A stretch of DNA of 64,000 bases from Desulfobulbaceae bacterium (lineage in GTDB: Bacteria; Desulfobacterota; Desulfobulbia; Desulfobulbales; SURF-16), in the NCBI GenBank assembly GCA_024637145.1, contig JAGXFQ010000041.1:62001-126000 (forward strand), written 5' to 3'. The translations under genes were made by a program, and so were the position numbers. Positions 1 through 64,000 of this stretch are shown one piece after another; within the stretch, counting starts at the first letter, position 1; every line of letters begins with the position of its first letter. Below the pieces are notes generated by a model, which saw only the letters and a program-made list of their open reading frames with translations, was not told where the DNA came from and did no database searches.

Positions 1-145
1 ATAAAGCTGAGTTGAGTAGCTTGCCTGCTTTTATGCCCTTTAGGGTGCAAACGAAATTTATGTGCCGCGAAGCAAATGCCCTCCTCAAGGGAGGATTGAA
101 CAGAACTCTTGGGGTGCCCTTGTGGTATGAAAAAAGAAAATGTTC
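1..145. repeat. Modular dispersed repeat, copy C
   Basis: The first bases repeat the unit also found twice in tandem at 18773-18900: it opens with ataaagctgagttgag and ends with cccttgtggtat. Within it AAGCTG and CAGCTT/TAGCTT arms can pair. Compared with the other copies this one carries the optional 20-bp block (ctttta...agggtg) plus a further insertion of about 70 bp containing its own small hairpin (ccctcc/ggaggg). The left end may be cut by the window edge. Its role is unknown. Confidence 0.75.
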
Positions 146-306
146 CTGCTCTTGACGCCGCCTGAGGGCGAAGTAAAATTCATGGCAGGGGTTGTCAGGC
201 AAGCAGCAAAACATCAAAGAAAGGCTGTATTCTCAGGTAAAAGGTAGAATATTTGCTGCCTGTCCCGGCACAGGTGGTAGAGGGCAGGCTATTTTAAAAA
301 AGGAAT

Positions 307-603
307 TTATTTCCGAACGCTTTTCCATTTGGCATAGAGATCGTGAATTCGGCGCCTCAGCTCTTTGAGTTTTTTGGAGTCTTCTTCAGAAGTCCATCGG
401 GGCTCACTTATGGAGAAGATGAATTTTGCCACCTCATCAAGAATGTTCTCGGTGGCTGTACACCACTCATCAGTACATATTTCTTCCACTTCCCCCGCTT
501 CATTAATATTCTTTTCCAGCATACTTAACGATTTTTCAAGATTGGTGGTGAAATCCCGATGCATCATCTGAAATCCTTCTACCATTTCTGTCTGCTTTTG
601 CAT
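307..603 (-). CDS. Hypothetical small helical protein
   Basis: I do not recognise the family of this 98-residue protein. It is predicted to be almost entirely helical, with heptad-like spacing of Leu/Ile/Met over residues 5-35 and a basic C-terminus (KKLKELRRRIHDLYAKW), so a coiled-coil or phasin-like fold is possible. Two cysteines (around 43 and 48) sit in an acidic stretch. The start is supported by an AAAGGAGA ribosome-binding site about 7 bases before the ATG. It stands alone, with no co-directional neighbour within 600 bp. The call as a gene is reasonable; the function is open. Confidence 0.6.
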   Translation of the reverse strand: MQKQTEMVEGFQMMHRDFTTNLEKSLSMLEKNINEAGEVEEICTDEWCTATENILDEVAKFIFSISEPRWTSEEDSKKLKELRRRIHDLYAKWKSVRK

Positions 604-1198
604 GTCGCGTCTCCTTTGGTCTGGTTATTGTTGGTATGAGTTGGACCCGTGTTTGCTGCAGCCAGGGGCCTAATTTTTTCTGATTCAGTTGGTTATGGCC
701 GCAAACACCTGGGAATATGAGTCCACTAAATGTCGATCAGCTGTCATCTTGAATAAAGGACCTCTTACCTATAATTTATGAAATAAGGGCGCTGATTGTC
801 AAAACAAAATAATTCGATGGAGGTGGGCTCATCACCCGTAAATTTACTGTTTCCGGGCTGTTTCTGGCCGCCAGTGACCCTTAAGACCAAGGCCTTAGCA
901 GCCGTGGAGCCCGGTTTATTGCTCCGGGTCCTGCCGGAATGTTGTCTGTTATGGTATCTGCCTGACCCCGGCAGGTTTTTTTGTCTTTTGAGATAAGGAG
1001 AGTGCCATGCGGTTCTCCTAAGCTTCATGGTTGCGGCTGCCAACGGATAAGGGCAGATAATGCCCGGTATGGCGTAGAAAACCTTTTGCCGAGCAAGGGC
1101 TTTCTTCAGTCAGGCGGACTATTCCAATCGCCGATCCTTGGTGGGCAGATTGACTCGTTTTCTGAGAGAAGGCATGACCACCTCTTGAGAGGTGATCT
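604..1198. other. Intergenic stretch without a convincing gene
   Basis: About 600 bp between the helical protein and the DsrC-like gene. Open frames here lack ribosome-binding sites and overlap hairpins. It holds a terminator-like structure (930-982), a four-codon mini-ORF with a good AAGGAG site (1007-1021), small hairpins (ggttg/ccaac near 1030; gggca/tgccc near 1055) and a CACCTC-TTGA-GAGGTG hairpin near 1179-1194 that could end transcription of the minus-strand gene beginning at 1555. Confidence 0.5.
930..982 (+). terminator. Rho-independent terminator with two competing 5' arms
   Basis: CCGGCAGG at 968-975 is followed by seven T. It can pair either with CCTGCCGG at 930-937 (long loop) or, more compactly, with CTGCC at 958-962. 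An upstream hairpin cccgg/ccggg lies at about 910-928. The arrangement recalls an attenuator, but no recognisable ligand-binding consensus was found and no obvious gene is controlled. Confidence 0.5.
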
Positions 1199-1555
1199 TT
1201 AACAGCATTCTTCCATTATGAAATGCTCGCCATCCATAGTTACGAAATGAACCCCTGAGAGTTTCGGCAATCCGGCTATTTTCCACGCCTTATCTGGGTT
1301 TATGAATTGTTCATTCACACATCCCCTGGGTTGCTGAGTCTGCTTACACAGATAATTCAAGATGGGGAATGCATTGAATTTTTCGTAATATTCCCGCATA
1401 AATTTAAGAATCATCAACTGTTCCTCCGTTAAGGGTGGCATTCCCTCCCGGGCGGCCAGGGTCTGGGCCATTTCTGGATTCCACTCTGTGGAATCAGCGA
1501 GATAACCTTCGTCATCAAGAACGATGGTTTTTCCTGCACATTCAATTTCAGCCAT
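1199..1555 (-). CDS. DsrC/TusE-family protein lacking both canonical cysteines
   Basis: This 118-residue protein aligns with DsrC/TusE over its length: the N-terminal strand pattern with DDEGYL, a W-x-P-E-M-A segment, the helical core, and near the end WKIAGLPKLSG. In canonical DsrC the corresponding segment is CKIAGLPKPTGCV, whose two cysteines carry sulfur or a trisulfide to DsrAB/DsrMK. Here the first is Trp91 and the second Val102, and the chain continues for 16 more residues, ending Glu-Cys-Cys. It should therefore not act as the standard sulfite-reductase partner; it fits the cysteine-poor DsrC paralogues thought to be regulatory. C117-C118 may be a new redox or metal site. A GGGAGGA site precedes the ATG. 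No dsr genes adjoin. Confidence 0.85.
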   Translation of the reverse strand: MAEIECAGKTIVLDDEGYLADSTEWNPEMAQTLAAREGMPPLTEEQLMILKFMREYYEKFNAFPILNYLCKQTQQPRGCVNEQFINPDKAWKIAGLPKLSGVHFVTMDGEHFIMEECC

Positions 1556-1814
1556 TGCGTCCTCCCCTCAGTAGAAATTTTAATAGTGTCCAGTAAGGGC
1601 GCCATCTGGACAGGAGAGCCCTGCAAGAGCAGGAGTATCTTTTTTTAGATTCTGTCGCCAGTGCCTCTTTTTTGACCTGGGAACGTCCTTATGGATATAT
1701 GATGAGATCTGCGGCGGGGGATGTCAAACAGATTATTGATGCCGCCTCATGTCAGAGGCACCATCAATAATGTTCAGAACAACGCCGGCATGACCAGGAA
1801 TCTCCTGGGGCCGG

Positions 1815-2921
1815 TTATTCCTGTTGTTTTCCGTGAAGAGAGGCCAGGAAGCGCTGGACAAGGGGCTGCAGCTTTTTGCGGGAGATTGCGGCATTGCCCT
1901 GCCGGTAGAAGCCCAGATATCCATCCCTGTTCACAATCGCCGTATTCCCTGGGTGGATAGAGAGCCGCAGGCCCTGTTGTTCCAGAAAGACCACCAGATG
2001 AATAAGGAGTTCCTTGTCCCGGCAGAAGATGATGAGCTCCCTCTGGAAATCAGGCTCGTAACTGACCAGCATGGCCATCAGAATGGCAAGGCCTTTTTGC
2101 CGGGCGAACCGGGCCAGGGAGGTGGTCAGGTCTGTCTCTTGTTGCCGCCACTGCTCAAGGGAGAGGAGAACCGTGCTCGTGCCGTAGCGGCCCACCGGGT
2201 CTGGCCACTCTTTATAATCCCGGCCCAGGAGTTGCTGGGTGGACAGCCCCTTCAGGTCATGCTGGGCCTGCTGCAGGCTGTTGAAAAAAGACTCGCGCTC
2301 AACCCCGCAGAGGGCAAGGAGTTTTTCCGCCATGGCCTGGTCACGGGCCGTGCTGCGCCTCGCCTGGGCGCTGAGGTTGACGGTGTCCATGAGGAGGGCG
2401 CTTAGCAGAAGAAGGGCGGCGCTGGCCGCCATCTCTCCCTTTTCCCGCAGGACAAGCTCCGTTACCAGGGTGGCCGTGGAACCCACCTGGTCAATAATCC
2501 GAGGCGAGGCAGCCGGGAAGGCGCCCTGATCATGGTGATGGTCGATGATGGCGGTGACCCTTTGTTGGCCAGGGGGCAGGGAAACCTCTAAGCTATTATG
2601 GTCAACCAGGACCAGTTCGGTCCCCTGGGCCATCTTTTTCCCAAGTTCCACATCATCTGTAAAGAGAAGGTGGTCGGGGTTGATGCCGGCCCGGGCCAAA
2701 ACAAATTTCACCTCCGGCCGGAGGTTGAGGTCGCAGCGGTGCCTGGCAATGAGGGCCACAGGGTGTTTTTGTGACTGCTGACCGGCCAGGTGCCAGGCCA
2801 GAACCAGGGCTGAGGCGACAGAGTCGAGATCCGCGCCCTGGTTGCCGAGCACAATGAGTTCGCTCTGGCCGGCCTGGTGCTGCATGCTCTTGATATAGTG
2901 GGAAAAGGGGGGGGATGCCAT
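1815..2921 (-). CDS. DHH/DHHA2-family phosphoesterase (PPX1/prune-like)
   Basis: The N-terminal DHH domain shows the metal-binding series LGNQGADLDS, LVDHNS and IIDHHHD, followed by GSTATLVTEL and a LLMDT segment; the C-terminal part has the DHHA2 signature RDYKEW...GTSTV. Such proteins are manganese-dependent pyrophosphatases or exopolyphosphatases, or hydrolyse other phosphoesters; the exact substrate cannot be told. I chose the ATG at 2921 (368 residues), which begins just after the marC stop; an in-frame ATG at 2996 would overlap marC and add a non-conserved tail. It is the last gene of the sodN - marC - DHH group. Confidence 0.8.
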   Translation of the reverse strand: MASPPFSHYIKSMQHQAGQSELIVLGNQGADLDSVASALVLAWHLAGQQSQKHPVALIARHRCDLNLRPEVKFVLARAGINPDHLLFTDDVELGKKMAQGTELVLVDHNSLEVSLPPGQQRVTAIIDHHHDQGAFPAASPRIIDQVGSTATLVTELVLREKGEMAASAALLLLSALLMDTVNLSAQARRSTARDQAMAEKLLALCGVERESFFNSLQQAQHDLKGLSTQQLLGRDYKEWPDPVGRYGTSTVLLSLEQWRQQETDLTTSLARFARQKGLAILMAMLVSYEPDFQRELIIFCRDKELLIHLVVFLEQQGLRLSIHPGNTAIVNRDGYLGFYRQGNAAISRKKLQPLVQRFLASLHGKQQE

Positions 2922-2946
2922 GGGGTTGCTGCCTGTTGGCCTCTCT

Positions 2947-3540
2947 TTACGGCTGGTGATGAAGAGCAGTGAGAAGTCCTTGCATGAACATCTCAACGGC
3001 CAGGGCGGTGAGGATCAGACCCATGAGGTGCTGCAGGGCCTGCAGGCCTTTGGGGCCGATGAACTGGTGGAGCCGGCCCGAAAGCAGGAGGACAATGCTT
3101 GTGGCGCCCCAGGCCAGGAATATGGCTGTCAGCCATTCCAGCCAGCGTCCCGGTTCCTGGCCGGTGAGGAGCATGACCATGGCAATGGCAGATGGTCCGG
3201 CCAGCATGGGGATGGCCAGGGGGACGATAAAGGGTTCATCCTCAGGGGAGGAAGCCGGGAAAATATCGGGATTGCCAAAGACCATGCGCAGGGCAATGAT
3301 AAAGAGAATAATGCCGCCGGCAATGCCCAGGGACGGTTCGGAGATGTGCAGGGCGCCCAGAAGCAGGGGGCCGGCGAACAGGAAAAAGATGAGCGTCCCC
3401 AGGGCAATCAAAAGCTCGCGGATAAAGACCCTCTGTCGTTTTTGAAGGGGGACCCTTTTGAGAATAAGGAGGAATACCGGGGCATTGCCAAAAGGGTCCA
3501 TGACCAGAAAAAGAAGGATGCTTGCGGATAATAAGGACAT
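2947..3540 (-). CDS. MarC/YhgN-family integral membrane protein
   Basis: 197 residues with six predicted membrane helices. The first helix contains the family signature LFLVMDPFGNAPVFL, and the second half has the matching PLAIPMLAGPSAI motif in an inverted-repeat layout, both typical of MarC/YhgN. The transport substrate of this inner-membrane family is unknown; the old link to multiple antibiotic resistance was not upheld. It starts 21 bp after the nickel superoxide dismutase stop and ends 25 bp before the DHH protein start, so the three genes are probably cotranscribed. Length is normal for the family. Confidence 0.85.
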   Translation of the reverse strand: MSLLSASILLFLVMDPFGNAPVFLLILKRVPLQKRQRVFIRELLIALGTLIFFLFAGPLLLGALHISEPSLGIAGGIILFIIALRMVFGNPDIFPASSPEDEPFIVPLAIPMLAGPSAIAMVMLLTGQEPGRWLEWLTAIFLAWGATSIVLLLSGRLHQFIGPKGLQALQHLMGLILTALAVEMFMQGLLTALHHQP

Positions 3541-3561
3541 TTTTTTCTCTAAAACCAGGGT

Positions 3562-4008
3562 CTATTTGCTGTCCAGGTACAGGGCCTTGAACTGCGAGGT
3601 CAGGTCCCGTAGTGCACGGCCATGGCTGAGGTCTGTGCTCTGTTTGCACTCCATGGCCGTGATCAGCATCTGATGGAGCAGGGTAAGCTGCTGGGAGTAT
3701 TTCTCGGCCGACGGTTTGAGGCGCTGGGTCAGAAAATATTGGCTGACGATTTCCTGGAGTTTGTCAGCGTGTTCCTCTTTGTTCATCACCCACCGGATGA
3801 GCTGGTTACTCTGCTGAGGATCTTTTTTCTCGATCTCTATGATCTGCTGCATCGATCTTTCAATGGTGGTTATATGTTCAAGAATGAGCTGGATACGCAT
3901 CTCGTCATCATATATCCCACAGGGGATTTCACAATGGGCTTGGCTATGGGTTGCTATAAAAAAGAGGGAGACAAGGGCAACACCGGCGGCAAGTAGGTAT
4001 TTTTTCAT
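3562..4008 (-). CDS. sodN: Nickel superoxide dismutase with Sec signal peptide
   Basis: Converts superoxide to peroxide and oxygen at a nickel held by the N-terminal hook. The chosen ATG (CAGGAG site 8 bases upstream) gives 148 residues: a signal peptide of 24 (MKKYLLAAGVALV... ending SQA) followed immediately by H25-C-E-I-P-C-G-I-Y33. This is the Ni-hook H-C-x2-P-C-G-x-Y, with His1, Cys2 and Cys6 as ligands after processing. Signal peptidase cleavage after SQA would itself expose His1, so no SodX-type protease is needed and none is nearby. The remaining 115 residues form the expected four-helix bundle. A periplasmic location is inferred. An upstream in-frame extension to 4194 lacks a ribosome-binding site and is ignored. 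Confidence 0.9.
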   Translation of the reverse strand: MKKYLLAAGVALVSLFFIATHSQAHCEIPCGIYDDEMRIQLILEHITTIERSMQQIIEIEKKDPQQSNQLIRWVMNKEEHADKLQEIVSQYFLTQRLKPSAEKYSQQLTLLHQMLITAMECKQSTDLSHGRALRDLTSQFKALYLDSK

Positions 4009-4191
4009 GATATTCTCCTGAGATAAGGGAAAGAGGGCGGCAGGAGTCCTTCTTGTTCTCTTGCCGATCTGCCCGGCCGGGCAGGGGTGACGCTGCATCC
4101 TCCTGCCCGTATCATGGGGCCTGACGGTTTTTATGTCAATGGCTGGTTGCGCCAAAAAAGAGGTGACAGGCCATAGAGGGGCCTGCGCCCA

Positions 4192-4227
4192 CAAAAAAAA
4201 GGCGGCGTGGATGATCCACGCCGCCTT
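4192..4227 (-). terminator. Terminator of the porin gene
   Basis: A perfect hairpin GGCGGCGTGGA-TGA-TCCACGCCGCC (4201-4225), followed on the minus strand by eight T (4193-4200). It lies about 50 bp beyond the porin stop and separates it from sodN. Confidence 0.9.
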
Positions 4228-4277
4228 AAAGCCGGAGTCAGGGGAAACTCCGGCAGGAGAAAGAAAATGAAAAAAAA

Positions 4278-5468
4278 TTAGAACTTGAAGCGGGCACCGG
4301 CCATGGTGGTCTGGATATCGTCCAGGTCAACATTGGCAAAGGTGACACTGTCGCGGTCAAGCTCCATGTTGCGGAAACCGAGATAGAACTCGGTATTGAT
4401 GGCATCGGCCTTCTGGACAATCTGCAGGCCGTACACCGTGCCCTCGTCACCCTCGGCTGCGAAATCGTCGAACATGCCGTAGTCAACAGAGACGGCAGTG
4501 CTGCCCATATCGAAGGCCTTGAACTTATAACCCACCTTGACGTAGTTGAAAGAAGCATCATCACGATTGGCGGTCGGGGTAAGATCATCAAACTCGGCAT
4601 TGCCGGCGGCCACGGTGAAGTTGAGGCCGAAGTTAAAGAGGATAGAGGCGGAGCCGCTCAGGCGGTTGCGGTTCTCATCAGCGTCACGGTCCTGACCAAT
4701 ATGGGCGTAACCAAGACCGGCCTGGATCTCAAGGGGGTCGAGTTTCTTGTGGTAGGTGAGGGCGATGTCGCTGAAGTTTTCTTCACCCGAAGCAGCGGAC
4801 AGGGTGAGACCTGCCAGCTCGGGGCTGTCGTAGCGCACCATGCCCGTGCGGCCGCCATCGAGATGGTTGAAGACATCTCCCACCTTATCGGTATAGTCCT
4901 TGGCGGTGTTGTCCCAAAACGCGAAGCCGCCGCCGCTCAAAGCGATTTTGGAATAACCTGCCAGCTTGGTGCCGGAGAGGTCGATCTCGCTGATGCTGTC
5001 CGTGGCGGTGGAACCGTGGCCCAGTGTGAGCTTGCCGGCCTGCTTATGCTTAAGCCATACCTTCATCTGGCGCTTGGAAAAGGCGCCGCTGGAGGTGGTG
5101 TCGGTCATGGACACCTTGTTGGAATCGTTGCCCTGGTATTCGGCCTCAAACTGGGCACCGGCAGAGAAATTGCCCATGCTCTTGGTCTTGGCCTTGATGC
5201 CGAAGCGGGTGGAGGAGGCATCGTTATCAACAAAGAGGACATCGTCATTCTCGCCGTCATCAGCCAACATAACCGCCTTGTTGACCTGGCCGTAGAGGGT
5301 GACATCGATTTTGTTTTTGCCGGCTTTGATAAAGTTGCCGCCGCTGGTTCCTTCGAGTTTCTTCTCAATGGCCTCAAGCCGTGCCTCAACGTCCTGCTCT
5401 TGGGCCTGGACCTGGCTGAACATCAAAACACCGGTAAGGATTGCTGCGGAAGAGATCAATTTTTTCAT
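4278..5468 (-). CDS. Gram-negative outer-membrane porin
   Basis: A 396-residue trimeric-porin-like protein. The N-terminus is a Sec signal peptide (MKKLISSAAILTGVLMF...VQAQ) followed by a short coiled coil (EARLEAIEKKLEG) and the first strand VTLYGQVNKAVM. The body alternates hydrophobic and polar residues as in 16-stranded barrels (FGIKAKTKSMGNFSAGAQFEAEY; TGMVRYDSPELAG; FNYVKVGYKF) and the chain ends in Phe (ARFKF), the usual assembly signal. The start at 5468 has an AAAGGAG site; an in-frame extension to 5528 is not needed. It is monocistronic, closed by a strong terminator. Substrate selectivity cannot be read from the sequence. Confidence 0.88.
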   Translation of the reverse strand: MKKLISSAAILTGVLMFSQVQAQEQDVEARLEAIEKKLEGTSGGNFIKAGKNKIDVTLYGQVNKAVMLADDGENDDVLFVDNDASSTRFGIKAKTKSMGNFSAGAQFEAEYQGNDSNKVSMTDTTSSGAFSKRQMKVWLKHKQAGKLTLGHGSTATDSISEIDLSGTKLAGYSKIALSGGGFAFWDNTAKDYTDKVGDVFNHLDGGRTGMVRYDSPELAGLTLSAASGEENFSDIALTYHKKLDPLEIQAGLGYAHIGQDRDADENRNRLSGSASILFNFGLNFTVAAGNAEFDDLTPTANRDDASFNYVKVGYKFKAFDMGSTAVSVDYGMFDDFAAEGDEGTVYGLQIVQKADAINTEFYLGFRNMELDRDSVTFANVDLDDIQTTMAGARFKF

Positions 5469-6000
5469 CTGAATAACTCCTTTTTTCCATTCTCCAATGG
5501 GTTTTAAGTATGTATGCCCCAAGGGCATGGTCTAATTTGATACGAGCTGAAGATATCGGTTAAACATAAGAGTGGTGTTATGAAAATATTAAAAAATCAT
5601 GAGGAATGATGCAGCCTTGCAGAGTACATGCCAGAGGAGGCCCACTCAATAAGAGGGATACGGGTCTGCTCTGCCCCACCGGCTGGGGGTGGTGATCTCA
5701 GGCAACCGGAAAAAAGCTCTGGGCTTGCCGCACTCTGCTGCTGAAGATGTGGGTAAGACAAGATACTTTATGAAGAATATGGTGGAGAAGTCAAAAAAAA
5801 CAACAGCTTAGGCCTGCTTTTATGAGAACGGCTGTTTATTCCGGTCTGAAGGCCGGCAAAATGCAGGGCTGTCCATGAAAGGGGCGGGGGCAAGGGAGAG
5901 ATATCTTGAGGAGGGCGTGAAGCATGCCCCAGGGAAAAGAGGCGGGATTGTAGCAGCAAGAAAGGCCGGGGTTGCCGACCACCTTGTTGCCAGGGAAAAA
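5469..6000. other. Intergenic region upstream of the porin
   Basis: About 530 bp between the MOSC gene end and the porin start. It should contain the porin promoter (minus strand, near 5530-5600, AT-rich) but I cannot fix -35/-10 boxes with confidence. Short open frames in 5768-5960 overlap each other on both strands, lack ribosome-binding sites and resemble nothing known. Confidence 0.4.
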
Positions 6001-6438
6001 CTAGTTGAGAGGGGAGATGGTATCGCCGGCCCGGGCGGTGCCGCCTTCGATGACCTTGGCAAAAAGGCCTTCCTTGGGCATGATGCAGTCGCCGGTGGCC
6101 TTTTTGATGGCACAGCCGTCATTATGGCATTTTTTGCCGATCTGGGTGATCTCCAGAATAATGGTGGCGCCGATCTGCAGCTGGTCGCCCACCTTAATCT
6201 TGGTGATATCAAGACCCTTGGTGATGAGATTCTCGGCAAAGGCGCCGTCCTTGAGGGTGGGCAGCTTTTTTTTGACGTTGTCGATACTCTCGGCAGCCAG
6301 CAGCGACACCTGGCGATGCCATTTGCCGGCATGGGCATCGTCACTGATGCCGAAATCTTTTTCAAAGAGGGCCTGGCTAACCGCCTTTTTGACAATACCC
6401 TTCTTGGCGCTGGTGCAGATTGCTTCAACAGTAGCCAT
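6001..6438 (-). CDS. MOSC domain protein
   Basis: 145 residues, a stand-alone MOSC (molybdenum cofactor sulfurase C-terminal) domain. Typical elements are the N-terminal strand with CTSAKKG, the DAHAGKWHRQVSLL loop, the FAENLITKG segment, and the Cys-containing GCAIKKATGDC-I-MPKEG tail. Short MOSC proteins are thought to bind or deliver sulfur or molybdopterin to molybdoenzymes; the partner is not visible here because no molybdenum gene adjoins. Several cysteines (two in KKCHNDGCAIKKATGDC) could carry sulfur. The minus-strand start is at 6438. Family assignment is firm, the role is inferred. Confidence 0.85.
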   Translation of the reverse strand: MATVEAICTSAKKGIVKKAVSQALFEKDFGISDDAHAGKWHRQVSLLAAESIDNVKKKLPTLKDGAFAENLITKGLDITKIKVGDQLQIGATIILEITQIGKKCHNDGCAIKKATGDCIMPKEGLFAKVIEGGTARAGDTISPLN

Positions 6439-6535
6439 AATATATTCCTCACTTGCACGTTGCAGTTGCGACGTTGCCGGCCTTAAAAGCTAACGGGCCA
6501 TGGCCAGTAACGTATCATTATTTAAGAATGTTTAA

Positions 6536-6601
6536 TTTCACCACAGAGACACAAAGACACAAAGATTTTTTTCTCTGTGTCTTTGTGTCTCTGTGGTGAA
6601 A
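6536..6601. repeat. Long near-perfect inverted repeat
   Basis: Arms of 28 bp built on ttcaccacagagacacaaag and its continuation pair with the complement across a seven-T loop, with a single mismatch. It lies between the MOSC gene and the 3' end of the ycaO gene. This acacaaag-type hairpin resembles small dispersed stem-loops seen in many environmental genomes; it could also end ycaO transcription. Confidence 0.85.
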
Positions 6602-6639
6602 AAATAGTCAGCTTGACTGCTCGAAAGAATAATTAAAAA

Positions 6640-8391
6640 TTAAGCAGTCTCTGCCTGTATTTCGGCGAGCTGGCTGGCGGCAAAGTCAATGGTGGCGTCC
6701 AGGGAGAGGGCAAGCTCAAAGAATTTTATGGCCTCCTCGATATTGCCAATCTTACGGTAATTAACCCCCAGGTTGGCGTAGTCAATGGCTGAGGAGGGAT
6801 GGAGGTGGACAGCGCGGTGGAAGCGGGCGATGGCCTCTTCATAGCGGCCCAGCTTGAAATAGCAGACCCCGAGAATATTGTGAAAATCGGGCCTCTCATC
6901 GTCATGCTCCCGTCCTATTTCAATGATTGCAATGGCCTCCTCATAGCGGCCCAGATTCTTGAGGGTGTCCCCCAGAAAGGAGTAGATGTAGGGGATGTCT
7001 TCTGCCTCGGGGCTCAGGGTCAGGGCCCGTTCCAGGTGGGTCAGGGCCGCCTCAAGAAGGCCCAGGTCGAGCATGTTCTTGGCCAGATAAAATTCCAGAT
7101 AATAGGCATCCGGCAGAATCTCCTGCATGGCCCTGAGCTGCCGGGCGCAGGCCTCGGGGTCAGCGATCCGTTCGCTCACCAGCTTGGCGGCAAAGAGCCC
7201 GACGTTGCTGATCCGGGAGCGCTCCCGGAAATGGCAGCCCGGGATAATGGTGTAGATGGCCGGGATCTTGAGGCCGGGATGGGCCACGTCAACCACAAAG
7301 ACATCCAGGTCAAGGCGTTTTAAGGCCGTTATGCAGCTTTCCAGCTCCACCTTCATATTATCGTCAGCCAGGTCAGCCATTTCCGCAATGGTGATGGTGA
7401 GATCTGGCTCGGTGATATAGGGCACCTCAGCCATGTTCAGGGGCTTGGGCAGGCCGGAGGCGACATAGTTGGAGCCGGAGTTGAAATCGCCGGCCAGCTG
7501 GGCCACCTCGGTGAGGGCCCGGATCAGGGCCTTCTCCGGGTTGGGGGTGGTGCCTGCCGTGTAGACAATCTCACTCTTGTCCGGAAAGGTGGCCGGGTCG
7601 ATGCAGAGGGCGGCCACCGTGGGGATGCCGGTATCTAAAGTGAAATCGTTGAGATAGATCTGGATGCCGTTTCTGGTGAATTTGTCGATGAGCTCCCGGG
7701 CCACCGGGTCTTTTACCGAGGCCAGATCAATGGCAGGTGTATTCTTCTGGTCGTAGCTCACCACGGCACAGACGTGGCGTTCGACAATTTCGGCCAGGCC
7801 CTGGCTTATTGCCTCTTCATAGGTGTTGCCGGCCGAGGGGCCGTTGAATTCGTTAATGGCATAGAACCAGCTGAAGGGCATCAGGGTCTCTTCATTCTTG
7901 GTGAGATTGTTGGCCCATACCCACTGGATGGGGATGTCGCGGATCAGCTTTTCCAGGGTCTCTTCGCTGGTGGTCTCGTCATGGACCGAGGAGAGCCATC
8001 TCTTGAGGGGCAATACCGGGTAGCCGGCCGCCTTGACGCCGGCGTAGGTGTCATGGATGAAATTAGCCGGATCCTTCATAAAGGAGAAGAAGCTGAAGCG
8101 TTCAGCCAGTTCCATGCAGGCCGAGGCCCGGGACTGTTCCGGGGTAGAGCCTTTGCCCATCTGTTTTTTATTGCCGATGATCTCCAGGGCATCCTTGCCG
8201 CAGACGCTGAAGTAGACCGGGATGTCCAGGCGACCGTTGTCGATGCGCGTCACCTCTTTTAAGACATCAAGCCGCTGTTCCTTGAGGCGGGCCTTGAAAC
8301 GTTCCACCGTTTCCTGCGGCGAACACACCTTGTCCTGGTCATAGGTGTACTGTTTAAAACAATCTTGCAGAGTGATGATTTTCTTTTTCAT
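6640..8391 (-). CDS. YcaO-domain protein with C-terminal TPR repeats
   Basis: 583 residues in two parts. Residues 60-420 form a YcaO domain with the ATP-binding acidic helices: GSTPEQSRASACMELAERF (E94, E97), the NTYEEAISQGLAEIVERH block, and NPEKALIRALTEVAQ. Residues 435-583 carry about four TPR units (YSFLGDTLKNLGRYEEAI; LGVCYFKLGRYEEAI; LGVNYRKIGNIEEAI). YcaO enzymes use ATP to activate backbone amides (azoline, thioamide or amidine formation). The domain order matches E. coli YcaO, which is linked to RimO-dependent methylthiolation of ribosomal protein S12, rather than azoline enzymes, which end in PxPxP. No TfuA or cyclodehydratase partner is present. It lies 49 bp after a radical SAM gene on the same strand, so the two probably act together. 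Confidence 0.88.
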   Translation of the reverse strand: MKKKIITLQDCFKQYTYDQDKVCSPQETVERFKARLKEQRLDVLKEVTRIDNGRLDIPVYFSVCGKDALEIIGNKKQMGKGSTPEQSRASACMELAERFSFFSFMKDPANFIHDTYAGVKAAGYPVLPLKRWLSSVHDETTSEETLEKLIRDIPIQWVWANNLTKNEETLMPFSWFYAINEFNGPSAGNTYEEAISQGLAEIVERHVCAVVSYDQKNTPAIDLASVKDPVARELIDKFTRNGIQIYLNDFTLDTGIPTVAALCIDPATFPDKSEIVYTAGTTPNPEKALIRALTEVAQLAGDFNSGSNYVASGLPKPLNMAEVPYITEPDLTITIAEMADLADDNMKVELESCITALKRLDLDVFVVDVAHPGLKIPAIYTIIPGCHFRERSRISNVGLFAAKLVSERIADPEACARQLRAMQEILPDAYYLEFYLAKNMLDLGLLEAALTHLERALTLSPEAEDIPYIYSFLGDTLKNLGRYEEAIAIIEIGREHDDERPDFHNILGVCYFKLGRYEEAIARFHRAVHLHPSSAIDYANLGVNYRKIGNIEEAIKFFELALSLDATIDFAASQLAEIQAETA

Positions 8392-8440
8392 GGGGAGAAG
8401 ATCTTGTCTTGGGGGCCATGATCTTGATAATGACCCCTAC

Positions 8441-9745
8441 TTAACGTAAGGCAGGGTTGAAATAGCCGAATTTGAGGTCTGGAAAGCGTCTTTTTACCTC
8501 ATGCAGCCACTTTTGTATACCCAGGGGTTTTTCCCGGGCCGGGTGCTGGACCACCTCAAAATACCAGTCTGGATCCATGTTCAGATTGCGAAGTTGAATC
8601 AGATCAGGACGATAGAGATCAACAAGGTCGCAAAAGGCGCGGAACTCATCAGGGTCATCGGTGAAGCCGGGTAGCAGAAAATAATTGAGGGAGACGAATC
8701 TGCCGGCCTTTTTCATGACCAGAATGGATTCCAGGACGTTTTTGAAGCTGAAGCCCTCTGGCCGGTAATAGAGGGTGTGGCAGCCCTTGCGCGCCGAATT
8801 CATGCTGACTCTGATGGAATCAAGGCCGGCCGCAGCCAGCCGTGCCACTGCCTCGGGCAGGCTGGAATTGGAGTTGAGGTTGATGGTGCCGGTGGCCGTT
8901 TCTTTACGGATCAGGCGGATGGCCTCTTCGATGGTTTTGGCCTGGAGCAGGGGCTCTCCCTCACAGCCCTGGCCGAAGCTGACCACGCCGTGCGGGGCTG
9001 CGGCCAGATGGTTGAGGGCCACCTCGGCAATCTCCTGGGGTGAGGGCACAAAGTTGAGCCGGTCCTGGGTGGAGGGACAGCAGCCCGAGGCCTGCAATGA
9101 AATACAACCAAGGCAACGGGCATTGCACGACGGCGAGCAGGGTAGGGGGGCCTCATAACGGCCGAGAAAGAGATTCTTGGCCGCCGGACAGCCATAGGTC
9201 AGCGAACATTTCCCTAGATGCTGGATCAGTCGGTTGTCCTTGTATTTCTGGAGGCTTTTATTGGTCTTGGCGCGGATGGTTTCCGGGGGGATGTGGCCAA
9301 AATCCTGGCGTCTATCCGTATCGCTGCGAAAGCCGCAGACCCAGAATTGGTCGTCAAGCCAGCCCACTGCCGTATAGGCGAAAAGGGGCAGGGCCGCTGG
9401 ATTGGTATGATCTTTTTCAAAGGCCGCCGTATAGATGGCGGTGTGGGCCGGGGCCATGAAAGCGGCCACTGCCTGGATGCCCGCCCCGGGGTCTTCCGGG
9501 TTTTCCGGGAGGAGAACAGGTTCAGCCGTCTCCGGGTCAAAGCCCACCGGCAGCCGGTGGGGCAGGACAAAAATATCGCTGTTGTCCGGCAGGGGAATAA
9601 TGTCGGAGAGTTCAGGCCTGAAAAACCAGCTGCCGGCCCGGCCGGCCATGTCAAGCTCGGCCAGGTCTAAAATCTCCCCTTTGGCGTTGGCATAGAGGAG
9701 GTGGGGCATGCGGGTGGGGTGGATGGCAATGGGGGAATCAGACAT
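8441..9745 (-). CDS. Radical SAM enzyme paired with YcaO
   Basis: 434 residues. The cluster motif is C207-x3-C211-x2-C214 (CNARCLGC), which binds the [4Fe-4S] cluster that cleaves S-adenosylmethionine. It is followed by the glycine-rich FGQGCEGEPLL strand, TINLNSNSS, and a SIRVSMNSA strand typical of the partial TIM barrel. Extra cysteines (C180, C186, C203, C222-223) could hold an auxiliary cluster. The first 170 residues are an uncharacterised domain. No TRAM or UPF0004 domain is present, so it is not a RimO/MiaB methylthiotransferase. Context with the downstream YcaO protein suggests a joint peptide or protein modification; the substrate is unknown. Confidence 0.82.
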   Translation of the reverse strand: MSDSPIAIHPTRMPHLLYANAKGEILDLAELDMAGRAGSWFFRPELSDIIPLPDNSDIFVLPHRLPVGFDPETAEPVLLPENPEDPGAGIQAVAAFMAPAHTAIYTAAFEKDHTNPAALPLFAYTAVGWLDDQFWVCGFRSDTDRRQDFGHIPPETIRAKTNKSLQKYKDNRLIQHLGKCSLTYGCPAAKNLFLGRYEAPLPCSPSCNARCLGCISLQASGCCPSTQDRLNFVPSPQEIAEVALNHLAAAPHGVVSFGQGCEGEPLLQAKTIEEAIRLIRKETATGTINLNSNSSLPEAVARLAAAGLDSIRVSMNSARKGCHTLYYRPEGFSFKNVLESILVMKKAGRFVSLNYFLLPGFTDDPDEFRAFCDLVDLYRPDLIQLRNLNMDPDWYFEVVQHPAREKPLGIQKWLHEVKRRFPDLKFGYFNPALR

Positions 9746-9781
9746 GGTCAGGGAGGATCAGATGTGAAGGCTGTAAACAGC

Positions 9782-9836
9782 AAGGGCACCAAGGCCACAA
9801 CGTCAGTAGGAAGAACTTCGTGGCCTTGGTGCCCTT
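9782..9836. repeat. Inverted repeat between two minus-strand genes
   Basis: Perfect 17-bp arms (aagggcaccaaggccac and complement) around a 21-base loop, placed between the stop at 9859 and the radical SAM start at 9745. It may end the upstream transcript. It is of the same general style as the hairpin at 6536-6601. Confidence 0.85.
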
Positions 9837-9858
9837 TGGTGGTTGAGTGGGGCGGGAA

Positions 9859-10287
9859 TTATTCTTCCGGGGGCCGCAACTTGTCCATGATGGAATCAAC
9901 GGCCAGAAAGATCTCTTGATCGTCACCAAAGATATCAACAATATGGGGATGATCAATAAGATCCTCAATAATATGCTGGGTGATGTAGAGGCTGAGAAAA
10001 TTGGGGTCGGCAGCAAGCTGTCTGAGCGGGGCAATTTTGTATTGCAGGTCAAATTCATCCATGTCGCGCATCTTCTGGAACAGGGAATTGAAATGATCGC
10101 GGATGGCATCCACATTGTTGGTTTCGATAATGTGGCTGTCCAGCAGGCGTTGGACAAGTCTGGTTGCCAATTCGTCAGCATGCTTTTGGGCCAGCTTGAG
10201 CATGACCCGTCGTTCCTTTTCCCGGTTGCGATCAATGGAACGGACGGCGCGGTCACCGGAACCGTATGGGTTATGGGCGTAGGGCAT
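9859..10287 (-). CDS. Conserved-looking hypothetical protein
   Basis: I do not recognise this 142-residue protein. It begins MPYAHNPYGSGDRAVRSIDR, has a long basic-acidic helix (residues 15-60), and an acidic helical C-terminal half ending DKLRPPEE. No membrane segment, signal peptide or cysteine pair is present. The start at 10287 is chosen because AAGGAG lies 6 bases upstream; the open frame extends to 10566 but the extra part has no ribosome-binding site and overlaps the divergent UPF0462 region. It is separated from the radical SAM/YcaO pair by a long hairpin, so shared function is uncertain. Confidence 0.6.
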   Translation of the reverse strand: MPYAHNPYGSGDRAVRSIDRNREKERRVMLKLAQKHADELATRLVQRLLDSHIIETNNVDAIRDHFNSLFQKMRDMDEFDLQYKIAPLRQLAADPNFLSLYITQHIIEDLIDHPHIVDIFGDDQEIFLAVDSIMDKLRPPEE

Positions 10288-10581
10288 GAGGGACTCCTTA
10301 TATATCCCCGCGGCCAGCGAGGAGATTTCTGGTAAGAGTTTGATTGAAATTAAGACCACTTTGTACTCCTTGAGGACAATTTCATCCATAGATATTTTGT
10401 CATAGCGCCAAAAAGTCAACGCCAGCTTATGGCTTGGGCCGGGGTCTGAAAAAAACATCATGTCTTTTGGCCGCTGGAAGTGATAGTGATGAAAAAGTGG
10501 CGTCAAGATCTGGCTGCGCAGAATCGGGCGTCTTTTTTTTATCTCGCAGGGCAGAGGCGCACTCATGACGAAACAGGGGGC

Positions 10582-11139
10582 ATGATGACAAAATCAGGGC
10601 GCAACAGGAACGGCCTTTGGGGGCAGGGTGTTCACCTGGCTGTTGAGAGGAGCTGGGATGGGGAGGTTGTGGCTGGTGTTGAGGAAACACGGTTCTTTTT
10701 TCGTCTGAGCCGGCAGGGCCTTGAGATTGAGGTGACGGCTCCCTTTTATAATGACCCGGCCCCGGTGGCGCCAAGCGGTGAGCTTGATGCCCTCTGGGAT
10801 TATGAGGTGGTGGAGCTTTTTCTGCTGGGTGACAAGGGCCATTATCTTGAGGTGGAGCTTGGTCCCCACGGCCATTATCTCATCTTGCTGCTGGCGGGTA
10901 TTCGTCAGGTTAAAAAGAGGCTCTGCCCCAGTCGTTGCCAGGTCCGCATCATTGGCTCGCGCTGGCAGGCCTCCCTCACCGTGGCCAAAGAGCAGCTGCC
11001 CCTGCCCTTCAGCCACGTCAATGCCTATGCTATTAATGGTCAGGGCGCCGGACGCCGCTATCTGGCCGCCTTCCCTGTGCCAGGGGAAAAGCCTGATTTT
11101 CACCAGCCCTCTGTTTTTGGTGCCCTGCCGCACCGCTAA
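10582..11139 (+). CDS. UPF0462 (C4orf33-like) protein
   Basis: A 185-residue protein matching the family of human C4orf33. The diagnostic core is LWDYEVVELFLLGD, followed by HYLEVELGPHGHYL and LLLAGIRQVKK; further on come VNAYAINGQG, the Arg-Tyr-x-A-x-FPVPG strand and KPDFHQP. The fold is thought to be a carbohydrate-binding-like beta sandwich, and the function is unknown even in animals. The start is placed at the ATG ATG pair at 10582, preceded by a purine-rich ggggg; the open frame runs upstream to 10480 without a site. It stands alone on the plus strand among minus-strand genes. Confidence 0.8.
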   Translation: MMTKSGRNRNGLWGQGVHLAVERSWDGEVVAGVEETRFFFRLSRQGLEIEVTAPFYNDPAPVAPSGELDALWDYEVVELFLLGDKGHYLEVELGPHGHYLILLLAGIRQVKKRLCPSRCQVRIIGSRWQASLTVAKEQLPLPFSHVNAYAINGQGAGRRYLAAFPVPGEKPDFHQPSVFGALPHR

Positions 11140-11261
11140 AAGGGCAGGGTCGCTCTTGGCGGGGGCAGGCCCGGGGGGCGCCTCTCGGCGCAACGCTTCT
11201 GGTGGGGTGGGCCCTTGTTCCTTGGTCAGGTGAGACCAGAGGGCAACCAGAGCCATGGCGG

Positions 11262-11750
11262 CTACTCCACCACTAAGACAGCGCAATGTTTGGCATGGTG
11301 GAGGAGCTTGCTGGAGGTGGAGCCCAGGATAAACTCGGCGTTATGGCTGAGGCCGCGGCGGCCCACCGCCACAATGCAGCAGCGCAGCTTGTCCTGCTCT
11401 TCCAGGATGGCATCGGCGATGGAGGTGCATTGGCGGACGATAAGGCGGCGCTCAATCTGCTCTGGGGCGAGACCGGCACTCAGGAGAATATCTCTGTACT
11501 CAGCAAGCCTTTGCTCCATGAGAGTGCTTTTGTCGGCCAGCCATTTCTTCCTCTCGCTCACCGTGGCAAAATAATCCTCAGAGGGTTCGGCAATGATGGA
11601 GAGCAGGGTGATGAAGATGTCCCGGTAGTCGCCAAAAAAATCGGCAAGATAGAGAACAGCTCGTCTGGAGTTTGCCGATTCATCCACTGCCGCCAGCAGA
11701 TGGCGTTCCATATCTCGGCGGCAGGGACCGCTGAAGTTGTGCACACTCAT
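11262..11750 (-). CDS. Universal stress protein, UspA family
   Basis: 162 residues, single Usp domain. Strand one reads LLAAVDESANSRRAV, and the end holds the nucleotide-binding motif G-x2-G-x9-G-S (GRRGLSHNAEFILGS) followed by HAKHCAVLVVE, so this is of the ATP-binding type. Such proteins buffer stress or act as ATP-dependent switches; the specific role is unknown. Its ATG overlaps the stop of the upstream small gene as ATGA, indicating translational coupling. A thioredoxin-like gene lies further upstream on the same strand. Confidence 0.88.
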   Translation of the reverse strand: MSVHNFSGPCRRDMERHLLAAVDESANSRRAVLYLADFFGDYRDIFITLLSIIAEPSEDYFATVSERKKWLADKSTLMEQRLAEYRDILLSAGLAPEQIERRLIVRQCTSIADAILEEQDKLRCCIVAVGRRGLSHNAEFILGSTSSKLLHHAKHCAVLVVE

Positions 11751-11950
11751 GATGTCCTTCCTGTATCCTCCAGCAGGACCACCTCATTATAATTCACCCG
11801 GAAGAAGTCGCTGGTGTCGGTGATGATCTTGAACTTCCCGGGCAGCCGCTCAGCACCGCTGTAAGCGGTGATGAGGTCAATGATGTCGTTTCTGGAGAAG
11901 ATGCTGTCGTTTACCACGGCTCCCTCTTGTGCTACCTGCCATGGTAGCAT
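11747..11950 (-). CDS. Small hypothetical protein coupled to the Usp gene
   Basis: A short frame whose conserved-looking part is NDIIDLITAYSGAERLPGKF followed by KIITDTSDFFRVNYNEVVLLED. I do not recognise it. The start is uncertain: the ATG at 11950 gives 67 residues, a GTG further in (before VNDSIF) follows an AGAGGGAG run, and the open frame reaches 12088. What supports it as a gene is the ATGA overlap with the universal stress protein start. It could be a small regulator or ligand-binding partner of the Usp protein, but that is only inference from position. Confidence 0.55.
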   Translation of the reverse strand: MLPWQVAQEGAVVNDSIFSRNDIIDLITAYSGAERLPGKFKIITDTSDFFRVNYNEVVLLEDTGRTS

Positions 11951-12084
11951 TTTCCGGGGGTGCAAATGTACTGATTTTTTCTGACAGGCCTTTCTTTTTA
12001 GAGGCGCGGAAGAAGATGAAAGGGGTGCAGCTCGAGAGCTGTGGGGAGAAGGAGATAATGATTGGGTTGGCAGGGAGATGATAA

Positions 12085-12573
12085 TCAAGGTTGTCGGTCA
12101 CGCAGCCATTGTTCGATTTCAGAGGATGTGGGCAGTCGGCCCTGGCAGAGGAGCTCGCCGTTGATCTTCAAAGCCGGCGGGGTCATCACCCCGTGGCGCC
12201 AGATCTCATCAAGATCAAAGATCTTTTCAATATCAGCCACCATGTTCAGGCGCTGCAGGATGTCAAACATCATGGCAGCCAGCCGGTCGCAGGTGACGCA
12301 GCCGCTGGCGAAGATGCGGATCTCAAGGGCTTCGCTGGTCAGGGGTTTGCCGGCTAAGCGGCGCTCATACTCTTGGCGCAGGGCCTGGCAATAGTTGTCG
12401 TGCGCCGTGGCCGGCACATAGTTGAGCCGGGCAATGGTGGTAAAGAGAAATTCCTCGGCCTCTGCAGGACTGAGCTTGTCAGCCATGGCCTTTTGCAGGG
12501 CCTGGTCCAGACCGATCAGGCCCACTGAGGTCGGGCCTATCTTGAGAAGTCGTGGTGGGGGGGTATCATCCAT
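12085..12573 (-). CDS. Thioredoxin-like (thioredoxin_3) protein
   Basis: 162 residues with a helical N-terminal half (about 1-80) and a C-terminal glutaredoxin/thioredoxin-like domain: strand IRIFASGC, the active-site pair C-V-T-C, then a cis-proline region MTPPALKINGELLCQGRLP and a final helix. This resembles the small redox-active disulfide proteins of the thioredoxin_3 family with an added N-terminal region. It probably reduces cytoplasmic disulfides. The ATG at 12573 follows AGGTGA; the longer frame to 12606 is not needed. It precedes the small gene and universal stress protein on the same strand. Confidence 0.78.
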   Translation of the reverse strand: MDDTPPPRLLKIGPTSVGLIGLDQALQKAMADKLSPAEAEEFLFTTIARLNYVPATAHDNYCQALRQEYERRLAGKPLTSEALEIRIFASGCVTCDRLAAMMFDILQRLNMVADIEKIFDLDEIWRHGVMTPPALKINGELLCQGRLPTSSEIEQWLRDRQP

Positions 12574-12859
12574 AATGTTCACCTGGAAAAGGAGCCACAG
12601 CGACATATATGCCCCTGTCTCTTTGTCTTTCTCTGCATTGAGTTATAATGATGGCTAAAACATTTTCAACTGGGTTGCTTTTTTTTCTTCTGTTTAGTCT
12701 TGGCTCTATCCGGAAACGTGAAGAGCTGGGATGGCACTTCATTAAGAAAGCGGGAGGCCTCACAGGGGGCGCCGTGTCTGGTCTTGCTTCTTGTCAAAAA
12801 GAGTTTCGGCTTGGCGCTGTGCCTGCGCATCAGCGAGACGCTCTCTGCCCCCCCCCCCG

Positions 12860-14221
12860 TCATGGGGGTGTCTTCGCCTTGTTCAGGGGTTTGGGCGGCT
12901 TGTGTTGTACCTTTTCGGTGGCAAAGAGACCCTTGGCCCCGGCAAGTTGGGGAAGCTCGCCCTCACTAAAAAGGTGGATGACGCCGAACTGACCATCAAA
13001 GCCTGGCTGCCTGATCACCCTTCTTTGCCGCATCCTTTTGATGGCCTCGCCGAGCAGGGTGGAGTCCTTGCTGATCTCCGCTACGGGAATAGCGCGCAGC
13101 AGGCTGAATTCCGAGCCGAATTTGCTGATGAGTCGGGCGTACTGTTTTAAAACCGCCTTGCTGCCCGGGCCAACCCCCAAGAGTTCCGAGAGGATTTCCG
13201 GCAAGGGAATGAGGCTTTCAAAGGCAGGGGCCTGCTTAAGATAGTGGGGGGTGGTGCGGTCGGCAAGCTCCAGGATCCGGTGACTGACCCCGATGGTGAG
13301 TGGTTTGCCGCAGACCGGGCAGATATTGTTATGTTCCCGGCTGGTGATGGGATCAAAACAGATGCCGCATTTGCGGTGGCCGTCATGGTGATATTTCCCT
13401 TCTTCTGGATAAAACTCCACCGTGCCCAGGAAGCCCTGCTGCGGATCTTCCAGGGCCCGGCGCAGGGCAGCAAAGGAAAGCTCACAGTCAAAAAGATTTA
13501 CCTCGCGGCCCAGTTTGGCCGGGGAGTGGCAGTCGGAGTTTGAGATCAGGGTGAAGCGGTCCAGGGCGGAAAGCAGGCGGTTCATGTCCGGGTCAGAGGA
13601 GAGGCCGGTTTCCAGGGCAAAGATGTGGGGGGTGAGATCGCCGAAACATTCTTCCACAGTGTCAAAACCCGATTTGGAGCCAAAGAGAGAGAACCAGGGG
13701 GTCCAGATATGGGCCGGCACCAGAAAGCCGTGGGGAATCTCTTCAAGAACTATTTCCAGAAGATCGCGGCAGTCCAGCCCCAAAATGGGCCGGCCGTCGG
13801 AGTGGATATTGCCGAGGGCAGCCAGCCGGGCGCTAAAGACCCGGGCCGATTCAAAGTCGGGACAGAAGATGATATTGTGGACCTTGCGCACCTTGCCGTG
13901 CCGTTTATAGATCGAGCTGATTTCCGCGGTCAAGGCAAAGCGGACGGTAAGGGGGGCTGGGGTGGTGGCCGCCAGGGCCTGCGGCACCAAGGGGTTTTTG
14001 AGGCGGAAAAGCCCCGGTTCGGCCGGCACAAGCTGCTCTTTGAGTTCAGCAAACCAGCCAGGATGGGTAAAATCGCCGGTGCCCAGGAGGTGGATGCCTT
14101 TGATCTGGGCCCAGGCCGCCAGGCCGGCCAGATGAGAATTTTTGCTGGTGGCCCTGGAATAGGGGGAATGGATGTGGAGATCGGCGAGAAAATGCACGGC
14201 GAATCGTTTCCTTTTTGACAT
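12860..14221 (-). CDS. Endonuclease Q-like PHP-domain protein
   Basis: 453 residues. The N-terminal PHP metal-binding domain shows DLHIHSPYSRATS (metal ligands D, H, H), the GTGDFTHPGW block and later ISNSDCHSP, giving a three-metal centre. Around residues 285-320 is a four-cysteine zinc finger (CGIC...CPVC). After it come the HRI-x-ELADR segment and a helix-hairpin-helix-like LLGVGPGSKAV. This order is that of archaeal/bacillar EndoQ, which nicks DNA 5' of deaminated bases (uracil, hypoxanthine, xanthine). Length matches (about 400-450). In some bacteria it is fused or linked to a UvrD-type helicase; none adjoins here. It is convergent with no gene and divergent from the flavoprotein at 14461. 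Confidence 0.85.
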   Translation of the reverse strand: MSKRKRFAVHFLADLHIHSPYSRATSKNSHLAGLAAWAQIKGIHLLGTGDFTHPGWFAELKEQLVPAEPGLFRLKNPLVPQALAATTPAPLTVRFALTAEISSIYKRHGKVRKVHNIIFCPDFESARVFSARLAALGNIHSDGRPILGLDCRDLLEIVLEEIPHGFLVPAHIWTPWFSLFGSKSGFDTVEECFGDLTPHIFALETGLSSDPDMNRLLSALDRFTLISNSDCHSPAKLGREVNLFDCELSFAALRRALEDPQQGFLGTVEFYPEEGKYHHDGHRKCGICFDPITSREHNNICPVCGKPLTIGVSHRILELADRTTPHYLKQAPAFESLIPLPEILSELLGVGPGSKAVLKQYARLISKFGSEFSLLRAIPVAEISKDSTLLGEAIKRMRQRRVIRQPGFDGQFGVIHLFSEGELPQLAGAKGLFATEKVQHKPPKPLNKAKTPP

Positions 14222-14460
14222 TTAAAAGGGGCGTCAGTATGGTGCATCTTAAATTAAAAAGAGCAAAAAAGGTAGAGTCTTTGCTCCTGAATTTATATCC
14301 TGATTCAGGGCCCGGAAGTCAGGGGAGAGGATTTGCCAAGAGGTAGTTTTTTTCTTTGATATCCCGAATCCCTGCCCCTGGATTCTGTTTTGAAATAATC
14401 GCCTGGTTGCCAGCCGAGAAACAAGCTGGTGATAGGGCGTAAAAAAAAGAAGGTGTTGGT

Positions 14461-15384
14461 ATGACAGATACGGTTGAAGCGGTTGATGTGTTGATCATGG
14501 GGGCGGGGCCCGCCGGCCTGCAGGCGGCGGTGCATGCCGTGCGTAAAAAGGCCTCGGTGGTTGTCATCGGCAGGCCGGAGCGCAGTGCTCTCTACCGGGC
14601 CCATGTGGAAAATTATCTCTGCGTCAACGGCATTACCGAGGGCCATGTGCTCATGGAGGTCGCTATTGCCCAGGCCACCCGCTTCGGGGCCCGCCTCATC
14701 GAGGAAGATATCCTGCATGTGGAGTCCGGGGATGGCGGTTTTCTGGTGCGTTCCGAGGGCAAGAGTTTCCTGGCCGCTGCTGTTATTATCGCCATCGGCA
14801 CTGCCAAGAAAAAACTGCGGGTGCCCGGGGAAAAGGAACTGGCCGGCAAGGGCGTCAGCTACTGCGTGGATTGTGACTGCAATTTCTACCGCAACGCCAA
14901 GGTCGCTGTGGTGGGCAACGAGAGTGCCGCTGTTGACGGGGCCATCACCCTGACCAACTACGCCGCCGAGGTCACCCTTATCTGCAAGGAACTTGAGGTT
15001 TCCGCAGACATGCGTCAGCGCCTCTCCGCCAGCTCGGTAACGGTTATGCATGATACCTGGGTCAAGGAGATCGTCGGGGAGACGGCCGTCACCGGCGTGG
15101 TCCTTGAGGATGACACCTCTCTGGCCCTGGATGGCATTTTTGTTGAACTGGGTTCCAAAGGCCCCCTGCAACTGGCCACGGCCATCGGCGTTGATCTTGA
15201 CATGGAGACTTTCAGCTACATCGCCACCAACAAGAAGATGGAGACCAATATCCCCGGGGTATACGCTGCCGGTGATATTGCCGGCCAACCCTTCCAGATG
15301 GCCAAGGCGGTGGGCGAAGGATGCGTGGCTGGCTGGGAGGCGGCCAATTATGTCAAGAAGCTGAAGCGGCAAGGGGAGCAATAA
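14461..15384 (+). CDS. Thioredoxin-reductase-like flavoprotein
   Basis: 307 residues. The FAD-binding motif GAGPAGLQAAVHA lies at residues 15-27; a CVDC pair within YCVDCDCNF sits where thioredoxin reductase has its redox-active CATC; the final FAD motif YAAGDIAGQPFQMAKA is intact. The second dinucleotide motif, normally GxGxSA, reads VVGNESAAVDGA, so pyridine nucleotide binding may be altered. It probably reduces a thioredoxin or similar partner; thioredoxin-like proteins lie nearby (12085). The start at 14461 gives the usual length. It precedes tadA by 7 bp, suggesting cotranscription. Confidence 0.82.
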   Translation: MTDTVEAVDVLIMGAGPAGLQAAVHAVRKKASVVVIGRPERSALYRAHVENYLCVNGITEGHVLMEVAIAQATRFGARLIEEDILHVESGDGGFLVRSEGKSFLAAAVIIAIGTAKKKLRVPGEKELAGKGVSYCVDCDCNFYRNAKVAVVGNESAAVDGAITLTNYAAEVTLICKELEVSADMRQRLSASSVTVMHDTWVKEIVGETAVTGVVLEDDTSLALDGIFVELGSKGPLQLATAIGVDLDMETFSYIATNKKMETNIPGVYAAGDIAGQPFQMAKAVGEGCVAGWEAANYVKKLKRQGEQ

Positions 15385-15391
15385 CTTCTCC

Positions 15392-15877
15392 ATGCCTGCC
15401 GCCACAGCCCCTGGTCGGGCCAGGGATGAAGCCTTTATGGCCGTGGCCCTGGAGGAGGCCAGGCAAGCGGCCCAATGCGGCGAGGTGCCCATCGGTGCCG
15501 TGCTGGTGGCAGCAGATGGGGAGATTCTGGCTCGGGCCGGCAACAGCCCCATTGCCCGCCATGATCCCACGGCCCATGCCGAGATCCTGGCTCTGCGGGC
15601 CGCCGCCCACAAGGTGGGGAATTACCGGCTCCCCGGCACCACCCTCTATGTCACCCTGGAGCCCTGCGTCATGTGTGCCGGAGCCCTGGTCCAGGCCCGG
15701 GTAGCCCGCCTGGTCTACGGGGCAGAGGACCCCAAGGCCGGTGGTATGGTCTCCTGCTATCGGGTGGGTCTTGATGCGCTGCTTAACCACACCCTGCAGG
15801 TGGAAGGTGGTGTGCTGGCGGCAGAGGCCGCCCTTGTTTTGAAGGATTTTTTCCGGGCCCGGCGCCAGAAAACCTGA
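15392..15877 (+). CDS. tadA: tRNA-specific adenosine deaminase
   Basis: 161 residues, zinc-dependent deaminase that makes inosine at position 34 of tRNA-Arg(ACG). Zinc ligands and the proton-shuttle glutamate are in HAEILAL (H, E) and PCVMCAGAL (C, C). EVPIGAVLV and the LYVTLEPC strand are family hallmarks. Length is standard. The ATG follows the flavoprotein stop by 7 bp. The C-terminus (FFRARRQKT) is the usual basic helix. Confident. Confidence 0.93.
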   Translation: MPAATAPGRARDEAFMAVALEEARQAAQCGEVPIGAVLVAADGEILARAGNSPIARHDPTAHAEILALRAAAHKVGNYRLPGTTLYVTLEPCVMCAGALVQARVARLVYGAEDPKAGGMVSCYRVGLDALLNHTLQVEGGVLAAEAALVLKDFFRARRQKT

Positions 15878-16023
15878 GCAAGGCTTTTAGGGCGTGATGT
15901 GGCCAGGGTGGCCACTTCTTCTTCGAAAAGAGAGGGGCTGAAAAAAACTCTTTCAAAAGCCACCATAACCAGGTAGGATGCCCACCTCGATTCGGGACGG
16001 CTTTTGGTCGTCTCAACCGATGC

Positions 16024-16111
16024 GGAGAGGTGTCCGAGAGGCCGAAGGAGCACGCCTGGAAAGTGTGTATAGTGCAAGCTATCGAGGGTTCGAATCCCTC
16101 CCTCTCCGCCA
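16024..16111 (+). tRNA. tRNA-Ser (GGA)
   Basis: 88 bases including an encoded CCA. The acceptor stem GGAGAGG pairs with CCTCTCC, discriminator G; anticodon GGA at 16058-16060; a long variable arm typical of class II tRNA-Ser; T-loop ggttcgaatcc. It lies between tadA and the SRP RNA. Confidence 0.95.
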
Positions 16112-16170
16112 TAATTGACCCAAATTTTGTCTGGTTATTGTTTGAGACCGGCAAGATGCCATATTTTGAT

Positions 16171-16266
16171 AGCCGGGTCCTGTGCAACGAAGGCGCGCGA
16201 ACCCCGTCAGGTCCGGAAGGAAGCAGCGGTAGCGCTTACCTTTGTGTGCTGCAGGGGTGCCTGGCT
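16171..16266 (+). ncRNA. ffs: Signal recognition particle RNA (4.5S type)
   Basis: The universally conserved tetraloop domain is present: gtcaggtccggaaggaagcag, around 16206-16226, with the asymmetric loop and GGAA tetraloop that bind Ffh. The ends agccgggtcc and ggggtgcctggct pair to form the closing stem, and a run of nine T follows as terminator. About 96 nt, the short bacterial form. Placed just upstream of dnaX, a frequent arrangement. Confidence 0.93.
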
Positions 16267-16390
16267 ATCTTTTTTTTTGCTAAAATCTTTCTTCTTATTG
16301 AGACGTGCCCGCCTAGGGGATGCCCTCTTGGGAAGGGGTTTTGGCCTTGACCTGTCATCTGATCCCTGACTGCTCAATCCTCAAAAAAAA

Positions 16391-18214
16391 ATGTCCTACC
16401 TCGTCCTGGCCAGAAAATGGCGCCCCCAAAACTTTCATGACGTAGTCGGTCAACAGCCCGTGGTGCGGACCTTGCAAAACGCCATCCGCCGAGAGCGGGT
16501 GGCCCATGCCATGCTTTTTTCCGGGGTGCGGGGGGTGGGCAAGACTACGCTGGCCAGGATCATGGCCAAGGCCCTTAACTGCCAATCTGCAGATCCGGAT
16601 GTGCCCTGCAACATCTGCAGCTCCTGCCTGGAGATTACGGCCGGTAACGCGGTCGATCTTAAAGAAATAGACGGCGCTTCCAATCGCGGTATCCAGGAGA
16701 TCCGCGAACTCAAGGAAAATATCCGTTTTTATCCCACCAGCGGCCGTTTCAAGATCGTCATTATCGACGAGGTGCACATGCTCACCCCTGAGGCCTTCAA
16801 TGCCCTGTTGAAGACCCTGGAAGAGCCCCCCGAACATGTCTATTTCATCTTTGCCACCACCGAACTTCATAAGGTGCCCATCACCATTCTTTCCAGGTGT
16901 CAGCGCTATGAGTTGCAGAGGGTTGGTTTTAAGAGCCTGAGTGGTTTTTTTGCCAAAATCGCCAAGGCAGAAGGGGTGGCGATTTCCACCACCGCCTTGG
17001 CGATGATCGTGGCCGAGGCCGACGGCAGTGTGCGCGACGGTCTCAGTCTTCTTGATCAGATCTTCTCTTTTGCTGAAGAGGATGAGTCAGGCGCTGTGGT
17101 GGTGAAAGACCAGGATGTGGTGCAGGTGCTGGGCCTTGTTGATCGGCAGGTTTTTGTGACCCTGGCCCGGGCGATCATGGCCGGGGAGCTCGGCCGCTGT
17201 CTTGAAATTCTTGAAGCGACCTATCTGCTGGGCGTGGACCTGAAGAGATTCAGCGATGATCTTCTAGCTTTTTTCAGGGGGCTCATGGTCTGCAAGATAA
17301 GCCGGGAGCCCGGCCGCCTCCTTGATGTGGCGGCTCAGGAGCTGGAGGCCATGATGGAGCTGGCCGCTGCCTCCAGCCGGGAAGGGCTCTATCAGTTTTT
17401 TCAGGTCTTCATGCAGGGGGCGGAAGAGTTACGCCATACCAGCCAACCCCGTTTGACCCTGGAGATGACCTTTGTCAGGGCCAGCCAGGTGGGGCAGGTG
17501 ATGCCGGCATCTGAACTTGCCCACCGTCTTGAGAATCTTATCGCTGCCAGTGGCGGCCTGGTTGCTGTTGATCACAGCCCGGCGCCAGCGCAAAAAAAAA
17601 CTGAAAATATCGAGCTTTCTTTTCGGGCCAGTAATCCCTCTCACAAACAGCAGGAGATAAAAGCAGCCTGGCCCCAGCAGCCCCAACCAGCGGCAGTATG
17701 TGAGCCCCAGCTCACCCTGCAGCCTGGTTTGCCGCTAGATCCCGTCGGAAAGAATGAAGAGGCAGAGACGCCTCCGGTTGCTGCGGCTTCCCGGGCGACA
17801 GACGCGGCCGACAAGGTGGTGGTTGAGCTGCATCAACGCGATCTGGTCCGCGATTGGCAAAGTTTTATTGTCTATGTCAAGGAGCGTAAGCCGTGGATGG
17901 CCCAGACCCTTCGTCTGTGTGATAATCCCTCTCTTGAGGGGGGGAAGATGCTCTTTCGCTTTGATAATCCTGCTGATTGCACCTTGTTGTCTCATCATGA
18001 AAACCTCAAGGCCCTTACCACCTATGCCCAGGATTTTTTTCAGTCCGAGCTCTGCCTGGAGATCTGTTCCGTGACATCTGAGAGGGCCGAGGGAGAGGGT
18101 CCCACTCCTCGGGAAGAGCGCCGGGCCCTGACAGCTGACCCCCTTGTGGAGATGGTAACGGAGATTTTTGACGGCAAGGTGGTGGGAATACGCACGGGAC
18201 CGAAATTCAGGTAG
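16391..18214 (+). CDS. dnaX: DNA polymerase III subunits tau and gamma
   Basis: 607 residues. The clamp-loader AAA+ domain starts at once (SYLVLARKWRPQNFHDVVGQ), with Walker A GVRGVGKTT, four zinc-finger cysteines (C64, C73, C76, C79 region: NCQSADPDVPCNICSSC), Walker B IIDEVHM, and sensor 1 TTELHK. Domain III follows to about 370, then a linker and the tau-specific C-terminus that binds DnaB and alpha. At 17592-17600 nine consecutive A lie in frame as CAA AAA AAA ACT GAA; a -1 shift or one added A gives AAC TGA, yielding a 404-residue gamma form. No clear ribosome-binding site precedes the ATG. First gene of dnaX - ybaB - recR. Confidence 0.95.
   Translation: MSYLVLARKWRPQNFHDVVGQQPVVRTLQNAIRRERVAHAMLFSGVRGVGKTTLARIMAKALNCQSADPDVPCNICSSCLEITAGNAVDLKEIDGASNRGIQEIRELKENIRFYPTSGRFKIVIIDEVHMLTPEAFNALLKTLEEPPEHVYFIFATTELHKVPITILSRCQRYELQRVGFKSLSGFFAKIAKAEGVAISTTALAMIVAEADGSVRDGLSLLDQIFSFAEEDESGAVVVKDQDVVQVLGLVDRQVFVTLARAIMAGELGRCLEILEATYLLGVDLKRFSDDLLAFFRGLMVCKISREPGRLLDVAAQELEAMMELAAASSREGLYQFFQVFMQGAEELRHTSQPRLTLEMTFVRASQVGQVMPASELAHRLENLIAASGGLVAVDHSPAPAQKKTENIELSFRASNPSHKQQEIKAAWPQQPQPAAVCEPQLTLQPGLPLDPVGKNEEAETPPVAAASRATDAADKVVVELHQRDLVRDWQSFIVYVKERKPWMAQTLRLCDNPSLEGGKMLFRFDNPADCTLLSHHENLKALTTYAQDFFQSELCLEICSVTSERAEGEGPTPREERRALTADPLVEMVTEIFDGKVVGIRTGPKFR
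17591..17606 (+). other. A9 slippage site in dnaX
   Basis: CAAAAAAAAACTGA: nine A follow a C. In the zero frame the codons are Gln-Lys-Lys-Thr; after a -1 ribosomal slip on A-AAA-AAA, or transcriptional insertion of one A, the next codons are AAC and TGA. The product would end after residue 404, close to the size of known gamma subunits. Confidence 0.7.
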
Positions 18215-18362
18215 GATGTACTGGGTAAGGGCACATGCCGCCTTGCCGCCTAGCCCGGTTTGCAGGGGTGGCAGTGTGCTGGTTGTCAGGCCCGTTTGTG
18301 AAAAAACCAGAATGACGCTGAAGATGAAAGATGGTGCTTCAGCCCCCCAAAGGAGTTTTATT

Positions 18363-18680
18363 ATGGATATGAACGCAATCATGGAACAGGCCAAGCAGTT
18401 TCAGCATAAGATGACTGAGATGCAGGAGCAACTGGCCGATAAGACCGTAACCGCCTCTGTGGGCGGCGGCATGGTGACCGCTGTTGTTAACGGCAGGCAT
18501 GAGGTGGTCTCCATCGTCATCGACAAAGAGGTCATTACCCCCGAAGATCCGGGCATGCTCCAGGATCTGGTGGTTGCTGCCGTTAATGAGGCCATGAAAA
18601 AGGCCAAGGAGATGATCCAGGCTGAGATGAGCAAGCTCACCGGCGGCCTGGGTCTGGATATCCCCAACATGTTCGGATAA
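18363..18680 (+). CDS. YbaB/EbfC nucleoid-associated protein
   Basis: 105 residues. A dimeric DNA-binding protein with N-terminal helix (MDMNAIMEQAKQFQHKM), a central strand pair (VTAVVNGRHEVVSIVID) and a C-terminal helix with NEAMKKAKEMIQAEM, ending GGLGLDIPNMF as in the family. The ATG at 18363 has an AAAGGAG site 7 bases upstream; the frame open from 18168 is an overlap with dnaX. Its place between dnaX and recR is the classic bacterial order; it binds nucleoid DNA and may assist recombination repair. Confidence 0.93.
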   Translation: MDMNAIMEQAKQFQHKMTEMQEQLADKTVTASVGGGMVTAVVNGRHEVVSIVIDKEVITPEDPGMLQDLVVAAVNEAMKKAKEMIQAEMSKLTGGLGLDIPNMFG

Positions 18681-18772
18681 TCGCAAGAATTCCGGATTAG
18701 AGGATTCACTCTCCAGCAGAAACCCTTGGCTAGAGACATTGCCGGCAACGCTCGCCAACAACGACTTGCTGC

Positions 18773-18900
18773 ATAAAGCTGAGTTGAGCAGCTTGCCTGT
18801 TCAAACGAAACTTATGCCCTTGTGGTATAAAGCTGAGTTGAGCAGCTTGCCTGCTTTTATGCCCTTTAGGGTGCAAACGAAACTTATGCCCTTGTGGTAT
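18773..18900. repeat. Tandem pair of the modular repeat, copies A and B
   Basis: Copy A (18773-18826, 54 bp) and copy B (18827-18900, 74 bp) share ataaagctgagttgagcagc, then ttgcctg, caaacgaaacttatg and cccttgtggtat. B carries an optional 20-bp block starting cttttatgccc. AAGCTG and CAGCTT in each copy form a hairpin. The same unit, with a further insertion, occurs at 1-145. It lies between ybaB and recR, apparently without breaking either gene. Confidence 0.85.
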
Positions 18901-18972
18901 AAAAGGCTGCCGCGACCGCATTTCCTTGCGGATTCGGCATAGATAGACTCTTTTTCACCCCCATTCTCCCTC

Positions 18973-19575
18973 ATGAACGTTGTGCCGCAGGCCCTTGAAA
19001 AGCTGATTGATGATTTTAAACGACTCCCTGGTATAGGTCAGAAAACCGCGACCAGGCTGGCCCTTCACCTCTTGCGCTGTCCGGCAGAAGAGGCCAGGAC
19101 CATGGGACGGGACCTGGCCGGTCTCCATGAAGCCATCAAACTCTGTTCCAACTGTTTTGCCTTTTCAGAGCATGACCCCTGTGATATCTGTGGCGACAAC
19201 CGGCGTGATCCAGCCATGGTCTGTGTGGTTGAGGAGTCTGGTGATTTGATGGCCATCGAAAAAACAGGGGTCTTCAGCGGCAAATATCATATCCTGCATG
19301 GAGTTCTCTCCCCCATGGACGGTATTGGCCCAGATGAGCTTAAGATTGAGGCTCTGATTAAGCGCGTCCACAGGCAACAGGTGACGGAAATTCTCATTGC
19401 CACCAGTTCCACGGTGCCCGGGGAGGCCACAGCCGCCTATCTCAGCAACCGCTTGCAGGGCTGCAGTGGGCTCAAGGTGACCCGGCTGGCCTGTGGCATT
19501 CCCATTGGGATGGATATCAAGTATGCAGATGAGCTCACCCTGGGTCGAGCCATTGAGGCTCGAAAAAAGGCGTAA
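18973..19575 (+). CDS. recR: Recombination mediator protein RecR
   Basis: 200 residues. Works with RecF/RecO to load RecA at gaps. The N-terminal helix-hairpin-helix (FKRLPGIGQKTATRLALHLL) is followed by the four-cysteine zinc finger (CSNCF...CDICGD), the Toprim domain (VCVVEESGDLMAIEKTG) and the C-terminal Walker-like strand ARGLACGIP-type segment (VTRLACGIPIGMDIKYAD). All elements are intact and length is standard. It follows ybaB after a 290-bp gap that contains the tandem repeat. Confidence 0.95.
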   Translation: MNVVPQALEKLIDDFKRLPGIGQKTATRLALHLLRCPAEEARTMGRDLAGLHEAIKLCSNCFAFSEHDPCDICGDNRRDPAMVCVVEESGDLMAIEKTGVFSGKYHILHGVLSPMDGIGPDELKIEALIKRVHRQQVTEILIATSSTVPGEATAAYLSNRLQGCSGLKVTRLACGIPIGMDIKYADELTLGRAIEARKKA

Positions 19576-19717
19576 AATCGAGGTGGCACCACCTCGATCC
19601 TGGTGTAAAAAGCAGCCTTTTATTATTGACAGGAGTGTGCAGGGCTGGTATTCATTTCTGGGTTTTTCTTAGATTGTTCACCATCTTTATTTGTTGATGG
19701 TGTCATCCATATTTTGT

Positions 19718-19792
19718 AGACTCGTAGCTCAGTGGGAGAGCACTACACTGACACTGTAGGGGTCGGCGGTTCAATCCCGCCCGGGTCTACCA
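19718..19792 (+). tRNA. tRNA-Val (GAC)
   Basis: 75 bases with encoded CCA. Acceptor AGACTCG pairs with CGGGTCT, discriminator A. D arm GCTC/GAGC, anticodon stem CTACA/TGTAG with loop ctGACac, T arm GGCGG-TTCAATC-CCGCC. The first base pair is A-U, slightly unusual. Confidence 0.95.
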
Positions 19793-19798
19793 TTTTTT

Positions 19799-19837
19799 AA
19801 CTTCGCAACATCTCCTCTAGGTGTTGCGAAGTTTTTT
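19799..19837 (+). terminator. Terminator after tRNA-Val
   Basis: Stem aacttcgcaaca / tgttgcgaagtt with an 11-base loop followed by six T, 7 bases after the tRNA CCA end. Confidence 0.9.
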
Positions 19838-19990
19838 GTTCAGGTAGGGAAAGAGCGGTTTCAGGCAGAAATTTCCCAGAAATATTTTTGAAGTAGATTC
19901 CTGCCTCAGCAGTTGAGGCGACTTATATCCCTTTCAGGGGTGCTGGAATGAGTTCCTGTGCGCTCTTCCTGTTTAGCTGGTTAGATTTTT

Positions 19991-21928
19991 ATGTCCGAGA
20001 TTGAAATTTCCATAGCAGGCGGAGAATCCGCTGCCTTTGCCGCCGGGACCACCGTCCAGGAGACGGTCAAAGCCCTGTGCTCCAGCAAGGAGCGCAAAAA
20101 GATATTGGCCGTCAAGATGGGTGACAAGGCCCTTGATGTAACGGCCTCCCTGGATCAGAGTGGCCATTTGACCCCCATTACCATGGAAAGCGCTGAAGGG
20201 CTTGCCCTTTTGCGCCATTCAGCCGCCCATGTCATGGCCCAGGCCGTTGTGGATCTCTTTGGTGACGATGTCAAGGTTGCCATTGGTCCGGCCACCGCCG
20301 ATGGCTTCTACTATGATTTTGATCGTCCCCAACCCTTTACGCCCGATGATTTTGCGGCCATTGAAAAGCGGATGCAGGAGATTGCTGCTCAGCGTCTGCC
20401 CTTTGCCCGGCAGACCATGGCCCGGCAAGATGCCCTGGCCTTTTTTAAGGAGCGTAACCAGCAATATAAGGTTGAGCTTTTAGAAGATCTTACTGATGAG
20501 GAAGAGATCAGCCTCTACAGTCTGGGGGCCTTTGTTGATCTCTGTCGCGGCCCCCATATTCCCCATACCGGTTTCCTGCAGGCCTTTAAGATTATGCGGC
20601 TGGCCGGGGCCTACTGGCGTGGAGACGAAAACCGTCCCATGCTCCAGCGCCTCTACGGCACCGCCTTCTTTGATGCCAAGGCCCTGAAACAGTATCTCCA
20701 TCAGATCGAAGAGGCCAAGAAGCGCGACCATCGCAAACTGGGCAAAGAACTGGAGCTTTTCACCATTAATGAGCAGGTGGGGCCCGGTCTTATTCTCTGG
20801 TTGCCCAAGGGTGCCCTGATTCGTAAACTCATTGAGGATTATTGGCGCAGCGAGCATTACGATAATGATTACGAGCTGCTCTACACCCCCCATATCGCCA
20901 AGCGTGATCTGTGGGCCACCAGCGGTCACCTTGATTTTTATGTGGATGACATGTTCTCCGCCATGGATGTCGATGGTGTTGATTACCAGCTCAAGCCCAT
21001 GAACTGCCCCTTTCATATCGGCATTTACACCAGCAAGAAACGGAGCTATCGCGAATTCCCCATTCGCTGGTGTGAGTTGGGAACAGTCTATCGCTATGAG
21101 CGGACCGGTGCCCTGCAGGGACTCATGCGGGTTCGAGGTTTCACCCAGGATGATGCCCATATCTTTGTGCGGCCCGAACAGCTTGAGACGGAGATTTTCA
21201 ATATCCTGGCCCTTAATCTCCATATCTTGGCGACCTTTGGTTTTACCGAATATGATGTCTACCTTTCCACCCGTCCTGATAAATATGTAGGCAGCGACGA
21301 GAACTGGGAAAAGGCGACCAATGCCCTCAAGAGCGCCTTGGAGAAAAAAGGTCTCAAGTATGAGGTTGATCCGGGTGAAGGGGTCTTTTACGGCCCCAAG
21401 ATCGATATTAAGATTAAAGATGTGTTGGGCCGCTCCTGGCAATGTTCCACCATCCAGGTTGATTTTAATCTGCCTGAACGTTTTGCCCTCAAGTATACGG
21501 GTGAAGACGGTAAGGAGCATCAGCCCATTATGATCCACCGGGCCCTGATGGGTTCTCTGGAGCGTTTTTTCGGGGTGCTCATTGAGCATTATGCCGGCGC
21601 TTTTCCTCTGTGGATGGCCCCGGTACAGACCGTCATTCTCAATATCACCGACAACCAGCTGCCCTATGCTGAAGACGTCTATGCCCGGCTTCGCAAGGTC
21701 GGGGTGAGGGTGACCAAGGATCTCCGTAATGAGAAGCTGAATTTTAAAATACGTGAGGCCCAGATGGCCAAGATTCCTTATATGATCATTGTCGGTGACA
21801 AAGAGATGGAGACGGACATGGTGACTGTTCGTCTTAAAAATGGTAAAAACCTTGCTCCCATGCCCGTGGCGGAATTTGCGGAATTGATCAATCGCGAATC
21901 AAAAATGAGCCAGGGCCTGGAAGGGTAA
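19991..21928 (+). CDS. thrS: Threonine-tRNA ligase
   Basis: 645 residues, charges tRNA-Thr. Domains in order: TGS (1-62), the N2 editing domain with HSAAHVMAQAV (H-x3-H of the zinc-like editing site) and later YCRGPHIP-type motif (VDLCRGPHIPHTG), class II catalytic core with motif 1 ALIRKLIEDYWR, motif 2 EWCELGTVYRYERTG-type strand and MNCPFH holding the zinc-ligand cysteine, motif 3 ALMGSLERFFGVLIEHY, and the anticodon-binding domain (550-645). First gene of the thrS - infC - rpmI - rplT - pheS - pheT cluster. No leader structure resembling a T-box is seen. Confidence 0.96.
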   Translation: MSEIEISIAGGESAAFAAGTTVQETVKALCSSKERKKILAVKMGDKALDVTASLDQSGHLTPITMESAEGLALLRHSAAHVMAQAVVDLFGDDVKVAIGPATADGFYYDFDRPQPFTPDDFAAIEKRMQEIAAQRLPFARQTMARQDALAFFKERNQQYKVELLEDLTDEEEISLYSLGAFVDLCRGPHIPHTGFLQAFKIMRLAGAYWRGDENRPMLQRLYGTAFFDAKALKQYLHQIEEAKKRDHRKLGKELELFTINEQVGPGLILWLPKGALIRKLIEDYWRSEHYDNDYELLYTPHIAKRDLWATSGHLDFYVDDMFSAMDVDGVDYQLKPMNCPFHIGIYTSKKRSYREFPIRWCELGTVYRYERTGALQGLMRVRGFTQDDAHIFVRPEQLETEIFNILALNLHILATFGFTEYDVYLSTRPDKYVGSDENWEKATNALKSALEKKGLKYEVDPGEGVFYGPKIDIKIKDVLGRSWQCSTIQVDFNLPERFALKYTGEDGKEHQPIMIHRALMGSLERFFGVLIEHYAGAFPLWMAPVQTVILNITDNQLPYAEDVYARLRKVGVRVTKDLRNEKLNFKIREAQMAKIPYMIIVGDKEMETDMVTVRLKNGKNLAPMPVAEFAELINRESKMSQGLEG

Positions 21929-21962
21929 GCGCAGAAAATTAAACCAGAAATGAGGTAGAGGT

Positions 21963-22508
21963 ATTAAAAGAAAAAAGAGTGTGAAACAGGGACGTGAGGT
22001 CCGGGCCCGGGTCAACGGCATGATTCGTATTGACGAGGTCCGCGTTACTGCCGCTGATGGTGAGTCTTTAGGTATCATGTCTACGCGTCAGGCTATTTCC
22101 ATTGCCGAGGCGGATGGGCTCGACCTGGTTGAGGTATCACCTACGGCCAAGCCTCCTGTCTGCCGGATCATGGATTATGGCAAGTTTCGCTACGAAAAGT
22201 CCAAGAAAGAGGCTGAGACCCGCAAGCGGCAAACCGTTGTTGAAATCAAAGAGATCAAGCTTCGGCCCAAGACGGAAAAACATGATCTTGATTTCAAGAT
22301 TCGGAATATCAAGAAGTTCCTTAGCCAAAACAACAAGGTAAAGGTCACTTTGCGCTTTCGGGGCCGGGAGATCGTCTATGCCGACACCCTGGGCCGGGAA
22401 GTTCTGGATAAGATTGCCGCTGAACTTACTGGTGTGGCCACCATTGTCCAGCCCCCCATGATGGAAGGGCGCCAGATGGTGATGATGCTTGCCCCTGGTA
22501 AAAAGTAG
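21963..22508 (+). CDS. infC: Translation initiation factor IF-3, AUU start
   Basis: 181 residues if begun at ATT 21963. IF-3 keeps ribosomal subunits apart and proofreads start codons. The N-domain has RVNGMIRIDEVRV and DLVEVSPTAKPPVCRIMDYGKF; the C-domain has EIKLRPKTEKHDLDFK and VKVTLRFRGRE, then PMMEGRQMVMMLAP. The frame has no ATG near its N-terminus. ATT AAA AGA AAA AAG lies 7 bases after GAGG (21952-21955), ideal spacing, whereas the GTG at 21981 lacks a good site. AUU starts are the hallmark of infC, allowing IF-3 to repress its own translation. Confidence 0.92.
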   Translation: MKRKKSVKQGREVRARVNGMIRIDEVRVTAADGESLGIMSTRQAISIAEADGLDLVEVSPTAKPPVCRIMDYGKFRYEKSKKEAETRKRQTVVEIKEIKLRPKTEKHDLDFKIRNIKKFLSQNNKVKVTLRFRGREIVYADTLGREVLDKIAAELTGVATIVQPPMMEGRQMVMMLAPGKK

Positions 22509-22688
22509 TTTTTTTTACTGCCACGCCATTTGCCGCCTTTCACCAAGAGTTAAAATGTGTTACTGGATATCTCTGCTTCAGGTTTGAGCTGGAGCAGTTT
22601 TTGTTTTTTGGCTGTGGCCTTTTTTTCCCCTGCCGGCCCAGACCGATCATTAAGAAGTTTAGTACCTGAGATATAAGGAGAATGTACC

Positions 22689-22886
22689 ATGCCTAAAATG
22701 AAAACAAAGCGAGGCGCTGCCAAGCGTTTTAAAGCAACCGGGAGCGGCAAGATCCAGCGGGCCCAGGCCTTTACCAGCCATATTCTTACCAAGAAAAGCA
22801 CCAAGAGAAAAAGAAACCTGCGCAAGTCGTGCCTCGTTGATGCAACCAACGTGGCAGCCATCAAGCGTATGGTTCCCTATATGTAA
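22689..22886 (+). CDS. rpmI: 50S ribosomal protein L35
   Basis: 65 residues, highly basic, with the family start [15 protein letters not shown] and core [19 protein letters not shown]...KRNLRKSC. An AAGGAGA site precedes the ATG. It sits between infC and rplT in the conserved order. The 180-bp leader before it may carry the L20-binding autoregulatory structure known from this operon; I could not identify it. Confidence 0.96.
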
Positions 22887-23062
22887 TCAGTTTTCCTGTA
22901 TGTACAGGGAGCTGTTGGCTGCCATTGGTTGCCAAAAGAATGGATCGTCGGCCTGAGGAAGGTGGGCATCCATTTCTTTTTTTTAGTAAGTGGCCTTAAA
23001 AACCAAAAATATTCAATATGGGTGGGCAGAGGAACTGCCCCAAAAACCCTCAGGAGAATAAG

Positions 23063-23407
23063 ATGCCAAGAGTAACCCGCGGTTTTAAAGCACGTCGGAG
23101 AAGAAATAGAGTCCTCAAGCTTGCCAAAGGCTTTCGTGGTGGCCGGAGCCGTCTGTTCCGTTCCGCTACCGAGGCGGTGGACAAGGCCTTGTGTTATGCC
23201 TATCGCGATCGCCGTAACAAGAAGCGCGATTTTCGCCGTCTGTGGATAGCCCGTATTAACGCCGGTGCTAAATTAAACGGTCTTAATTACTCCAGACTGA
23301 TGGGAGGCCTGAAGAAATCTCAGGTGATTCTTGACCGTAAAATTCTTTCCAATATGGCAATTCTTGATCCAAACGCCTTTGCCCAAGTAGTAAAGCTTGC
23401 TTCCTAA
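23063..23407 (+). CDS. rplT: 50S ribosomal protein L20
   Basis: 114 residues. Starts [24 protein letters not shown] and ends with the globular domain ([22 protein letters not shown]...). The N-terminal basic helix binds 23S rRNA early in assembly; the C-terminal domain represses the operon in other bacteria. The ATG at 23063 with CAGGAG upstream is preferred over an extension to 23018. Followed 12 bp later by pheS. Confidence 0.96.
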
Positions 23408-23419
23408 GGCTCCCTTGCA

Positions 23420-24427
23420 ATGGAAGAAGCATTACAAAAACTGAAGGCGGAGGCCACTGCCGATCTGGCTGCCATCACCCGTGCCAGTGACCTCGAACCG
23501 TTCCGGATAAAGTATCTTGGTCGGAAAAGTCCTTTTGCCCAGCTCATGCGCCAACTGGGGGATGCTCCCAGCGAGGATCGCCCCCGTCTGGGGCAATTGG
23601 CCAATGAGCTTAAAAAGGATCTGCAGCTGCTTTTTGATGAAAAAAAGGCCTCTCTGGTCCAGGAGGGGGCGGGGGAGAGCTCTGGGATAGATCTCACCCT
23701 GCCGGGGAGGATGCAGCCCCAGGGTAAATTGCATCCTGTCACCCAGATCATGGAAGAGATCTGCGCTATTTTTGAAGGGCTGGGGTTCACCGTGGCCGAA
23801 GGGCCCGATATTGAGACTGATTTTTATAATTTTGAGGCCCTCAATATCCCTGCCCATCATCCAGCCCGTGACATGCACGATACCTTTTATGTGGATGATT
23901 CAATTCTGCTCAGAACCCACACCTCTCCTATGCAGGCCCGGGTCATGGAGACCAAGCAGCCGCCCCTGCGGGTGATTTCGCCAGGCAAGGTGTATCGCTG
24001 TGATTCTGATATTACCCATACCCCCATGTTTCACCAGGTGGAAGGTTTTCTGGTGGACACCAATGTCTCGTTTGCCGATCTCAAGGGCGTGCTTTCCGTC
24101 TTTATTGCCAAGATGTTTGCTGAGACCACTCCTATTCGGTTTCGACCAAGCTTCTTCCCCTTTACCGAACCCAGCGCTGAAGTTGATATCGGCTGTGTGA
24201 TGTGTAAGGGCAAGGGGTGTCGCGTGTGTAAGCAATCGGGATGGTTGGAGATTTTAGGGGCTGGCATGATCGATCCCGAGGTCTTCAAGAAGGTCGATTA
24301 CGATCCGGAACTCTATTCCGGTTTTGCCTTTGGGCTGGGTGTCGAGCGTATTGCCATGCTCAAGTATGGCATTAATGATATCCGTCTTTATTATGAGAAT
24401 GATCTGCGGTTTCTGCGTCAGTTCTAA
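23420..24427 (+). CDS. pheS: Phenylalanine-tRNA ligase alpha subunit
   Basis: 335 residues. An N-terminal coiled coil (1-90) that touches tRNA-Phe is followed by the class II catalytic core: motif 1 [27 protein letters not shown], motif 2 [22 protein letters not shown], and motif 3 [17 protein letters not shown]. The [16 protein letters not shown] strand binds phenylalanine. An inserted pair C-x2-C...C-x2-C ([16 protein letters not shown]) is present, as in many bacterial forms. Forms an alpha2beta2 enzyme with PheT. Confidence 0.96.
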
Positions 24428-24461
24428 AGACCGGCAGAGATTGGTGACCATATCTTTTAAT

Positions 24462-24496
24462 AGGTGAAGGTCCTGCGGGGTCTTCACCTTTTTTTT
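24462..24496 (+). terminator. Hairpin and T-run between pheS and pheT
   Basis: AGGTGAAG (24462-24469) pairs with CTTCACCT (24482-24489) and is followed by eight T. It has the form of a terminator, yet it lies inside what is normally one pheST transcription unit, 85 bp before the pheT start. It may reduce read-through or mark the end of one transcript. Confidence 0.75.
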
Positions 24497-24579
24497 AGTT
24501 TTAGGCGCAGGGCCTTTGTCATGATGGCTTTTTTTGAGCTCATCTAGATGGCCGGCCCTGGGCCAGGAAACCCTCTACC

Positions 24580-27000
24580 ATGAAATTTACAGTAGACTGG
24601 TTAAAACAATATACCGATTTCAGCTATACCCCTCAGGAACTGGCCGATCGCCTGACCATGGCGGGCCTGGAGGTTGACGCGGTTACTGGAATCTTCCCGG
24701 AACTTCAAGACGTGAAGGTTGCGGAGATCCTTGAGACTCGTCCCCATCCTGACGCGGATCGTCTGCAGGTATGTGATGTCCAGGTGGGCCAGGAAAAAAA
24801 GTGCATTGTCTGCGGAGCTCCCAATGCCCGCCCCGGGATTTTTGTGCCGGTGGCCCTGCCCGGTGTTGTCCTGGCCGGTGGTTTTAAGATCAAAAAGAGC
24901 AAAATCCGGGGGCAGGCCTCTGACGGCATGCTTTGTTCGGCCAAGGAGCTTGGCTTGGCTCAAGATGCCGATGGGATCATGGAACTGGCCGGGGTCATCA
25001 CCTCAGGGCAAAGTATTTTAGAGGCCCTGGAGCTCAAGGATACCTTGATTGAGGTGGATCTCACCCCTAATCGGCCTGACTGCGCCTCGGTGATCGGCAC
25101 GGCCCGGGAAGTTGCCGCCATGTCTGGCACCCAGTTACGGTTGCCGGTGGCCCTTGATTCGTTGCCGAAGCTGGAGGGGACTCCCTCTTTTACCGTCACT
25201 GTTGCGGATGAGAGCCTCTGCCCCCGCTATGTGGCGCGGCGGCTGACCGGGGTGACGGTGGCTCCTTCACCCTGGTGGCTGCAGAAGAGATTAATCAGTG
25301 TGGGTCAGCGGCCCATCAATAATGTGGTTGATGCCACCAATTTTGTCATGCTGGAGTTTGGCCAACCCCTCCATGCCTTTGATTTCAAAAAGCTGGCAGG
25401 TTCTGCTCTTGTTGTCCGTACAGCCAGGGAGGGGGAAAAGATTACCACCCTTGATGGCCAGGCAAGAGAGCTCGATCCCACCATGCTGATGATCTGTGAC
25501 GCGGAGAAGCCCGTGGCCGTGGCCGGGGTGATGGGCGGTGATAATTCCGTGATCGAGACAACGAGCACGGAAATTCTCCTTGAGTCCGCCTGTTTTAACG
25601 CGGTCTCCATCCGGAAAACCTCCCGTAAGCTCAACCTCTCCACGGATGCCTCCTATCGGTTCGAGCGCGGGGTTGATCCGCAACTTGCCCCGCTGGCCAT
25701 GGAGCGCCTGGTTCAGATTCTCACCGATATTGCCGGGGCCACCGTTGACGAGGGCGGTTTTGACCTGGCCGGTGGCGTGCCACTCCCGCAAGAGTATTCC
25801 CTGCGGGTCAGCCAGACCAATAGACTCCTGGGCACGAACTTGACTGCGGTAGAAATAAGCGGCTATCTCACGGCAATCGAGATGTCCGTCCGTCAGGTAG
25901 ATGAGGATACCTTGGGGGTGACACCCCCCTCTTTCCGCATTGATATTGAACGGGAAGCAGACCTCATTGAAGAGGTGACCCGCTTATATGGCTATAACGA
26001 GATCGGGGTTTCCCTGCCTGTTGTACCCATGAGTTTTGCCAATCGTGATGCCGGCCGCACCCTGAAAAAGGAAGTCGCTGCCCTTTTAACGGCAAATTCC
26101 TGCTATGAGGCCATTAATTACAGCTTTGTATCCCCCGGACATGGTGACCTCCTTGGACTGGCGGCCGGGGATGAACGGCGGCAGACCGTGAAGATACTTA
26201 ATCCCCTCACCGAGGATCAGAGTGTTATGCGGCGCTCCCTGCTCCCTGGCCTGCTTGAGAATGTGCGCTGGAACATCAACCATCAAAATGGCGATGTCCG
26301 GCTTTTTGAGGTGGGCAAGGTCTTTGTTCCCAAGGCCGAAGGAAAACAGCCTGATGAGGAAACAAAACTGGGCGTGGTCTTAAGCGGCAGACGCTATGGC
26401 CAGGCCCCAGCCCTCTATTTTGAGCAGGACCCCCTTGATTTTTTTGACGTGAAAGGCCTCGTGCTTTCCCTGTTGAAGGAATTGCGGCTGGATCAGGTTG
26501 AGTTGGTCCCGGATGACCGGCACAACCCCTATGTGGACCCTTGCCAGGCTCTGTTGCTGAGGGCAGACGGCAAACGCCTTGGTCAGCTGGGACGTTTCAG
26601 CAACCAATGTCTGAAGAATTTTACCATTAAACAGGATGTCTATTTCATTGATATTAATTTTGATGCCTTAACAGCTCTTGAGCCGGCCCCAAAAAAATTT
26701 ACTTCCCTGCCGCGTTTCCCCTCGGTGGAGAGGGATATCGCCATTGTGGTCCCTGAGCCCGTTGCCACCGGCGCCATGATCGCGGCCATCTGGGAGCAGG
26801 GAGAAAAACTTGTTGAGCACATTGAATTATTTGATGTTTTTCGGGGTAAAAATATTGCTGAGGGCTTTAAAAGTGTCGCAATTTCTGTTACCTACAGGTC
26901 TCATGACAAAACGTTACAGGAAAAGGCTGTTGCCAAGGTCCACCAGCGGATTGTTGATAAAGTCTTATCCCGTTTTGACGGGCGCTTAAGAGAGGTGTAA
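24580..27000 (+). CDS. pheT: Phenylalanine-tRNA ligase beta subunit
   Basis: 806 residues, the large non-catalytic subunit. The EMAP-like tRNA-binding domain (40-150) holds ILETRPHPDADRLQVC and KSKIRGQASDGMLCSAKEL. The B3/B4 editing domain follows (RYVARRLTGV...), then B5 (QTNRLLGTNLTAVEISGYL), the catalytic-like core (TRLYGYNEIGVSLP), and the C-terminal anticodon-binding domain (FPSVERDIAIVVP...VAKVHQRIVDKVLSRF). Length is standard. ihfA follows after 5 bp. Confidence 0.96.
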   Translation: MKFTVDWLKQYTDFSYTPQELADRLTMAGLEVDAVTGIFPELQDVKVAEILETRPHPDADRLQVCDVQVGQEKKCIVCGAPNARPGIFVPVALPGVVLAGGFKIKKSKIRGQASDGMLCSAKELGLAQDADGIMELAGVITSGQSILEALELKDTLIEVDLTPNRPDCASVIGTAREVAAMSGTQLRLPVALDSLPKLEGTPSFTVTVADESLCPRYVARRLTGVTVAPSPWWLQKRLISVGQRPINNVVDATNFVMLEFGQPLHAFDFKKLAGSALVVRTAREGEKITTLDGQARELDPTMLMICDAEKPVAVAGVMGGDNSVIETTSTEILLESACFNAVSIRKTSRKLNLSTDASYRFERGVDPQLAPLAMERLVQILTDIAGATVDEGGFDLAGGVPLPQEYSLRVSQTNRLLGTNLTAVEISGYLTAIEMSVRQVDEDTLGVTPPSFRIDIEREADLIEEVTRLYGYNEIGVSLPVVPMSFANRDAGRTLKKEVAALLTANSCYEAINYSFVSPGHGDLLGLAAGDERRQTVKILNPLTEDQSVMRRSLLPGLLENVRWNINHQNGDVRLFEVGKVFVPKAEGKQPDEETKLGVVLSGRRYGQAPALYFEQDPLDFFDVKGLVLSLLKELRLDQVELVPDDRHNPYVDPCQALLLRADGKRLGQLGRFSNQCLKNFTIKQDVYFIDINFDALTALEPAPKKFTSLPRFPSVERDIAIVVPEPVATGAMIAAIWEQGEKLVEHIELFDVFRGKNIAEGFKSVAISVTYRSHDKTLQEKAVAKVHQRIVDKVLSRFDGRLREV

Positions 27001-27005
27001 GAAGT

Positions 27006-27296
27006 ATGAAGCGGTCAAATTTAACCAGGAAAGACCTGGCTAAAACTATTAATGAAGATCTCGGCCTCTCACAGCGCAGCGCTGGTGAACTGGTTGATGC
27101 GGTATTCTCCTGTCTGCGCCAGACCCTGCTGAAAGAGGAGGCCATTAAGCTGGTCCAGTTCGGCACCTTTACCGTCAGAAAAAAATCATCAAGGGTGGGC
27201 AGAAATCCCCGCACTGGAGAAACCATGGAAATATCAAAGCGTTCCATGGTAACATTCAAGGCGAGCAAGGGATTGCGTGATCAGATAAACGAGTAG
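27006..27296 (+). CDS. ihfA: Integration host factor subunit alpha
   Basis: 96 residues of the HU/IHF family that bends DNA sharply. Helical N-terminus LTRKDLAKTINEDLGLSQ, then VQFGTFTVRKKSSRVGRNPRTGE, the beta arm whose Arg-Asn-Pro tip inserts into the minor groove, and a C-terminal helix. Position directly after pheT and before a MerR gene is the common ihfA context. Length and arm are intact. Confidence 0.93.
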   Translation: MKRSNLTRKDLAKTINEDLGLSQRSAGELVDAVFSCLRQTLLKEEAIKLVQFGTFTVRKKSSRVGRNPRTGETMEISKRSMVTFKASKGLRDQINE

Positions 27297-27325
27297 GGTA
27301 CGTGCAGGGAGCCATTGTCATTACT

Positions 27326-27733
27326 ATGAGTGACCAACCTTTTGGCCAGGGTTTACTCGCAGTTTCTATCCCGGAAAAACGCTATTTCAAGATTGGGGAA
27401 GTCTGTAAGATTACCGGTCTGAAACAACATGTGATCCGCTACTGGGAATCGGAGTTTAAACAATTTATCCGGCCGCAAAGGGCATCTTCAAAGCAGCGGC
27501 TCTATCGGAGGGTGGATGTTGAGAATCTCCTTCGTCTCCAGAAACTCCTTAAGGAGGATGGGCTGACTATTTCCGGGGCCCGTAAATTTCTGGCCTCACA
27601 ACGTGATTCCCTTGAAAATCTCGCTAAATCTGAGGTTACAACCGCCTCTCCCCTTCCTGATTCAACGCCTCTTCTTCGTGAAATCAAGAATGACCTGGTC
27701 TCCGTCTTGAGAATTCTTGATGGCCATAAGTAG
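27326..27733 (+). CDS. MerR-family regulator of the pheT-ihfA cluster
   Basis: 135 residues. The winged-helix domain reads YFKIGEVCKITGLKQHVIRYWESEF, then RLYRRVDVENLLRLQKLLKEDGLTI. This small protein follows ihfA in many proteobacteria; its target and effector are unknown. No sensor domain is seen beyond a C-terminal helix that probably mediates dimerisation. The ATG at 27326 is chosen; a GTG at 27302 would add eight residues and cannot be excluded. Confidence 0.88.
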   Translation: MSDQPFGQGLLAVSIPEKRYFKIGEVCKITGLKQHVIRYWESEFKQFIRPQRASSKQRLYRRVDVENLLRLQKLLKEDGLTISGARKFLASQRDSLENLAKSEVTTASPLPDSTPLLREIKNDLVSVLRILDGHK

Positions 27734-27842
27734 TTCTTTTCTTTTTTTTAGTCTGATTGCTTCCTTGCTCAGGACATTTCTTGACAGACGCCGCGTGAAG
27801 TGCTAAATAAGATCCTCCTTTGCAGGAGTGTGAAGGTGCAAA

Positions 27843-27919
27843 CGGGATGTAGCGCAGTCTGGTAGCGCACCTGGATGGGGTCCAGGTGGTCGGAGGTTCG
27901 AATCCTCTCATCCCGACCA
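27843..27919 (+). tRNA. tRNA-Pro (GGG)
   Basis: 77 bases with encoded CCA. Acceptor CGGGATG/CATCCCG, discriminator A, anticodon GGG at 27877-27879 in the stem CCTGG/CCAGG, T arm GGAGG-TTCGAAT-CCTCT. Confidence 0.95.
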
Positions 27920-27926
27920 TTTTTTG

Positions 27927-27964
27927 AAGGGCTTACGGTTATTATATCGTAAGCCCTTTTTTTT
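27927..27964 (+). terminator. Terminator after tRNA-Pro
   Basis: Stem aagggcttacg / cgtaagccctt with eight or more T following, just after the tRNA. Confidence 0.9.
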
Positions 27965-28673
27965 ATGTCATCTGCCGGAAAGACTCGGATGGCTGCCAAG
28001 GTTAGCAGTGGCCTCTGATAGCTGATAACCATGGGCGCTCAACCAGTTTCACAGTCCCATCTTTAAATTCCTGATTATATTCTTGCTATTTCAGCAAACA
28101 CCTCCGGCAGAGATTAAAATCTATTCTTAAGAAAGTGTCCACTTTCACCCTGCCAGGTCAGCAAAGTATAAATGATAGACAGCACATGGTGTCCGTCTGG
28201 TTGCTGGTTGTGCTGGCGTGTAGATCTTGCTTTCATAAAGATTTTTTTGAGCTCATTCTTGATTTCATCCCCAAGCCTGCTGCCTTTGCTATGAAGAGGG
28301 CAGTGTCTCTCCGGCGCTTTTATTTGTAAATTTTCTAAGGTTATCCTGCAGAACCTCTTCTGTGTCCCGGCATGGGTGGCCGCGTTTTTTACGCGGTTTA
28401 CGCAGGGGTGCATCTCCGGCAAGGGCATGGAGGACACTCCGACCCTTCTCCCTCTCTTAAGAAGAGTGAGCACCTCGTTATAAGAGAACATTCCCTAATC
28501 TCCGGAGAGGGGCAAAGGGAGGAAAGAGAGTGGTTGTTCCGTTATTTCGTATCCGTGGTATGATTCTGTGGCAGAGGACGTCGGGCTGGTGGCAATTTTT
28601 TAGTGGCACATATTTTGCTTTGCTCCATGGTTAGTCTTTAGGTTGTCATGGAAAGCAGAGAAAAGGAGTAGTT
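27965..28673. other. Intergenic stretch before the two-component system
   Basis: About 700 bp without a gene I can support. Open frames on both strands (for example 28114-28491 minus, 28372-28563 plus) overlap, have no good ribosome-binding site and odd composition. A small hairpin CCGCGT-TTTT-ACGCGG lies at about 28380-28396. The kinase promoter should be within the last 200 bp. Confidence 0.45.
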
Positions 28674-30335
28674 ATGAGTGTGTTAAAACCACCATGTGTT
28701 CAGGATGCCAAAATAAAGGAGGTTGACGACCTCCACACCATGCAGACGCAGTTTAACTTCCTCCACTCTCTGATAAATGAGGTTCCGGACCCTATTCTGG
28801 TCATTGGCACAGATTTCAGGATCAAATTTGCCAACCGGGCCGCCCAGAATTTTTCAAATTGCTTTGTCTGCAAAGGAGAAAAGGAGCCTTTTTGTCATAA
28901 CCTCGTCTATAACATTAATTTTCAATGCTCCACTTTGGGGCGTCCTTGTCCCCTAATCGAGGTTCTGGAGAGTAATAAGCCGGTTGTTGTCGAGCATGAG
29001 ATAGAAGGAGATGACGGCCTGGTGCGCAATTATGAAATCCATGCCTCTCCTCTGTGGGACGAAGAAGGCCACTTTCTGGGAATTGTTGAATCCATCAGGG
29101 ATATTACTGATCGGGCTGAATATGCCCGCCAGCTGCAAAAAATTAAGAGCGAACTGGAAACCAGTGTTGAGGAACGCACCAGGGACCTTTTATGCAACAA
29201 CGATATCCTGCGCACCGAGATAGTGGGCAGGCAGAATATTGAAAAGATCCTGCGGGCGGAACGGGATAAGTTCCAGGTCATGCTCGAGGCCATGGGGCAG
29301 GGCATGCATATTCTTAATTCCGATTTTACCATTGAATATCAAAATGATGTTCTCAGAGATTTGTTTGGCGATCAGATCGGTCGCACCTGTTACGAGGTCT
29401 ATAAGGGCAGAAATGTACCCTGTGATGTGTGTCGCATGCACGAGGCCATTGATAGCGGGCAGGTGCAAAGGACTGAGGAAATCATGCGTAATGAGCGCCA
29501 TTATTCGCAAAGCTATGCCCCTTTCAAGGATATTGACGGCGAAGATAAGTGTCTTATTCTCCTTAATGATATCACCGAAGAAAAGATGTATCAGGCCGAA
29601 ACCATGCGCACCGGTCAGCTTGCCTCCATTGGTGAACTGGCCGCTGGAGTGGCCCATGAAATTAATAATCCCATCAATGGTATTATTAATTTTTCACAGA
29701 TTCTCATGGATGACTCCGGGGATGATGCCACCAAGAATATGCTGCAGCGCATTATTAACGAGGGGGAAAGGGTGGCGTTGATTGTCAGCAAACTTCTGGC
29801 CTTTGCCAGACAGGGGGGCAATGACTCCGCCTCCTATGTGGCAACAGAGATTCATGAAGTGCTGGAAGACTCTTTCGCCCTCCTGGGCCATCAATATAAG
29901 AAAGATGGTATCCATTATGCGGTAACCGGCAGCACGGATCCTCTCCTGGTCTGCGCTAATCCCCATAAGCTGCAGCAGGTCTGCATCAATTTGCTCTCCA
30001 ATGCCCGCTTTGCCTTGAATGAGAAATTCCCCAAGGAACGGAATAAGGGGAAGAAACTGGAGGTCCATCTGGGCGTGACCAATCTCAAAGAGAAGAAGTT
30101 TGCCCGCATCAGTTTTACCGATTATGGCTGCGGCATTCCAGCGGAGATTATCGAATCTGTCTGTAATCCATTTTTTTCAACCAAGAAGCCCGGCGAGGGT
30201 ACCGGTCTGGGCCTTTCCATAAGTCAGGGAATTGTCAAAGAATTTAAAGGACACTTGCGCATTAAAAGTGAGCTGGGCAAATACACCACCATTATGGTGG
30301 ATTTGCCGGTCTGTGAACCCGAGAAAGGGGAATAA
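28674..30335 (+). CDS. Soluble PAS histidine kinase with cysteine-rich PAS domains
   Basis: 553 residues, no membrane segment, so a cytoplasmic sensor. PAS 1 (25-145) carries C63, C66, C74, C85 and C92 (NCFVC, FC, QC, PCP). After a coiled coil, PAS 2 (200-302) carries C239, C250 and C253 (RTCYEVYKGRNVPCDVC). The phosphoacceptor is His328 in AAGVAHEINNPI; the ATPase domain has N box LLSNARFAL, DYGCGIP and GTGLGLS. The clustered cysteines suggest a metal or redox cofactor. The stop overlaps the start of the response regulator by one base (TAATG), so the pair forms an operon and is very likely cognate. Confidence 0.9.
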   Translation: MSVLKPPCVQDAKIKEVDDLHTMQTQFNFLHSLINEVPDPILVIGTDFRIKFANRAAQNFSNCFVCKGEKEPFCHNLVYNINFQCSTLGRPCPLIEVLESNKPVVVEHEIEGDDGLVRNYEIHASPLWDEEGHFLGIVESIRDITDRAEYARQLQKIKSELETSVEERTRDLLCNNDILRTEIVGRQNIEKILRAERDKFQVMLEAMGQGMHILNSDFTIEYQNDVLRDLFGDQIGRTCYEVYKGRNVPCDVCRMHEAIDSGQVQRTEEIMRNERHYSQSYAPFKDIDGEDKCLILLNDITEEKMYQAETMRTGQLASIGELAAGVAHEINNPINGIINFSQILMDDSGDDATKNMLQRIINEGERVALIVSKLLAFARQGGNDSASYVATEIHEVLEDSFALLGHQYKKDGIHYAVTGSTDPLLVCANPHKLQQVCINLLSNARFALNEKFPKERNKGKKLEVHLGVTNLKEKKFARISFTDYGCGIPAEIIESVCNPFFSTKKPGEGTGLGLSISQGIVKEFKGHLRIKSELGKYTTIMVDLPVCEPEKGE

Positions 30336-32104
30336 TGATGGTTGATTTAGAAAAGGGCAACACCGCAATTCTCGTGGTGGACGATGAAGAAAGTCTGCGG
30401 CTCACCTTTCAGATGTTTCTGGTCCGGGAGGGATACGGCCCCGTGGAGGTTGCCTCCACCTATGAGGAGGCCCTGGCCCTTATTGACCAGCACGATTTTG
30501 ATCTGGTGGTCAGTGATATTGTCATGGATGGCGCTTCAGGTATCGATCTTCTCCGCACCATTAAGGAGAAGGGGGTGGCGTGTCCGGTGGTGATGGTGAC
30601 CGGCTATCCCAATATCAATACCGCCTCTGAGGCGGTACGGTTGGGGGCCTTTGACTACCTGGCAAAGCCGGTGAAAAAGGAAGACCTGCTGCGGACAGCC
30701 AGAATGGCCTTGCAGCAATATGCACTTCTTAATGCCAATAACCTTTTGGTCCAAGAAAAGGATCGCTATCGCAAATATCTGGAGGCGGTCTTTCGGAGTG
30801 TGCGGGAGCTTATCTTTACCGTGGATCCGCAGCGTCGTATTGTTGAATTCAATGGTAATGCGGCCCGTTGGCTGGCTGGTTTCGGAGTTGAGGATATCAG
30901 CGGCAGGCAGCTTACGGATGTCGGCCCCTGCCTGGAGAGTTTTGTGGCCGATATTGATTCGGTTCTGGCCAACCAGCAGGAGGTGCCGGAACATCGTCTT
31001 GAGCTTGCCGATCAAGCTGGCCAGCCAGGCGTCTACAGGGTGAGTGCCGTGCCCCTGACCAGTGATGCCGGAGTCTTCTTGGGCGTTGTCCTTGTTGCCC
31101 GTGATGTCAGCCGTCTGGAGGCCTTGGAGAAGAAGGGCCGGCGCGACCGGCTCCATCGCCTCATTGGCTCAAGCCGGCCGATGCAGACGGTGTATACTTT
31201 GATTGAGAACGTTGGCAAGGTTGATACCACGGTTCTCATTTATGGCGAGTCAGGAACCGGCAAGGAGTTGGTGGCCGAGGCCCTGCACGCCGAAAGCCCC
31301 AGACGCGATATGCCGCTGGTTAAGGTGGATTGCACGGCAATTCCCGAGAACCTGCTGGAAAGTGAGCTCTTTGGCCACCGCAAGGGTGCCTTTACCGGCG
31401 CGGATCGGGACCGGGAGGGGCGTATCCTTTCGGCGGACGGCGGCACCCTGTTTCTCGATGAAATCGGCGATATCTCCCCCATGATGCAGCTCAGGCTCCT
31501 GCGCTTTTTGCAGGAAAGGACCTTCTACCCGGTGGGGAGGGATAGGTCTATTACCGTGGATGTCCGGGTGGTGGCCGCCACCAATGCCGATCTGCGCCAC
31601 AAGGTGCAGAGCGGGGCGTTCCGGGAGGATCTTTACTATCGCCTGAAGGTGGTGGACATTGTCATGCCGCCCCTGCGGGAGAGAGAAAAGGACCTGGATA
31701 TTCTGGTCCATATGTTTATTGGCCGCTTCAGCACGCGGCTGCGCAAAGAGATCACAGGCATCTCTGATCAGGCCCTGCAGGTGCTCCGGGATCATGATTG
31801 GCCCGGTAATGTGCGAGAGCTTGAACATGTCCTGGAGCGGGCCTGTGTTCTCTGTGATACCACCACCATTACCTCGGATCATCTCCCTTTGGAGTTGCAG
31901 GAGAAAGAACGACCGGCCCGGCCGTTGCAGCCCGCAGAAAAATTGCTGGAAGAAGAAAATGAAGAGGTGCGCATTATCAATACCCTGAGTCGTACCTTCG
32001 GCAACAAGGCCCAGGCTGCCCGGCTTCTCGGTATTGATCGCTCCACCTTATATCGGAAGCTGAAGCTCTATAATATAGATCCGGATGCCGTGGTGGCAAG
32101 CTGA
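30335..32104 (+). CDS. Sigma54-dependent response regulator (REC-PAS-AAA-HTH)
   Basis: 589 residues. The receiver domain has DDEES and the phosphoacceptor Asp61 (VVSDIVMDG), Lys111 in LAKPV. An inserted PAS domain (145-262) sits between receiver and AAA+ domain, an uncommon order. The AAA+ domain has Walker A GESGTGKE (304-311), the sigma54-contact loop ELFGHRKGAFTGA with GAFTGA intact (351-356), and Walker B GGTLFLDEIGD. A Fis-type helix-turn-helix ends the protein (NKAQAARLLGIDRSTLYRKLK). It should activate sigma54 promoters on receiving a phosphate from the kinase just upstream. Target genes are unknown; ftsH and the cytochrome operon follow. Confidence 0.93.
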   Translation: MMVDLEKGNTAILVVDDEESLRLTFQMFLVREGYGPVEVASTYEEALALIDQHDFDLVVSDIVMDGASGIDLLRTIKEKGVACPVVMVTGYPNINTASEAVRLGAFDYLAKPVKKEDLLRTARMALQQYALLNANNLLVQEKDRYRKYLEAVFRSVRELIFTVDPQRRIVEFNGNAARWLAGFGVEDISGRQLTDVGPCLESFVADIDSVLANQQEVPEHRLELADQAGQPGVYRVSAVPLTSDAGVFLGVVLVARDVSRLEALEKKGRRDRLHRLIGSSRPMQTVYTLIENVGKVDTTVLIYGESGTGKELVAEALHAESPRRDMPLVKVDCTAIPENLLESELFGHRKGAFTGADRDREGRILSADGGTLFLDEIGDISPMMQLRLLRFLQERTFYPVGRDRSITVDVRVVAATNADLRHKVQSGAFREDLYYRLKVVDIVMPPLREREKDLDILVHMFIGRFSTRLRKEITGISDQALQVLRDHDWPGNVRELEHVLERACVLCDTTTITSDHLPLELQEKERPARPLQPAEKLLEEENEEVRIINTLSRTFGNKAQAARLLGIDRSTLYRKLKLYNIDPDAVVAS

Positions 32105-32190
32105 AGAAGTGGTGAAGGCCGGCTGTTGTTGGCTTCTGTACCAAGGGCTTTTGAGGCTGGAAGGGCCAGAGAAGAGGAGGGAGCGCCAGG

Positions 32191-33963
32191 ATGAAGTATC
32201 CCATACGCAACAGCGTTATTATTTTGGGAATTGTGTTGATTGGAATCGGTATATATAGCTCCTGGCAGATGGAGAAGAGGCTGCCGTCCGTGGACTATAC
32301 CACTTTTCTGGCTCAATTGACGAGCGATGAGATCAGGACTGTGGAGATCATGGGCGGTGAGATCAGGGCCACGGATAAATATGGTCAGAATTTTCAGACT
32401 TTTGCACCTGATATCAAGTTGTTGCTGCCCAAACTGGAAGAGCGCAATGTTACCATCCGGGCCCGCCCCGAAGCGAAGTCCTTTGGCTTTTTTGAGTCCA
32501 CCCTCCCTCTGCTTCTTGTCATAGGTGCCTGGATGTACTGGTCCAGAAAGAACAAACAGACTGAACCCGCCATGAAGGGCAAGGATTCCCTGGTGCCTAA
32601 GGATGTTGCCGGCAAAGTGACCTTTGCCGACGTGGCCGGCATTGACGAGGCCAAGGAAGAGTTGATGGAGACGGTGGATTTTCTCCGGGACTCTGAGCGT
32701 TTTACCCGCCTTGGCGGCCGGATCCCCAAAGGTGTGCTCCTGCAGGGACCGCCAGGGACAGGCAAGACCTTGCTGGCCAAGGCCATTGCCGGTGAGGCAG
32801 GTGTGCCCTTTTTTTCCATCAGCGGCTCTGACTTTGTCGAAATGTATGTGGGGGTCGGGGCCTCAAGGGTCCGGCATCTTTTTGAGGAGGCTAAAAAACA
32901 GAGCCCTTGTATCATCTTTCTTGATGAGATTGATGCGGTGGGCCGCTCACGTGGTGCCAGCGGCATGAGCCAGGGCGGCGGCGATGAACGGGAGCAGACC
33001 TTGAATGCCCTGCTTGTAGAGATGGATGGTTTTCAGAGTGATGAAACGGTCATTATTGTTGCCGCCACCAACCGTCCTGATGTGCTGGATCCGGCCCTGC
33101 TGCGTCCAGGCCGTTTTGATCGACAGGTGACCATCCTGCCCCCCGATGTCAAGGGTCGAGCCATGATTCTTGCGGTTCATGCCCGCAATATCAAAATGGC
33201 TAAGGATGTCACCATGGATATGGTAGCTATGACCACGCCGGGCTTTACAGGCGCTGAACTCGCCAATTTGATGAATGAGGCGGCCTTGATGGCGGCCAGG
33301 AAAGATAAGGAGCAGGTGGACCTCGCTGATATTGAAGAGGCCAAGGACAAGATCCTTATGGGTGTGGAGCGCAAGGGTATGGTTATCCGAGACGAAGAAA
33401 AGAAGGTGACGGCCTATCACGAAGCCGGCCATGCCATCATCGCCACGCTGCTGCCGGATGCAGACCCAGTGCACAAGATAACCATCATTCCTCGGGGGCG
33501 GGCCATGGGGGTGACCCAGCAGGTTCCCCTCGATGACCGCCATTCCTACAGCCAAGAATATTTGAGGGATCGGATCAAGATTCTTTTGGGGGGGCGTACT
33601 GCCGAACAAATTGTTTTTAACCGCTTTACAACCGGGGCCAGTAATGATCTTCAAGTGGCCACTGAGATCGCCACCAGAATGGTCTGCGAGTGGGGAATGA
33701 GTCCTGTCTTGGGACCTCGGGCCTATGTTGCCGGTGATCAGGGTTTCCTGGGCGGCGGCCGTCCACGGCCGTTGGCCTACAGTGAGGCAACAGGTCAGCT
33801 TATTGACAGTGAAATCAATAAGATAATTGAGGATTGTCTTCAGGAGAGCATGATCATCCTGCAGGGTAAGGATGATTTTCTCCACAACCTGGCGCGCCAT
33901 CTGTTGGAGAAGGAAACAATCAATGGGGCTGAGGTTGAAAAGATCATGAAGGCCAGCCCCTGA
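32191..33963 (+). CDS. ftsH: ATP-dependent zinc metalloprotease FtsH, copy 1
   Basis: 590 residues. Membrane-anchored protease that degrades misfolded membrane and regulatory proteins. Two N-terminal membrane helices (7-24 and 104-118) flank a short periplasmic domain. The AAA domain has Walker A GPPGTGKT (186-193), Walker [12 protein letters not shown] and the second-region-of-homology [18 protein letters not shown]. The peptidase domain has the zinc motif HEAGH near residue 411 and a further ligand region. A linker [11 protein letters not shown] is basic. A second, divergent FtsH lies at 39511-41283. Confidence 0.95.
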
Positions 33964-34037
33964 CCCACAAGCCCCTTTCTCGCAGCCACCTGCTCTCTGT
34001 TCGTTGAGTCGGGCAGTAAGAGCAGCTCTGCGTGTCC

Positions 34038-34088
34038 AAAAGCCTTTGGCATTCTTCTCAAGAAGAATGCCAAAGGCTTTTTTTTTTT
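34038..34088 (+). terminator. Terminator after ftsH copy 1
   Basis: A 20-bp perfect stem (aaagcctttggcattcttct and its complement) with a two-base centre, followed by at least eight T. Confidence 0.92.
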
Positions 34089-34120
34089 GCCTGGTAGACG
34101 TCCCTGGCCACCTTTTTTGC

Positions 34121-34176
34121 GAAAGTGTTGCATGCCACATATCTGTAGCTACAGATATGTGGCATGCAACACTTTC
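34121..34176. repeat. 56-bp perfect palindrome
   Basis: Arms of 28 bp, starting gaaagtgttgcatgccacat and meeting at AG|CT (34148/34149) with no loop. A degenerate partial second copy seems to follow (gcaacatg...gccaca near 34178-34195). No gene or T-run is attached on the plus strand. It could form a cruciform or be a large dyad operator. Confidence 0.9.
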
Positions 34177-34663
34177 TGCAACATGCTTTTGCCACATTTC
34201 TGTGGATGGAAGGCGGCCTGTAAAAAAAGAAATTTCCAGTGCGACGTCGAGGCAGGGGGAAGCGAAGATGCCCCTTTGCGGAGAGAACCGCAAATCCGAA
34301 TCTGCCATGATCAGCTTCCACCACCATGGCACTGAATGTGCACTCATTTCCTGGCAAAGGATTATTTGGGGCAGATTGCCAAGTAATTTTGAAATGTTAG
34401 CAAAATTTTCCTGAGGGCTTCCTGGGACTCTTTGAGGGGGTTGGCTGGTAACCAAAAAAGGAGAAGGCTAACCAGGTTATTTTTGAGAGGAAGGTTGAGC
34501 AGCTGCACTGCCCTGGGTAATAATTTTGCCCATAAGTATTTACTACGATAATGAGGCAGGGGCCGTGCTGTCAGATGTTTTTGAGATGTGGCATTTGCGG
34601 CACTCATAAAGAGATAGGAAATATTTTTCGCTTCGTTCGTTAAACCAACAAAGGAGAGTAACA

Positions 34664-35194
34664 ATGGGAATGAAAAAGAGGAGGCTGCTTGGCTTGACCC
34701 TCATTGCAGTCATGGTCAGCTCCTGGATCCTTCCGGGTTCTGCCTTGGCAGAGGTCTTTGAACTCGACAGCATGAAGAACCTGTATGAGGGGGTGTCTTT
34801 TGATCATGATATGCATATCGAGGTAACAGGGGATGACTGTGCGGTGTGTCATCATCATACGGCGGGAACAGCTCCTGCTGAGCCGCTCTGTGTGACCTGC
34901 CATGCCAACAGTCCTGAAAAGGATGATCCCCGCTGCAGCTCTTGCCACGTGAAGGATGTCTTTGCGGCTGAGAATATGAGGAAAGTATGGGACACGCCTC
35001 GCCTGTATCATCGGGGCAAGCCCAGTCTTAAGGCGGCATATCATCAGGGCTGCCTCGGTTGTCATGAGCAGAATGATGCGCCTGTCGGCTGCACTGATTG
35101 CCATGCCATGACAGAGGCCGGTGAGAAATTCTATCACACGGGTACCTGTGCCCCGGAACCCAAGAGCGCCGATCAGGGTGGTGGTCATCATTAA
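34664..35194 (+). CDS. Periplasmic pentaheme cytochrome c
   Basis: 176 residues. A Sec signal peptide (1-29, ending GSALA) is followed by five CxxCH haem sites: CAVCH (59-63), CVTCH (76-80), CSSCH (91-95), CLGCH (130-134), CTDCH (143-147), and histidines such as H48, H51, H64-65 that can be distal ligands, as in class III cytochromes. The chain ends in GGGHH, possibly metal-binding. It heads an operon with a Tat ferredoxin (35273) and a NrfD-type membrane protein (36215), so it should pass electrons between periplasmic donors and the membrane quinone pool. Confidence 0.88.
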   Translation: MGMKKRRLLGLTLIAVMVSSWILPGSALAEVFELDSMKNLYEGVSFDHDMHIEVTGDDCAVCHHHTAGTAPAEPLCVTCHANSPEKDDPRCSSCHVKDVFAAENMRKVWDTPRLYHRGKPSLKAAYHQGCLGCHEQNDAPVGCTDCHAMTEAGEKFYHTGTCAPEPKSADQGGGHH

Positions 35195-35272
35195 TTTCTG
35201 ACGAGGGGACCATGTCTGCCAAGCGCTGGCAACATGTCGCACGTCATTGTTTTTTTGAAAAAGGTGAGAGTT

Positions 35273-36202
35273 ATGAAGAAATTAAACCGTAGGGCATTTT
35301 TAAAAGGCGGTCTGGCCAGCGGTGTTGCCGTGGCAGCTGTTGGCTCTGCTAAAAAGGCGAACGCCGCGGGTGATTTCGGCGGCTACCCTGATAGCATGGG
35401 CGTACTGGTCGATATGACGAAATGCGTGGGGTGCCGAACATGTGAAGCGGCCTGTAATAAAGAACAGGGCCTTCCTGCCCCGGCTAAACCATTTACTGAT
35501 ATGTCTGTTTATGAAGAGCAGCGCCATGGTGGTCTGCCCCGCCGGACCACGGAAAAGGAATATACCATTGTCAACAGATATGAGGTTGAAGGTCGCGAGC
35601 AGCCGCTTTTCCGCAAATTCCAGTGTAATCATTGTCAGGAGCCAGGTTGTCTGACCTCCTGTTTTGTCAATGCCTACACCAAGACACCCGAAGGGGCCGT
35701 TATTTATGATGCCACAGTCTGTGTTGGCTGTCGTACCTGTATGATATCGTGTCCTTTCTATGTCCCCACTTACAGCTACTCCTCGCCCACTAATCCGGTG
35801 ATCAAAAAATGTATCATGTGTTATGACACCCGTCTTAAGTTCGGCAGACCGCCGGCATGTGTGGAGGCCTGCCCGCAGCAGGTGATGACCTTTGGCAAGC
35901 GCACGGATTTGATCGGCCTGGCCCACAAGAACATCCAGGATCGACCTGATAGGTATGTGGACCATGTTTATGGCGAACATGAGGTGGGTGGGACCTCCTG
36001 GATGTACCTCACTGCAGTGGATGCGCCTTTTGAGAAGATAGGATTTGATACCCATCTCGGCAAGCAGCCGATCATCTACTATGTCAAGGAATTCCTGGCC
36101 ATCGTACCCATGGTTCTGCTTATTTGGCCGGCCCTTTTTACGGGTTTCCATCTCCTGGCAACGAGGAAGGATGCGCAAAAGAATGAAGAGAGCGAAAGCT
36201 AG
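35273..36202 (+). CDS. Periplasmic 4Fe-4S protein, HybA/HmcB-like
   Basis: 309 residues from the ATG at 35273 (AAGGTGAGAG upstream). A Tat signal NRRAFLKGG is followed by the first ferredoxin motif CVGCRTCEAAC, then CNHCQEPGCLTSC, CVGCRTCMISCP and CIMCYD...ACVEACP, enough for four [4Fe-4S] clusters. A single C-terminal membrane helix (about 270-295, IVPMVLLIWPALFTGFHLL) anchors it, as in HybA and HmcB. It should relay electrons between the pentaheme cytochrome and the NrfD subunit 12 bp downstream. No hydrogenase or molybdoenzyme subunit is present, so the terminal partner is unknown. Confidence 0.9.
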   Translation: MKKLNRRAFLKGGLASGVAVAAVGSAKKANAAGDFGGYPDSMGVLVDMTKCVGCRTCEAACNKEQGLPAPAKPFTDMSVYEEQRHGGLPRRTTEKEYTIVNRYEVEGREQPLFRKFQCNHCQEPGCLTSCFVNAYTKTPEGAVIYDATVCVGCRTCMISCPFYVPTYSYSSPTNPVIKKCIMCYDTRLKFGRPPACVEACPQQVMTFGKRTDLIGLAHKNIQDRPDRYVDHVYGEHEVGGTSWMYLTAVDAPFEKIGFDTHLGKQPIIYYVKEFLAIVPMVLLIWPALFTGFHLLATRKDAQKNEESES

Positions 36203-36214
36203 GAGGATATATTA

Positions 36215-37471
36215 ATGAAGACATTTACCGCACAGGGCTTTCAGCCTGTTGATCAACTTACGAAGCCGGGATCCCGGACAGAATGGACCCTGAAGGAAAA
36301 ATTGCTCCTGGGGCTCAGTCCCGGCGATTATCTGAAGCAGCTTGTCCGCAATCCCCTGAACTGGGTTTTTGCGATCATTTATGCCATTGGCCTGCCCATT
36401 CTGGTCGGCCGCTTTTATTATGGACTGGGCTGGGCCACCCACAGCAGTTATGATTATCCCTGGGGGCTTTTTCTGGGCTGGGGACTTTTCTGTATGGTGC
36501 CTCTTTCCGCCTCAGGCTTTATGCTGGGGACCACGGTGGAGCTTTTTGGCCGCAAAGATTTCAAGCCCATTGAAAGACTGGGACTCCTCAATGGTCTGCT
36601 CGGCTATCTGTTTGCCGTTATCTTTCTGCAGGTGGATCTGGGACAGCCCTGGCGCCTGATCTACCCCATGTTTGTTTCCCTGGGACCGGCAGCAGTCCTT
36701 TTTCTGGTGGCCTGGCATGTCGCCACCTATCTCACTGTCCAGGTTGCCGAGCTTGTGCCTGCCGCCAGTGAGATGATGGGGTGGCAGAAGCCCAAGAAAT
36801 TTGTCAAATCCATTGTTCTGGGCCTGACGGTGTCCGGTATCATTCTCTCCACCCTGCATCAGGGTGCCCTGGGGGCGCTCTTTACCTATGCGCCCGGCAA
36901 GGTGCATCCCCTCTGGTATAATTATAGCTTTCAGTGGTTCCATTTTTTCTGCTCATCTATTTTTGCCGGGCTTTCCATGCTGATTGTTGTCTCCACCCTG
37001 TCAAAATGGTTCCTGGGGTGGCGCTGTGACGCCAACTTCCTCAAAAATCTTGACCGCATCACCTTGGGTCTTGCCAAAGGGGCCTCTCTGGCTCTTATTA
37101 CCTATTTCGTTATCAAGTTGACGGCCATTGCCCATGATAATGAATGGGCCCTGTTGTTCACCGGCTGGGGGCAATGGTATATCTTTGAGATCTGCTTCGG
37201 TGTGCTCCTGCCGCTCTTTCTCTATACCAGCGCCATCAGAAATCAGAGTGTCAGGGTTGCCCGTTTTGCCGCCTTGTTTGCCGTACTCGGTATTGTGCTC
37301 AATCGTCTCAATACGGCCCTGATTACCTATAACTGGCAGTTGTATCAGGAAATTCCTCATTGGCGTGAGATTGTCATTACCATTACAGTGTACGCCACCT
37401 ATATCCTGGTCTATCGTGCCTGTCTCTGCCGTTTACCCATCCTCTTTACCTGGAAGTCTGATTCCAAATAG
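36215..37471 (+). CDS. NrfD/HybB-type quinone-reactive membrane protein
   Basis: 418 residues with about ten membrane helices, matching the HybB/HmcC branch of the NrfD family. Features include the initial cytoplasmic segment LSPGDYLKQLVRNPLNWVF, YDYPWGLFLGWGLF, the helix with QVDLGQPWRLIYP, and ILSTLHQGALGALFTY. Such subunits bind menaquinone and exchange electrons with an attached ferredoxin subunit; they hold no cofactor of their own. It completes the cytochrome - ferredoxin - NrfD operon. A GAGGAT site precedes the ATG. Confidence 0.9.
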   Translation: MKTFTAQGFQPVDQLTKPGSRTEWTLKEKLLLGLSPGDYLKQLVRNPLNWVFAIIYAIGLPILVGRFYYGLGWATHSSYDYPWGLFLGWGLFCMVPLSASGFMLGTTVELFGRKDFKPIERLGLLNGLLGYLFAVIFLQVDLGQPWRLIYPMFVSLGPAAVLFLVAWHVATYLTVQVAELVPAASEMMGWQKPKKFVKSIVLGLTVSGIILSTLHQGALGALFTYAPGKVHPLWYNYSFQWFHFFCSSIFAGLSMLIVVSTLSKWFLGWRCDANFLKNLDRITLGLAKGASLALITYFVIKLTAIAHDNEWALLFTGWGQWYIFEICFGVLLPLFLYTSAIRNQSVRVARFAALFAVLGIVLNRLNTALITYNWQLYQEIPHWREIVITITVYATYILVYRACLCRLPILFTWKSDSK

Positions 37472-37483
37472 GAGAGGCCGTTG

Positions 37484-37519
37484 CCCTGTGCTTCCGGAAT
37501 TATCTCCGGAAGCACAGGG
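37484..37519 (+). terminator. Hairpin after the NrfD operon
   Basis: CCCTGTGCTTCCGG pairs perfectly with CCGGAAGCACAGGG around an 8-base loop, 12 bp after the nrfD stop. No clear T-run follows, so it may be a terminator of weak type or an mRNA-stabilising end. Confidence 0.65.
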
Positions 37520-37638
37520 GCCCTTTGGCGGCGACCAACCGGGCCACCCTCTTCAAGGTATAGCTGGGCTGCTTCCAAAAATCTCCGGTAGGATGGCCTG
37601 CGACCTTGTGCAAAGTGGCTAGACTTGAGGTGTTTTGA

Positions 37639-39471
37639 ATGACTGAGACGTTTCCCTTGAAAAAAATTCTCTACACCTTTTATCTGGTGATCAGTATAGG
37701 TCTCGTACTCCTGCTTTTTATGGGCATCCGGCAGTCGCAGCTCTATCATGCACAGGTGGGAGTGGTTGAGCAGACAGAAAAGCTGCTCTTTCAGTTTTCC
37801 ATTATCCGCGAGCATATTTCAAGCGCCCTCATGGAGAGAGATAAGATCTCCTTTGCCGGGCTCAGTGAGGAGATGGAAACCCTCAACTATAACCTGACCC
37901 AGGTTCTTGACACCCGCCATATAAGTGAGGAGTTCAAACTGACTTTGCTTAACTCCATTGATCTGCACGGAATTGTCCTGCTCTTGAGGGCCATTGAGGC
38001 AGGAGAAGCGAATCCTGAGGATCATCGGCGACTCAGCCGGGAAATCCGCACCCTGGGGGAGCGGCTCATTCTTTTTGATCGTGTTTTGGTCAATTCTTCC
38101 CGGCAACGGCTCATCGGTTTTCAGAATATGGTGATCGGCGCCACGGCGCTGGCCCTCTCAATGCTGGTGGGAATTCTTGTCCTGTTCCATCGCCGCCTCT
38201 TGTCGCCTTTGTGGAGTCTGGTGGATGATGCGGACAGGCTCTTGGCCGGCGAGATCCGCGAGGTGCAGGTGTCCAGCAAAAGCAAGGAAGCGGCGGTATT
38301 AGCCGATATCATCAATGAACAACAGGATCTCAAGGAGGCCGTGGCCATCCGGCTCCAGAAATGCCGTCAGATCAGTGGGGAAATGGTCGCCTCTCTGGGG
38401 GGGGTATGGGTGGAGATAGATGAAGGGGGGCGTCTGTGTCAGGTGAACAAGGAGATGGAGCTGGCCTGTGGCTATCCGGAGGGTAGCCTGGCAGGCAAGA
38501 GGTGGAATACGTTTTTTCAGCCACCGCCGGCATACAGGGAAGTCTCTGATATCCGCAGGCTTGCTGAGGCCGGAGCCCTTGAGTTCAGCCTGCTCGGTGC
38601 TGAGCCGGTACAAGATCGGGTGGTGCGGGCGGTTTTTATGATGAGTCAATGCGGCGAAAATGGTTGTCTGGTCCGCTGTTTCGGCTACGACATTACCGCA
38701 GATAAAAGCAATATTCAGGCCCTGCAGAATGATCTCAGAAACGAGAAAAACAGGAAGAAGGAGCTGGTGCGGGTTTCTCAGCTCACGGCCATCGGTGAGC
38801 TGGCCTGCGGCCTGGCCCATGAGGTGAGCAACGTGGGCAATATCATCATCAATTTCAGTCAGCTTCTTGCGGATGTGGAAGAAGATGGGCACAGCCGGGA
38901 CATTCTGGAGAAGATAATCGACCAGGGGGAGAGGGTCACCGGCCTGGCCTCAAACCTCCTGGCCTTTGGGCAGGGGGACAGTGCGGCGCTGGAAATGGTC
39001 GATATCGGCAAGGTGATTGCTAATTCCCTGGCCCTGCTGGCGCCTCTGTGTAAACAGGATGGTATATATGTGCGGCTTGATGTCGAGGATCTGCCGGCCT
39101 GGCATTGCCCGGCCGGTCAGGTGCAGCAGCTTCTTTTGGCGATTCTCATTAATTGCCGACACGCCTTGAATATCCGCTACCCCGGCCAGGATGCCCTGAA
39201 ACGTATCGAGGTGACAGGTCAGGGTGCTGTTGTTGGGGGCCAGAGAGGCGTTGCCATCAATATCAAAGATTATGGAATTGGGGTGGCAGCAGAAGATCTG
39301 CCCCGGGTCATGGAGCCGGGGTTTGGTAAGTGGCCCGGGGGGACCAGTGCGGGCATGGGGCTCTCCATCGCCCGGGATATTGCCGAAGGGCTTGGCGGCT
39401 CGCTCTGTCTGGAGAGCGAGCCGGGCGAATACGCTGTGGTGCATATTGTCTTTCCCTTGAAAAGGGGGTGA
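37639..39471 (+). CDS. Membrane histidine kinase, orphan
   Basis: 610 residues. Two membrane helices (12-30 and 163-184) enclose a periplasmic helical sensor of about 130 residues, followed by a HAMP-like linker (185-235), a divergent PAS domain (250-352) with C267, C276, C338, C343 and C347, and the transmitter. The phosphoacceptor is His394 (ACGLAHEVSN); the ATPase domain has DYGIGV and a GTSAGMGLS glycine box. No receiver gene adjoins, though the sigma54 regulator at 30335 or that at 44298 could be partners. It follows the cytochrome/NrfD operon by 167 bp with a hairpin between. Confidence 0.85.
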   Translation: MTETFPLKKILYTFYLVISIGLVLLLFMGIRQSQLYHAQVGVVEQTEKLLFQFSIIREHISSALMERDKISFAGLSEEMETLNYNLTQVLDTRHISEEFKLTLLNSIDLHGIVLLLRAIEAGEANPEDHRRLSREIRTLGERLILFDRVLVNSSRQRLIGFQNMVIGATALALSMLVGILVLFHRRLLSPLWSLVDDADRLLAGEIREVQVSSKSKEAAVLADIINEQQDLKEAVAIRLQKCRQISGEMVASLGGVWVEIDEGGRLCQVNKEMELACGYPEGSLAGKRWNTFFQPPPAYREVSDIRRLAEAGALEFSLLGAEPVQDRVVRAVFMMSQCGENGCLVRCFGYDITADKSNIQALQNDLRNEKNRKKELVRVSQLTAIGELACGLAHEVSNVGNIIINFSQLLADVEEDGHSRDILEKIIDQGERVTGLASNLLAFGQGDSAALEMVDIGKVIANSLALLAPLCKQDGIYVRLDVEDLPAWHCPAGQVQQLLLAILINCRHALNIRYPGQDALKRIEVTGQGAVVGGQRGVAINIKDYGIGVAAEDLPRVMEPGFGKWPGGTSAGMGLSIARDIAEGLGGSLCLESEPGEYAVVHIVFPLKRG

Positions 39472-39510
39472 CCGGGGCGCCGGATTGGGATGGGGCTCCT
39501 CCCTGCATTA

Positions 39511-41283
39511 TCAACCCCTGGCTGGATTGATAATGGCCTGCATATCGCGATGGTTGATGGTCTCTTTTTCCAGGAGCACCAGGGTTATGGCCTCCATGAT
39601 TTCACGGTTATCAGTCAGGATCTGGCGCGCTGTGTCATGGGCGGTGTCAATAAGAGCTCTGATCTCGCCATTGATTTCCTGGATCGTCTCCTCACTGACC
39701 AGCGGCCGTGAGGCGCCTGGTTGCTCAGAGGCCTTGAAGACGAGGGCCCCGATATTCTTACTCATGCCCCACTCGCAGACCATCTTGCGGGCCAGATCAT
39801 TCACCCGTTCAATGTCATTGCCTGATCCGGTGGTTATTTCATCAAAGATGAGTTCTTCAGCAACACGGCCGCCGAGAAGGATGCAGAGGTTGTTGAAGAG
39901 GTAGGTGTATGAATGGGAGTGTTTTTCCGTTTCAGGCAACTGCATGGTGAGGCCCAGTGCCTTGCCCCTGGGCACAATGGAAACCTTGTGAACCGGGTCA
40001 GCGCCGGGAAGCATCCAGGCCACCAGGGCATGGCCCACTTCGTGGTAGGCGGTGATTCTTTTCTCCTCCACGGTGATGATCATGGAACGGCGTTCCGCCC
40101 CCATCATTACCTTGTCCTTGGCGATCTCGAGATCACTGATGGTGACCTCGCCGCCCCGGCGGGCCACCATCAGGGCGGCTTCATTAATCATGTTGGCAAG
40201 CTCCGCCCCTGAAAAACCGGGAGTGGATTTTGCCACCATCTTCCAGTCAATATCGGTGGCGGCCTTGATCTTCCGGGCATGAACCTTGAGGATCTGTTCA
40301 CGGCCCAAGACATCGGGGAGGGGCACAAGGACCTGGCGGTCAAAGCGCCCAGGTCTGAGCAGGGCCTGGTCAAGGATGTCAAGGCGGTTTGTGGCGGCCA
40401 CAATAATAACCTGATCGTTCACCTCAAAACCGTCCATTTCCACAAGAAGCTGGTTCAAGGTCTGTTCCCGTTCATCATTGCCCCCGGTGGCCCCTGAGCT
40501 GCGGTGGCGTCCCACGGCGTCAATCTCATCAATAAAGATGATACAGGGCGCCTTTTTTTTGCCTTCGGCAAAGAGATCCCGGACGCGACTGGCGCCGATC
40601 CCCACGTACATCTCAACAAAATTAGAGCCACTGATGGAAAAGAAGGTGACCCCTGCCTCACCTGCTATGGCCTTGGCCAGCAGGGTCTTACCTGTTCCTG
40701 GCTCACCGTAGAGGAGGACGCCCGTGGGAATACGGGCACCTGCCTCGGTGAATTTTGTCGGATCTTTGAGGAAGTCGACGATTTCGACTAGCTCTTCTTT
40801 GGCCTCGTCTATGCCGGCAACATCTTTAAAGCGCACTGTGGACTGCTGGCAATCAAAGAGCTGAGCCTTGCTCTTGCCGAAGGCCATGGCCTTGCCATCC
40901 TGGTTACGGCCTTTGCGTATGAAGAAGAACCAGATCGCCGCCAAGATAAGAAGGGGGGACCAGGAGAGGACGATGCGCAAAAACCAGTGGGGTTCAGAGC
41001 TGGGAATAATCTCGAATTTGGCGCCGGCATCAATAAAAGGCTGAACCGCGGCAGGGTCTTCAGGGATTGCGGCGCGAAAGCGTTCGCCATTGGAGTTCGT
41101 CCAGGTGGCGCTGGTTTTATGCAGTGAGAAGTTCGTCACCACGCCATTTTTTACCTTGTCGACAAAATCAGAGTAGGTGAGAACATTGACCGTCTCAGGC
41201 TGACCTTTGAAAAGATTGAGAACAAGGATGGCAGTGAGACCGATGATGAGCCAGATGGTGAGATTCTTGTAGAAAAGATTCAA
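39511..41283 (-). CDS. ftsH: ATP-dependent zinc metalloprotease FtsH, copy 2
   Basis: 590 residues, the same length as the copy at 32191 but clearly divergent. Two membrane helices (about 7-24 and 104-121) flank a periplasmic domain; the AAA domain has [20 protein letters not shown] and [18 protein letters not shown]; the zinc motif reads HEVGH instead of HEAGH. Ends with [16 protein letters not shown]. It is convergent with the histidine kinase (stop-to-stop about 40 bp). Membrane protein quality control is the expected role; two paralogues 7 kb apart flank the cytochrome operon. Confidence 0.95.
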
Positions 41284-42197
41284 GGGCGTACTCCAGGTAG
41301 GGGCGGAAATGGGCGTGTTTTACGCCGGTCATAGTGGCGGGCCCATTGGCAACAGGTTTGTTGATCGCTACATAAGAATAAGAACAAAGAGATCCGTCAA
41401 GGCGCACAATACAATATAAAAGCCTGAGAGGGTAAGGAAAATGAGGATTTGGAGCTGAAAAAAAAGAACCCCCGGGCCGCCACCCAGGGGTTCACTACAA
41501 GGAATCGCTTTCTCGTTTTTGGAAAATGAGTAAAAACTTAATTGTAGTAATAGCAATTTATGTGCCTGGAATTAATGGGATATTTTTTTGGCCAAAAAAA
41601 CAATGCAATATCAAGATGTTAATTTTATGGGGTGGTTTTTGTCCGGTATGGTTGCTGAGGGAGAGTGGTGGCTTGTTGGCTTATTGTGCGCCCATATAGT
41701 TGTTGATGGCGCAATATTAGTCATTTTTGCTCTGCACTCCTGCGGCGTTCTTCAGCTGTGGGAAGTAGTTGCAAAAGAGGCGGTTTTGTATTATTAAATC
41801 TTTGTTATTTCGACATAAATGGTATATTCAGGTTTCTGGTTATAGTGGAAGTTGCGTTCGTGCCAATATCTTAATATGATAATTTTGGCAATATGTTGCT
41901 TCTTTTATTGTTTAAAAGTTGACAGTGCCAATTTATATGTTTAGAACAAAATTCAAAGGGTCAAAAGTTTTGATCTTAGGATAACCACATTAACAGAGGA
42001 GGAATTGGGAGTAGGGCTTGAGGAGCAAGGGAAATTCGGAGCGGGGACCCGCCAGTCTGCGAACCGATGGAAATGTTCAAGACATTTCAGTCCCGACCAA
42101 GGAACCATGCGTTTCATTTTTTCAGTTCAGGAGCTCTCTTGGTAGGAGGAGTCTTGGCTGTGGGCTGCATGGGCACAATTTTTATAAGGAGGAGCAC
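41284..42197. other. Intergenic region upstream of NrfD module B
   Basis: About 900 bp, AT-rich from 41560 to 42000. Contains a hairpin gaacccc/ggggttc (41466-41493), a possible but unsupported 60-70-residue frame near 41588-41797 that starts with TTG and has no ribosome-binding site, and a folded-looking leader (42037-42110). The promoters for ftsH copy 2 (minus) and for module B (plus) must lie here. Confidence 0.45.
42037..42110 (+). promoter_or_regulatory. Putative structured leader of NrfD module B
   Basis: GGGAC (42044-42048) can pair with GTCCC (42090-42094), enclosing GAAATG-TTCAAGA-CATTTC (42070-42088) and the sequence ccgccagtctgcgaaccgat. It looks like a compact multi-stem RNA, faintly like cobalamin-type leaders (gggaa...cccgcca), but no riboswitch consensus is met. 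It lies 100-150 bases before the first start codon of the module. Confidence 0.3.
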
Positions 42198-42323
42198 ATG
42201 GAAGGCGTATTATTTCTCGTTTTTTGGATTGGTTGCGCTGCACTCCATACCTTGTTTGACCTGAAGGTCAAACCTGCAATTCTGGCATGTCGTGAAGATG
42301 AAGAGAATTTCCGGCATTTCTAA
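42198..42323 (+). CDS. 41-residue single-span membrane protein
   Basis: A tiny protein with one membrane helix (VLFLVFWIGCAALHTLFDL) and a charged tail (CREDEENFRHF). Its AAGGAGG site five bases before the ATG is among the best in the window, which is the main reason to call it. The frame is open further upstream, but only this start has a site. It lies 92 bp before the NrfD gene at 42415. A 77-residue membrane protein holds the equivalent position before the paralogous NrfD gene at 50305, so both may be small accessory subunits. Confidence 0.65.
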   Translation: MEGVLFLVFWIGCAALHTLFDLKVKPAILACREDEENFRHF

Positions 42324-42414
42324 AAAAGTAGCAGAGAATTGTTTTGAGAAATGAAGCGGGTCGCTTGGTTGCTTCCGGCGGAATATGAAAAATCAAAAAG
42401 GGAGGAGTTCGGTA

Positions 42415-43608
42415 ATGAATAATATTCTCGCAAAGGTACTGCCCCAGGATCAGGGGCTGGAAGTTTCTGCTTCCGGAAAATATAATATCGCCATAGGCCT
42501 GATGGGTCTGTTGGCGCTTGTTGGGGTGGCAGCGGGTTTCCATGCCTTTTATATTGGGCACGACCATGCCTTTGGCAATACCCGTGAGGTACCATGGGGG
42601 CTGTTGATTGCGGCCTATGTTTTCTTTGTGGTGACCTCCACCGGACTTTGTCTGGTTTCATCCATTGGTCACGTCTTTGGTTTTGAGCAGTTTAAGCCCA
42701 TTGCCAAACGTTCCGTCTTCATGGCCATTTCCACCATTATTGCCGGTTTTGTGGTTATCGGGTTTGAGATTGAGAACCCCTGGCGCATGGCTATCTATAA
42801 TATTACCTCCCCGAATCTGACCTCCAATATCTGGTGGATGGGCACCCTTTATGGCGCCTATCTTTTTTTCATGCTCATTGAGTTTGCCTTGCTGCAGATG
42901 GGCAAGCACAAGGAGGCTGGTATCTTGGGCATGCTCGGCGTTGTTTCAGGTATTGCCGCCCACTCAAACCTTGGCGCTGTGTTTGGTCTTCTTGGCGGCC
43001 GGGAGTTCTGGCATGGACCCTATATGCCTATTTACTTCATTACCTCTGCCATGATGTCCGGCTGTGCTGCTGTGGTGTTTTTCACCTGGATCGCCTACAA
43101 GTCCAATGGCTGGGAGATGAGTGAAAAGCTGAAAAGTTCCCTGAGCTCCACAGCCAAATTGGGTGCCTTGTTGATCACGGTCATTATGTTCTTTACCTGC
43201 TGGAAGATGATTTCCGGGGTAAGCGGTCAGCCTCCTGGAAAATATGAGGCCGTGATGAGCCTCATCTCCGGTCCTTATTCGGCAAACTTCTGGATTGGCG
43301 AGGTCATGATGGGGCTGGTAATCCCCCTGGCCATTATCCTTGCTGTCCGCGCCAAGTCCATGACCGGACTCTTTATTGCCTCTGTCTCCAGCGTTATTGG
43401 TATCTTTTTCATGCGCTATGATCTGGTTATTGTCGGCATGCTCGTGCCCCATTTTCATGGCATGGGTATTGTTGATCTTCCCCATCTTTTCCCCTATACG
43501 CCAACCTGGCACGAAATTGCCATTGTGGCCGGGGCCATGGGGCTTTGCGGGATGATGTTCCTCTTGGGTGAGCAGCTCTTTAAGGGCCATCTTTCTGAAG
43601 ATCATTAA
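42415..43608 (+). CDS. NrfD-family membrane protein, module B
   Basis: 397 residues with about ten membrane helices. It belongs to the NrfD/PsrC/DsrP branch, distinct from the HybB type at 36215, and is a clear paralogue of the protein at 50305: both have REVPWG / REMPWG with VTSTGLCL-like helices, GFEIENPWRMAIYN, NIWWMGTLYG and the late FMRYDLVIVGMLVPH helix. These proteins exchange electrons with menaquinone. The ATG at 42415 has GGAGGAG seven bases upstream. No ferredoxin or cytochrome gene accompanies it directly; the nearest such pair is at 47708-49043. Followed by a hairpin and a MerR gene. Confidence 0.88.
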   Translation: MNNILAKVLPQDQGLEVSASGKYNIAIGLMGLLALVGVAAGFHAFYIGHDHAFGNTREVPWGLLIAAYVFFVVTSTGLCLVSSIGHVFGFEQFKPIAKRSVFMAISTIIAGFVVIGFEIENPWRMAIYNITSPNLTSNIWWMGTLYGAYLFFMLIEFALLQMGKHKEAGILGMLGVVSGIAAHSNLGAVFGLLGGREFWHGPYMPIYFITSAMMSGCAAVVFFTWIAYKSNGWEMSEKLKSSLSSTAKLGALLITVIMFFTCWKMISGVSGQPPGKYEAVMSLISGPYSANFWIGEVMMGLVIPLAIILAVRAKSMTGLFIASVSSVIGIFFMRYDLVIVGMLVPHFHGMGIVDLPHLFPYTPTWHEIAIVAGAMGLCGMMFLLGEQLFKGHLSEDH

Positions 43609-43631
43609 TTCCTCCTCGGAAGTCTGATGTA

Positions 43632-43670
43632 CAGGGTGTGGACGGCCGCCATCCAGCCGCCCACACCCTG
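43632..43670. promoter_or_regulatory. Hairpin between NrfD (module B) and its MerR gene
   Basis: CAGGGTGTGG (43632-43641) and CCACACCCTG (43661-43670) pair perfectly. It separates the NrfD stop from the MerR ribosome-binding region and mirrors the hairpin at 51525-51561 in module D. It may be a partial terminator, processing site or, as DNA dyad, an operator. Confidence 0.55.
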
Positions 43671-43699
43671 CCGATGTTAAAGATTTTACGGAGGACGTT

Positions 43700-44146
43700 A
43701 TGGTGCGAAAGAAGACAGAGGTGAAGCCCTTAAAGGCCGATCTGCCCATATATCCCATCGGAGTGGCAGCAAAGCTTCTGGGTGTCCATCCTCGAACCCT
43801 GCGGATTTATGAGAATGAGGGTCTGGTGAGGCCGGCTCAGCATAATGGCTCACGGCGCTTGTATTCATTGAATGATATTAAATGGATTGAATGTCTGCGC
43901 TCCATTATCCATGACCAGGGGATCTCGATTCCCGGCCTTAAAAAGCTTTTGACCCTGGTCCCCTGTTGGGATGTGGCAGAGTGCCCGCAGGCGGTTCATG
44001 GCTGCTGCGAGGCCAAGGTCGACTGGGCTGTGCCCAGGTCATTACACAGGGTTGGGGATGAAGAGGACCGGAAGCGGGCCAAGGCCCAAGACGGACAAAA
44101 GCAGAAAAAGGTAGTTTCTGGAAAAAAGCAAGTGTCACCTGGGTGA
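43700..44146 (+). CDS. MerR/HspR-like regulator with cysteine motif, module B
   Basis: 148 residues. The winged helix reads YPIGVAAKLLGVHPRTLRIYENEGLVRP, then RRLYSLNDIKWIECLRSIIHDQGIS. After the dimerisation helix comes LVPCWDVAECPQAVHGCC, i.e. C-W-x3-E-C with further cysteines about 7-8 residues on, and a basic tail. The paralogue at 51591 shares this pattern exactly (TPCWNIAEC...QC). The PCW-x4-C pattern recalls the two-CW cysteine motif and could bind a metal, Fe-S cluster or react with redox signals. It probably controls the adjacent NrfD genes. Confidence 0.85.
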   Translation: MVRKKTEVKPLKADLPIYPIGVAAKLLGVHPRTLRIYENEGLVRPAQHNGSRRLYSLNDIKWIECLRSIIHDQGISIPGLKKLLTLVPCWDVAECPQAVHGCCEAKVDWAVPRSLHRVGDEEDRKRAKAQDGQKQKKVVSGKKQVSPG

Positions 44147-44225
44147 TTTTTGGTGGTAAGCGGTCTGCTGGCGTTGCGGCAAAAAAAGCCTGCGCCTGAA
44201 GTGGGACTGTTCCTCCAGGTGAGAA

Positions 44226-44277
44226 GTCACAAAAAAAGGGGAGGACGTTTGCAAACGTCCTCCCCTTTTTTTGTGAC
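44226..44277. terminator. Bidirectional terminator, perfect 52-bp palindrome
   Basis: Arms of 26 bp: gtcac, seven A, ggggaggacg and ttt meet at the centre TTTGCAAA. Seven A on one side and seven T on the other give each strand a U-run, fitting its place between the convergent merR (plus) and sigma54-type regulator (minus) genes. Confidence 0.92.
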
Positions 44278-44297
44278 GGATATCTTTGGCCGCAGAG

Positions 44298-46694
44298 TTA
44301 TGTGCTGTCGTCAGGGGAGATATGGTACCTGCTGATCTTTCGGCGCAACGTGTCCTTGGAGATCCCTAGTTCACGGCAGGTTGCCATCTTTTTCCATTTG
44401 TTTCTGGCCAAAGAGGTGGCAATGGCGCTTTCTTCAATCTCCGCCAGGGAGGGTGAAGATCCTGTGGTGGAGAGCACCGTGGCGGGCCGCCTTTCCTTGT
44501 CGTCAGTGGGGGCAAAAGGTTCAGGTAGATGTTCGGGTTGGATGAAGCCCCCTGGGCAGAGAATAAAGGAATATTCGATGATATTTTCCAGTTCGCGGAT
44601 ATTGCCTGGAAAGTCGTAATGCATGAGGATGGAGAGGGCCTCATCAGAAATCCCGACAATATCCTTGCCCTGCCTGGCACTGAAGGTGGAGGTGAAATGT
44701 TGAATGAGAAGAGGGATATCCTCCATCCTTTCGCGGAGGGGCGGCAGCTGTATCTTGACCACATTGAGACGATAAAAGAGATCTTCGCGGAAGGCATCTT
44801 CCTTGACCAGGGCCTGGAGATCCCTGTTGGTGGCGGTGATGATGCGGACATCTGCCTTGACCGGCTCGTTTGAGCCCAATGGCTCATACACCTTCTGCTG
44901 CAGGACCCTGAGGAGTTTTACCTGGAGAGATGGGGGGATGTCGCCAATTTCATCCAGAAAGATGGTGCCCCCTTCAGCAGCGGCAAAGCGTCCTTTCTTG
45001 TCCTGTTTGGCATCGGTAAAGGCCCCGGCCTTATAGCCGAAAAGTTCTGATTCCAGAAGGGTGTCGGGCAGGGCCCCGCAATTCACCGTGACAAAGGGTT
45101 TGTTGCTGCGCGCTGAGGCATTGTATATCGCCCTGGCCACCAACTCTTTGCCCGTACCGCTGGCCCCCAAAATCAGGACATTGCTGGGGCTGCGGGCAAT
45201 CTCCGGCAGGATGTTGAAGATGCGCTGCATGGATGGGCTCTTTGAGATAATCTCATCAAAGGTGTAGCGCATGGTGAGCTGCTTGCGCAGGCTGTCCAAG
45301 ACGGAAAGGTCGCGGAAGGTTTCCACCCCGCCCAGGACATTTCCTTCATGGTCCAAAAGGGGGGCCGCGCTGATGGAGATGGGCAGGCGCTTCCCTGCCC
45401 TGGTTTCAATGGAAATAGAGCGATTGGTGACGGGTTTGCCGCTGTACATCGACTGGGCGATGGCGCAGGATTTGCCGCAGATGGATGAGTGAAAAACATT
45501 GCTGCAATATTTGCCGATAGCATCGTCGCGGTGCCAGCCGGTGATCAATTCGGCGGCCCTGTTAAAGGAGGTGATCTGCCAGTTGCGGTCCACGGTAAAA
45601 ACCCCGTCAGCAACCGAATCAATGATCATGTCGTTTTTGATGGTGTCCGTGATGTCGCGAAAGGTCTCCACGCCGCCGATGACATTGCCCTCATGATCCA
45701 AGAGGGGGGCGGCACTGATGGAGATGGGAACGGTGGTTCCTTCTTTGCTTTTTATAAAGATGGAACGATCAACAATTTCTTTGCCCAGGTCAATGGCGTG
45801 ATTGAGTATGCATTCTTCGCCACACACTGAAGAGTGAAAGATGTTGCCGCACCGTTTGCCGATGACATCTTCACGTTTCCAGCCGGTAATGGTCTCAGCG
45901 GCGCGATTGAAGGAGGTAATGTGCCAATCCTTATTCACCGTGAAGACGCCGTCGGCAACCGAATCCAGAATGAGATCGTTTTCCATGGTGGCGGTGATGT
46001 CGCGAAAGGTCTCCACGCCGCCAATGACGTTGCCGCCGGGATCAAGGAGAGGGGCCGCAGAGATCGAAATAGGTATTTTGCGGCCATTTTTGGTGGTCAC
46101 ACTCAGGGTGTGATTGACGATGGTATTTTTATCTTGGATGGATTTCGCCAGGCTGCATTGGTCGCCGCACATGCTTGACTGGAAGATCTCCTGGCATTTA
46201 TGGCCCAGCACTTCTTGGCGAGACCAGCCGGTGATAATCTCGGCGGCCTTGTTAAAGGAGGTGATATGCCACTCCCTGTCCACGGTAAAGACGCCATCGG
46301 CAACCGAGTCCATGGCCAGGTCATTGGTGTGGCTTGTGCCTTCCACCTCGCTCAGGGTGATGACCGCCCCGTTTGTGTTGCCGTTTACGTCTGGAATGGG
46401 AATGGCGGCAATGATAACCGCGATGGAGGTCTTGGTGTCAGGGTTGTCAATGACCATTCTGAAGTCAGTCATGGCATGGCCGGAGGCCAAGGGGCCATAA
46501 AGGCTGCACATCTGGGTAAAGCGTTCGTATTTACTAAAGGCTTCCTGGCAATTTTTGCCAATCATCTCCTCTTTTTTGAGGCCCAGCAGCTTTTCGGCGC
46601 CACTGTTAAAGGAGGTGATCTCCCAGTTGTCATTGACCGTGAAGATGGCATCGACAACCTTTGCCTGGATATTTTGCTTAGGGGTATTATTCAT
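44298..46694 (-). CDS. Multi-PAS sigma54-type regulator with altered GAFTGA loop
   Basis: About 798 residues. Four PAS domains in series: the first (IFTVNDNWEITSFN) is followed by three near-identical units of about 125 residues, each with C-x8-C-G-x2-C: HKCQEIFQSSMCGDQC, KRCGNIFHSSVCGEEC, KYCSNVFHSSICGKSC. Then an AAA+ domain: GASGTGKE, ELFGYKAGAFTDA, GGTIFLDEIGD, and a Fis-type helix-turn-helix (MATCRELGISKDTLRRK). The sigma54-contact loop reads GAFTDA, not GAFTGA. No receiver domain is present, so it senses directly. Start uncertain: the ATG at 46694 directly before PAS 1 is taken, but the frame is open to a GTG at 46805. Confidence 0.88.
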   Translation of the reverse strand: MNNTPKQNIQAKVVDAIFTVNDNWEITSFNSGAEKLLGLKKEEMIGKNCQEAFSKYERFTQMCSLYGPLASGHAMTDFRMVIDNPDTKTSIAVIIAAIPIPDVNGNTNGAVITLSEVEGTSHTNDLAMDSVADGVFTVDREWHITSFNKAAEIITGWSRQEVLGHKCQEIFQSSMCGDQCSLAKSIQDKNTIVNHTLSVTTKNGRKIPISISAAPLLDPGGNVIGGVETFRDITATMENDLILDSVADGVFTVNKDWHITSFNRAAETITGWKREDVIGKRCGNIFHSSVCGEECILNHAIDLGKEIVDRSIFIKSKEGTTVPISISAAPLLDHEGNVIGGVETFRDITDTIKNDMIIDSVADGVFTVDRNWQITSFNRAAELITGWHRDDAIGKYCSNVFHSSICGKSCAIAQSMYSGKPVTNRSISIETRAGKRLPISISAAPLLDHEGNVLGGVETFRDLSVLDSLRKQLTMRYTFDEIISKSPSMQRIFNILPEIARSPSNVLILGASGTGKELVARAIYNASARSNKPFVTVNCGALPDTLLESELFGYKAGAFTDAKQDKKGRFAAAEGGTIFLDEIGDIPPSLQVKLLRVLQQKVYEPLGSNEPVKADVRIITATNRDLQALVKEDAFREDLFYRLNVVKIQLPPLRERMEDIPLLIQHFTSTFSARQGKDIVGISDEALSILMHYDFPGNIRELENIIEYSFILCPGGFIQPEHLPEPFAPTDDKERRPATVLSTTGSSPSLAEIEESAIATSLARNKWKKMATCRELGISKDTLRRKISRYHISPDDST

Positions 46695-46884
46695 GAGGGG
46701 TAGTTGCTGTGGCGAAACAGATCTTGCTGCTGCATACTGGGGAAAAAAAACGGGTGGGAAGATCATGTTGTCAGCAGAAATGGTCAGCTGATCTTTACAG
46801 GTCACTTTAGTCGTTCAGGCCCCGCTGGTCAACGAACTTTGCTCTTTGTGGGAAAAGAGGAGATCTTGGGCGAAGGGGATTTGC

Positions 46885-47250
46885 TCAAATCATGGTGAGT
46901 GGGGGGTGCTGCCTGCTGTGGCAGGCAATAAACTCCTGGAGTTTTATTTTTTGCTCCTCTGAAAGGGATCCGAATTTCAGGGCATGGCGCCAGCGGTGGC
47001 TGTTGTCTGGGTTCACTTCTTCAGGGTAAAGAAGGGAGCAGGGGATCTGTTCAATGAGCAGGGTGGAGTTGTCAAGAAGAAGATCGATCTTGAAGGCGCC
47101 TGTTGGCCAGTTGTTGCCGGTAAGATGATGAAAGGATAATCCTTTTATGCTGATGTCGATCAATTCTCCTGATCCGTCAGGGCAAAAGAGAAGGGATTGG
47201 TCGTTAATTTCAACGCGGTCTTCGTGGCGGTCGGGGAGGGCTCTCTCCAT
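46885..47250 (-). CDS. PilZ-domain c-di-GMP-binding protein
   Basis: 121 residues. The c-di-GMP signature is visible as R-x3-R (RHEDR) near the start and D-x-S-x2-G (DISIKGLSF) about 25 residues later, followed by the beta-barrel strands (FKIDLLLDN, IPCSLLYPEE, RHALKFGSLSEEQ). The ATG at 47250 has CAGGAGA upstream, better than the ATG at 47283. It lies just upstream of the multi-PAS regulator on the same strand, 190 bp away, so the two may be co-regulated. Target process unknown. Confidence 0.85.
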   Translation of the reverse strand: MERALPDRHEDRVEINDQSLLFCPDGSGELIDISIKGLSFHHLTGNNWPTGAFKIDLLLDNSTLLIEQIPCSLLYPEEVNPDNSHRWRHALKFGSLSEEQKIKLQEFIACHSRQHPPLTMI

Positions 47251-47707
47251 GGCAGTTCTCCTGAGGGGAAAAGGCGTATTCATGGCTCATCTTGAGCAGC
47301 GTATTTATACTAAAATAAGTAAGAACAAAAAAGTCAAAAAAATTTCTTATTTAATTGAAGTTCTTGCTCAATTTAGTGGTATGGCTGTGGAGATAATGCC
47401 TTGAGGTTTGTAGGCGGCGGCACCCTGTTTTGGAGAAAATATTCTTGACAGTGGCCCTCTTTTATGCTTGCATGCATGGCGCAAACTACACATGTGTAGT
47501 TTGCAATAATGTCACCATTGGGTCCATTGTCAAAGGCTCAGCCTTTTTGAGGTTCAAGATCTAAGGGTGTGACGGATGTCGGGGTGGTGGATTTCAATGT
47601 CACTACCTGACATGGCCCAGGTGTCGTATTTGGTCTCGGTCTGTTCAGGTGGTTATGGTTCTGAGGTGTGTAAACATGAAGTTATCTTACTTATAAGGGA
47701 GTAACGA
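47251..47707. other. Intergenic region upstream of the ferredoxin/triheme operon
   Basis: About 450 bp between the divergent PilZ gene and the ferredoxin gene. The notable element is the 24-bp palindrome at 47481-47504. A TTGACA box at 47445-47450 lies just upstream but no well-spaced -10 box is evident. A frame at 47147-47404 on the plus strand overlaps the PilZ gene and is not supported. Confidence 0.45.
47481..47504. promoter_or_regulatory. 24-bp palindrome, candidate operator
   Basis: GCAAACTACA-CATG-TGTAGTTTGC is a perfect dyad, 204 bp before the ferredoxin gene and 230 bp after the PilZ start. Its lack of a loop and of a T-run favours a protein-binding site over a terminator. MerR-type proteins bind such dyads, but no link is shown. 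Confidence 0.55.
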
Positions 47708-48466
47708 ATGAAAGTTAAAGATTTGGAGAAGCTCGAAAATGAGGGAGTAGAGGCGCTACCTTCTGAAGAGCGGCGTCGTTTTTTGCAATTCGGCCTTTCT
47801 GTTACGGGGGTCTTTTTGGGTGGAACTGTCCTCTCTCTGACCTCGGCAAGAAATGCTCAGGGTGCCTTGGGCGGCATGCGTCCTGCTACCAAATTTCCCT
47901 ATAGTCCTCATTATACAATGGTTATGCGTCAGAATCATTGTATTGACTGCGAACGTTGCCTGGTGGCATGTAAAAAAACCAATCATGTTCCTGCCTATGG
48001 TTATCGTACGACAATCCTTGAGCAGGAGCGTCCCATTGGTCCTGATCAGAATGAAAGAATCTTTATGCCCGTTCTGTGTAACCAGTGCAACCGGCCTCCC
48101 TGCGTCCGTGTTTGCCCGACCTCTGCTACCTATAAGGATAAGGTGACCGGTATTGTCATGATGGATTATAAGCGTTGTATTGGCTGCAAGACCTGTATGG
48201 CAGCCTGTCCTTATAATGCCCGTTATTTCAAAGAGGAAAACAGGGCTGTTGATAAATGTAACTTCTGTGCCGATACCAAGCTCAAAGAATCCAACGGTAA
48301 GATCACCGCCTGTGCTGAGGCCTGTCCCGCTGGCGTTCGTGTCTTTGGAGATCTTACTGATTCCACCAGTAAGGCCTATAAGCTGATTCATGCCCCGGAA
48401 AAGGTTGTTTGGGTCCTGCGTCCGGAGACCGGTGCCCTTCCTAATGTTTTCTATATGAACGACTAG
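47708..48466 (+). CDS. Tat-exported 4Fe-4S protein, DsrO/NrfC-like
   Basis: 252 residues. The Tat signal ERRRFLQFGL lies at about 22-31. Four cluster motifs follow: CIDCERCLVAC, CNQCNRPPCVRVC, CIGCKTCMAAC, and CNFC...CAEAC, typical of four-cluster electron-transfer subunits such as DsrO, NrfC and PsrB. Unlike the HybA-like protein at 35273 it has no C-terminal membrane anchor. It is followed by a triheme cytochrome and, 1.8 kb on, by a NrfD protein, giving the J, O and P types of the DsrMKJOP complex without M and K. AAGGGAG precedes the ATG. Confidence 0.9.
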   Translation: MKVKDLEKLENEGVEALPSEERRRFLQFGLSVTGVFLGGTVLSLTSARNAQGALGGMRPATKFPYSPHYTMVMRQNHCIDCERCLVACKKTNHVPAYGYRTTILEQERPIGPDQNERIFMPVLCNQCNRPPCVRVCPTSATYKDKVTGIVMMDYKRCIGCKTCMAACPYNARYFKEENRAVDKCNFCADTKLKESNGKITACAEACPAGVRVFGDLTDSTSKAYKLIHAPEKVVWVLRPETGALPNVFYMND

Positions 48467-48608
48467 GCACTCTTGTTCTGGTAATTGTATAGGGTTATTT
48501 TTTTTCAATAGAGCGGAAAAGATTCGATCTTGTCGTTTTTCCTGGGTCGATTTACTTAGCAGGTGTTTCAGGGTTGGAATATCTGCTAAAACATACATGA
48601 GGAATGCA

Positions 48609-49043
48609 ATGAAATTTAATGATAAGAGCGCTCAGAGCTTGTTGACTATTTTGGTGTTTGGCGCAGTCCTATTCTTCAGTGCCGGCCACGCGGTTGGTGA
48701 AGAGTATGATGAGGATACCTATGGTCCAGAAGAGCCCATTATTTTTGTGAAACCAGTTAAGGCCGTTGATTTTTCTCACAAGGTCCACACCATGGGGGCG
48801 GGACTTGAATGTGACAGCTGTCATGATGATATTTTTGAAATGGAAGCTGGTGCTGCTGAGCAGAATGATGATTTCACCATGGAGTCATTGTATGACGGCA
48901 AGTATTGCGGTGCGTGTCATGATGGGGAGATGGCCTTTGCCTCCAATAAGCGCTGTACCTTCTGCCATATCGGCGTAAAAGGTTATGAGCGCCTTCAGGG
49001 TGACGGTGGCGCTGCTGATAACGGTCATGGCGGTGGTCATTAA
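48609..49043 (+). CDS. Periplasmic triheme cytochrome c
   Basis: 144 residues. Signal peptide (about 1-29, ending GHAVG), then a c7-like triheme domain with CDSCH, CGACH and CTFCH, and VDFSHKVHTMG, whose histidines are probable distal ligands. The tail is rich in Gly and His (GHGGGH). The ATG at 48609 is preferred, with GAGGA 6 bases upstream; an ATG at 48597 is possible. It follows the Tat ferredoxin by 142 bp and is closed by a strong terminator, so the two form a unit that should move electrons in the periplasm. Confidence 0.88.
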   Translation: MKFNDKSAQSLLTILVFGAVLFFSAGHAVGEEYDEDTYGPEEPIIFVKPVKAVDFSHKVHTMGAGLECDSCHDDIFEMEAGAAEQNDDFTMESLYDGKYCGACHDGEMAFASNKRCTFCHIGVKGYERLQGDGGAADNGHGGGH

Positions 49044-49076
49044 GGACCTTTCTGGCGGCTGATGTGCTGCTTGCTC

Positions 49077-49113
49077 AAGGCATGGTGACATTCTGGTCAC
49101 CATGCCTTTTTTT
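49077..49113 (+). terminator. Terminator after the triheme cytochrome
   Basis: Stem aaggcatggtga / tcaccatgcctt around a short loop, followed by seven T. Confidence 0.92.
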
Positions 49114-49938
49114 ACTTTTTCACCCCCTCCTCTTGTGGTGCGTGGGTCTCTTCTCTCTTTCTTCTTCCGCTCCTCTCTTTGCTCGCGCCCTGGCGCTTTT
49201 TTGCTCTTGTCTTGTAAGCTCCCCTGTGCAAGATAACCTCTAAACGAGAGGAGGGCGTTTCTGGTCCATTCTTGTAAAAAGTCATTTTCATGTTTTGGTA
49301 ATTTCAACGGCAGTTCACCCGTAAGCTCCCAGGGCTTTTGCGGTGGTTTTATGCTGGCCCAGGGCGGTGCCTTTTATGACAAATACCTGCGATCTCATTG
49401 TAGAAATTTGTTAGAGCCAGGGGCATTCTCCTGCCTGGCATGCCTCCTGTGCCGCCCTTACGCGGCGATGAATGGTCTCTCTGTGTGTGGCGCAACGTGC
49501 GCCTGTTCACAGTGGTCTTAGTTGTATCCATCTGTTTTTGTGTATTTTGTGTCTGGCGTAGTTTGCCGGATAGGCGTCTCTCTTTGGCCCCTGTGCGGCA
49601 ATATCCGGCTATATTGCCATCAATCAGGGCGCATGTTGCGTTGTGTGTCCGGGGGCTGATGACGCAACATGCGCCTTCAGTTGTAAATAATATATAAACT
49701 TGAGTTGTAGTTTTATGCTGTAAAGAAATATTTATACTGAAACCTTTCAACGATAGTATGGGGGGTTATGGCGTTTGGGCTGGGGAATTGCAGAGTTTTC
49801 GTCCGGTCTGGCATATCATTTGCTAGATAACAAGACAACAAAGAAAACAGGTAGCAACCTGAAACGAGAAATACCCCTTTCAAGCGGCCCTGGTGATTAC
49901 CTACCATATATCACCAGGGAAAAAACAGGAGGCCGGTC
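49114..49938. other. Intergenic region rich in inverted repeats
   Basis: About 825 bp with no supportable gene. Related motifs occur three times: GGCGCAACGTGCGCC near 49488-49502, GCGCATGTTGCG at 49629-49640 and its complement CGCAACATGCGC at 49663-49674. Another pair, GCCGGATA / TATCCGGC, spans about 49567-49604. Frames in this stretch follow the repeats and have no ribosome-binding sites. Confidence 0.5.
49629..49674. repeat. Inverted repeat, 12-bp perfect arms
   Basis: GCGCATGTTGCG and CGCAACATGCGC around a 22-base loop, with a third related copy (cgcaacgtgcgcc) about 140 bp upstream. No T-run follows. Confidence 0.75.
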
Positions 49939-50172
49939 ATGAGCACCTTGATACATCTGCTCAGTAAAAACCAGGGATTAAGAGGGAAGGCATATTGGCT
50001 TGCGGGTCTTGGCAAGCGTTTTGCCCGCTTAAGCGAGGCCTTTTGGTTTGTGACCTCTCTGGTGCTCTTTGTGGTTCTCGGTCCTTTTTCAGCCATTGTC
50101 GCCCTGATTGCTCTCGGCTCCTTGGCCAGAAAAGACCAGACCAAAGATTTGCAGAGACCGGCTAAGTGCTGA
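49939..50172 (+). CDS. 77-residue membrane protein before NrfD module D
   Basis: A small protein with a basic, amphipathic N-terminus (1-32), one or two closely packed membrane helices (about 36-62, FVTSLVLFVVLGPFSAIVAL) and a charged tail. CAGGAGG six bases before the ATG strongly supports it. I do not recognise the family. It lies 132 bp before the NrfD gene at 50305, mirroring the 41-residue membrane protein before the NrfD gene at 42415, and could be an accessory subunit of that complex. Confidence 0.68.
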   Translation: MSTLIHLLSKNQGLRGKAYWLAGLGKRFARLSEAFWFVTSLVLFVVLGPFSAIVALIALGSLARKDQTKDLQRPAKC

Positions 50173-50304
50173 TCTGCTTGATGTCATCAGGACTAGGTGG
50201 CGGCCTGCCTGGTCATGATGACTGTCGCTTGGGAGATGTAAAAAGCAATGTAGCCAGAGCGGCTACCCAAATAAGCTGTTTATCAATTTAGAGGAGGAAT
50301 CAAA

Positions 50305-51489
50305 ATGGCTAACGGATTTTCACTAGCCGCCGTGGCGGAACCAGAGGTGGCAACACCTAGAATCAACATGGTAACAGGTCTTTTTGCTCTGCTTGCTGTG
50401 TCAGGCATTTTGGCAGGTCTGTATGCGTTCTACGCTGGCCACCATAATATGTACAACAACACACGGGAAATGCCCTGGGGGATTCTGATTTCCTCCTATG
50501 CTTTTTTCGCAATAACCTCAACAGGCCTTTGTCTCTTGGCCGCCATCAGCCATATCTTTGGTGGGAATAAGCTGGCTCCTCTGGCAAACAGGATGGTCTG
50601 GCTCTCCATTATCACCATCATCGGCGCCTTCACCCTCATCGGCATGGAAATTGAAAACCCTCATCGGATGTTGATCTATAACATCCTGAGCCCAAATCTC
50701 ACTTCCAACATCTGGTGGATGGGCACCCTTTACGGTATGGCTGTCGGCTTTATGCTCCTTGAGTTCTTCCTTATTCTCAACAAGCAGTATAAGATCGCCA
50801 TTACCCTGGGTGTTCTCGGCGCCCTTGCCGAGGTTGCCGCCAACACCAATCTGGGGGCGGTTTTTTCAACGCTTTCCGCGCATCCTTTCTGGTACGGTTC
50901 TCAGCTGCCTATTTATTTCCTTGCCAGTGCCTTTATGTCCGGTGCTGCGGCAGCCATCCTTTTTACCAGCATGGCTTTCAAGATTCGTCATCGTGAAGTG
51001 GATAGCACCACCATGGCTGCTCTGCAGTCTGCCGGCAAGGTCCTCACCCTGACCCTTTTCCTAGTCGCTGTGGCCACGGCCTGGAGATTCATCTCCTTCT
51101 TCGTGGGCGGTGCTGAAGGCGGTCGTGTGGCTGCCTTGGCCCTTACCTCTGGACCTCTGGCCATCAACTTCTGGATTTTTGAGATCCTCATCGGCCTGGC
51201 CTTCCCCTTGGGTCTTCTGGCTATGACCAAGTTAAAGAGTGTACCTGCCATGACCCTGGCAGCCTTGATGACCCTGGTTGGTCAGTTTTTCGCCCGCTAT
51301 GACTTGGTTATCGCCGGTCAGATGGTGCCCCACTATGCTGGTTGGGATAATCTTCCCACCTACTTCAGCTATGTCCCTTCTGTTTCTGAGTTCATGGTTG
51401 TTTTGGCCGGCATCGGCGTGGTTGGCGCCACCTTCCTGCTGGGTGAGCGATTCTTCGGTCGTGCCTTTGACGACCATGGCTCTCACTAA
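50305..51489 (+). CDS. NrfD-family membrane protein, module D
   Basis: 394 residues, about ten membrane helices, paralogue of the protein at 42415: shared landmarks are NTREMPWGIL, STGLCLLAAISHIFGG, GMEIENPHRMLIYN, NIWWMGTLYG, NTNLGAVF and ARYDLVIAGQMVPH. DsrP/PsrC-like quinone-reactive subunit. Together with the Tat ferredoxin (47708) and triheme cytochrome (48609) it could make a DsrJOP-like complex passing electrons between menaquinol and periplasm. GAGGAGG precedes the ATG. Followed by a hairpin and a MerR gene, as in module B. Confidence 0.88.
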   Translation: MANGFSLAAVAEPEVATPRINMVTGLFALLAVSGILAGLYAFYAGHHNMYNNTREMPWGILISSYAFFAITSTGLCLLAAISHIFGGNKLAPLANRMVWLSIITIIGAFTLIGMEIENPHRMLIYNILSPNLTSNIWWMGTLYGMAVGFMLLEFFLILNKQYKIAITLGVLGALAEVAANTNLGAVFSTLSAHPFWYGSQLPIYFLASAFMSGAAAAILFTSMAFKIRHREVDSTTMAALQSAGKVLTLTLFLVAVATAWRFISFFVGGAEGGRVAALALTSGPLAINFWIFEILIGLAFPLGLLAMTKLKSVPAMTLAALMTLVGQFFARYDLVIAGQMVPHYAGWDNLPTYFSYVPSVSEFMVVLAGIGVVGATFLLGERFFGRAFDDHGSH

Positions 51490-51524
51490 GGGCAGCTGTA
51501 GCTCCTAGAGTTCTTTTGGAAAGC

Positions 51525-51561
51525 AGACGGAGAATCTGCTGTACGAGCAGGTTCTCCGTCT
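51525..51561. promoter_or_regulatory. Hairpin between NrfD (module D) and its MerR gene
   Basis: A 15-16-bp stem (agacggagaatctgct with agcaggttctccgtct, one T-G pair) around a 5-base loop, between the NrfD stop and the MerR ribosome-binding site. Same position as the hairpin at 43632-43670. Confidence 0.6.
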
Positions 51562-51590
51562 CACTCAAACCCCAAAAAAGGGAAGGCATC

Positions 51591-51962
51591 ATGCTCTCAG
51601 ACAATAAAGCTATCTTTACAATCGGTGTTGCGGCAAAGATGCTGGAGGTGCACCCGCGGACCCTGCGAATCTACGAGCAGGAGGGTCTGATCAGACCTGT
51701 CAGAAAGGGGAAATGGCGTTATTTTACCATGGATGATCTCAAGTGGGTCGAGTGTTTGCGTAGCATGATTCACGACAAAGGTATTTCCATTGCCGCCATT
51801 AAAAAGCTGCTGCAATATACCCCCTGTTGGAATATCGCTGAATGTTCTTTTGAAAAGCGCAAGCAGTGTACCGCCTTTATGTCCAGTGGCCTGGTACCCA
51901 AAAAAATCGAGCTTGAGCAACCCAAAAAGATTGCCAGCTCCGATGGCGATGTGGCTGTCTAG
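51591..51962 (+). CDS. MerR/HspR-like regulator with cysteine motif, module D
   Basis: 123 residues. FTIGVAAKMLEVHPRTLRIYEQEGLIRP and WRYFTMDDLKWVECLRSMIHDKGIS match the module B regulator closely. The C-terminal motif is YTPCWNIAECSFEKRKQC, i.e. P-C-W-x3-E-C and a further Cys eight residues on. It lacks the long basic tail of its paralogue. ATG at 51591 follows GGGAAGG. It probably responds to a redox or metal signal and controls the NrfD genes; this is inference from position and cysteine pattern. Confidence 0.86.
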   Translation: MLSDNKAIFTIGVAAKMLEVHPRTLRIYEQEGLIRPVRKGKWRYFTMDDLKWVECLRSMIHDKGISIAAIKKLLQYTPCWNIAECSFEKRKQCTAFMSSGLVPKKIELEQPKKIASSDGDVAV

Positions 51963-52380
51963 TTCTTTTTTGAGCAGGCAGTCGCTTGCCTCCTTTCCCT
52001 TCTTTGCCTATTCTTCGTCAATTGCCCTGAGTTCTCCTCTGTGTAAGGGCCTCTTCTTGGCCAACTTCCCTCTCCTCTTTTATTGATAACCACAGCCTGG
52101 GGAGCCCGGGCTGTTTGAGGAGTTTTGGTCTTCTCCCTGCTCTGTGAAAAACCTTTTGTTCCCTGGGTTAATTAGGCGTAAGGTCGTGGGACTGCGACGC
52201 ACCGTGGGTCAAATAACAAGAAGCACCAACCCCGTCTCCTTTTTCAGCCCAAGGCCACAATGGCTAGGAAGCCTTTTTTTTTCTTGAGGGCGTGGAGGTT
52301 GGTGTCATATTTATCAGAAAACAGTATGGTCTGACTTTGGTTTTTGAGAAAGGATTTGCTTTCAGCTATGGAGGGGGATA
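51963..52380. other. Intergenic region
   Basis: About 420 bp. Contains a cagcc...gggctg hairpin near 52092-52112 and several pyrimidine-rich stretches. No frame with a ribosome-binding site was found before 52381. Confidence 0.4.
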
Positions 52381-52920
52381 ATGGCCACCACGTTCTGCCG
52401 AGTTTTCATATATCTCTATGCTCTTATGCTGCTGGCGGCACTGGTCGGGTGCGGGCGCCATGAAGTGCGGGTCATGGAGACCACCGCCTATTGCGGCTGT
52501 CAGCAGTGTTGCGAATGGCACCGGGGCAGCTGGTCCTTGCTCAAGCTCAATTTCTGGGATCGCTATGTGAGTGGAGGGGGAAACAAGGGCAAGGAGTATA
52601 CCGGGAAAACGGCCAGTGGCGCTGTGCCGCAAGAAGTCTCGGCCGGCCTCTTTTCCGTGGATAGTGTTACCCATCCCTGGAAGATTCCCTTCCGTGTCGT
52701 TCTGCCCTGGTTATGGCTGGCAAATGAGGGGACTATTGCCGCTGATACCAGATATTACCCTTTTGGGACGCGGATGAAGGTGCCGGGCTATGGTTGGGGC
52801 AAGGTGACTGATCGTGGCGGCGCCATCAAGGGGCCGGAGAGACTTGATCTCTATTTTGATTCCCATCAGGACGCCCTGGAGTGGGGGAGAAGAAGGGTCA
52901 AGGTCATAATTAAGCGGTAG
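52381..52920 (+). CDS. 3D-domain lipoprotein
   Basis: 179 residues. A signal peptide with lipobox LVGC (Cys24) predicts a lipoprotein. The 3D domain (double-psi barrel with three conserved aspartates) is seen from ETTAYCGCQQCC through GTIAADTRYYPFGTRM, GKVTDRGGAIKG and RLDLYFDSHQDAL; the three Asp are in AAD, DRG and DLYF. Such domains occur in lytic transglycosylase-like and resuscitation-factor-like proteins that act on peptidoglycan. Cysteines in CGCQQCCEW are unusual. A GGAGG site precedes the ATG. Confidence 0.85.
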   Translation: MATTFCRVFIYLYALMLLAALVGCGRHEVRVMETTAYCGCQQCCEWHRGSWSLLKLNFWDRYVSGGGNKGKEYTGKTASGAVPQEVSAGLFSVDSVTHPWKIPFRVVLPWLWLANEGTIAADTRYYPFGTRMKVPGYGWGKVTDRGGAIKGPERLDLYFDSHQDALEWGRRRVKVIIKR

Positions 52921-53013
52921 CTGGTGGCCTGAAAAAGAGAGTCGATAAAAAGCTGGCCTCGGCCGGTAGCTGCCTTGCTGGCGCACTCAGGGGGGAGGGG
53001 GGGCTGAGCGCTG

Positions 53014-56000
53014 CTATTGTGGAGCAGGGAGGGCGCTGCCAAGACTGAAATCCGCTCGATTGCCGGCCAGCCCGGCGCCGCTTTCCGGGACGACCGTGGT
53101 ATCAGGAGATATGTGGATGCGGTTTCTGTCGACACCATACTCTGTGGTGAGGATCTCTTTAAGCCGCAGGCAGCGCTCTTTGGCCAAGGCCAGAAGCTCC
53201 TCCTTGGTCACGGTTGTGCGGCCCGCTGAAACATCGCTGGGCGCTCTTGTTGCGGGTATTTCAATTTCTTCTTTACCATACGAATCGACGATATCACCCC
53301 CTAGAGAGTTTTGGATGGCGATTCTTCTCTTCTCATATTCGGCCCTCTTTTTCTGGAGCAGGGCGTCCCTGTCTTCACTGCCGGCACTGTAGCCCTTGAG
53401 GGTAAGAATAAGATAGGGGCGGGCAGCCAGGATCTTATTCATGGTCATCAGGTGGGGCTCCGAGGCGATGGTAGGTTCCGTGCCGCCTGCCTCAAACAAG
53501 ATATGGTCAGGGGCAGGGGCGTTCTGGTCAAAGAAATCAGTGAGCATGGAAAAGGGTGATACCGAGGCCTTGCTGATGAGGGCGCGTACTTTCTTGCCAT
53601 AGGCGCTGTGAAAGGTATAGGACGGATCCGTCATATCGCTGACCACCGGGATCTCCAGCCTGATACTCTCCTGGTTGTTGGTGAGCAGGGCAACAGTGGT
53701 GGGAAACTGTTTATTGCCAAGTTCTTTGGCGCCCAAGCGAAGCTGTCTGAGGGTCAAGAGGGTATCGGCATGCATCTGGCCAGCGGCTTCTTTATAGGAA
53801 ACCGAGAGATCAAAAATACCGCCTGCAAGACTATGGCCGATCATGGGCTCTAGATAAGGGAGGAAGGGCTCCAGAGGTTGCTTGCTCAGAGAGAGGTTGA
53901 GGTCGGCGCCTAGGCTTTCTGCAAAGAGATGGAGGGCACCTGTTGCCTGCAGGGAGGCCTGCTCCCCATTGCGGCCGGTGATGTTGATGGTTAATGAATT
54001 TTCAGCCCGGTTCGCCACGTTGGCAAGGGAGCCATGGATCGCTGTCAGGGTTGTGTTAAAGGGCGGATTGAAGCTCTGGTCGCTGAAGTGGAGAGAGCCG
54101 TTTTGTAGGTTTATTTCCTTGATCTCCATATTCCCCTGGGCCATTTCTCCTGTTTTTTCACTCTTGAAAAAAAGTGCGGTTGCGGAGTCCTGCTCAGCAG
54201 TAAGGGGGACAAAAAGTTCAAACCCCTCCAGGTTCAGGGTGTCCATGGTGAGGGTAAAGGGGTGCAGCCCCAGATGGATTTGGGGGGATGAGGCCTTTTT
54301 GAGGATGATAAGTCTCTCCTGGCTGGTGCTGGAGCGGGCCTGAAAGTCGCTCAGGGCTGCCTGGCCCCGCAAAGAGAGATCGGGCAGGGAGAATTTGCCG
54401 CTGAAAGCCAGAAAACCGTTTTGGACTTCAGGCTGAAACCACGCTATCTTTTTGACGGCCAAGAGATCCAAGCCAACATGCTCCAGTGTCAGGTGCAGCT
54501 CTCCGGCAAGCGGCGCCAAAGAGAGATCCCCCTGGAGCTGGCCGCGCCCTTTTCCGGGCAGGCCAAAGGTGGCATCTATCGTGCCAGTCCCCTTTTCTTT
54601 GCGGTCTAAACCTGTAGCAGTGAAGGCCCTTATTGTAACAGGGATGGGCGCTTTTTTCTGGAAAGAGAAATCCTCAACAAGGAGGGTGCCCTTTTTTATC
54701 TCCAGGCCGCTCAGGGTGGCGGCGCCCTGATTGTTTTCCGCTGAAAAAAGATGTGTCAAAAAGCGGCTGGTGGTGGGGGAGAGATGGCCGACAAGTCCTG
54801 CCATACTCAGGTTGCCCAGGGAAAGCTGGGCGGAGTCGGAAGCGAAGTGGACATCGGTAAAGGTTCCCTGGTCAACATGCAGCCATTTTTTGCCTTGGTG
54901 ATAAATGTCCAGGTCGGTGGCAGAGCCCTTCAGGTCGCGCAGGGTAAAGAGGTTCTGGTGCCGGCCGTGCAGGGAAAGGTGTAAGGTGGCTTCCGCCTTG
55001 TCAACAATGCCGGAGCTGAGGGTGATACCAGGCGCCGGCGGCAGATAGGTGTTGAGGGCCGGCATGGAGAGATTGTGGAGAATAAGGAGTCCATCAACAT
55101 CCCCCTTGCGAAGAGAAACTGTACCCTGGCTGGCGATCCGTGTCTGGCGGCTGGTCACGCAGTTCAGGGCGTAGGTGTGGCCATTGTCATCCTTATTGGC
55201 CCGCTCCATGCTGAGGTTTATATCGTTAAAGATTGCTCCGAATCCCCCGTTCACCTGCTGGTCAATAAAAGAGAGGCGGCCATTTTTAATCGCCAGGTTC
55301 TCGAGCCTGATGGGCGGGGTCGCCTCGGCGGGATTCTGCAGAGAGACGCCCGGGAAGGTGTAGGAGCCATCTTTTTGGCGCTGGAGCTGCAGCTCAGGTT
55401 GGTCAAGGATCAGCTTGTCAATGGTCAGTTGGGAGAGCAGGGGGGCAAAGCGTAAGGAGAACTGGGCGGTGGCAATTTTATTCTCGCTGTTTTCCGGAGA
55501 ATGCAGCCAGATATCGCGCGCCACTCCAGAGCCGTGGATCTCCAAAGCGGCTGTCTCGGCGGCAGAGAGGCGGTAGTCGACAAGAAGCTCCAGGTCGGCA
55601 ACGCCCTTCGCGATGAGACCGGACAAGGGGTGCGGCAGGTAGGCGGCATAGTCGGCAATATTGATCTGCTCCAGATTGAAGGTGAGGCGGGTGTGCTCAC
55701 CGGTTGCAGAGCCTTCACTCTCTCCCCCCACGGAAAGGGGACTCCCGTCAATAATGGCTGAGAAATGGGGTACTAGGGCCGTGGAATCCCGGCCTTCTCT
55801 TGAGAAAGAAAAATGTATTTCCTCAAGAACATGGTGGTTGGCCGAGGCCTCATCCGTGAAGATGAGCCGGCTGTCGGTGAGATGCATGTCCCCGGCCTGC
55901 ACAAGCCCGGCAAGATGTCTGAAATTAAAGTGTGCCTCCCCGTTGGTCAGGCGGTTGAACATGGTAGCGAAGTTCAGACGGCCATCTTTATCTTTGGTGA

Positions 56001-56535
56001 GGTGCGCAAAAACGCTGTTGGCGCGGATGGTTTTAAGCAGGTGGCCCTGTTTGATGAAAAAGGCGGGATTGATCCTGGCCTCCATCCGGCCGAAGGAGAG
56101 TGCTGGGTCTATCTTGTCATCGGCCATGGCAAGGTCAGGACCAATAATGCCATTTTTCAGGGTGACATGGAGAGTGTAGGGATTTACCTGGGCAGAACCG
56201 ATGGTCACCGGTCTGTTGAGTTTTTTGGCAAGAAAGGCCGGTAATGTCGCGGTGAGGAGATAGGGGGCCAGGACAAAGCCGGCCAGTGAATAGAGGGCCA
56301 GACAGAGGAGCAGGAAGAACAGTATCTTTTTAAGGGGGCCCCTGGACTTTCCATGTAGCGCCCGGCGCTTGGGGCCGGAGGAGGCGGACCTTCTGGCGGA
56401 TTTGGCCTTGGTGCCGATTATGTCTGAGTCAAGGCGTGATTCGCCAAGGGGGCTGGGGCCACTCATGTCTTCATGGTGGGGCTGGTGGCCGCCAAGAGGG
56501 GTGGGAGGAGTGTCCCTGATTGGATCATTGGTCAT
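53014..56535 (-). CDS. Giant DUF748 (AsmA-like) envelope protein
   Basis: About 1173 residues from the ATG at 56535. A cytoplasmic, Arg/Ser/Pro-rich N-terminus (1-75) precedes one membrane helix (LKKILFFLLLCLALYSLAGFVL), followed by AKKLNRPVTIGSAQVNPYTL, the start of the family's periplasmic repeats. The body is a long chain of beta strands rich in G-x-L-x-F patterns (LAIKNGRLSFIDQQ; EINLQNGSLHFSDQS), as in AsmA-like bridge proteins thought to move lipids between membranes. The C-terminal 180 residues are helical and end in a globular part with RCLRLKEILTTEYGVDRNRI. The frame opens at a TTG (56697) but the ATG before the basic N-terminus is preferred. No partner adjoins. Confidence 0.85.
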   Translation of the reverse strand: MTNDPIRDTPPTPLGGHQPHHEDMSGPSPLGESRLDSDIIGTKAKSARRSASSGPKRRALHGKSRGPLKKILFFLLLCLALYSLAGFVLAPYLLTATLPAFLAKKLNRPVTIGSAQVNPYTLHVTLKNGIIGPDLAMADDKIDPALSFGRMEARINPAFFIKQGHLLKTIRANSVFAHLTKDKDGRLNFATMFNRLTNGEAHFNFRHLAGLVQAGDMHLTDSRLIFTDEASANHHVLEEIHFSFSREGRDSTALVPHFSAIIDGSPLSVGGESEGSATGEHTRLTFNLEQINIADYAAYLPHPLSGLIAKGVADLELLVDYRLSAAETAALEIHGSGVARDIWLHSPENSENKIATAQFSLRFAPLLSQLTIDKLILDQPELQLQRQKDGSYTFPGVSLQNPAEATPPIRLENLAIKNGRLSFIDQQVNGGFGAIFNDINLSMERANKDDNGHTYALNCVTSRQTRIASQGTVSLRKGDVDGLLILHNLSMPALNTYLPPAPGITLSSGIVDKAEATLHLSLHGRHQNLFTLRDLKGSATDLDIYHQGKKWLHVDQGTFTDVHFASDSAQLSLGNLSMAGLVGHLSPTTSRFLTHLFSAENNQGAATLSGLEIKKGTLLVEDFSFQKKAPIPVTIRAFTATGLDRKEKGTGTIDATFGLPGKGRGQLQGDLSLAPLAGELHLTLEHVGLDLLAVKKIAWFQPEVQNGFLAFSGKFSLPDLSLRGQAALSDFQARSSTSQERLIILKKASSPQIHLGLHPFTLTMDTLNLEGFELFVPLTAEQDSATALFFKSEKTGEMAQGNMEIKEINLQNGSLHFSDQSFNPPFNTTLTAIHGSLANVANRAENSLTINITGRNGEQASLQATGALHLFAESLGADLNLSLSKQPLEPFLPYLEPMIGHSLAGGIFDLSVSYKEAAGQMHADTLLTLRQLRLGAKELGNKQFPTTVALLTNNQESIRLEIPVVSDMTDPSYTFHSAYGKKVRALISKASVSPFSMLTDFFDQNAPAPDHILFEAGGTEPTIASEPHLMTMNKILAARPYLILTLKGYSAGSEDRDALLQKKRAEYEKRRIAIQNSLGGDIVDSYGKEEIEIPATRAPSDVSAGRTTVTKEELLALAKERCLRLKEILTTEYGVDRNRIHISPDTTVVPESGAGLAGNRADFSLGSALPAPQ

Positions 56536-56844
56536 GGCTGAGATAAAAACGCCCTGTGCCGGCGATGGAACAGAGAGAGGGCTGTGGGAAAATAACAGGT
56601 CTTTCTCTGTAGGTTCAAAAGGATACGGGGAGCCTGGGGGGCAGATACGCGCAGATTGTTTTCTGGACCAGATGGACGGTCCTGAGTATCTTGCCAATGA
56701 GAGAAAGGGCTCGTTTCAAGTCAGACACTATGCTAATCTGTATGGGTTTTGAAAGCAACCGCATAAATTCTTTTGCGGCCTTACCCTGTAAGGCAAGGGC
56801 CTTGTGGGCCAAGCTGAAAATAGAAGGGAGTTTTAAAAAAAAAT
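56536..56844. other. Intergenic region between divergent genes
   Basis: About 310 bp between the DUF748 start (minus) and plsC-like start (plus). It should carry both promoters. Nothing else was recognised; frames here are overlaps with the coding strands. Confidence 0.4.
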
Positions 56845-57579
56845 ATGGCGATTTTGTCTTGTCTGCGCGGTCTCTTTTCGGTGGTTTTCGCCATCCTTAT
56901 TACCCCAATCTCAAGTCTGCAGGCCCTTTTCTATCTCCTGGTCTTGAGGACTAAGGAAAAGACGGCCCAGCAGGTGCCGCGGACCTGGGCCAAAATGATT
57001 TTGGCAGTCAGTGGCGTCAAGGTCAGGGTGGAGGGAATGGAAAATCTTGATTCCGGCAAATCGTATATCTTTGCCGCCAACCATCAAAGTCAGTTTGATA
57101 TTTTTTGTCTGCAGGGGCGCTTTAACTGGGATTTCCGCTGGCTGGCCAAAAAAGAGCTTTTCCAGATTCCTCTTTTCGGGCCTGCCCTGCGGCGCAGCGG
57201 TAATATCCCCGTTGATCGGGCCAGTGGTCGCAAGGCCGTGCAAAGTCTGGCAGAGGCGGCTGAACGCATTAAAAACGGTTGCTCCGTGGTCATTTTTCCG
57301 GAAGGCACCAGGAGTGGCGACGGCTTGCTGCAGGAGTTCAAGGCCGGGGGCATGGTGATCGCCATCAAGGCCGGGGTTGGTGTGGTGCCCATGGCAATCT
57401 GTGGCTCGCGTCGCGTGTTGCCTAAGGGAAAAGTGTTGCCTCGGGCCGGCGAGGTGGTGATCCGCCTTGGTGCGCCGGTTGATGCCGGCCTCTATACGTT
57501 AAAAGAAAAGCAGAAGCTGGCTGATCATCTGCGCCTGCGGGTGGCGGATCTTCTGGGGCAGGAGGGCACACCGTCATGA
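56845..57579 (+). CDS. plsC: 1-acyl-sn-glycerol-3-phosphate acyltransferase
   Basis: 244 residues. An N-terminal membrane helix pair (1-35) is followed by the catalytic H-x4-D motif (NHQSQFD), the acceptor-binding FPEGTRS motif and VVPMAICGSRRVLP. Makes phosphatidic acid from lysophosphatidic acid in the inner membrane. Length is standard. The 3' end overlaps the convergent LD-carboxypeptidase gene by 6 bp. The plsC symbol is by family; paralogues with other acceptors exist. Confidence 0.88.
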   Translation: MAILSCLRGLFSVVFAILITPISSLQALFYLLVLRTKEKTAQQVPRTWAKMILAVSGVKVRVEGMENLDSGKSYIFAANHQSQFDIFCLQGRFNWDFRWLAKKELFQIPLFGPALRRSGNIPVDRASGRKAVQSLAEAAERIKNGCSVVIFPEGTRSGDGLLQEFKAGGMVIAIKAGVGVVPMAICGSRRVLPKGKVLPRAGEVVIRLGAPVDAGLYTLKEKQKLADHLRLRVADLLGQEGTPS

Positions 57580-58494
57580 GCCATGGCAAGGCGCCAGCCA
57601 GCTCAGGGTGGCTGTTGCCGAGTTCATCAGAACCTGACTGCCAATGGGGAGAGTAAGGTTCTGCCGGCCATGGCCCACAGGGAAATTCCCCCAGATGGGC
57701 ACCTTCTTCTGGCCCCTGGTAAGCTCTGCAAGCCGCTGCCATATCGCTTCTTGATCACCGCAGTTGGTAAAGCTGCCCAGGATAAGGCCGCTGATACCGC
57801 CCAGGGAGCCACTCATGGAAAGTTGGGTAAGCAGGCGGTCAAGGCGGTAGGGGGCCTCGCCTACCTCTTCAAGAAAGAGGATCTTGTCTTGCCACTGGGG
57901 ATGAAAGGGCGTGGCCAGCAGATGGGTCAGGGTGGCGAGATTGCCGCCGGCCAGTGTCCCTTGGGCAGAGCCGTTGCTGATGACTTCCAGGTTGGCGGCT
58001 TTGATGGGCGGCGGCACCGGCTGGGTCAGACTCTGAATCAGCATGGTCAGGGAGTGTCTGTCTGAACGCGCCAGGGTGGTCAGGTTGGGGCCGTGAAAGG
58101 TGATAAGCCCGGTTTTTGCCGTGATTACGTTTAAAAGGGCGCTTATGTCGCTGAAGCCGATGAGTATCTTGGGGTTTTCCCTGAATATTTCATAGTTGAG
58201 CTGGGCAAGAAGACGCAAGCTGCCATAGCCGCCGCGGATGGCCATGATCGCCTTGACCGCCGGATCTTGCCACAGGGCATGGAAGATTTCCACCCTCTCC
58301 TGGTCGGAACCGGCCAGAAAAGGCAACGACTGCCGGGGGCAGAGGGTTTTGGTTTGAAACCCGAAGTCGTGGAGGATGGCCGTACCCTTGTGGAAATCAG
58401 CCGCCTGGTGCGGACCGGCCAGAGGCGCCAGGCCAATGACATCGCCGGCCTTCAGGGCCGGAGGCAGGAGGGGGCTGTTAACGATTGCGTTCAT
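57574..58494 (-). CDS. ldcA: LD-carboxypeptidase (peptidase family S66)
   Basis: 306 residues. The nucleophile Ser is in ILIGFSDISALL; RGGYGSLRLL precedes it; the catalytic Glu is in ILFLEEVGEAPYRLDRLL and the His in FPVGHGRQNLTLPIG. Removes the terminal D-Ala from tetrapeptide stems when murein is recycled. Family S66 also includes microcin C immunity proteins (MccF), but no microcin genes adjoin. Its start overlaps the end of coaX by 17 bp, indicating one operon. Confidence 0.87.
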   Translation of the reverse strand: MNAIVNSPLLPPALKAGDVIGLAPLAGPHQAADFHKGTAILHDFGFQTKTLCPRQSLPFLAGSDQERVEIFHALWQDPAVKAIMAIRGGYGSLRLLAQLNYEIFRENPKILIGFSDISALLNVITAKTGLITFHGPNLTTLARSDRHSLTMLIQSLTQPVPPPIKAANLEVISNGSAQGTLAGGNLATLTHLLATPFHPQWQDKILFLEEVGEAPYRLDRLLTQLSMSGSLGGISGLILGSFTNCGDQEAIWQRLAELTRGQKKVPIWGNFPVGHGRQNLTLPIGSQVLMNSATATLSWLAPCHGS

Positions 58495-59248
58495 AGATAA
58501 GGCGGAGCCCCTCCAGGGTCAGTTCCGGGTCAACATGTTTGATGCTTGGCGCCAGGGGGGCCACCAGGGCGGCCATGCCGCCGGTGGCAATGATCAGGGG
58601 AGGGGTGGGGAATTCCTGGCACAGCCGGGCGGTAATACCCTCCACCAGGCCGCCATACCCAAAGAGTATCCCTGATTTGATGGCCTCGCTGGTGTTGGTG
58701 GCAATGGCACTGCCGGGGGGGGTGGAAATGTCCACCTTGGGGAGTTTGGCGGTCTTGGCAATCAAGGCCTCAAGGGCTATCCCCAGGCCAGGCGCAATGG
58801 CGCCGCCCAGATATTCCCCCCTCTCTGAGACGCAGTCAAAGGTGACGGCCGTGCCGAAGTCGACAATGATCAGGGCCTGCTGATATCTGTGAAAGCCAGC
58901 CAGGGCATTGATGATGCGGTCTGCCCCCACCTCGCCGGGGTTATCGGTTAAAATGGTGACGCCTGTATCCACATGGGCATCACCGATAATAAGGGGGGTA
59001 CAGCTGAGGCGGCTCTGGCCTACGCCGCGCCAGGCCTCCTTCAGGGTGGGCACCACAGAACCAACCACCATGGCGGTAATTGCAGAGAGGCTGTGGTTGT
59101 CCAGGCCCAGCAGTGCCTGCAGAACAAGGGCGAGCTCATCCGTGGTGGCATGGCGGTCGCTCGTGATTCGGTAATGGCAGAGAAGCTCTTGGTGCCGATG
59201 GAGGCCCAGCACGGTCTGGCTGTTGCCGATGTCAATGGTTAACAGCAT
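58478..59248 (-). CDS. coaX: Type III pantothenate kinase
   Basis: 256 residues, first step of coenzyme A synthesis. The N-terminal phosphate loop is LTIDIGNSQTVLGL; VDFGTAVTFDCV and GGAIAPGLGIALEAL form the ASKHA-fold core with the catalytic Asp, and GEVGADRIINALAG and GGMAALVAPL follow. Type III enzymes need monovalent cations and are not inhibited by CoA. It precedes and overlaps the LD-carboxypeptidase gene. Length is standard. Confidence 0.94.
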   Translation of the reverse strand: MLLTIDIGNSQTVLGLHRHQELLCHYRITSDRHATTDELALVLQALLGLDNHSLSAITAMVVGSVVPTLKEAWRGVGQSRLSCTPLIIGDAHVDTGVTILTDNPGEVGADRIINALAGFHRYQQALIIVDFGTAVTFDCVSERGEYLGGAIAPGLGIALEALIAKTAKLPKVDISTPPGSAIATNTSEAIKSGILFGYGGLVEGITARLCQEFPTPPLIIATGGMAALVAPLAPSIKHVDPELTLEGLRLIYERNR

Positions 59249-59600
59249 TTGCAGGAGTTTTCTGAGTTGAATTTCATGGGCCAGTCAGATATTACTATGA
59301 AAAAAGGGGGGTCAAAAAGCAGCGGCCTTTTTTTCTCAGGTCACTGCCTTGCTCTTTATCATCTTTAACGCCCTCTGGATCTTTTTGCAATGGCTTCGCC
59401 GCTCTTGAGGCCAGGTAGCTGCCAAGCAGGGCTTGGCCCTGGTGGAAAAAATGGTGGCGCCCAGGGGGGCGGGCGTTATAAAAAAAAGGGTGGGCCCTGG
59501 TTTCGGTCATGACAGTGGTGCCGCGTTCCTTGCCAGCCAAAGCCCGGGCTGGCAGCCTTTTGCGTAGAGCATTCCCCTTGGTGGGCATAATGAGGATTTT
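59249..59600. other. Intergenic region
   Basis: About 350 bp between divergent coaX and cutA. Two promoters are expected. Frames such as 59295-59588 (minus) have no ribosome-binding site and unnatural composition. Confidence 0.4.
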
Positions 59601-59930
59601 ATGAAAAAAGAATATGTGCAGGTCATTACTACTTTAGCCACCCAAGAAGAGGCGGAGCAGCTGGCCCGCCACCTTGTTGAGCAGAGATTAGCAGGGTGTG
59701 TCCAGGTGGGCTCCCCTCTGGTCAGTTTTTATCAATGGCAGGGGAAAGTGGAAAGGGACAGGGAGTATCAGGTGCAGATCAAGAGCCGCCTGGATCTGGT
59801 TGAGTCTCTGACGGCGGAGATCAGCAGGAACCATCCCTATGAAATACCCGAGATCCTGGTCTTGCCCATTGTCAGGGGCAGCGAGGCCTATCTTGCCTGG
59901 CTTGATCAGGAACTGCGGTCTGCCCCGTGA
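59601..59930 (+). CDS. cutA: Divalent-cation tolerance protein CutA
   Basis: 109 residues. The trimeric CutA1 fold is shown by VITTLATQEEAEQLARHLVEQRLAGCVQ, the central YQWQGKVERDREYQVQIKSR strand and NHPYEIPEILVLPIVRGSEAYL. First linked to copper tolerance, its true function is unclear. Its stop overlaps a GTG of the next gene (GTGA), implying translational coupling with a zinc-ribbon microprotein. Length is standard. Confidence 0.93.
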   Translation: MKKEYVQVITTLATQEEAEQLARHLVEQRLAGCVQVGSPLVSFYQWQGKVERDREYQVQIKSRLDLVESLTAEISRNHPYEIPEILVLPIVRGSEAYLAWLDQELRSAP

Positions 59931-60127
59931 GCAAAGAAGAGCAGAAAAAAGGCCGCCGCCGCAAAAGCTATCAATGTCATTGCTGCACACAAGAAATGCC
60001 CTACTGTTTCAATTGCCCCTGCGGTTTTGAAATCTGTGAGCCCTGTTTCCGGGAAAACCTCTGGGGCATCTCCAATGGCCCCACCTGGGTCTGCCCTGAT
60101 TGCGGCCGGATCCGGATGACCTACTGA
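59927..60127 (+). CDS. 66-residue cysteine-rich zinc-ribbon microprotein
   Basis: A basic start (SKEEQKKGRRRKSYQ) followed by nine to ten cysteines: CHCC, CFNCPCGFEICEPC, and WVCPDCG, plausibly two zinc sites. I do not recognise the family; the pattern resembles a degenerate RING or a zinc ribbon. The start is a GTG that overlaps the cutA stop as GTGA; its 3' end overlaps the convergent thiD gene by 7 bp. It could bind metal together with CutA, an inference from coupling alone. Confidence 0.7.
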   Translation: MSKEEQKKGRRRKSYQCHCCTQEMPYCFNCPCGFEICEPCFRENLWGISNGPTWVCPDCGRIRMTY

Positions 60128-60990
60128 TTTTTTCTCCCCCCGCTGGCCGGAATTTTTTCAGTTCGGTTTTTCTCAAATTCCAGCCACTTGTAATGCAGCA
60201 AGGGCCCCTGGCCCTGGCCGATTTTTTCTTTCCTGCTCGCCTCCAGGAGGGTGTCCACGTAGAAAACCGCTGCTGCAAAGGCCTCCTGATAACTGCCGGT
60301 GCGGCTATGGTAGGCGGCAAAGGCGCTGGCAAAGGTGCAGCCGGTGCCGTGACTGTTGGCGGTCTGGCGCCGGGGGTGGCGGGCCGCGCTCTCTACTATG
60401 GCTGGTGTGGCGCTCTTTTTTTCTAGGAGTAGGTCGACAATCTCGTCTCCCTCTTCGTGGAGATGTCCCCCTGTGATGCAGAGCGCCCTGATGTTTGGGT
60501 GACGCTGCATGAGAATCCGGCCGGCCTGGCGGGCCTCTTTTTCTGTGGTAACAGCCTGTTGGCTCAGGGTGGAAAGTTCCAAGATGTTGGGAGTCAGCGC
60601 CGTTACCCTGGCCAGCAGCGGGGCCAGGGCTGCCACGGAATCGTCTTGGAGAAGGGATTGGCCTGTTGAGGATCTGAGTACCGGGTCCAAAATGATCTCA
60701 CCGCTGAAATTCTTGAGGATTTCAGCGAGGGCGGCAATAATCTCCCTGCTTGCGGTCATGCCGATTTTAATATGGCTTGGCGGCATGTCCTCCAGTACCG
60801 CCAGGACCTGGTCCACGACCAGCTGGGGGGGCAGGGCATGGCAATAGCTGACCCCCAGGCTGTTTTGGCAGGTGAGGGCGGTGATCGCTGCTGCCCCGTA
60901 GCAGCCTAAGGTAGTGATGGTCTTCAGGTCAGCCTGAATGCCGGCTCCTCCGGAAGGGTCAGAGCCGGCAATGGTTAGGATCATCTTCAT
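60121..60990 (-). CDS. thiD: Hydroxymethylpyrimidine/phosphomethylpyrimidine kinase
   Basis: 289 residues, two phosphorylations of the pyrimidine half of thiamine. Substrate and ATP sites are in TIAGSDPSGGAGIQADLKT, IKIGM, DPVLRSSTGQSLL, ITGGHLHEEGDEI and the anion-hole SHGTGCTFASAFAA. The C-terminus is about 20 residues longer than usual (KNRTEKIPASGGRKNQ). Its ATG shares a base with the stop of the upstream FKBP gene (TAATG), so they are cotranscribed. Confidence 0.93.
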   Translation of the reverse strand: MKMILTIAGSDPSGGAGIQADLKTITTLGCYGAAAITALTCQNSLGVSYCHALPPQLVVDQVLAVLEDMPPSHIKIGMTASREIIAALAEILKNFSGEIILDPVLRSSTGQSLLQDDSVAALAPLLARVTALTPNILELSTLSQQAVTTEKEARQAGRILMQRHPNIRALCITGGHLHEEGDEIVDLLLEKKSATPAIVESAARHPRRQTANSHGTGCTFASAFAAYHSRTGSYQEAFAAAVFYVDTLLEASRKEKIGQGQGPLLHYKWLEFEKNRTEKIPASGGRKNQ

Positions 60991-61484
60991 TAACTGAGGG
61001 CGGAACCGTCAGCCGGCCCGGTGACAATGGGCATGGGCTCACTGGACTGCTCGATCTTTTTTAAGGTCACCTTGTAGGTCAGGGTGTGGCCGGCCAAGGG
61101 ATGGTTATAGTCAAGAGTAACGCTGGTAGCGGCGAGTTCGATAACCGTGGCCGGCACCTGGTGGGTTTTGCCCTCTTTTTCCATCTTGAGGGAAAGGATC
61201 TGGCCGATTTTAAGGTCTGCATCCTTGCCAAAGACGTTTCTGTCGATGGTCTGCAGTAATTCACTCTGTCTTTCGCCATAGCCCTCTTTGGGCTGGAGGA
61301 CGATATCACTGCTCTCACCGGCGGACATTCCCACCAGGGCCATCTCAAAGGCCGGCATAACGCTGCCCGTGCCGAGGGTGAATTCGAGGGGGCCGATTTC
61401 AGCGGTGGACTCGAAAATCTCACCGTTTTCCAGGACGCCCCGATACTCAATGGAGACGATGTCCCCTGGCTTTGCTCTTTTCAT
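60990..61484 (-). CDS. FKBP-type peptidyl-prolyl isomerase, SlyD-like
   Basis: 164 residues. The FKBP domain is split by an IF (insert-in-flap) domain: GDIVSIEYRGVLENGEIFEST, PLEFTLGTGSVMPAFEMALVGM, KEGYGERQSELLQTI, then YNHPLAGHTLTYKVTL returning to the FKBP core. SlyD proteins are folding helpers and metallochaperones; the His/Cys-rich tail of E. coli SlyD is absent, so nickel delivery is unlikely by that route. Translationally coupled to thiD. Confidence 0.9.
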   Translation of the reverse strand: MKRAKPGDIVSIEYRGVLENGEIFESTAEIGPLEFTLGTGSVMPAFEMALVGMSAGESSDIVLQPKEGYGERQSELLQTIDRNVFGKDADLKIGQILSLKMEKEGKTHQVPATVIELAATSVTLDYNHPLAGHTLTYKVTLKKIEQSSEPMPIVTGPADGSALS

Positions 61485-62093
61485 AACAAACTCCTTGAAG
61501 GATGGCCTGCGGCTTTTGACCGGACCAGCATGTTTTTTTTTTAAGGGCTAGAAGATCAAGAAAATAACACAGAAGCCGCAGTGGTCAAGGCACAAAGTGT
61601 ACGGCACCGAGAAAAGCACCCAATCCGGGATGTTGGCTACGGAGAAGGAGAGGGGCGAGTCTGTCTGGGCAAGAAGGGTGGGGTTTTGCGTCTCTGGCCA
61701 GCGCCATGAGCGCTTCTTGAGAAAGATGTACCGTCAATTGTACGCCGCAAACGGCAATCTTCAGTAATTCTCATAGAAAGAGCCTATTGGTGAAGGAACT
61801 GCAGGGCAAAAGGCCTTGGTGTTGCCACTGTTATCTTGACAAATGACCCTGAAAAACATACATATGAGCATTTTTGTTGGGTATCCTGCCTGGTTTCAAA
61901 AAAAAGGATGAGAAGAGGTCCTGCAGCCTGGGTCTGTGCCGGATATGGTGATAAAACATATTCTCTCGTGGCTCCCTGTCACCATCCGGGCCGCTCTGGG
62001 CGGTTTCGGCCACCTCCTTAGGAACCATTTCGGCGGACAGGAAAAAAAACGATATGAACGCCTGTCAAAGGCAGATGCGCAAGGTGAAAAAAG
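61485..62093. other. Intergenic region before hisI
   Basis: About 600 bp between divergent FKBP and hisI genes. A sigma70-like promoter lies at 61836-61864. The following 230-base leader shows no run of histidine codons, so a classic his attenuator is not evident. Frames on both strands (61831-62028, 61836-62021) mirror each other and are unsupported. Confidence 0.45.
61836..61864 (+). promoter_or_regulatory. Sigma70-type promoter upstream of hisI
   Basis: TTGACA (61836-61841), 17-base spacer, TACATA (61859-61864). Spacing and -35 are ideal; the -10 departs at two positions. It would give a leader of about 230 bases before hisI. Confidence 0.5.
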
Positions 62094-62471
62094 ATGATTA
62101 AGCTTCGTTTTGACAAGGGTGACGGCCTGTTGCCTGCCATAGCACAGGATTATGCCACCGGCCAGATTTTGATGCTGGCCTATATAAATGAAGAGGCCTG
62201 GCAAAAAACCCTTGAGACTGGTAAGGCTCATTATTGGAGTCGTTCCCGCAGCAAGTTATGGCTCAAGGGCGAATCATCCGGCCATCTGCAGCTCATTAAA
62301 GAAGTTTTAGTTGATTGTGATGAAGACACCGTGGTTTTCAAGGTGGAACAGCTTGGCAAGGCCGCCTGTCATAAGGGCTATCCCAGCTGTTTTTTCCGGA
62401 CCGTGACAGGTGCTGAGCTTAAGAAAAATCAGGAAACTGTGTTTGATCCACAGGAGGTATATAAGAAATGA
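62094..62471 (+). CDS. hisI: Phosphoribosyl-AMP cyclohydrolase
   Basis: 125 residues, third step of histidine synthesis (ring opening of PR-AMP). Motifs: [38 protein letters not shown], then the metal ligands in [11 protein letters not shown] and the zinc cysteine region [11 protein letters not shown]. No fused HisE domain is present. Overlaps hisG by ATGA, so translation is coupled. A weak aaggtgaaaaaa site precedes the ATG. Confidence 0.95.
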
Positions 62472-63343
62472 ATATCTTGAAGTTGGGTCTTCCCAAGGGC
62501 AGCCTTGAGAAACCCACCATGGAGCTTTTTGCGAAATCAGGCTGGCGCATAAAACCTGCCTCCCGTAATTATTTCCCTGAGGTGGATGACCCGGAGATTT
62601 CCTGTTCCATCTGCCGCCCTCAGGAGATGAGCCGCTACGTGGAAGATGGTCTGCTTGACTGCGGCATCACCGGCAAGGACTGGATTCTTGAAAATCAGTC
62701 TGATGTGGAGGTGATTGCCGATCTGATTTACTCAAAGGTGAGCCGCAGACCCACCCGCTGGGTCATCGCGGTCCCCGGTGATTCTCCGATCAAATGCCTT
62801 GAAGATCTTGAGGGCAAGATCATTGCCACCGAACTTGTGGGCTACTCCACCCGTTTTTTTCAGGAGCGTGGCATCAACGTCGATATTGAATTTTCCTGGG
62901 GCGCCACCGAGGCCAAGGTTGTTTCCGGTCTCGCTGATGCCATTGTTGAGGTCACGGAAACAGAGTCAACCATCCGGGCCCATGGTCTGCGCGTTATCTA
63001 CGAGATGATGACCTCCAACACCCAGTTCATCGTGAACAAGAAGGCGTGGGCGGATCCCTGGAAGCGGGAGAAGGTCGAAAATATCTCCATTCTTCTGCAG
63101 GGCGCTTTGCGGGCTGAAAATATCGTTGGTCTGAAGATGAATGTGCCTGAGGAGAGCCTGGAGACCGTGATCGCGGCCCTGCCCAGCATGAACGCCCCCA
63201 CCATTGCCCCTCTCTATACGAAAAATTGGTACTCAGTGGAAACGGTTATCTCCGAGCATGAGGTGCGGGATCTTGTGCCCAGGCTGCTTAAGGTCGGGGC
63301 CCAGGGTATTGTCGAGTATGTGCTCAACAAGGTAATTTACTAA
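62468..63343 (+). CDS. hisG: ATP phosphoribosyltransferase, long form
   Basis: 291 residues, the first committed step of histidine synthesis. The catalytic domain includes [27 protein letters not shown], the PRPP-binding region with [19 protein letters not shown], and [12 protein letters not shown]. The C-terminal 75 residues (after about 215) form the HisG_C regulatory domain that binds histidine, so this is the hexameric long form and no HisZ is needed. Overlaps hisI by 4 bp; engB follows after 17 bp. Confidence 0.95.
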
Positions 63344-63360
63344 ATGCAGGAACGATACGT

Positions 63361-63951
63361 ATGAGTCATTGGTCCCAGGGTCAGATATCCTTTGTAAAAA
63401 GTGTCTATAAGACCGCCAATCTCCCAGATCTTGATTTGCCGGAGATCGCCTTTGCCGGCCGCTCCAATGTCGGCAAATCCAGTCTGATCAACAAGATGGT
63501 TAATAGACGGAATCTGGTCAAGGTGAGTGCCCGTCCCGGCAAAACCCAGGCCCTCAACTATTTTCTGGCCGACAACCAGCTCTACCTGGTGGACCTGCCT
63601 GGCTATGGTTATGCCAAGGTGCCCAGGAAGCTGAAAAATGACTGGCAGGGGTTGATCAGTTCCTATCTGGTGAGCCGGGTCAGCCTGCGCTGCGTGGTGG
63701 TCATCGTCGATATCAGGCACGAATTGAAGGATCTGGATCTTGATTTGGTTTCCTGGCTGCGCAGCCAGGGTATTCCGCATCTGGTTGTCTATACCAAAAT
63801 AGATAAGTTAAAGCGTGGCCAGCAGCTACTCCAGGCAACGCTCCTTGATGCCGGGCTCGGGGTCCGGCCTGAGGAGCGTGTCCTGTTCAGTGCAAAAACG
63901 GGGGAAGGCAGGGAAAATCTTATCTCTCTGCTTGACCAGTTTCTTGCGTAG
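63361..63951 (+). CDS. engB: Ribosome biogenesis GTPase EngB/YsxC
   Basis: 196 residues. GTPase boxes: G1 AGRSNVGKSS, G2 region SARPGKTQ, G3 DLPGYG, G4 TKIDKL and G5 SAKTGEG. Needed for late 50S subunit assembly and for division in some bacteria. Family hallmark is VDLPGYGYAKVP. Standard length. It lies 17 bp after hisG. Beyond it, GGAGG at about 63990 suggests another gene starting just outside the window. Confidence 0.95.
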   Translation: MSHWSQGQISFVKSVYKTANLPDLDLPEIAFAGRSNVGKSSLINKMVNRRNLVKVSARPGKTQALNYFLADNQLYLVDLPGYGYAKVPRKLKNDWQGLISSYLVSRVSLRCVVVIVDIRHELKDLDLDLVSWLRSQGIPHLVVYTKIDKLKRGQQLLQATLLDAGLGVRPEERVLFSAKTGEGRENLISLLDQFLA

Positions 63952-64000
63952 TGGTTTAGTGGCGCCATCTACTTAAGAAGAATGTGAAGGAGGGACTCTA

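Follow-up and report, generated by a model that had tools for sequence, protein, structure and literature searches.

The 64,000-nucleotide stretch of Desulfobulbaceae DNA analysed here (GCA_024637145.1 JAGXFQ010000041.1:62001-126000; hereafter the window) carries a gene for a YcaO protein with a TPR region beside one for a radical SAM (rSAM) enzyme, raising the question of whether the two enzymes form a pair that serves one target or are separate enzymes that happen to be encoded side by side. The earlier note, made from the sequence, proposed that the pair modifies a cellular protein backbone or a ribosomal protein; action of the YcaO enzyme on a cellular protein is favoured by the present analysis, whereas a dedicated two-enzyme pair is unsupported.

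Gene layout and linkage of the two enzymes

The features of the locus are listed below.

6542-6595, strand not applicable: inverted repeat with CACAGAGACACAAAGACACAAAG arms, downstream of the YcaO gene
6640-8391, minus strand: YcaO-TPR gene (ORF call), 583 aa, YcaO PF02624 plus TPR
8392-8440, minus strand: 49-bp intergenic gap between the rSAM and YcaO-TPR genes, from the ORF ends
8441-9745, minus strand: rSAM gene (ORF call), 434 aa, Radical_SAM PF04055
9784-9834, strand not applicable: inverted repeat with GGGCACCAAGGCCACAA arms, between the DUF507-like and rSAM genes
9859-10287, minus strand: DUF507-like gene, 142-aa helical protein, upstream of the rSAM gene

As first described, the two enzyme genes lie 49 bp apart on one strand (ORFs 9745-8441 and 8391-6640, both minus), and no terminator-like site was found in the gap between them. 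The start of the DUF507-like gene was set at MPYAHNPYG from an alignment, the initial ORF call having begun further upstream. The two inverted repeats have different arm sequences; the window contains each pair of arms once, with none expected by chance. These strong repeats resemble dispersed intergenic hairpin elements. Just downstream of the YcaO gene lies a MOSC-domain gene (6438-6001, minus strand), whose best match is to a family of MoaC/MOSC fusions, in the MOSC half, and in the flanks of relatives it neighbours the YcaO gene only within the same genus. Its position is noteworthy given the effect of the YcaO protein DVU2210 on molybdate sensitivity, described below.

The order, very probably Desulfobulbales to judge by named relatives, was represented by 194 genomes, and linkage was counted in the 119 for which both positions were listed. 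The rSAM gene was present in 183 of the 194 genomes, including 139 of the 141 good ones, nearly always in one copy, and the YcaO-TPR gene was likewise present in 183, as a single copy in nearly every one. The two genes were adjacent (start to start <2.5 kb) in 14 of the 119 genomes, non-adjacent within 15 kb in 26, further apart on one contig in 9, and on different contigs in 70. None of the sampled genomes of families f3, f11, f12, and f13 showed linkage, and in complete genomes the two genes were separated by megabases. Eight families keep them less than 15 kb apart with differing intervening genes, and this proximity could mean selection. The linked families are scattered over several branches of the rSAM tree, so that the neighbourhood may go back to the ancestor of the order, with losses or a drifting apart of the genes in several families, or may have been assembled more than once.

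Among 158 genomes of the phylum, 32 carried both genes, 34 the rSAM gene only, 23 the YcaO gene only, and 69 neither; chance alone would give 23 genomes with both (Fisher p 0.004, without correction for kinship). The complete genome G018 has the rSAM gene without a YcaO gene, and in most genomes of other orders the two genes are not adjacent. Outside the order, they are 105 bp apart in G344 (L152), where no other member of that genome's order has the pair. Genome G230 (L167:5617-11931) has an operon with the rSAM gene first, followed by genes for a 1201-aa YhdP/AsmA-like protein and a short YcaO with two TPRs, the gene ends overlapping, and the same operon is indicated by gene positions at G347:C101:2191-8388, its middle gene being deduced from spacing only. 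The two genes thus show a weak recurring tie, seen in two other lineages, yet each plainly occurs without the other. The earlier note had held that rare adjacency in other genomes would speak against its proposal, and rare adjacency is largely what the survey returned. A dedicated, obligate pair was rejected on the 14 adjacent cases among 119 genomes and the many genomes with one enzyme only.

In the flanks of relatives, no conserved short ORF of at least 70 aa was found besides the 142-aa DUF507-like protein, in agreement with the initial remark that no precursor peptide is visible. Genes for RlmKL-like, M24 peptidase, RNase Y, and TyrRS proteins also occur in the flanks and were judged to be ordinary chromosomal neighbours.

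The YcaO-TPR protein and its relatives

The YcaO domain (PF02624) spans residues 78-386 (8160-7234) and scores 256.7 bits against a gathering cut-off of 25.7, placing the protein in the YcaO superfamily; the ATP-site stretch SAGNTYEEAISQGLAEIVER occupies residues 186-205 (7836-7777), and TPR repeats follow at about residues 434-566 (7092-6694). Among curated families, the protein passes the cut-off of the general kinase-domain model only. The best specific family is TIGR03266, for McrA-glycine thioamidation, at 153.4 bits with its cut-off of 365 not reached, followed by SagD at 113 bits and the E. coli-type YcaO NF040716 at 57.6 bits (cut-off 700, not reached). The YcaO domain also gives a full-length profile match to MJ1094 (PDB 6pe3) at E 5e-32, the best full-length structural relative. 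Some genomes (G265, G297, G346, G347, and several of the order of G344) carry two YcaO-TPR paralogues, one long (about 580 aa) and one short (about 485 aa).

The methanogen McrA YcaO (TIGR03266, MJ1094) acts on an intact protein and not on a RiPP peptide, and is the closest counterpart in this respect. However, the window protein scores below the cut-off of that family and has a C-terminal TPR region, and its bacterium lacks both MCR and a TfuA gene, no match to TfuA (PF07812) being found in the whole assembly (86% complete). Membership of a YcaO-TfuA thioamidation pair was therefore rejected, and the earlier remark that no TfuA is visible extends to the assembly.

E. coli YcaO (NF040716) resembles the window protein in having a YcaO domain and a C-terminal TPR-type domain, in being acidic and encoded by a single-copy cellular gene, and in lacking TfuA, but the two are 25% identical over 248 residues, and the alignment covers window residues 79-301 only. 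The earlier claim that both share the same TPR ending thus does not hold at the sequence level, though the E. coli structure does have a TPR-fold domain (PMC13063428). The tie of E. coli YcaO to RimO, used earlier as an analogy, has been superseded by the finding that E. coli YcaO thioamidates uL16 at Met82, the RimO effect being minor and probably indirect (PMC13063428), and the host carries a separate RimO (497 bits).

DVU2210 of D. vulgaris, presumably of the same phylum, is a YcaO plus TPR protein that was found by mutation under molybdate selection (PMC7774982) and was mutated in evolved syntrophic cultures (PMC8319347). Its motif SAGNTEEESILQGSCELVER, quoted in PMC7774982, resembles the window motif, the stretch SAGNTxEExxxQGxxExVER being common to both, and DVU2210 is probably an orthologue of the window protein, as judged by architecture and the published motif and not by an alignment. 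In contrast to the window protein, DVU2210 is known by a phenotype: the gene is non-essential, its loss together with that of sat leads to molybdate resistance, and its deletion alone leaves the strain sensitive (PMC7774982).

The YcaO-TPR gene is a single-copy core gene with neither a precursor peptide nor TfuA, and its nearest curated family is that for McrA-glycine thioamidation; these features make a cellular protein, and not a RiPP peptide, the best candidate for what the enzyme modifies. The YcaO-TPR proteins of Desulfobacterota probably constitute a new family of YcaO enzymes that thioamidate proteins.

The radical SAM protein and its helical companion

The Radical_SAM domain (PF04055) covers residues 203-369 (9139-8639) at 58.2 bits against a Pfam cut-off of 29.5, and together with the CX3CX2C motif C207/C211/C214 (9127-9104) it places the protein in the rSAM superfamily. 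In an alignment of 41 diverse relatives, with identity to the window protein down to 39%, this motif is invariant, as are C180 and C186, which precede it, and C261, which lies in a GCEGEP stretch where the GGE motif sits. C222 and C223 are confined to close relatives, and the alignment contains no invariant cysteine after C261. The extra cysteines pointed out previously are thus borne out in three positions. In general, a second [4Fe-4S] cluster that keeps one site free needs three additional cysteines (PMC5352715), and C180, C186, and C261 could serve as ligands of such a putative auxiliary cluster, close to the active site.

A beta-rich N-terminal domain of about 140-170 residues (residues 1-170, about 9745-9236) is conserved and was modelled with high confidence, and no Pfam or NCBIfam family matched it, in keeping with its initial description as novel. 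The whole protein exceeded the cut-off of no curated NCBIfam family, and Pfam yielded Radical_SAM only; the 41 relatives gave the same distant matches alone, to MoaA and other rSAM families. A literature search on the family found no paper, and none of the plasmid records encodes the protein.

In its AlphaFold2 model (pLDDT 93), the closest solved fold is NifB 6y1x (VIA Z 17.3, rmsd 3.4 A, 212 residues), followed by further NifB entries (Z 16.3-16.5) and PFL activase (Z 15.3), and NifB is also the best profile match among solved structures (E 2e-6). Furthermore, the rSAM protein has an N-terminal cysteine 21 residues before CX3CX2C, much like C29 of NifB. NifB, however, uses C29, H42, and C128 as K1 ligands and a C-terminal CXXC for K2 (PMC9692996), whereas H42 and C128 align to P200 and L290 of the rSAM protein, which has no C-terminal CXXC and carries an additional 140-residue N-terminal domain and the further extra cysteines C180 and C261. 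Identity as NifB was rejected on the replaced ligands and the missing CXXC, the resemblance being one of fold only. Identity as MoaA (TIGR02666) was also rejected, on 34 bits against a cut-off of 284 and the lack of an invariant cysteine after C261. With RimO, the uS12 methylthiotransferase, the protein shares the radical SAM superfamily; as had been observed before, Pfam found neither a UPF0004 nor a TRAM domain in it, and with the host having its own RimO, a role like that of RimO or of a RimO/MiaB methylthiotransferase was rejected. The model and the alignment suggest a functional-looking enzyme of an unnamed conserved family with a NifB-like core fold and six invariant cysteines.

The steady companion of the rSAM gene in the order is the gene for the DUF507-like protein, not that for YcaO-TPR. 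Of the 57 close loci with enough room, 39 have the DUF507-like gene directly upstream of the rSAM gene, and in 19 the two genes overlap; outside the order, it takes this position in 0 of 19 loci. The 142-aa protein scores 18.6 bits with DUF507 (PF04368), below the cut-off of 24.7, and a Foldseek search with its model gave no match at E 0.001. A second-look VIA alignment placed DUF507 8t8k in the first row (Z 6.0, 94 residues), which is weak alone, and the helix order and two short strands of the model agree with the published description of DUF507. The protein is probably a divergent DUF507. DUF507 is not known to have a function; a genomic clue to one is that, at about half of the loci where it lies directly upstream, the DUF507-like gene overlaps that for the rSAM enzyme. 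A gene for a small sulfite/nitrite-reductase-like protein (about 210 aa) lies divergently beside the DUF507-like gene at L055:2540-3199 and in nine more loci of the order, and is not present in the window.

Competing explanations and significance

Considering these results, we favour, with a probability of roughly 50%, two separate housekeeping modification enzymes standing side by side in this lineage: YcaO-TPR as a thioamidase of a folded protein, and the rSAM enzyme of NifB-like fold with probably another substrate. In known YcaO chemistry, a backbone amide is activated through nucleophilic attack and ATP-dependent phosphorylation (PMC13063428, PMC5589413). Once sulfide has attacked a backbone amide in an exposed loop of some folded protein of the cell, YcaO-TPR would O-phosphorylate that amide with ATP, leaving a thioamide, and the TPR part may bind either the substrate or a second subunit. 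Free sulfide, which would be abundant under a sulfate-reducing lifestyle, may replace sulfur delivery by TfuA/ThiS; attack by free sulfide seems most likely because there is neither a neighbouring peptide nor TfuA and the cell is probably rich in sulfide. With its core motif intact and cysteines to spare, the rSAM enzyme is suggested to run a cluster-assisted radical reaction, and in the order it may work with or beside its DUF507-like partner.

That both enzymes instead modify one cellular protein, their old functional neighbourhood having been broken up in some families, is possible though rather unlikely. The proximity kept in eight families, the independent adjacency in G344, the YcaO-containing operon of G230 and G347, and the co-occurrence above expectation in the phylum are in line with it, and methanogen McrA, modified by both YcaO-TfuA and the radical SAM enzyme MamA (Mmp10), provides a precedent for enzymes of these two kinds serving one protein (PMC7058361). 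However, Mmp10 is a B12-dependent methylase, and the window pair offers no evidence for a shared target; many genomes, complete ones included, have one enzyme only, four families of the order are unlinked throughout, G344 stands alone in its order, and the constant neighbour of the rSAM gene is the DUF507-like gene. An unlikely alternative is that YcaO-TPR, like E. coli YcaO, thioamidates uL16 near Met82, with the rSAM enzyme modifying the ribosome or its RNA. Beyond the E. coli precedent, an acidic pI of YcaO has been linked with uL16 binding (PMC13063428). The window protein and its close relatives are indeed acidic (pI 4.7-5.4), the host uL16 has the RMGKGKG stretch found in E. coli, and a gene for an RlmKL-like rRNA methyltransferase flanks the rSAM gene in 8 loci outside the order. 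That stretch, however, is to our knowledge near-universal in bacteria, the pI is ordinary (20% of background proteins lie below 5.0) and reaches 8.2 in relatives, and the likeness to E. coli YcaO is partial in extent and far below the family cut-off; the uL16 motif and the YcaO pI do not discriminate between targets.

A role for YcaO-TPR as an ATP-consuming enzyme on oxyanions or in molybdenum metabolism, with the product of the adjacent MOSC gene as partner, appears highly doubtful. The authors of the DVU2210 study proposed molybdate activation from the resistance phenotype (PMC7774982), and a MOSC gene does follow the YcaO gene in the window, but the MOSC gene is a neighbour only in the same genus, deletion of DVU2210 alone does not remove molybdate sensitivity, and the YcaO reactions described to date take place on peptide backbones. 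Enzymes of the YcaO and rSAM types co-occur generally in RiPP clusters. That the two enzymes together produce a natural product of the thioamide or azole peptide kind is nevertheless extremely improbable here, and a RiPP cluster was rejected on the near-universal single-copy distribution over the order, the variable neighbourhoods, the lack of TfuA, and the lack of a conserved precursor among ORFs of at least 70 aa.

The rSAM family is an unnamed core gene family of an environmentally important order, with an unusual cysteine set. It is quite doubtful that a single conserved protein of sulfate-reducing Desulfobacterota is the target of the rSAM enzyme, its DUF507-like partner, and YcaO-TPR alike; if it were, that protein would carry a backbone thioamide together with a radical-installed modification and would parallel, in bacteria, the doubly modified methyl-coenzyme M reductase. 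Enzymatic backbone thioamides are known in only two proteins, McrA and uL16 (PMC13063428), and the YcaO-TPR proteins, a core family of Desulfobacterota, hint at a third, an idea open to test in D. vulgaris, in which a deletion strain with a phenotype exists.

Follow-up and report, generated by a model that had tools for sequence, protein, structure and literature searches.

Organization and conservation of the locus

The window analyzed here is the whole stretch of 64,000 nucleotides from a Desulfobulbaceae bacterium, and its features of interest are listed in Table 1. Upstream of each of two NrfD paralogues lies a gene for a small membrane protein; downstream come an intercistronic hairpin and then a gene for a MerR/HspR-like regulator. 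A previous sequence-only reading had described this twofold order, which proved to be real. The succession mic1-NrfD1-MerR1, then a DsrO-like ferredoxin gene, a triheme cytochrome gene and mic2-NrfD2-MerR2, was found again, with variations, in the annotated loci of relatives. Many relatives keep the gene order, some of them belonging to other families of the phylum, and the NrfD-MerR arrangement is thus no peculiarity of the source strain. A pair of related genes for membrane electron transfer, with a separate cysteine-bearing regulator behind each, is found in many sulfur-cycling bacteria.

Table 1. Features of the locus, with positions in the window
Feature	Position	Strand	Remarks
FtsH paralogue (FtsHb), divergent from module 1	39511..41283	-	PF01434 219.0 bits, PF00004 156.5 bits
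FtsHb leader hairpin	41466..41493	-	11-bp stem, loop UGGCGG
Module-1 leader hairpin	42045..42058	+	loop CCGCCA (42049-42054), weak 4-bp stem, one G-U
mic1, 41-aa single-pass membrane protein	42198..42323	+	conserved LHT-x2-D
NrfD1 membrane subunit	42385..43608	+	PF03916 118.1 bits
Intercistronic hairpin NrfD1-MerR1	43632..43670	+	
MerR1, HspR-like HTH	43700..44146	+	cysteine tail
Four-PAS sigma-54 activator (bEBP), divergent	44298..46805	-	PF00158 236.0 bits, four PAS stretches
Tat-signal ferredoxin subunit, DsrO/NrfC/TtrB-like	47708..48466	+	16 Cys
Periplasmic triheme c7-type cytochrome	48597..49043	+	PF14522 57.8 bits; TIGR04257 76 bits
Palindrome GGCGCA-N3-TGCGCC	49489..49503	.	candidate bEBP enhancer site
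Imperfect copies of the palindrome	49628-49642; 49661-49675		2 mismatches; 1 mismatch
Sigma-54 promoter TGGCATATCATTTGCT	49809..49824	+	conserved 5' of NrfD2 in relatives
mic2, 77-aa single-pass membrane protein	49939..50172	+	SE.FWF....LF...GPFS
NrfD2 leader hairpin	50194..50207	+	loop UGGCGG (50198-50203), weak 4-bp stem, one G-U
NrfD2 membrane subunit	50305..51489	+	PF03916 101.8 bits
Intercistronic hairpin NrfD2-MerR2	51525..51561	+	
MerR2, HspR-like HTH	51591..51962	+	C55 and tail C79-x5-C85-x7-C93

Two NrfD subunits and one ferredoxin-cytochrome pair

NrfD1 and NrfD2 are paralogues, as had been supposed, showing 46% identity over 379 columns and scores of 118.1 and 101.8 bits against the Pfam NrfD cut-off of 25.8. 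NrfD1 might alternatively start at the ATG at 42415. In a survey of 146 genomes of the order, the NrfD1 type was present in 59 and the NrfD2 type in 67, as well as in 18 genomes of a separate lineage (genera g20 and g27, and G005). The two types occurred together in 54 genomes, that is in 54 of the 59 with NrfD1. When the two types were compared, 23 positions proved to be fixed to residues that differ between them, and twenty polar or aromatic ones were conserved to at least 90% in each.

Among the periplasmic partners, three CxxCH motifs were counted in all 58 seed cytochromes and 16 cysteines within the matched stretch in 55 of 56 seed ferredoxins. The annotated loci mostly hold a single ferredoxin-cytochrome pair. 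The pair accompanies NrfD2 only in stretches L327, L333, L334 and L336 and NrfD1 only in L326, while L240 has one pair per NrfD, in agreement with the earlier suggestion that it could serve either protein. We judge it an even call that NrfD1 and NrfD2 are alternative, separately controlled quinone-module subunits for one such pair.

Both NrfD proteins might instead belong to a single complex that also contains the ferredoxin and the cytochrome, in the manner of ActC and ActF in alternative complex III, one binding quinone and the other only conducting protons. The mostly single pair per locus fits this arrangement, as does the predicted model of NrfD2 (pLDDT 84.0), whose nearest solved folds were ActC (TM 0.82) and then ActF (0.62); according to a review (PMC8076601), no NrfD-like subunit except ActF is known to share a complex with another. 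The loci in which the pair stands with one NrfD type alone, or in which each NrfD has its own pair, speak against it, and so do the twenty shared positions, which neither type has lost. We regard a joint complex as unlikely, and keep it in consideration because the two types co-occur so often.

Small membrane proteins and promoters

Strong ribosome-binding sites are visible before both small proteins (AAGGAGGAGCAC-ATG and CAGGAGGCCGGTC-ATG), as the earlier reading had noted. Pfam and NCBIfam searches with mic1 gave no match, and mic2 had no match in Pfam and only matches far below cut-off in NCBIfam. BLASTP returned no alignment between the two proteins, which are not recognizable paralogues.

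A sigma-54 motif was observed upstream of NrfD2 in 69 of 82 cases against 12.0 expected from shuffles, while the counts upstream of mic1 (3 of 34, 4.5 expected) and DsrO (14 of 55, 10.8 expected) were near those of the shuffles. The conserved sigma-54 promoter is restricted to module 2. The divergent activator probably starts near 46694. The previous suggestion of a duplicated, self-contained unit was not supported: in most cases both modules have their Fe-S and cytochrome partners in common, mic1 and mic2 are unrelated, and the sigma-54 promoter is confined to module 2.

Cysteine-bearing MerR regulators

MerR1 and MerR2 share 48% identity and are paralogues as well. The start of MerR2 is most likely the ATG at 51591, since a start at 51516 would put the NrfD2-MerR2 hairpin inside the gene. 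The NrfD-linked MerR proteins have four cysteines in common, one in the DNA-binding domain and three in a C-x5-C-x7-C tail. These residues (C55, C79, C85 and C93 in MerR2 numbering) were invariant in all 40 rows of alignment A3, from which two divergent MerR1 rows, both with all four cysteines, were left out. A shared P-C-W-x3-E-C motif with a further cysteine had been proposed; the cysteines are indeed conserved in orthologues, but the exact string occurs in only 15 of the 42 distinct sequences of MerR1 and 7 of the 78 of MerR2. The relaxed form PCW-x4-C was found in 41 and 67 of them, respectively; in the remaining proteins CW is preceded by S, A or G or replaced by CHE, or the sequence is truncated or broken.

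Counted at genome level and not by adjacency, a Cys-MerR was present in all 59 NrfD1 genomes, in 64 of the 67 NrfD2 genomes and in none of the 18 genomes of the separate lineage. The pattern is less strict in the wider class of regulators: the C55 equivalent is missing in relatives that do not lie beside these NrfD genes (L229, L238, L246-L250), and L225 shows a different tail spacing.

HspR was the best NCBIfam model for both regulators (72.1 and 62.8 bits), yet below its cut-off of 105, and the SoxR scores (18.8 and 22.8 bits) were below the cut-off of 116.9. The locus regulators share the MerR-type helix-turn-helix with HspR, SoxR, CueR and MerR but differ from them by their own cysteine set. 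Fold matches of the predicted model, in which the cysteine tail is not resolved, include GlnR, NmlR and SoxR. The MerR2 tail had no match to the two-CW domain (NF045718, cut-off 35 bits), for which two relatives scored 13.6 and 10.9 bits. In the Rrf2-type Fe-S regulators IscR and NsrR, the first two of three cysteines are separated by five residues, and the DNA-binding fold is unrelated to the MerR type; the locus regulators share this first spacing, whereas their second spacing is seven. Judging from the cysteines, it is plausible that MerR1 and MerR2 are redox or metal sensors. No operator of MerR1 or MerR2 was identified.

The hairpins separating each NrfD gene from its MerR gene are stable, as had been noticed, with z-scores of -5.2 and -4.8 (60 mononucleotide shuffles). 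Despite changed sequence, z was below -2 in 66 of 77 NrfD2-MerR2 and 20 of 29 NrfD1-MerR1 intervals of relatives (40 or 60 mononucleotide shuffles each), and because of this recurrence the conservation exceeds chance.

Complementary hairpins in the mRNA leaders

The loop CCGCCA of the module-1 leader and the loop UGGCGG of the NrfD2 and FtsHb leaders are exact complements (6 of 6 bases). In the window the FtsHb hairpin alone is strong, both module hairpins being weak. The hexamer CCGCCA occurs in 36 of 49 distinct mic1 leaders (230 bases), tied for first place with ribosome-binding-site hexamers. The CCGCCA hairpin was found in 35 of 44 mic1 leaders, or 29 without the six that are the FtsHb-side hairpin on the other strand (L102, L119, L129, L147, L156, L245), and the UGGCGG hairpin in 52 of 98 NrfD2 and 15 of 19 FtsHb leaders. 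Shuffled controls gave at most 0.6 for each count, and the other genes of the locus (DsrO, activator, MerR1, MerR2) had either loop in 0 to 3 of 48 to 81 cases. In the mRNA sense, G-U cells outnumbered A-C cells (41:8, 28:12 and 7:3).

Among 47 loci with both NrfD genes, both hairpins were present in 26, one in 6 and neither in 15, giving a Fisher value of 2.8e-7 with relatedness not corrected. With the correction, about 4.5 pairs agreed, none disagreed and 2.5 showed no difference for the module-1 hairpin (median p 0.06); the values were 4.4, 0 and 1.6 for the NrfD2 hairpin (p 0.125) and 3.3, 0.3 and 3.5 for the bare hexamers (p 0.25). The independent events behind the co-occurrence are few. 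The NrfD2 hairpin was present in 35 of 54 genomes with NrfD1, the other 19 lacking it at the threshold used, and in 1 of 31 genomes without NrfD1. Of these 31, 18 represent essentially one lineage, outside which the hairpin was found in 1 of 13.

We consider it a real possibility, somewhat short of even, that the hairpins are not a pair, being separate protein-binding or mRNA-stability elements or one small palindromic repeat inserted both ways. Such a repeat would automatically yield complementary loops, and the loops are invariant: no covariation was seen at the putative kissing bases because the loops never change together, and the 42 loci held no other complementary loop pair. Against this explanation, loop orientation is fixed for each gene, with no wrong-way case in 44 mic1, 98 NrfD2 and 19 FtsHb leaders, and is kept where module 1 is inverted (L154, L159, L162), while hairpin presence tracks the partner gene. 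A covariance-model scan of 13 genomes, scoring the best 150 candidates of each, also argues against it: of the 20 inspected among 30 matches, 6 were the FtsHb hairpin, 2 were NrfD2 leaders and 12 lay inside open frames of at least 100 codons. Rfam 15 returned no family at gathering score over 41200-52400 and only a tRNA at gathering score in seven loci; in the former range, MicX matched at chance level (19.7 of 75 bits, E 0.93) in a stretch overlapping the FtsHb hairpin.

It might also be supposed that the modules encode two independent enzymes with different substrates that are merely neighbours, the ferredoxin and cytochrome serving only one of them. The differences between mic1 and mic2 and between the two promoters would suit such enzymes, as would the 23 differently fixed positions. 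The conserved synteny, the high co-occurrence and the complementary leader hairpins nevertheless tie the modules together, and we hold independent enzymes to be improbable.

Comparison with known systems

The locus resembles the DsrJOP part of DsrMKJOP in having a triheme cytochrome, a Tat ferredoxin and an NrfD-type subunit, and differs by its two NrfD genes, its MerR genes and its small proteins. The scores fall short of the cut-offs that NCBIfam sets for the equivalogs DsrO (161.1 of 200 bits) and DsrP (45.5 and 22.8 of 350), and no DsrM or DsrK was recognized by eye among the frames of the window. A DsrJOP-like triheme-ferredoxin-NrfD triad was seen by eye on another contig of the genome (L001). 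The Hmc, Qrc and Ttr/Psr/Nrf modules likewise combine a ferredoxin with an NrfD membrane subunit; the locus differs in that no molybdopterin subunit was recognized by eye in the window and in that the best NCBIfam models for the ferredoxin (TtrB 171.1 bits, NrfC 165.8, DsrO 161.1) were all below their cut-offs.

Alternative complex III, which contains two NrfD-like subunits (PMC8076601), includes ActC, the closest relative in fold of the NrfD2 model. It has a pentaheme ActA and a large ActB, whereas the present locus has a triheme cytochrome and a 252-aa ferredoxin, with its NrfD genes in separate transcription units. In the dsrOhPh-tetrahaem and TMH1 locus of cable bacteria, the stand-alone pair is likewise of DsrO/DsrP type and is accompanied by a periplasmic cytochrome and by a small protein with one helix; a quinone-to-periplasm route was proposed for it (PMC13047784). 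The cytochrome there has four hemes, against three in all 58 seed sequences here, and the accessible part of that source describes no second NrfD, against two here; the words MerR, HspR and "transcriptional regulator" are absent from its main text. Literature searches found nothing on NrfD with MerR in these bacteria and nothing on kissing leader hairpins with Desulfo; the match for kissing loops with mRNA-mRNA, as far as that source could be consulted, concerned Staphylococcus aureus.

Proposed mechanism

We propose that a single complex is encoded here, carrying electrons between quinone and a periplasmic cytochrome, and that its membrane subunit comes in two alternative forms. The common periplasmic arm would consist of the Tat ferredoxin subunit, of the four-cluster DsrO/NrfC type, and the triheme cytochrome, and would dock on either NrfD1 or NrfD2 as the quinone-facing subunit, each paired with its own small single-pass protein; we infer the assembly, the use of quinone and the direction of electron flow. 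Each subunit would have its own transcription unit. The promoters of module 1 and of the ferredoxin-cytochrome pair would be without a sigma-54 motif, and module 2 would use a sigma-54 promoter putatively driven by the divergent four-PAS activator. The intercistronic hairpin most likely keeps the Cys-MerR level lower, or more labile, than that of NrfD. The regulators most likely sense redox state, or a metal or Fe-S cluster, through their four cysteines, and each most likely feeds back on its own unit.

In many two-module lineages, the CCGCCA loop of the module-1 mRNA could kiss the UGGCGG loops of the NrfD2 and FtsHb mRNAs, and such contacts could link the choice between the subunits to their synthesis and breakdown. 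We advance only tentatively, as a doubtful proposal, that pairing of the NrfD1 leader with those of NrfD2 and the FtsH paralogue switches respiratory subunits while a new class of four-cysteine MerR proteins reports redox or Fe-S state. With such a switch, the FtsH paralogue could remove the outgoing membrane subunit.

The locus is a conserved example, open to experiment, in which two NrfD subunits seem interchangeable on one electron-transfer arm, and the four cysteines of MerR1 and MerR2 invite direct metal analysis. The complementarity of the leader loops points to a possible switch between alternative forms of a respiratory complex and, if the hairpins do pair, mRNA-to-mRNA control would be conserved across much of a bacterial order and beyond.

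Organization and Conservation of the Locus

The locus lies in a 2.86-Mb source genome that is 86% complete. Its gene order is reported in the Table together with the neighboring features.

Table. Features of the locus and its surroundings (window positions).
Feature	Position	Remarks
FtsH-type protease, first	32191-33963	opposite strand to the second
Third NrfD module	35234-37471	just upstream of the locus; HmcB-like ferredoxin, HmcC-like NrfD
FtsH-type protease, second (FtsHb)	39511-41283	UGGCGG hairpin in leader
mic1 (small single-pass membrane protein)	42198	module 1
NrfD1	42385	module 1
Intercistronic hairpin		module 1
MerR1	43700	module 1
Inverted repeat	44222-44278	strong; flanking A and T runs
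Activator	44298-46805	divergent; four PAS domains, sigma-54
PilZ-like protein		
Palindrome	47481-47504	5' of ferredoxin gene; perfect, 24 bases, GCAAACTACACATGTGTAGTTTGC
DsrO-like Tat ferredoxin (DsrO)	47708	between modules
Triheme cytochrome	48597	between modules
Conserved stretch	49830-49935	3' of sigma-54 promoter
mic2 (small single-pass membrane protein)	49939	module 2
NrfD2	50305	module 2
Intercistronic hairpin		module 2
MerR2	51591	module 2

The nearest named relatives by NrfD2 were MAGs, several of them labelled Desulfobulbaceae or Desulfurivibrionaceae. Named genomes were scanned with an NrfD alignment, which returned 330 relatives, and among the best 79 loci, kept and annotated with the window proteins, the gene order was repeated with variations. 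Within the family, MerR matches were obtained in 16 and NrfD matches in 17 of 22 genomes. A profile of the MerR regulators with a cysteine tail (Cys-MerR) had matches in 117 of the 242 genomes searched in the order (E up to 1e-12) and in 69 of the 395 searched in the phylum (E up to 1e-18), and NrfD-MerR pairs also occurred beyond the order, in families f43, f69, f75, f78, f79, f91, f105 and f113 (40 loci fetched). As the gene order is repeated in relatives and the pairs extend outside the taxonomic order, the double architecture noticed in the sequence-only reading is more than strain-specific, and the NrfD-MerR arrangement is genuine and widely conserved.

One relative (L070, G009:C66) carried module 2 (mic2-NrfD2-MerR2) doubled in tandem with equal NrfD2 scores, and in one lineage (L142, L150, L155, L106 and others) the mic2 homologue was located 3' of MerR2, not 5' of NrfD2. 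The possibility that mic1 and mic2 are paralogues was rejected. The PilZ-like protein scored 19.2 bits, under the cut-off of 22.5, and the third NrfD module fell under the Hmc cut-offs (HmcB-like 387.6 vs 420; HmcC-like 353 vs 550). The two FtsH-type proteases lie within 10 kb.

Cys-MerR Regulators

The HTH part of MerR1 and MerR2 is HspR-like with a score under the HspR cut-off, and the predicted structure supported a MerR/GlnR-type domain; the cysteine geometry was unreadable in the model because of a tail pLDDT under 50 (residues 96-122). The tail cysteines singled out from the sequence proved to be conserved in orthologues: C79-x5-C85-x7-C93 (MerR2 numbering) is common to 40 aligned rows, as is C55 (W-x2-C) in the DNA-binding domain. 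In the wider class the pattern is less strict: L229, L238 and L246-L250 have no C55 equivalent, and L225 differs in tail spacing. No Pfam family reached its cut-off on the tail, the tails of two relatives showed sub-threshold similarity to the two-CW domain, and the regulators constitute a cysteine class for which no named family was found in Pfam or NCBIfam.

The class is wider than NrfD, and in many members (L223-L262) the first PCW motif is followed by another. In the same survey, other members adjoined pentaheme cytochromes with a NapC/NirT-type part, PF03264 being passed by all five tested and the NrfH scores lying under the NCBIfam cut-off; further members adjoined unrelated genes, named by eye as Mrp-like ATPase/nitroreductase clusters and molybdenum-cofactor-like genes. 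Palindrome counting upstream of the locus genes returned no HspR-type operator.

Promoters and Intercistronic Hairpins

Of 82 loci, 69 had a sigma-54 motif upstream of NrfD2, compared with 12.0 expected by shuffles; a slight excess occurred upstream of DsrO (14/55 vs 10.8) and none upstream of mic1 (3/34 vs 4.5). Palindromes of the form GGCGCA-N3-TGCGCC, with 0, 1 or 2 mismatches, are located some 130 to 320 bases upstream of the sigma-54 motif of the window and are placed likewise in close relatives, and the neighboring activator would be the obvious candidate to act at them. By palindrome counting, GCGCA-N3-TGCGC preceded mic2 in 9 of 41 cases and mic1 in 5 of 35. Palindromes before DsrO differ between lineages, which have repeats of their own, such as TTGACA-N8-TGTCAA in 14 of 57. 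The conserved stretch before mic2 holds an ACAGGTA..AACCTGAAACGAGAAA-like sequence common to close relatives and a hairpin with the loop CCTACC, for which pairing with upstream GGTAG, and hence a pseudoknot, is possible; in other families the mic2 leader contains ACGAGAA repeats. The inverted repeat between MerR1 and the activator, likely a bidirectional terminator, gave weak, sub-gathering Rfam matches. In the activator, the cysteine pattern C...F.SS.CG..C is repeated in three PAS domains and may constitute a separate redox or cluster site within this protein.

The hairpins between NrfD and MerR are kept despite sequence change, with z below -2 in 66 of 77 NrfD2-MerR2 and 20 of 29 NrfD1-MerR1 intervals, against shuffles that, for these and the leader hairpins, preserve base composition only. 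A role as terminators is unlikely, since neither is followed by a T run in the window; they would rather act as mRNA-stability or processing elements separating the levels of NrfD and MerR.

Leader Hairpins

The most unexpected part of the locus is a set of leader hairpins, with the loop CCGCCA before mic1 and UGGCGG before NrfD2 and FtsHb, an FtsH paralogue divergent from module 1. A census of every 6-base loop with a stem of 9 pairs or more, taken over loci totalling 1.9 Mb with some overlap, ranked UGGCGG first (34/1179) and CCGCCA second (30, partly UGGCGG DNA read on the opposite strand as its reverse complement), the next loop reaching 7. UGGCGG hairpins preceded NrfD2 in 52 of 98 cases and FtsHb in 15 of 19, and CCGCCA hairpins preceded mic1 in 35 of 44, six of these being merely the FtsHb-side hairpin on the other strand; the opposite loop was absent from all 44 mic1, 98 NrfD2 and 19 FtsHb leaders. 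As bare hexamers, CCGCCA tied for most frequent in mic1 leaders (36/49; complement 0), and UGGCGG ranked eighth in NrfD2 leaders (58/106; complement 10) and tied for first in FtsHb leaders (20/23; complement 5).

In the mRNA sense, G-U cells exceeded A-C cells for all three hairpins (41:8, 28:12 and 7:3), and the hairpins therefore most likely form as RNA in their own transcripts. Where module 1 is inverted (e.g., L154, L159, L162), the mRNA-sense loops remain complementary. The window's own two module hairpins are weak, with 4 bp and one G-U each. Complete pairing (100%) in alignment A4 is by construction, as its stems were chosen for length, and the covariance model R1 was likewise trained on hairpins selected for long stems. 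Searched in 13 genomes with 150 candidates scored per genome, the model had the FtsHb hairpin as top match in six; two more of its 30 matches were NrfD2 leaders, 12 inspected ones lay within open frames of at least 100 codons and 10 were outside the inspection. The NrfD2 hairpin of the window did not reach E 1, and no Rfam family reached its gathering score over the leader-hairpin region. The genome-wide pattern GGTGGCGGCC gave 160 matches vs 23 for the reversed control; 16 of 30 places (two sites twice) were readable and gave no sign of a dispersed hairpin, as they fell within open frames and their stems had 2 to 4 bp, and in the remaining 14 the pattern was absent in the stored orientation.

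The two module hairpins tend to go together. Among 47 distinct loci with both NrfD genes, 26 had both hairpins, one that of module 1 only, five that of NrfD2 only and 15 neither (Fisher 2.8e-7, for loci that are related, a few overlapping, e.g., L106 and L259). By genome, the NrfD2 hairpin occurred in 35 of 54 with NrfD1 vs 1 of 31 without it, 18 of the 31 belonging to a separate lineage outside which the count is 1 of 13; an absent NrfD1 may be an assembly gap, as the stretches come from fragmented MAGs, and in the single exception, G018, the contig is cut at the activator gene. Independent pairs on the NrfD2 tree gave 4.5 agreeing, 0 disagreeing and 2.5 without difference (median p 0.06), the reverse direction 4.4, 0 and 1.6 (p 0.125), and bare hexamers 3.3, 0.3 and 3.5 (p 0.25); nearly all informative pairs thus agree and are too few for significance. 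Loop-to-loop covariation was absent, another complementary loop pair occurring in 0 of 42 loci and the standard pair in 23.

Comparison with Published Systems

The nearest published locus found was the dsrOhPh-tetrahaem locus of cable bacteria (PMC13047784). No publication was found on NrfD with MerR in Desulfobulb or sulfate-reducing bacteria, on NrfD with a triheme cytochrome in Desulfobulbaceae, or on kissing leader hairpins of noncoding RNA in Desulfo, which is weak evidence since subscription papers are mostly outside the coverage. The match for kissing loops and mRNA-mRNA pairing in bacteria concerns Staphylococcus aureus, and passages of PMC9123182, PMC10564751 and PMC13059093 have no direct bearing on the locus.

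NrfD Subunits and Their Probable Shared Arm

The model of NrfD2 predicts an NrfD fold, whose best match is ActC of alternative complex III (TM up to 0.82), followed by ActF (TM 0.62). Comparison of 39 NrfD1 with 81 NrfD2 rows gave 20 polar or aromatic positions where conservation is 90% or more in each type, and 23 positions where the two types have different fixed residues. Across 146 genomes of the order, from lists compiled by hand, NrfD1 was found in 59 (leaving out six with matches at 49-56% identity), NrfD2 in 67 and both in 54. A further 18 genomes (genera g20, g27, and G005) carry an NrfD2 that shares 56-60% identity with the query. The criterion for treating them separately was lineage rather than identity, some of the 67 being 54-60% identical. 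At the level of the genome, a Cys-MerR was present in 59 of 59 with NrfD1, 64 of 67 with NrfD2 and 0 of the 18.

A displaced DsrMKJOP complex is unlikely, because the scores are under cut-off and a DsrJOP-like triad lies elsewhere in the genome. The pair of DsrO and triheme cytochrome can accompany NrfD2 alone or NrfD1 alone, and in one case each NrfD has a pair of its own; mainly for this reason the two NrfD proteins are read as alternatives on one arm. The locus most likely encodes one quinone/cytochrome module with two alternative, separately controlled NrfD subunits.
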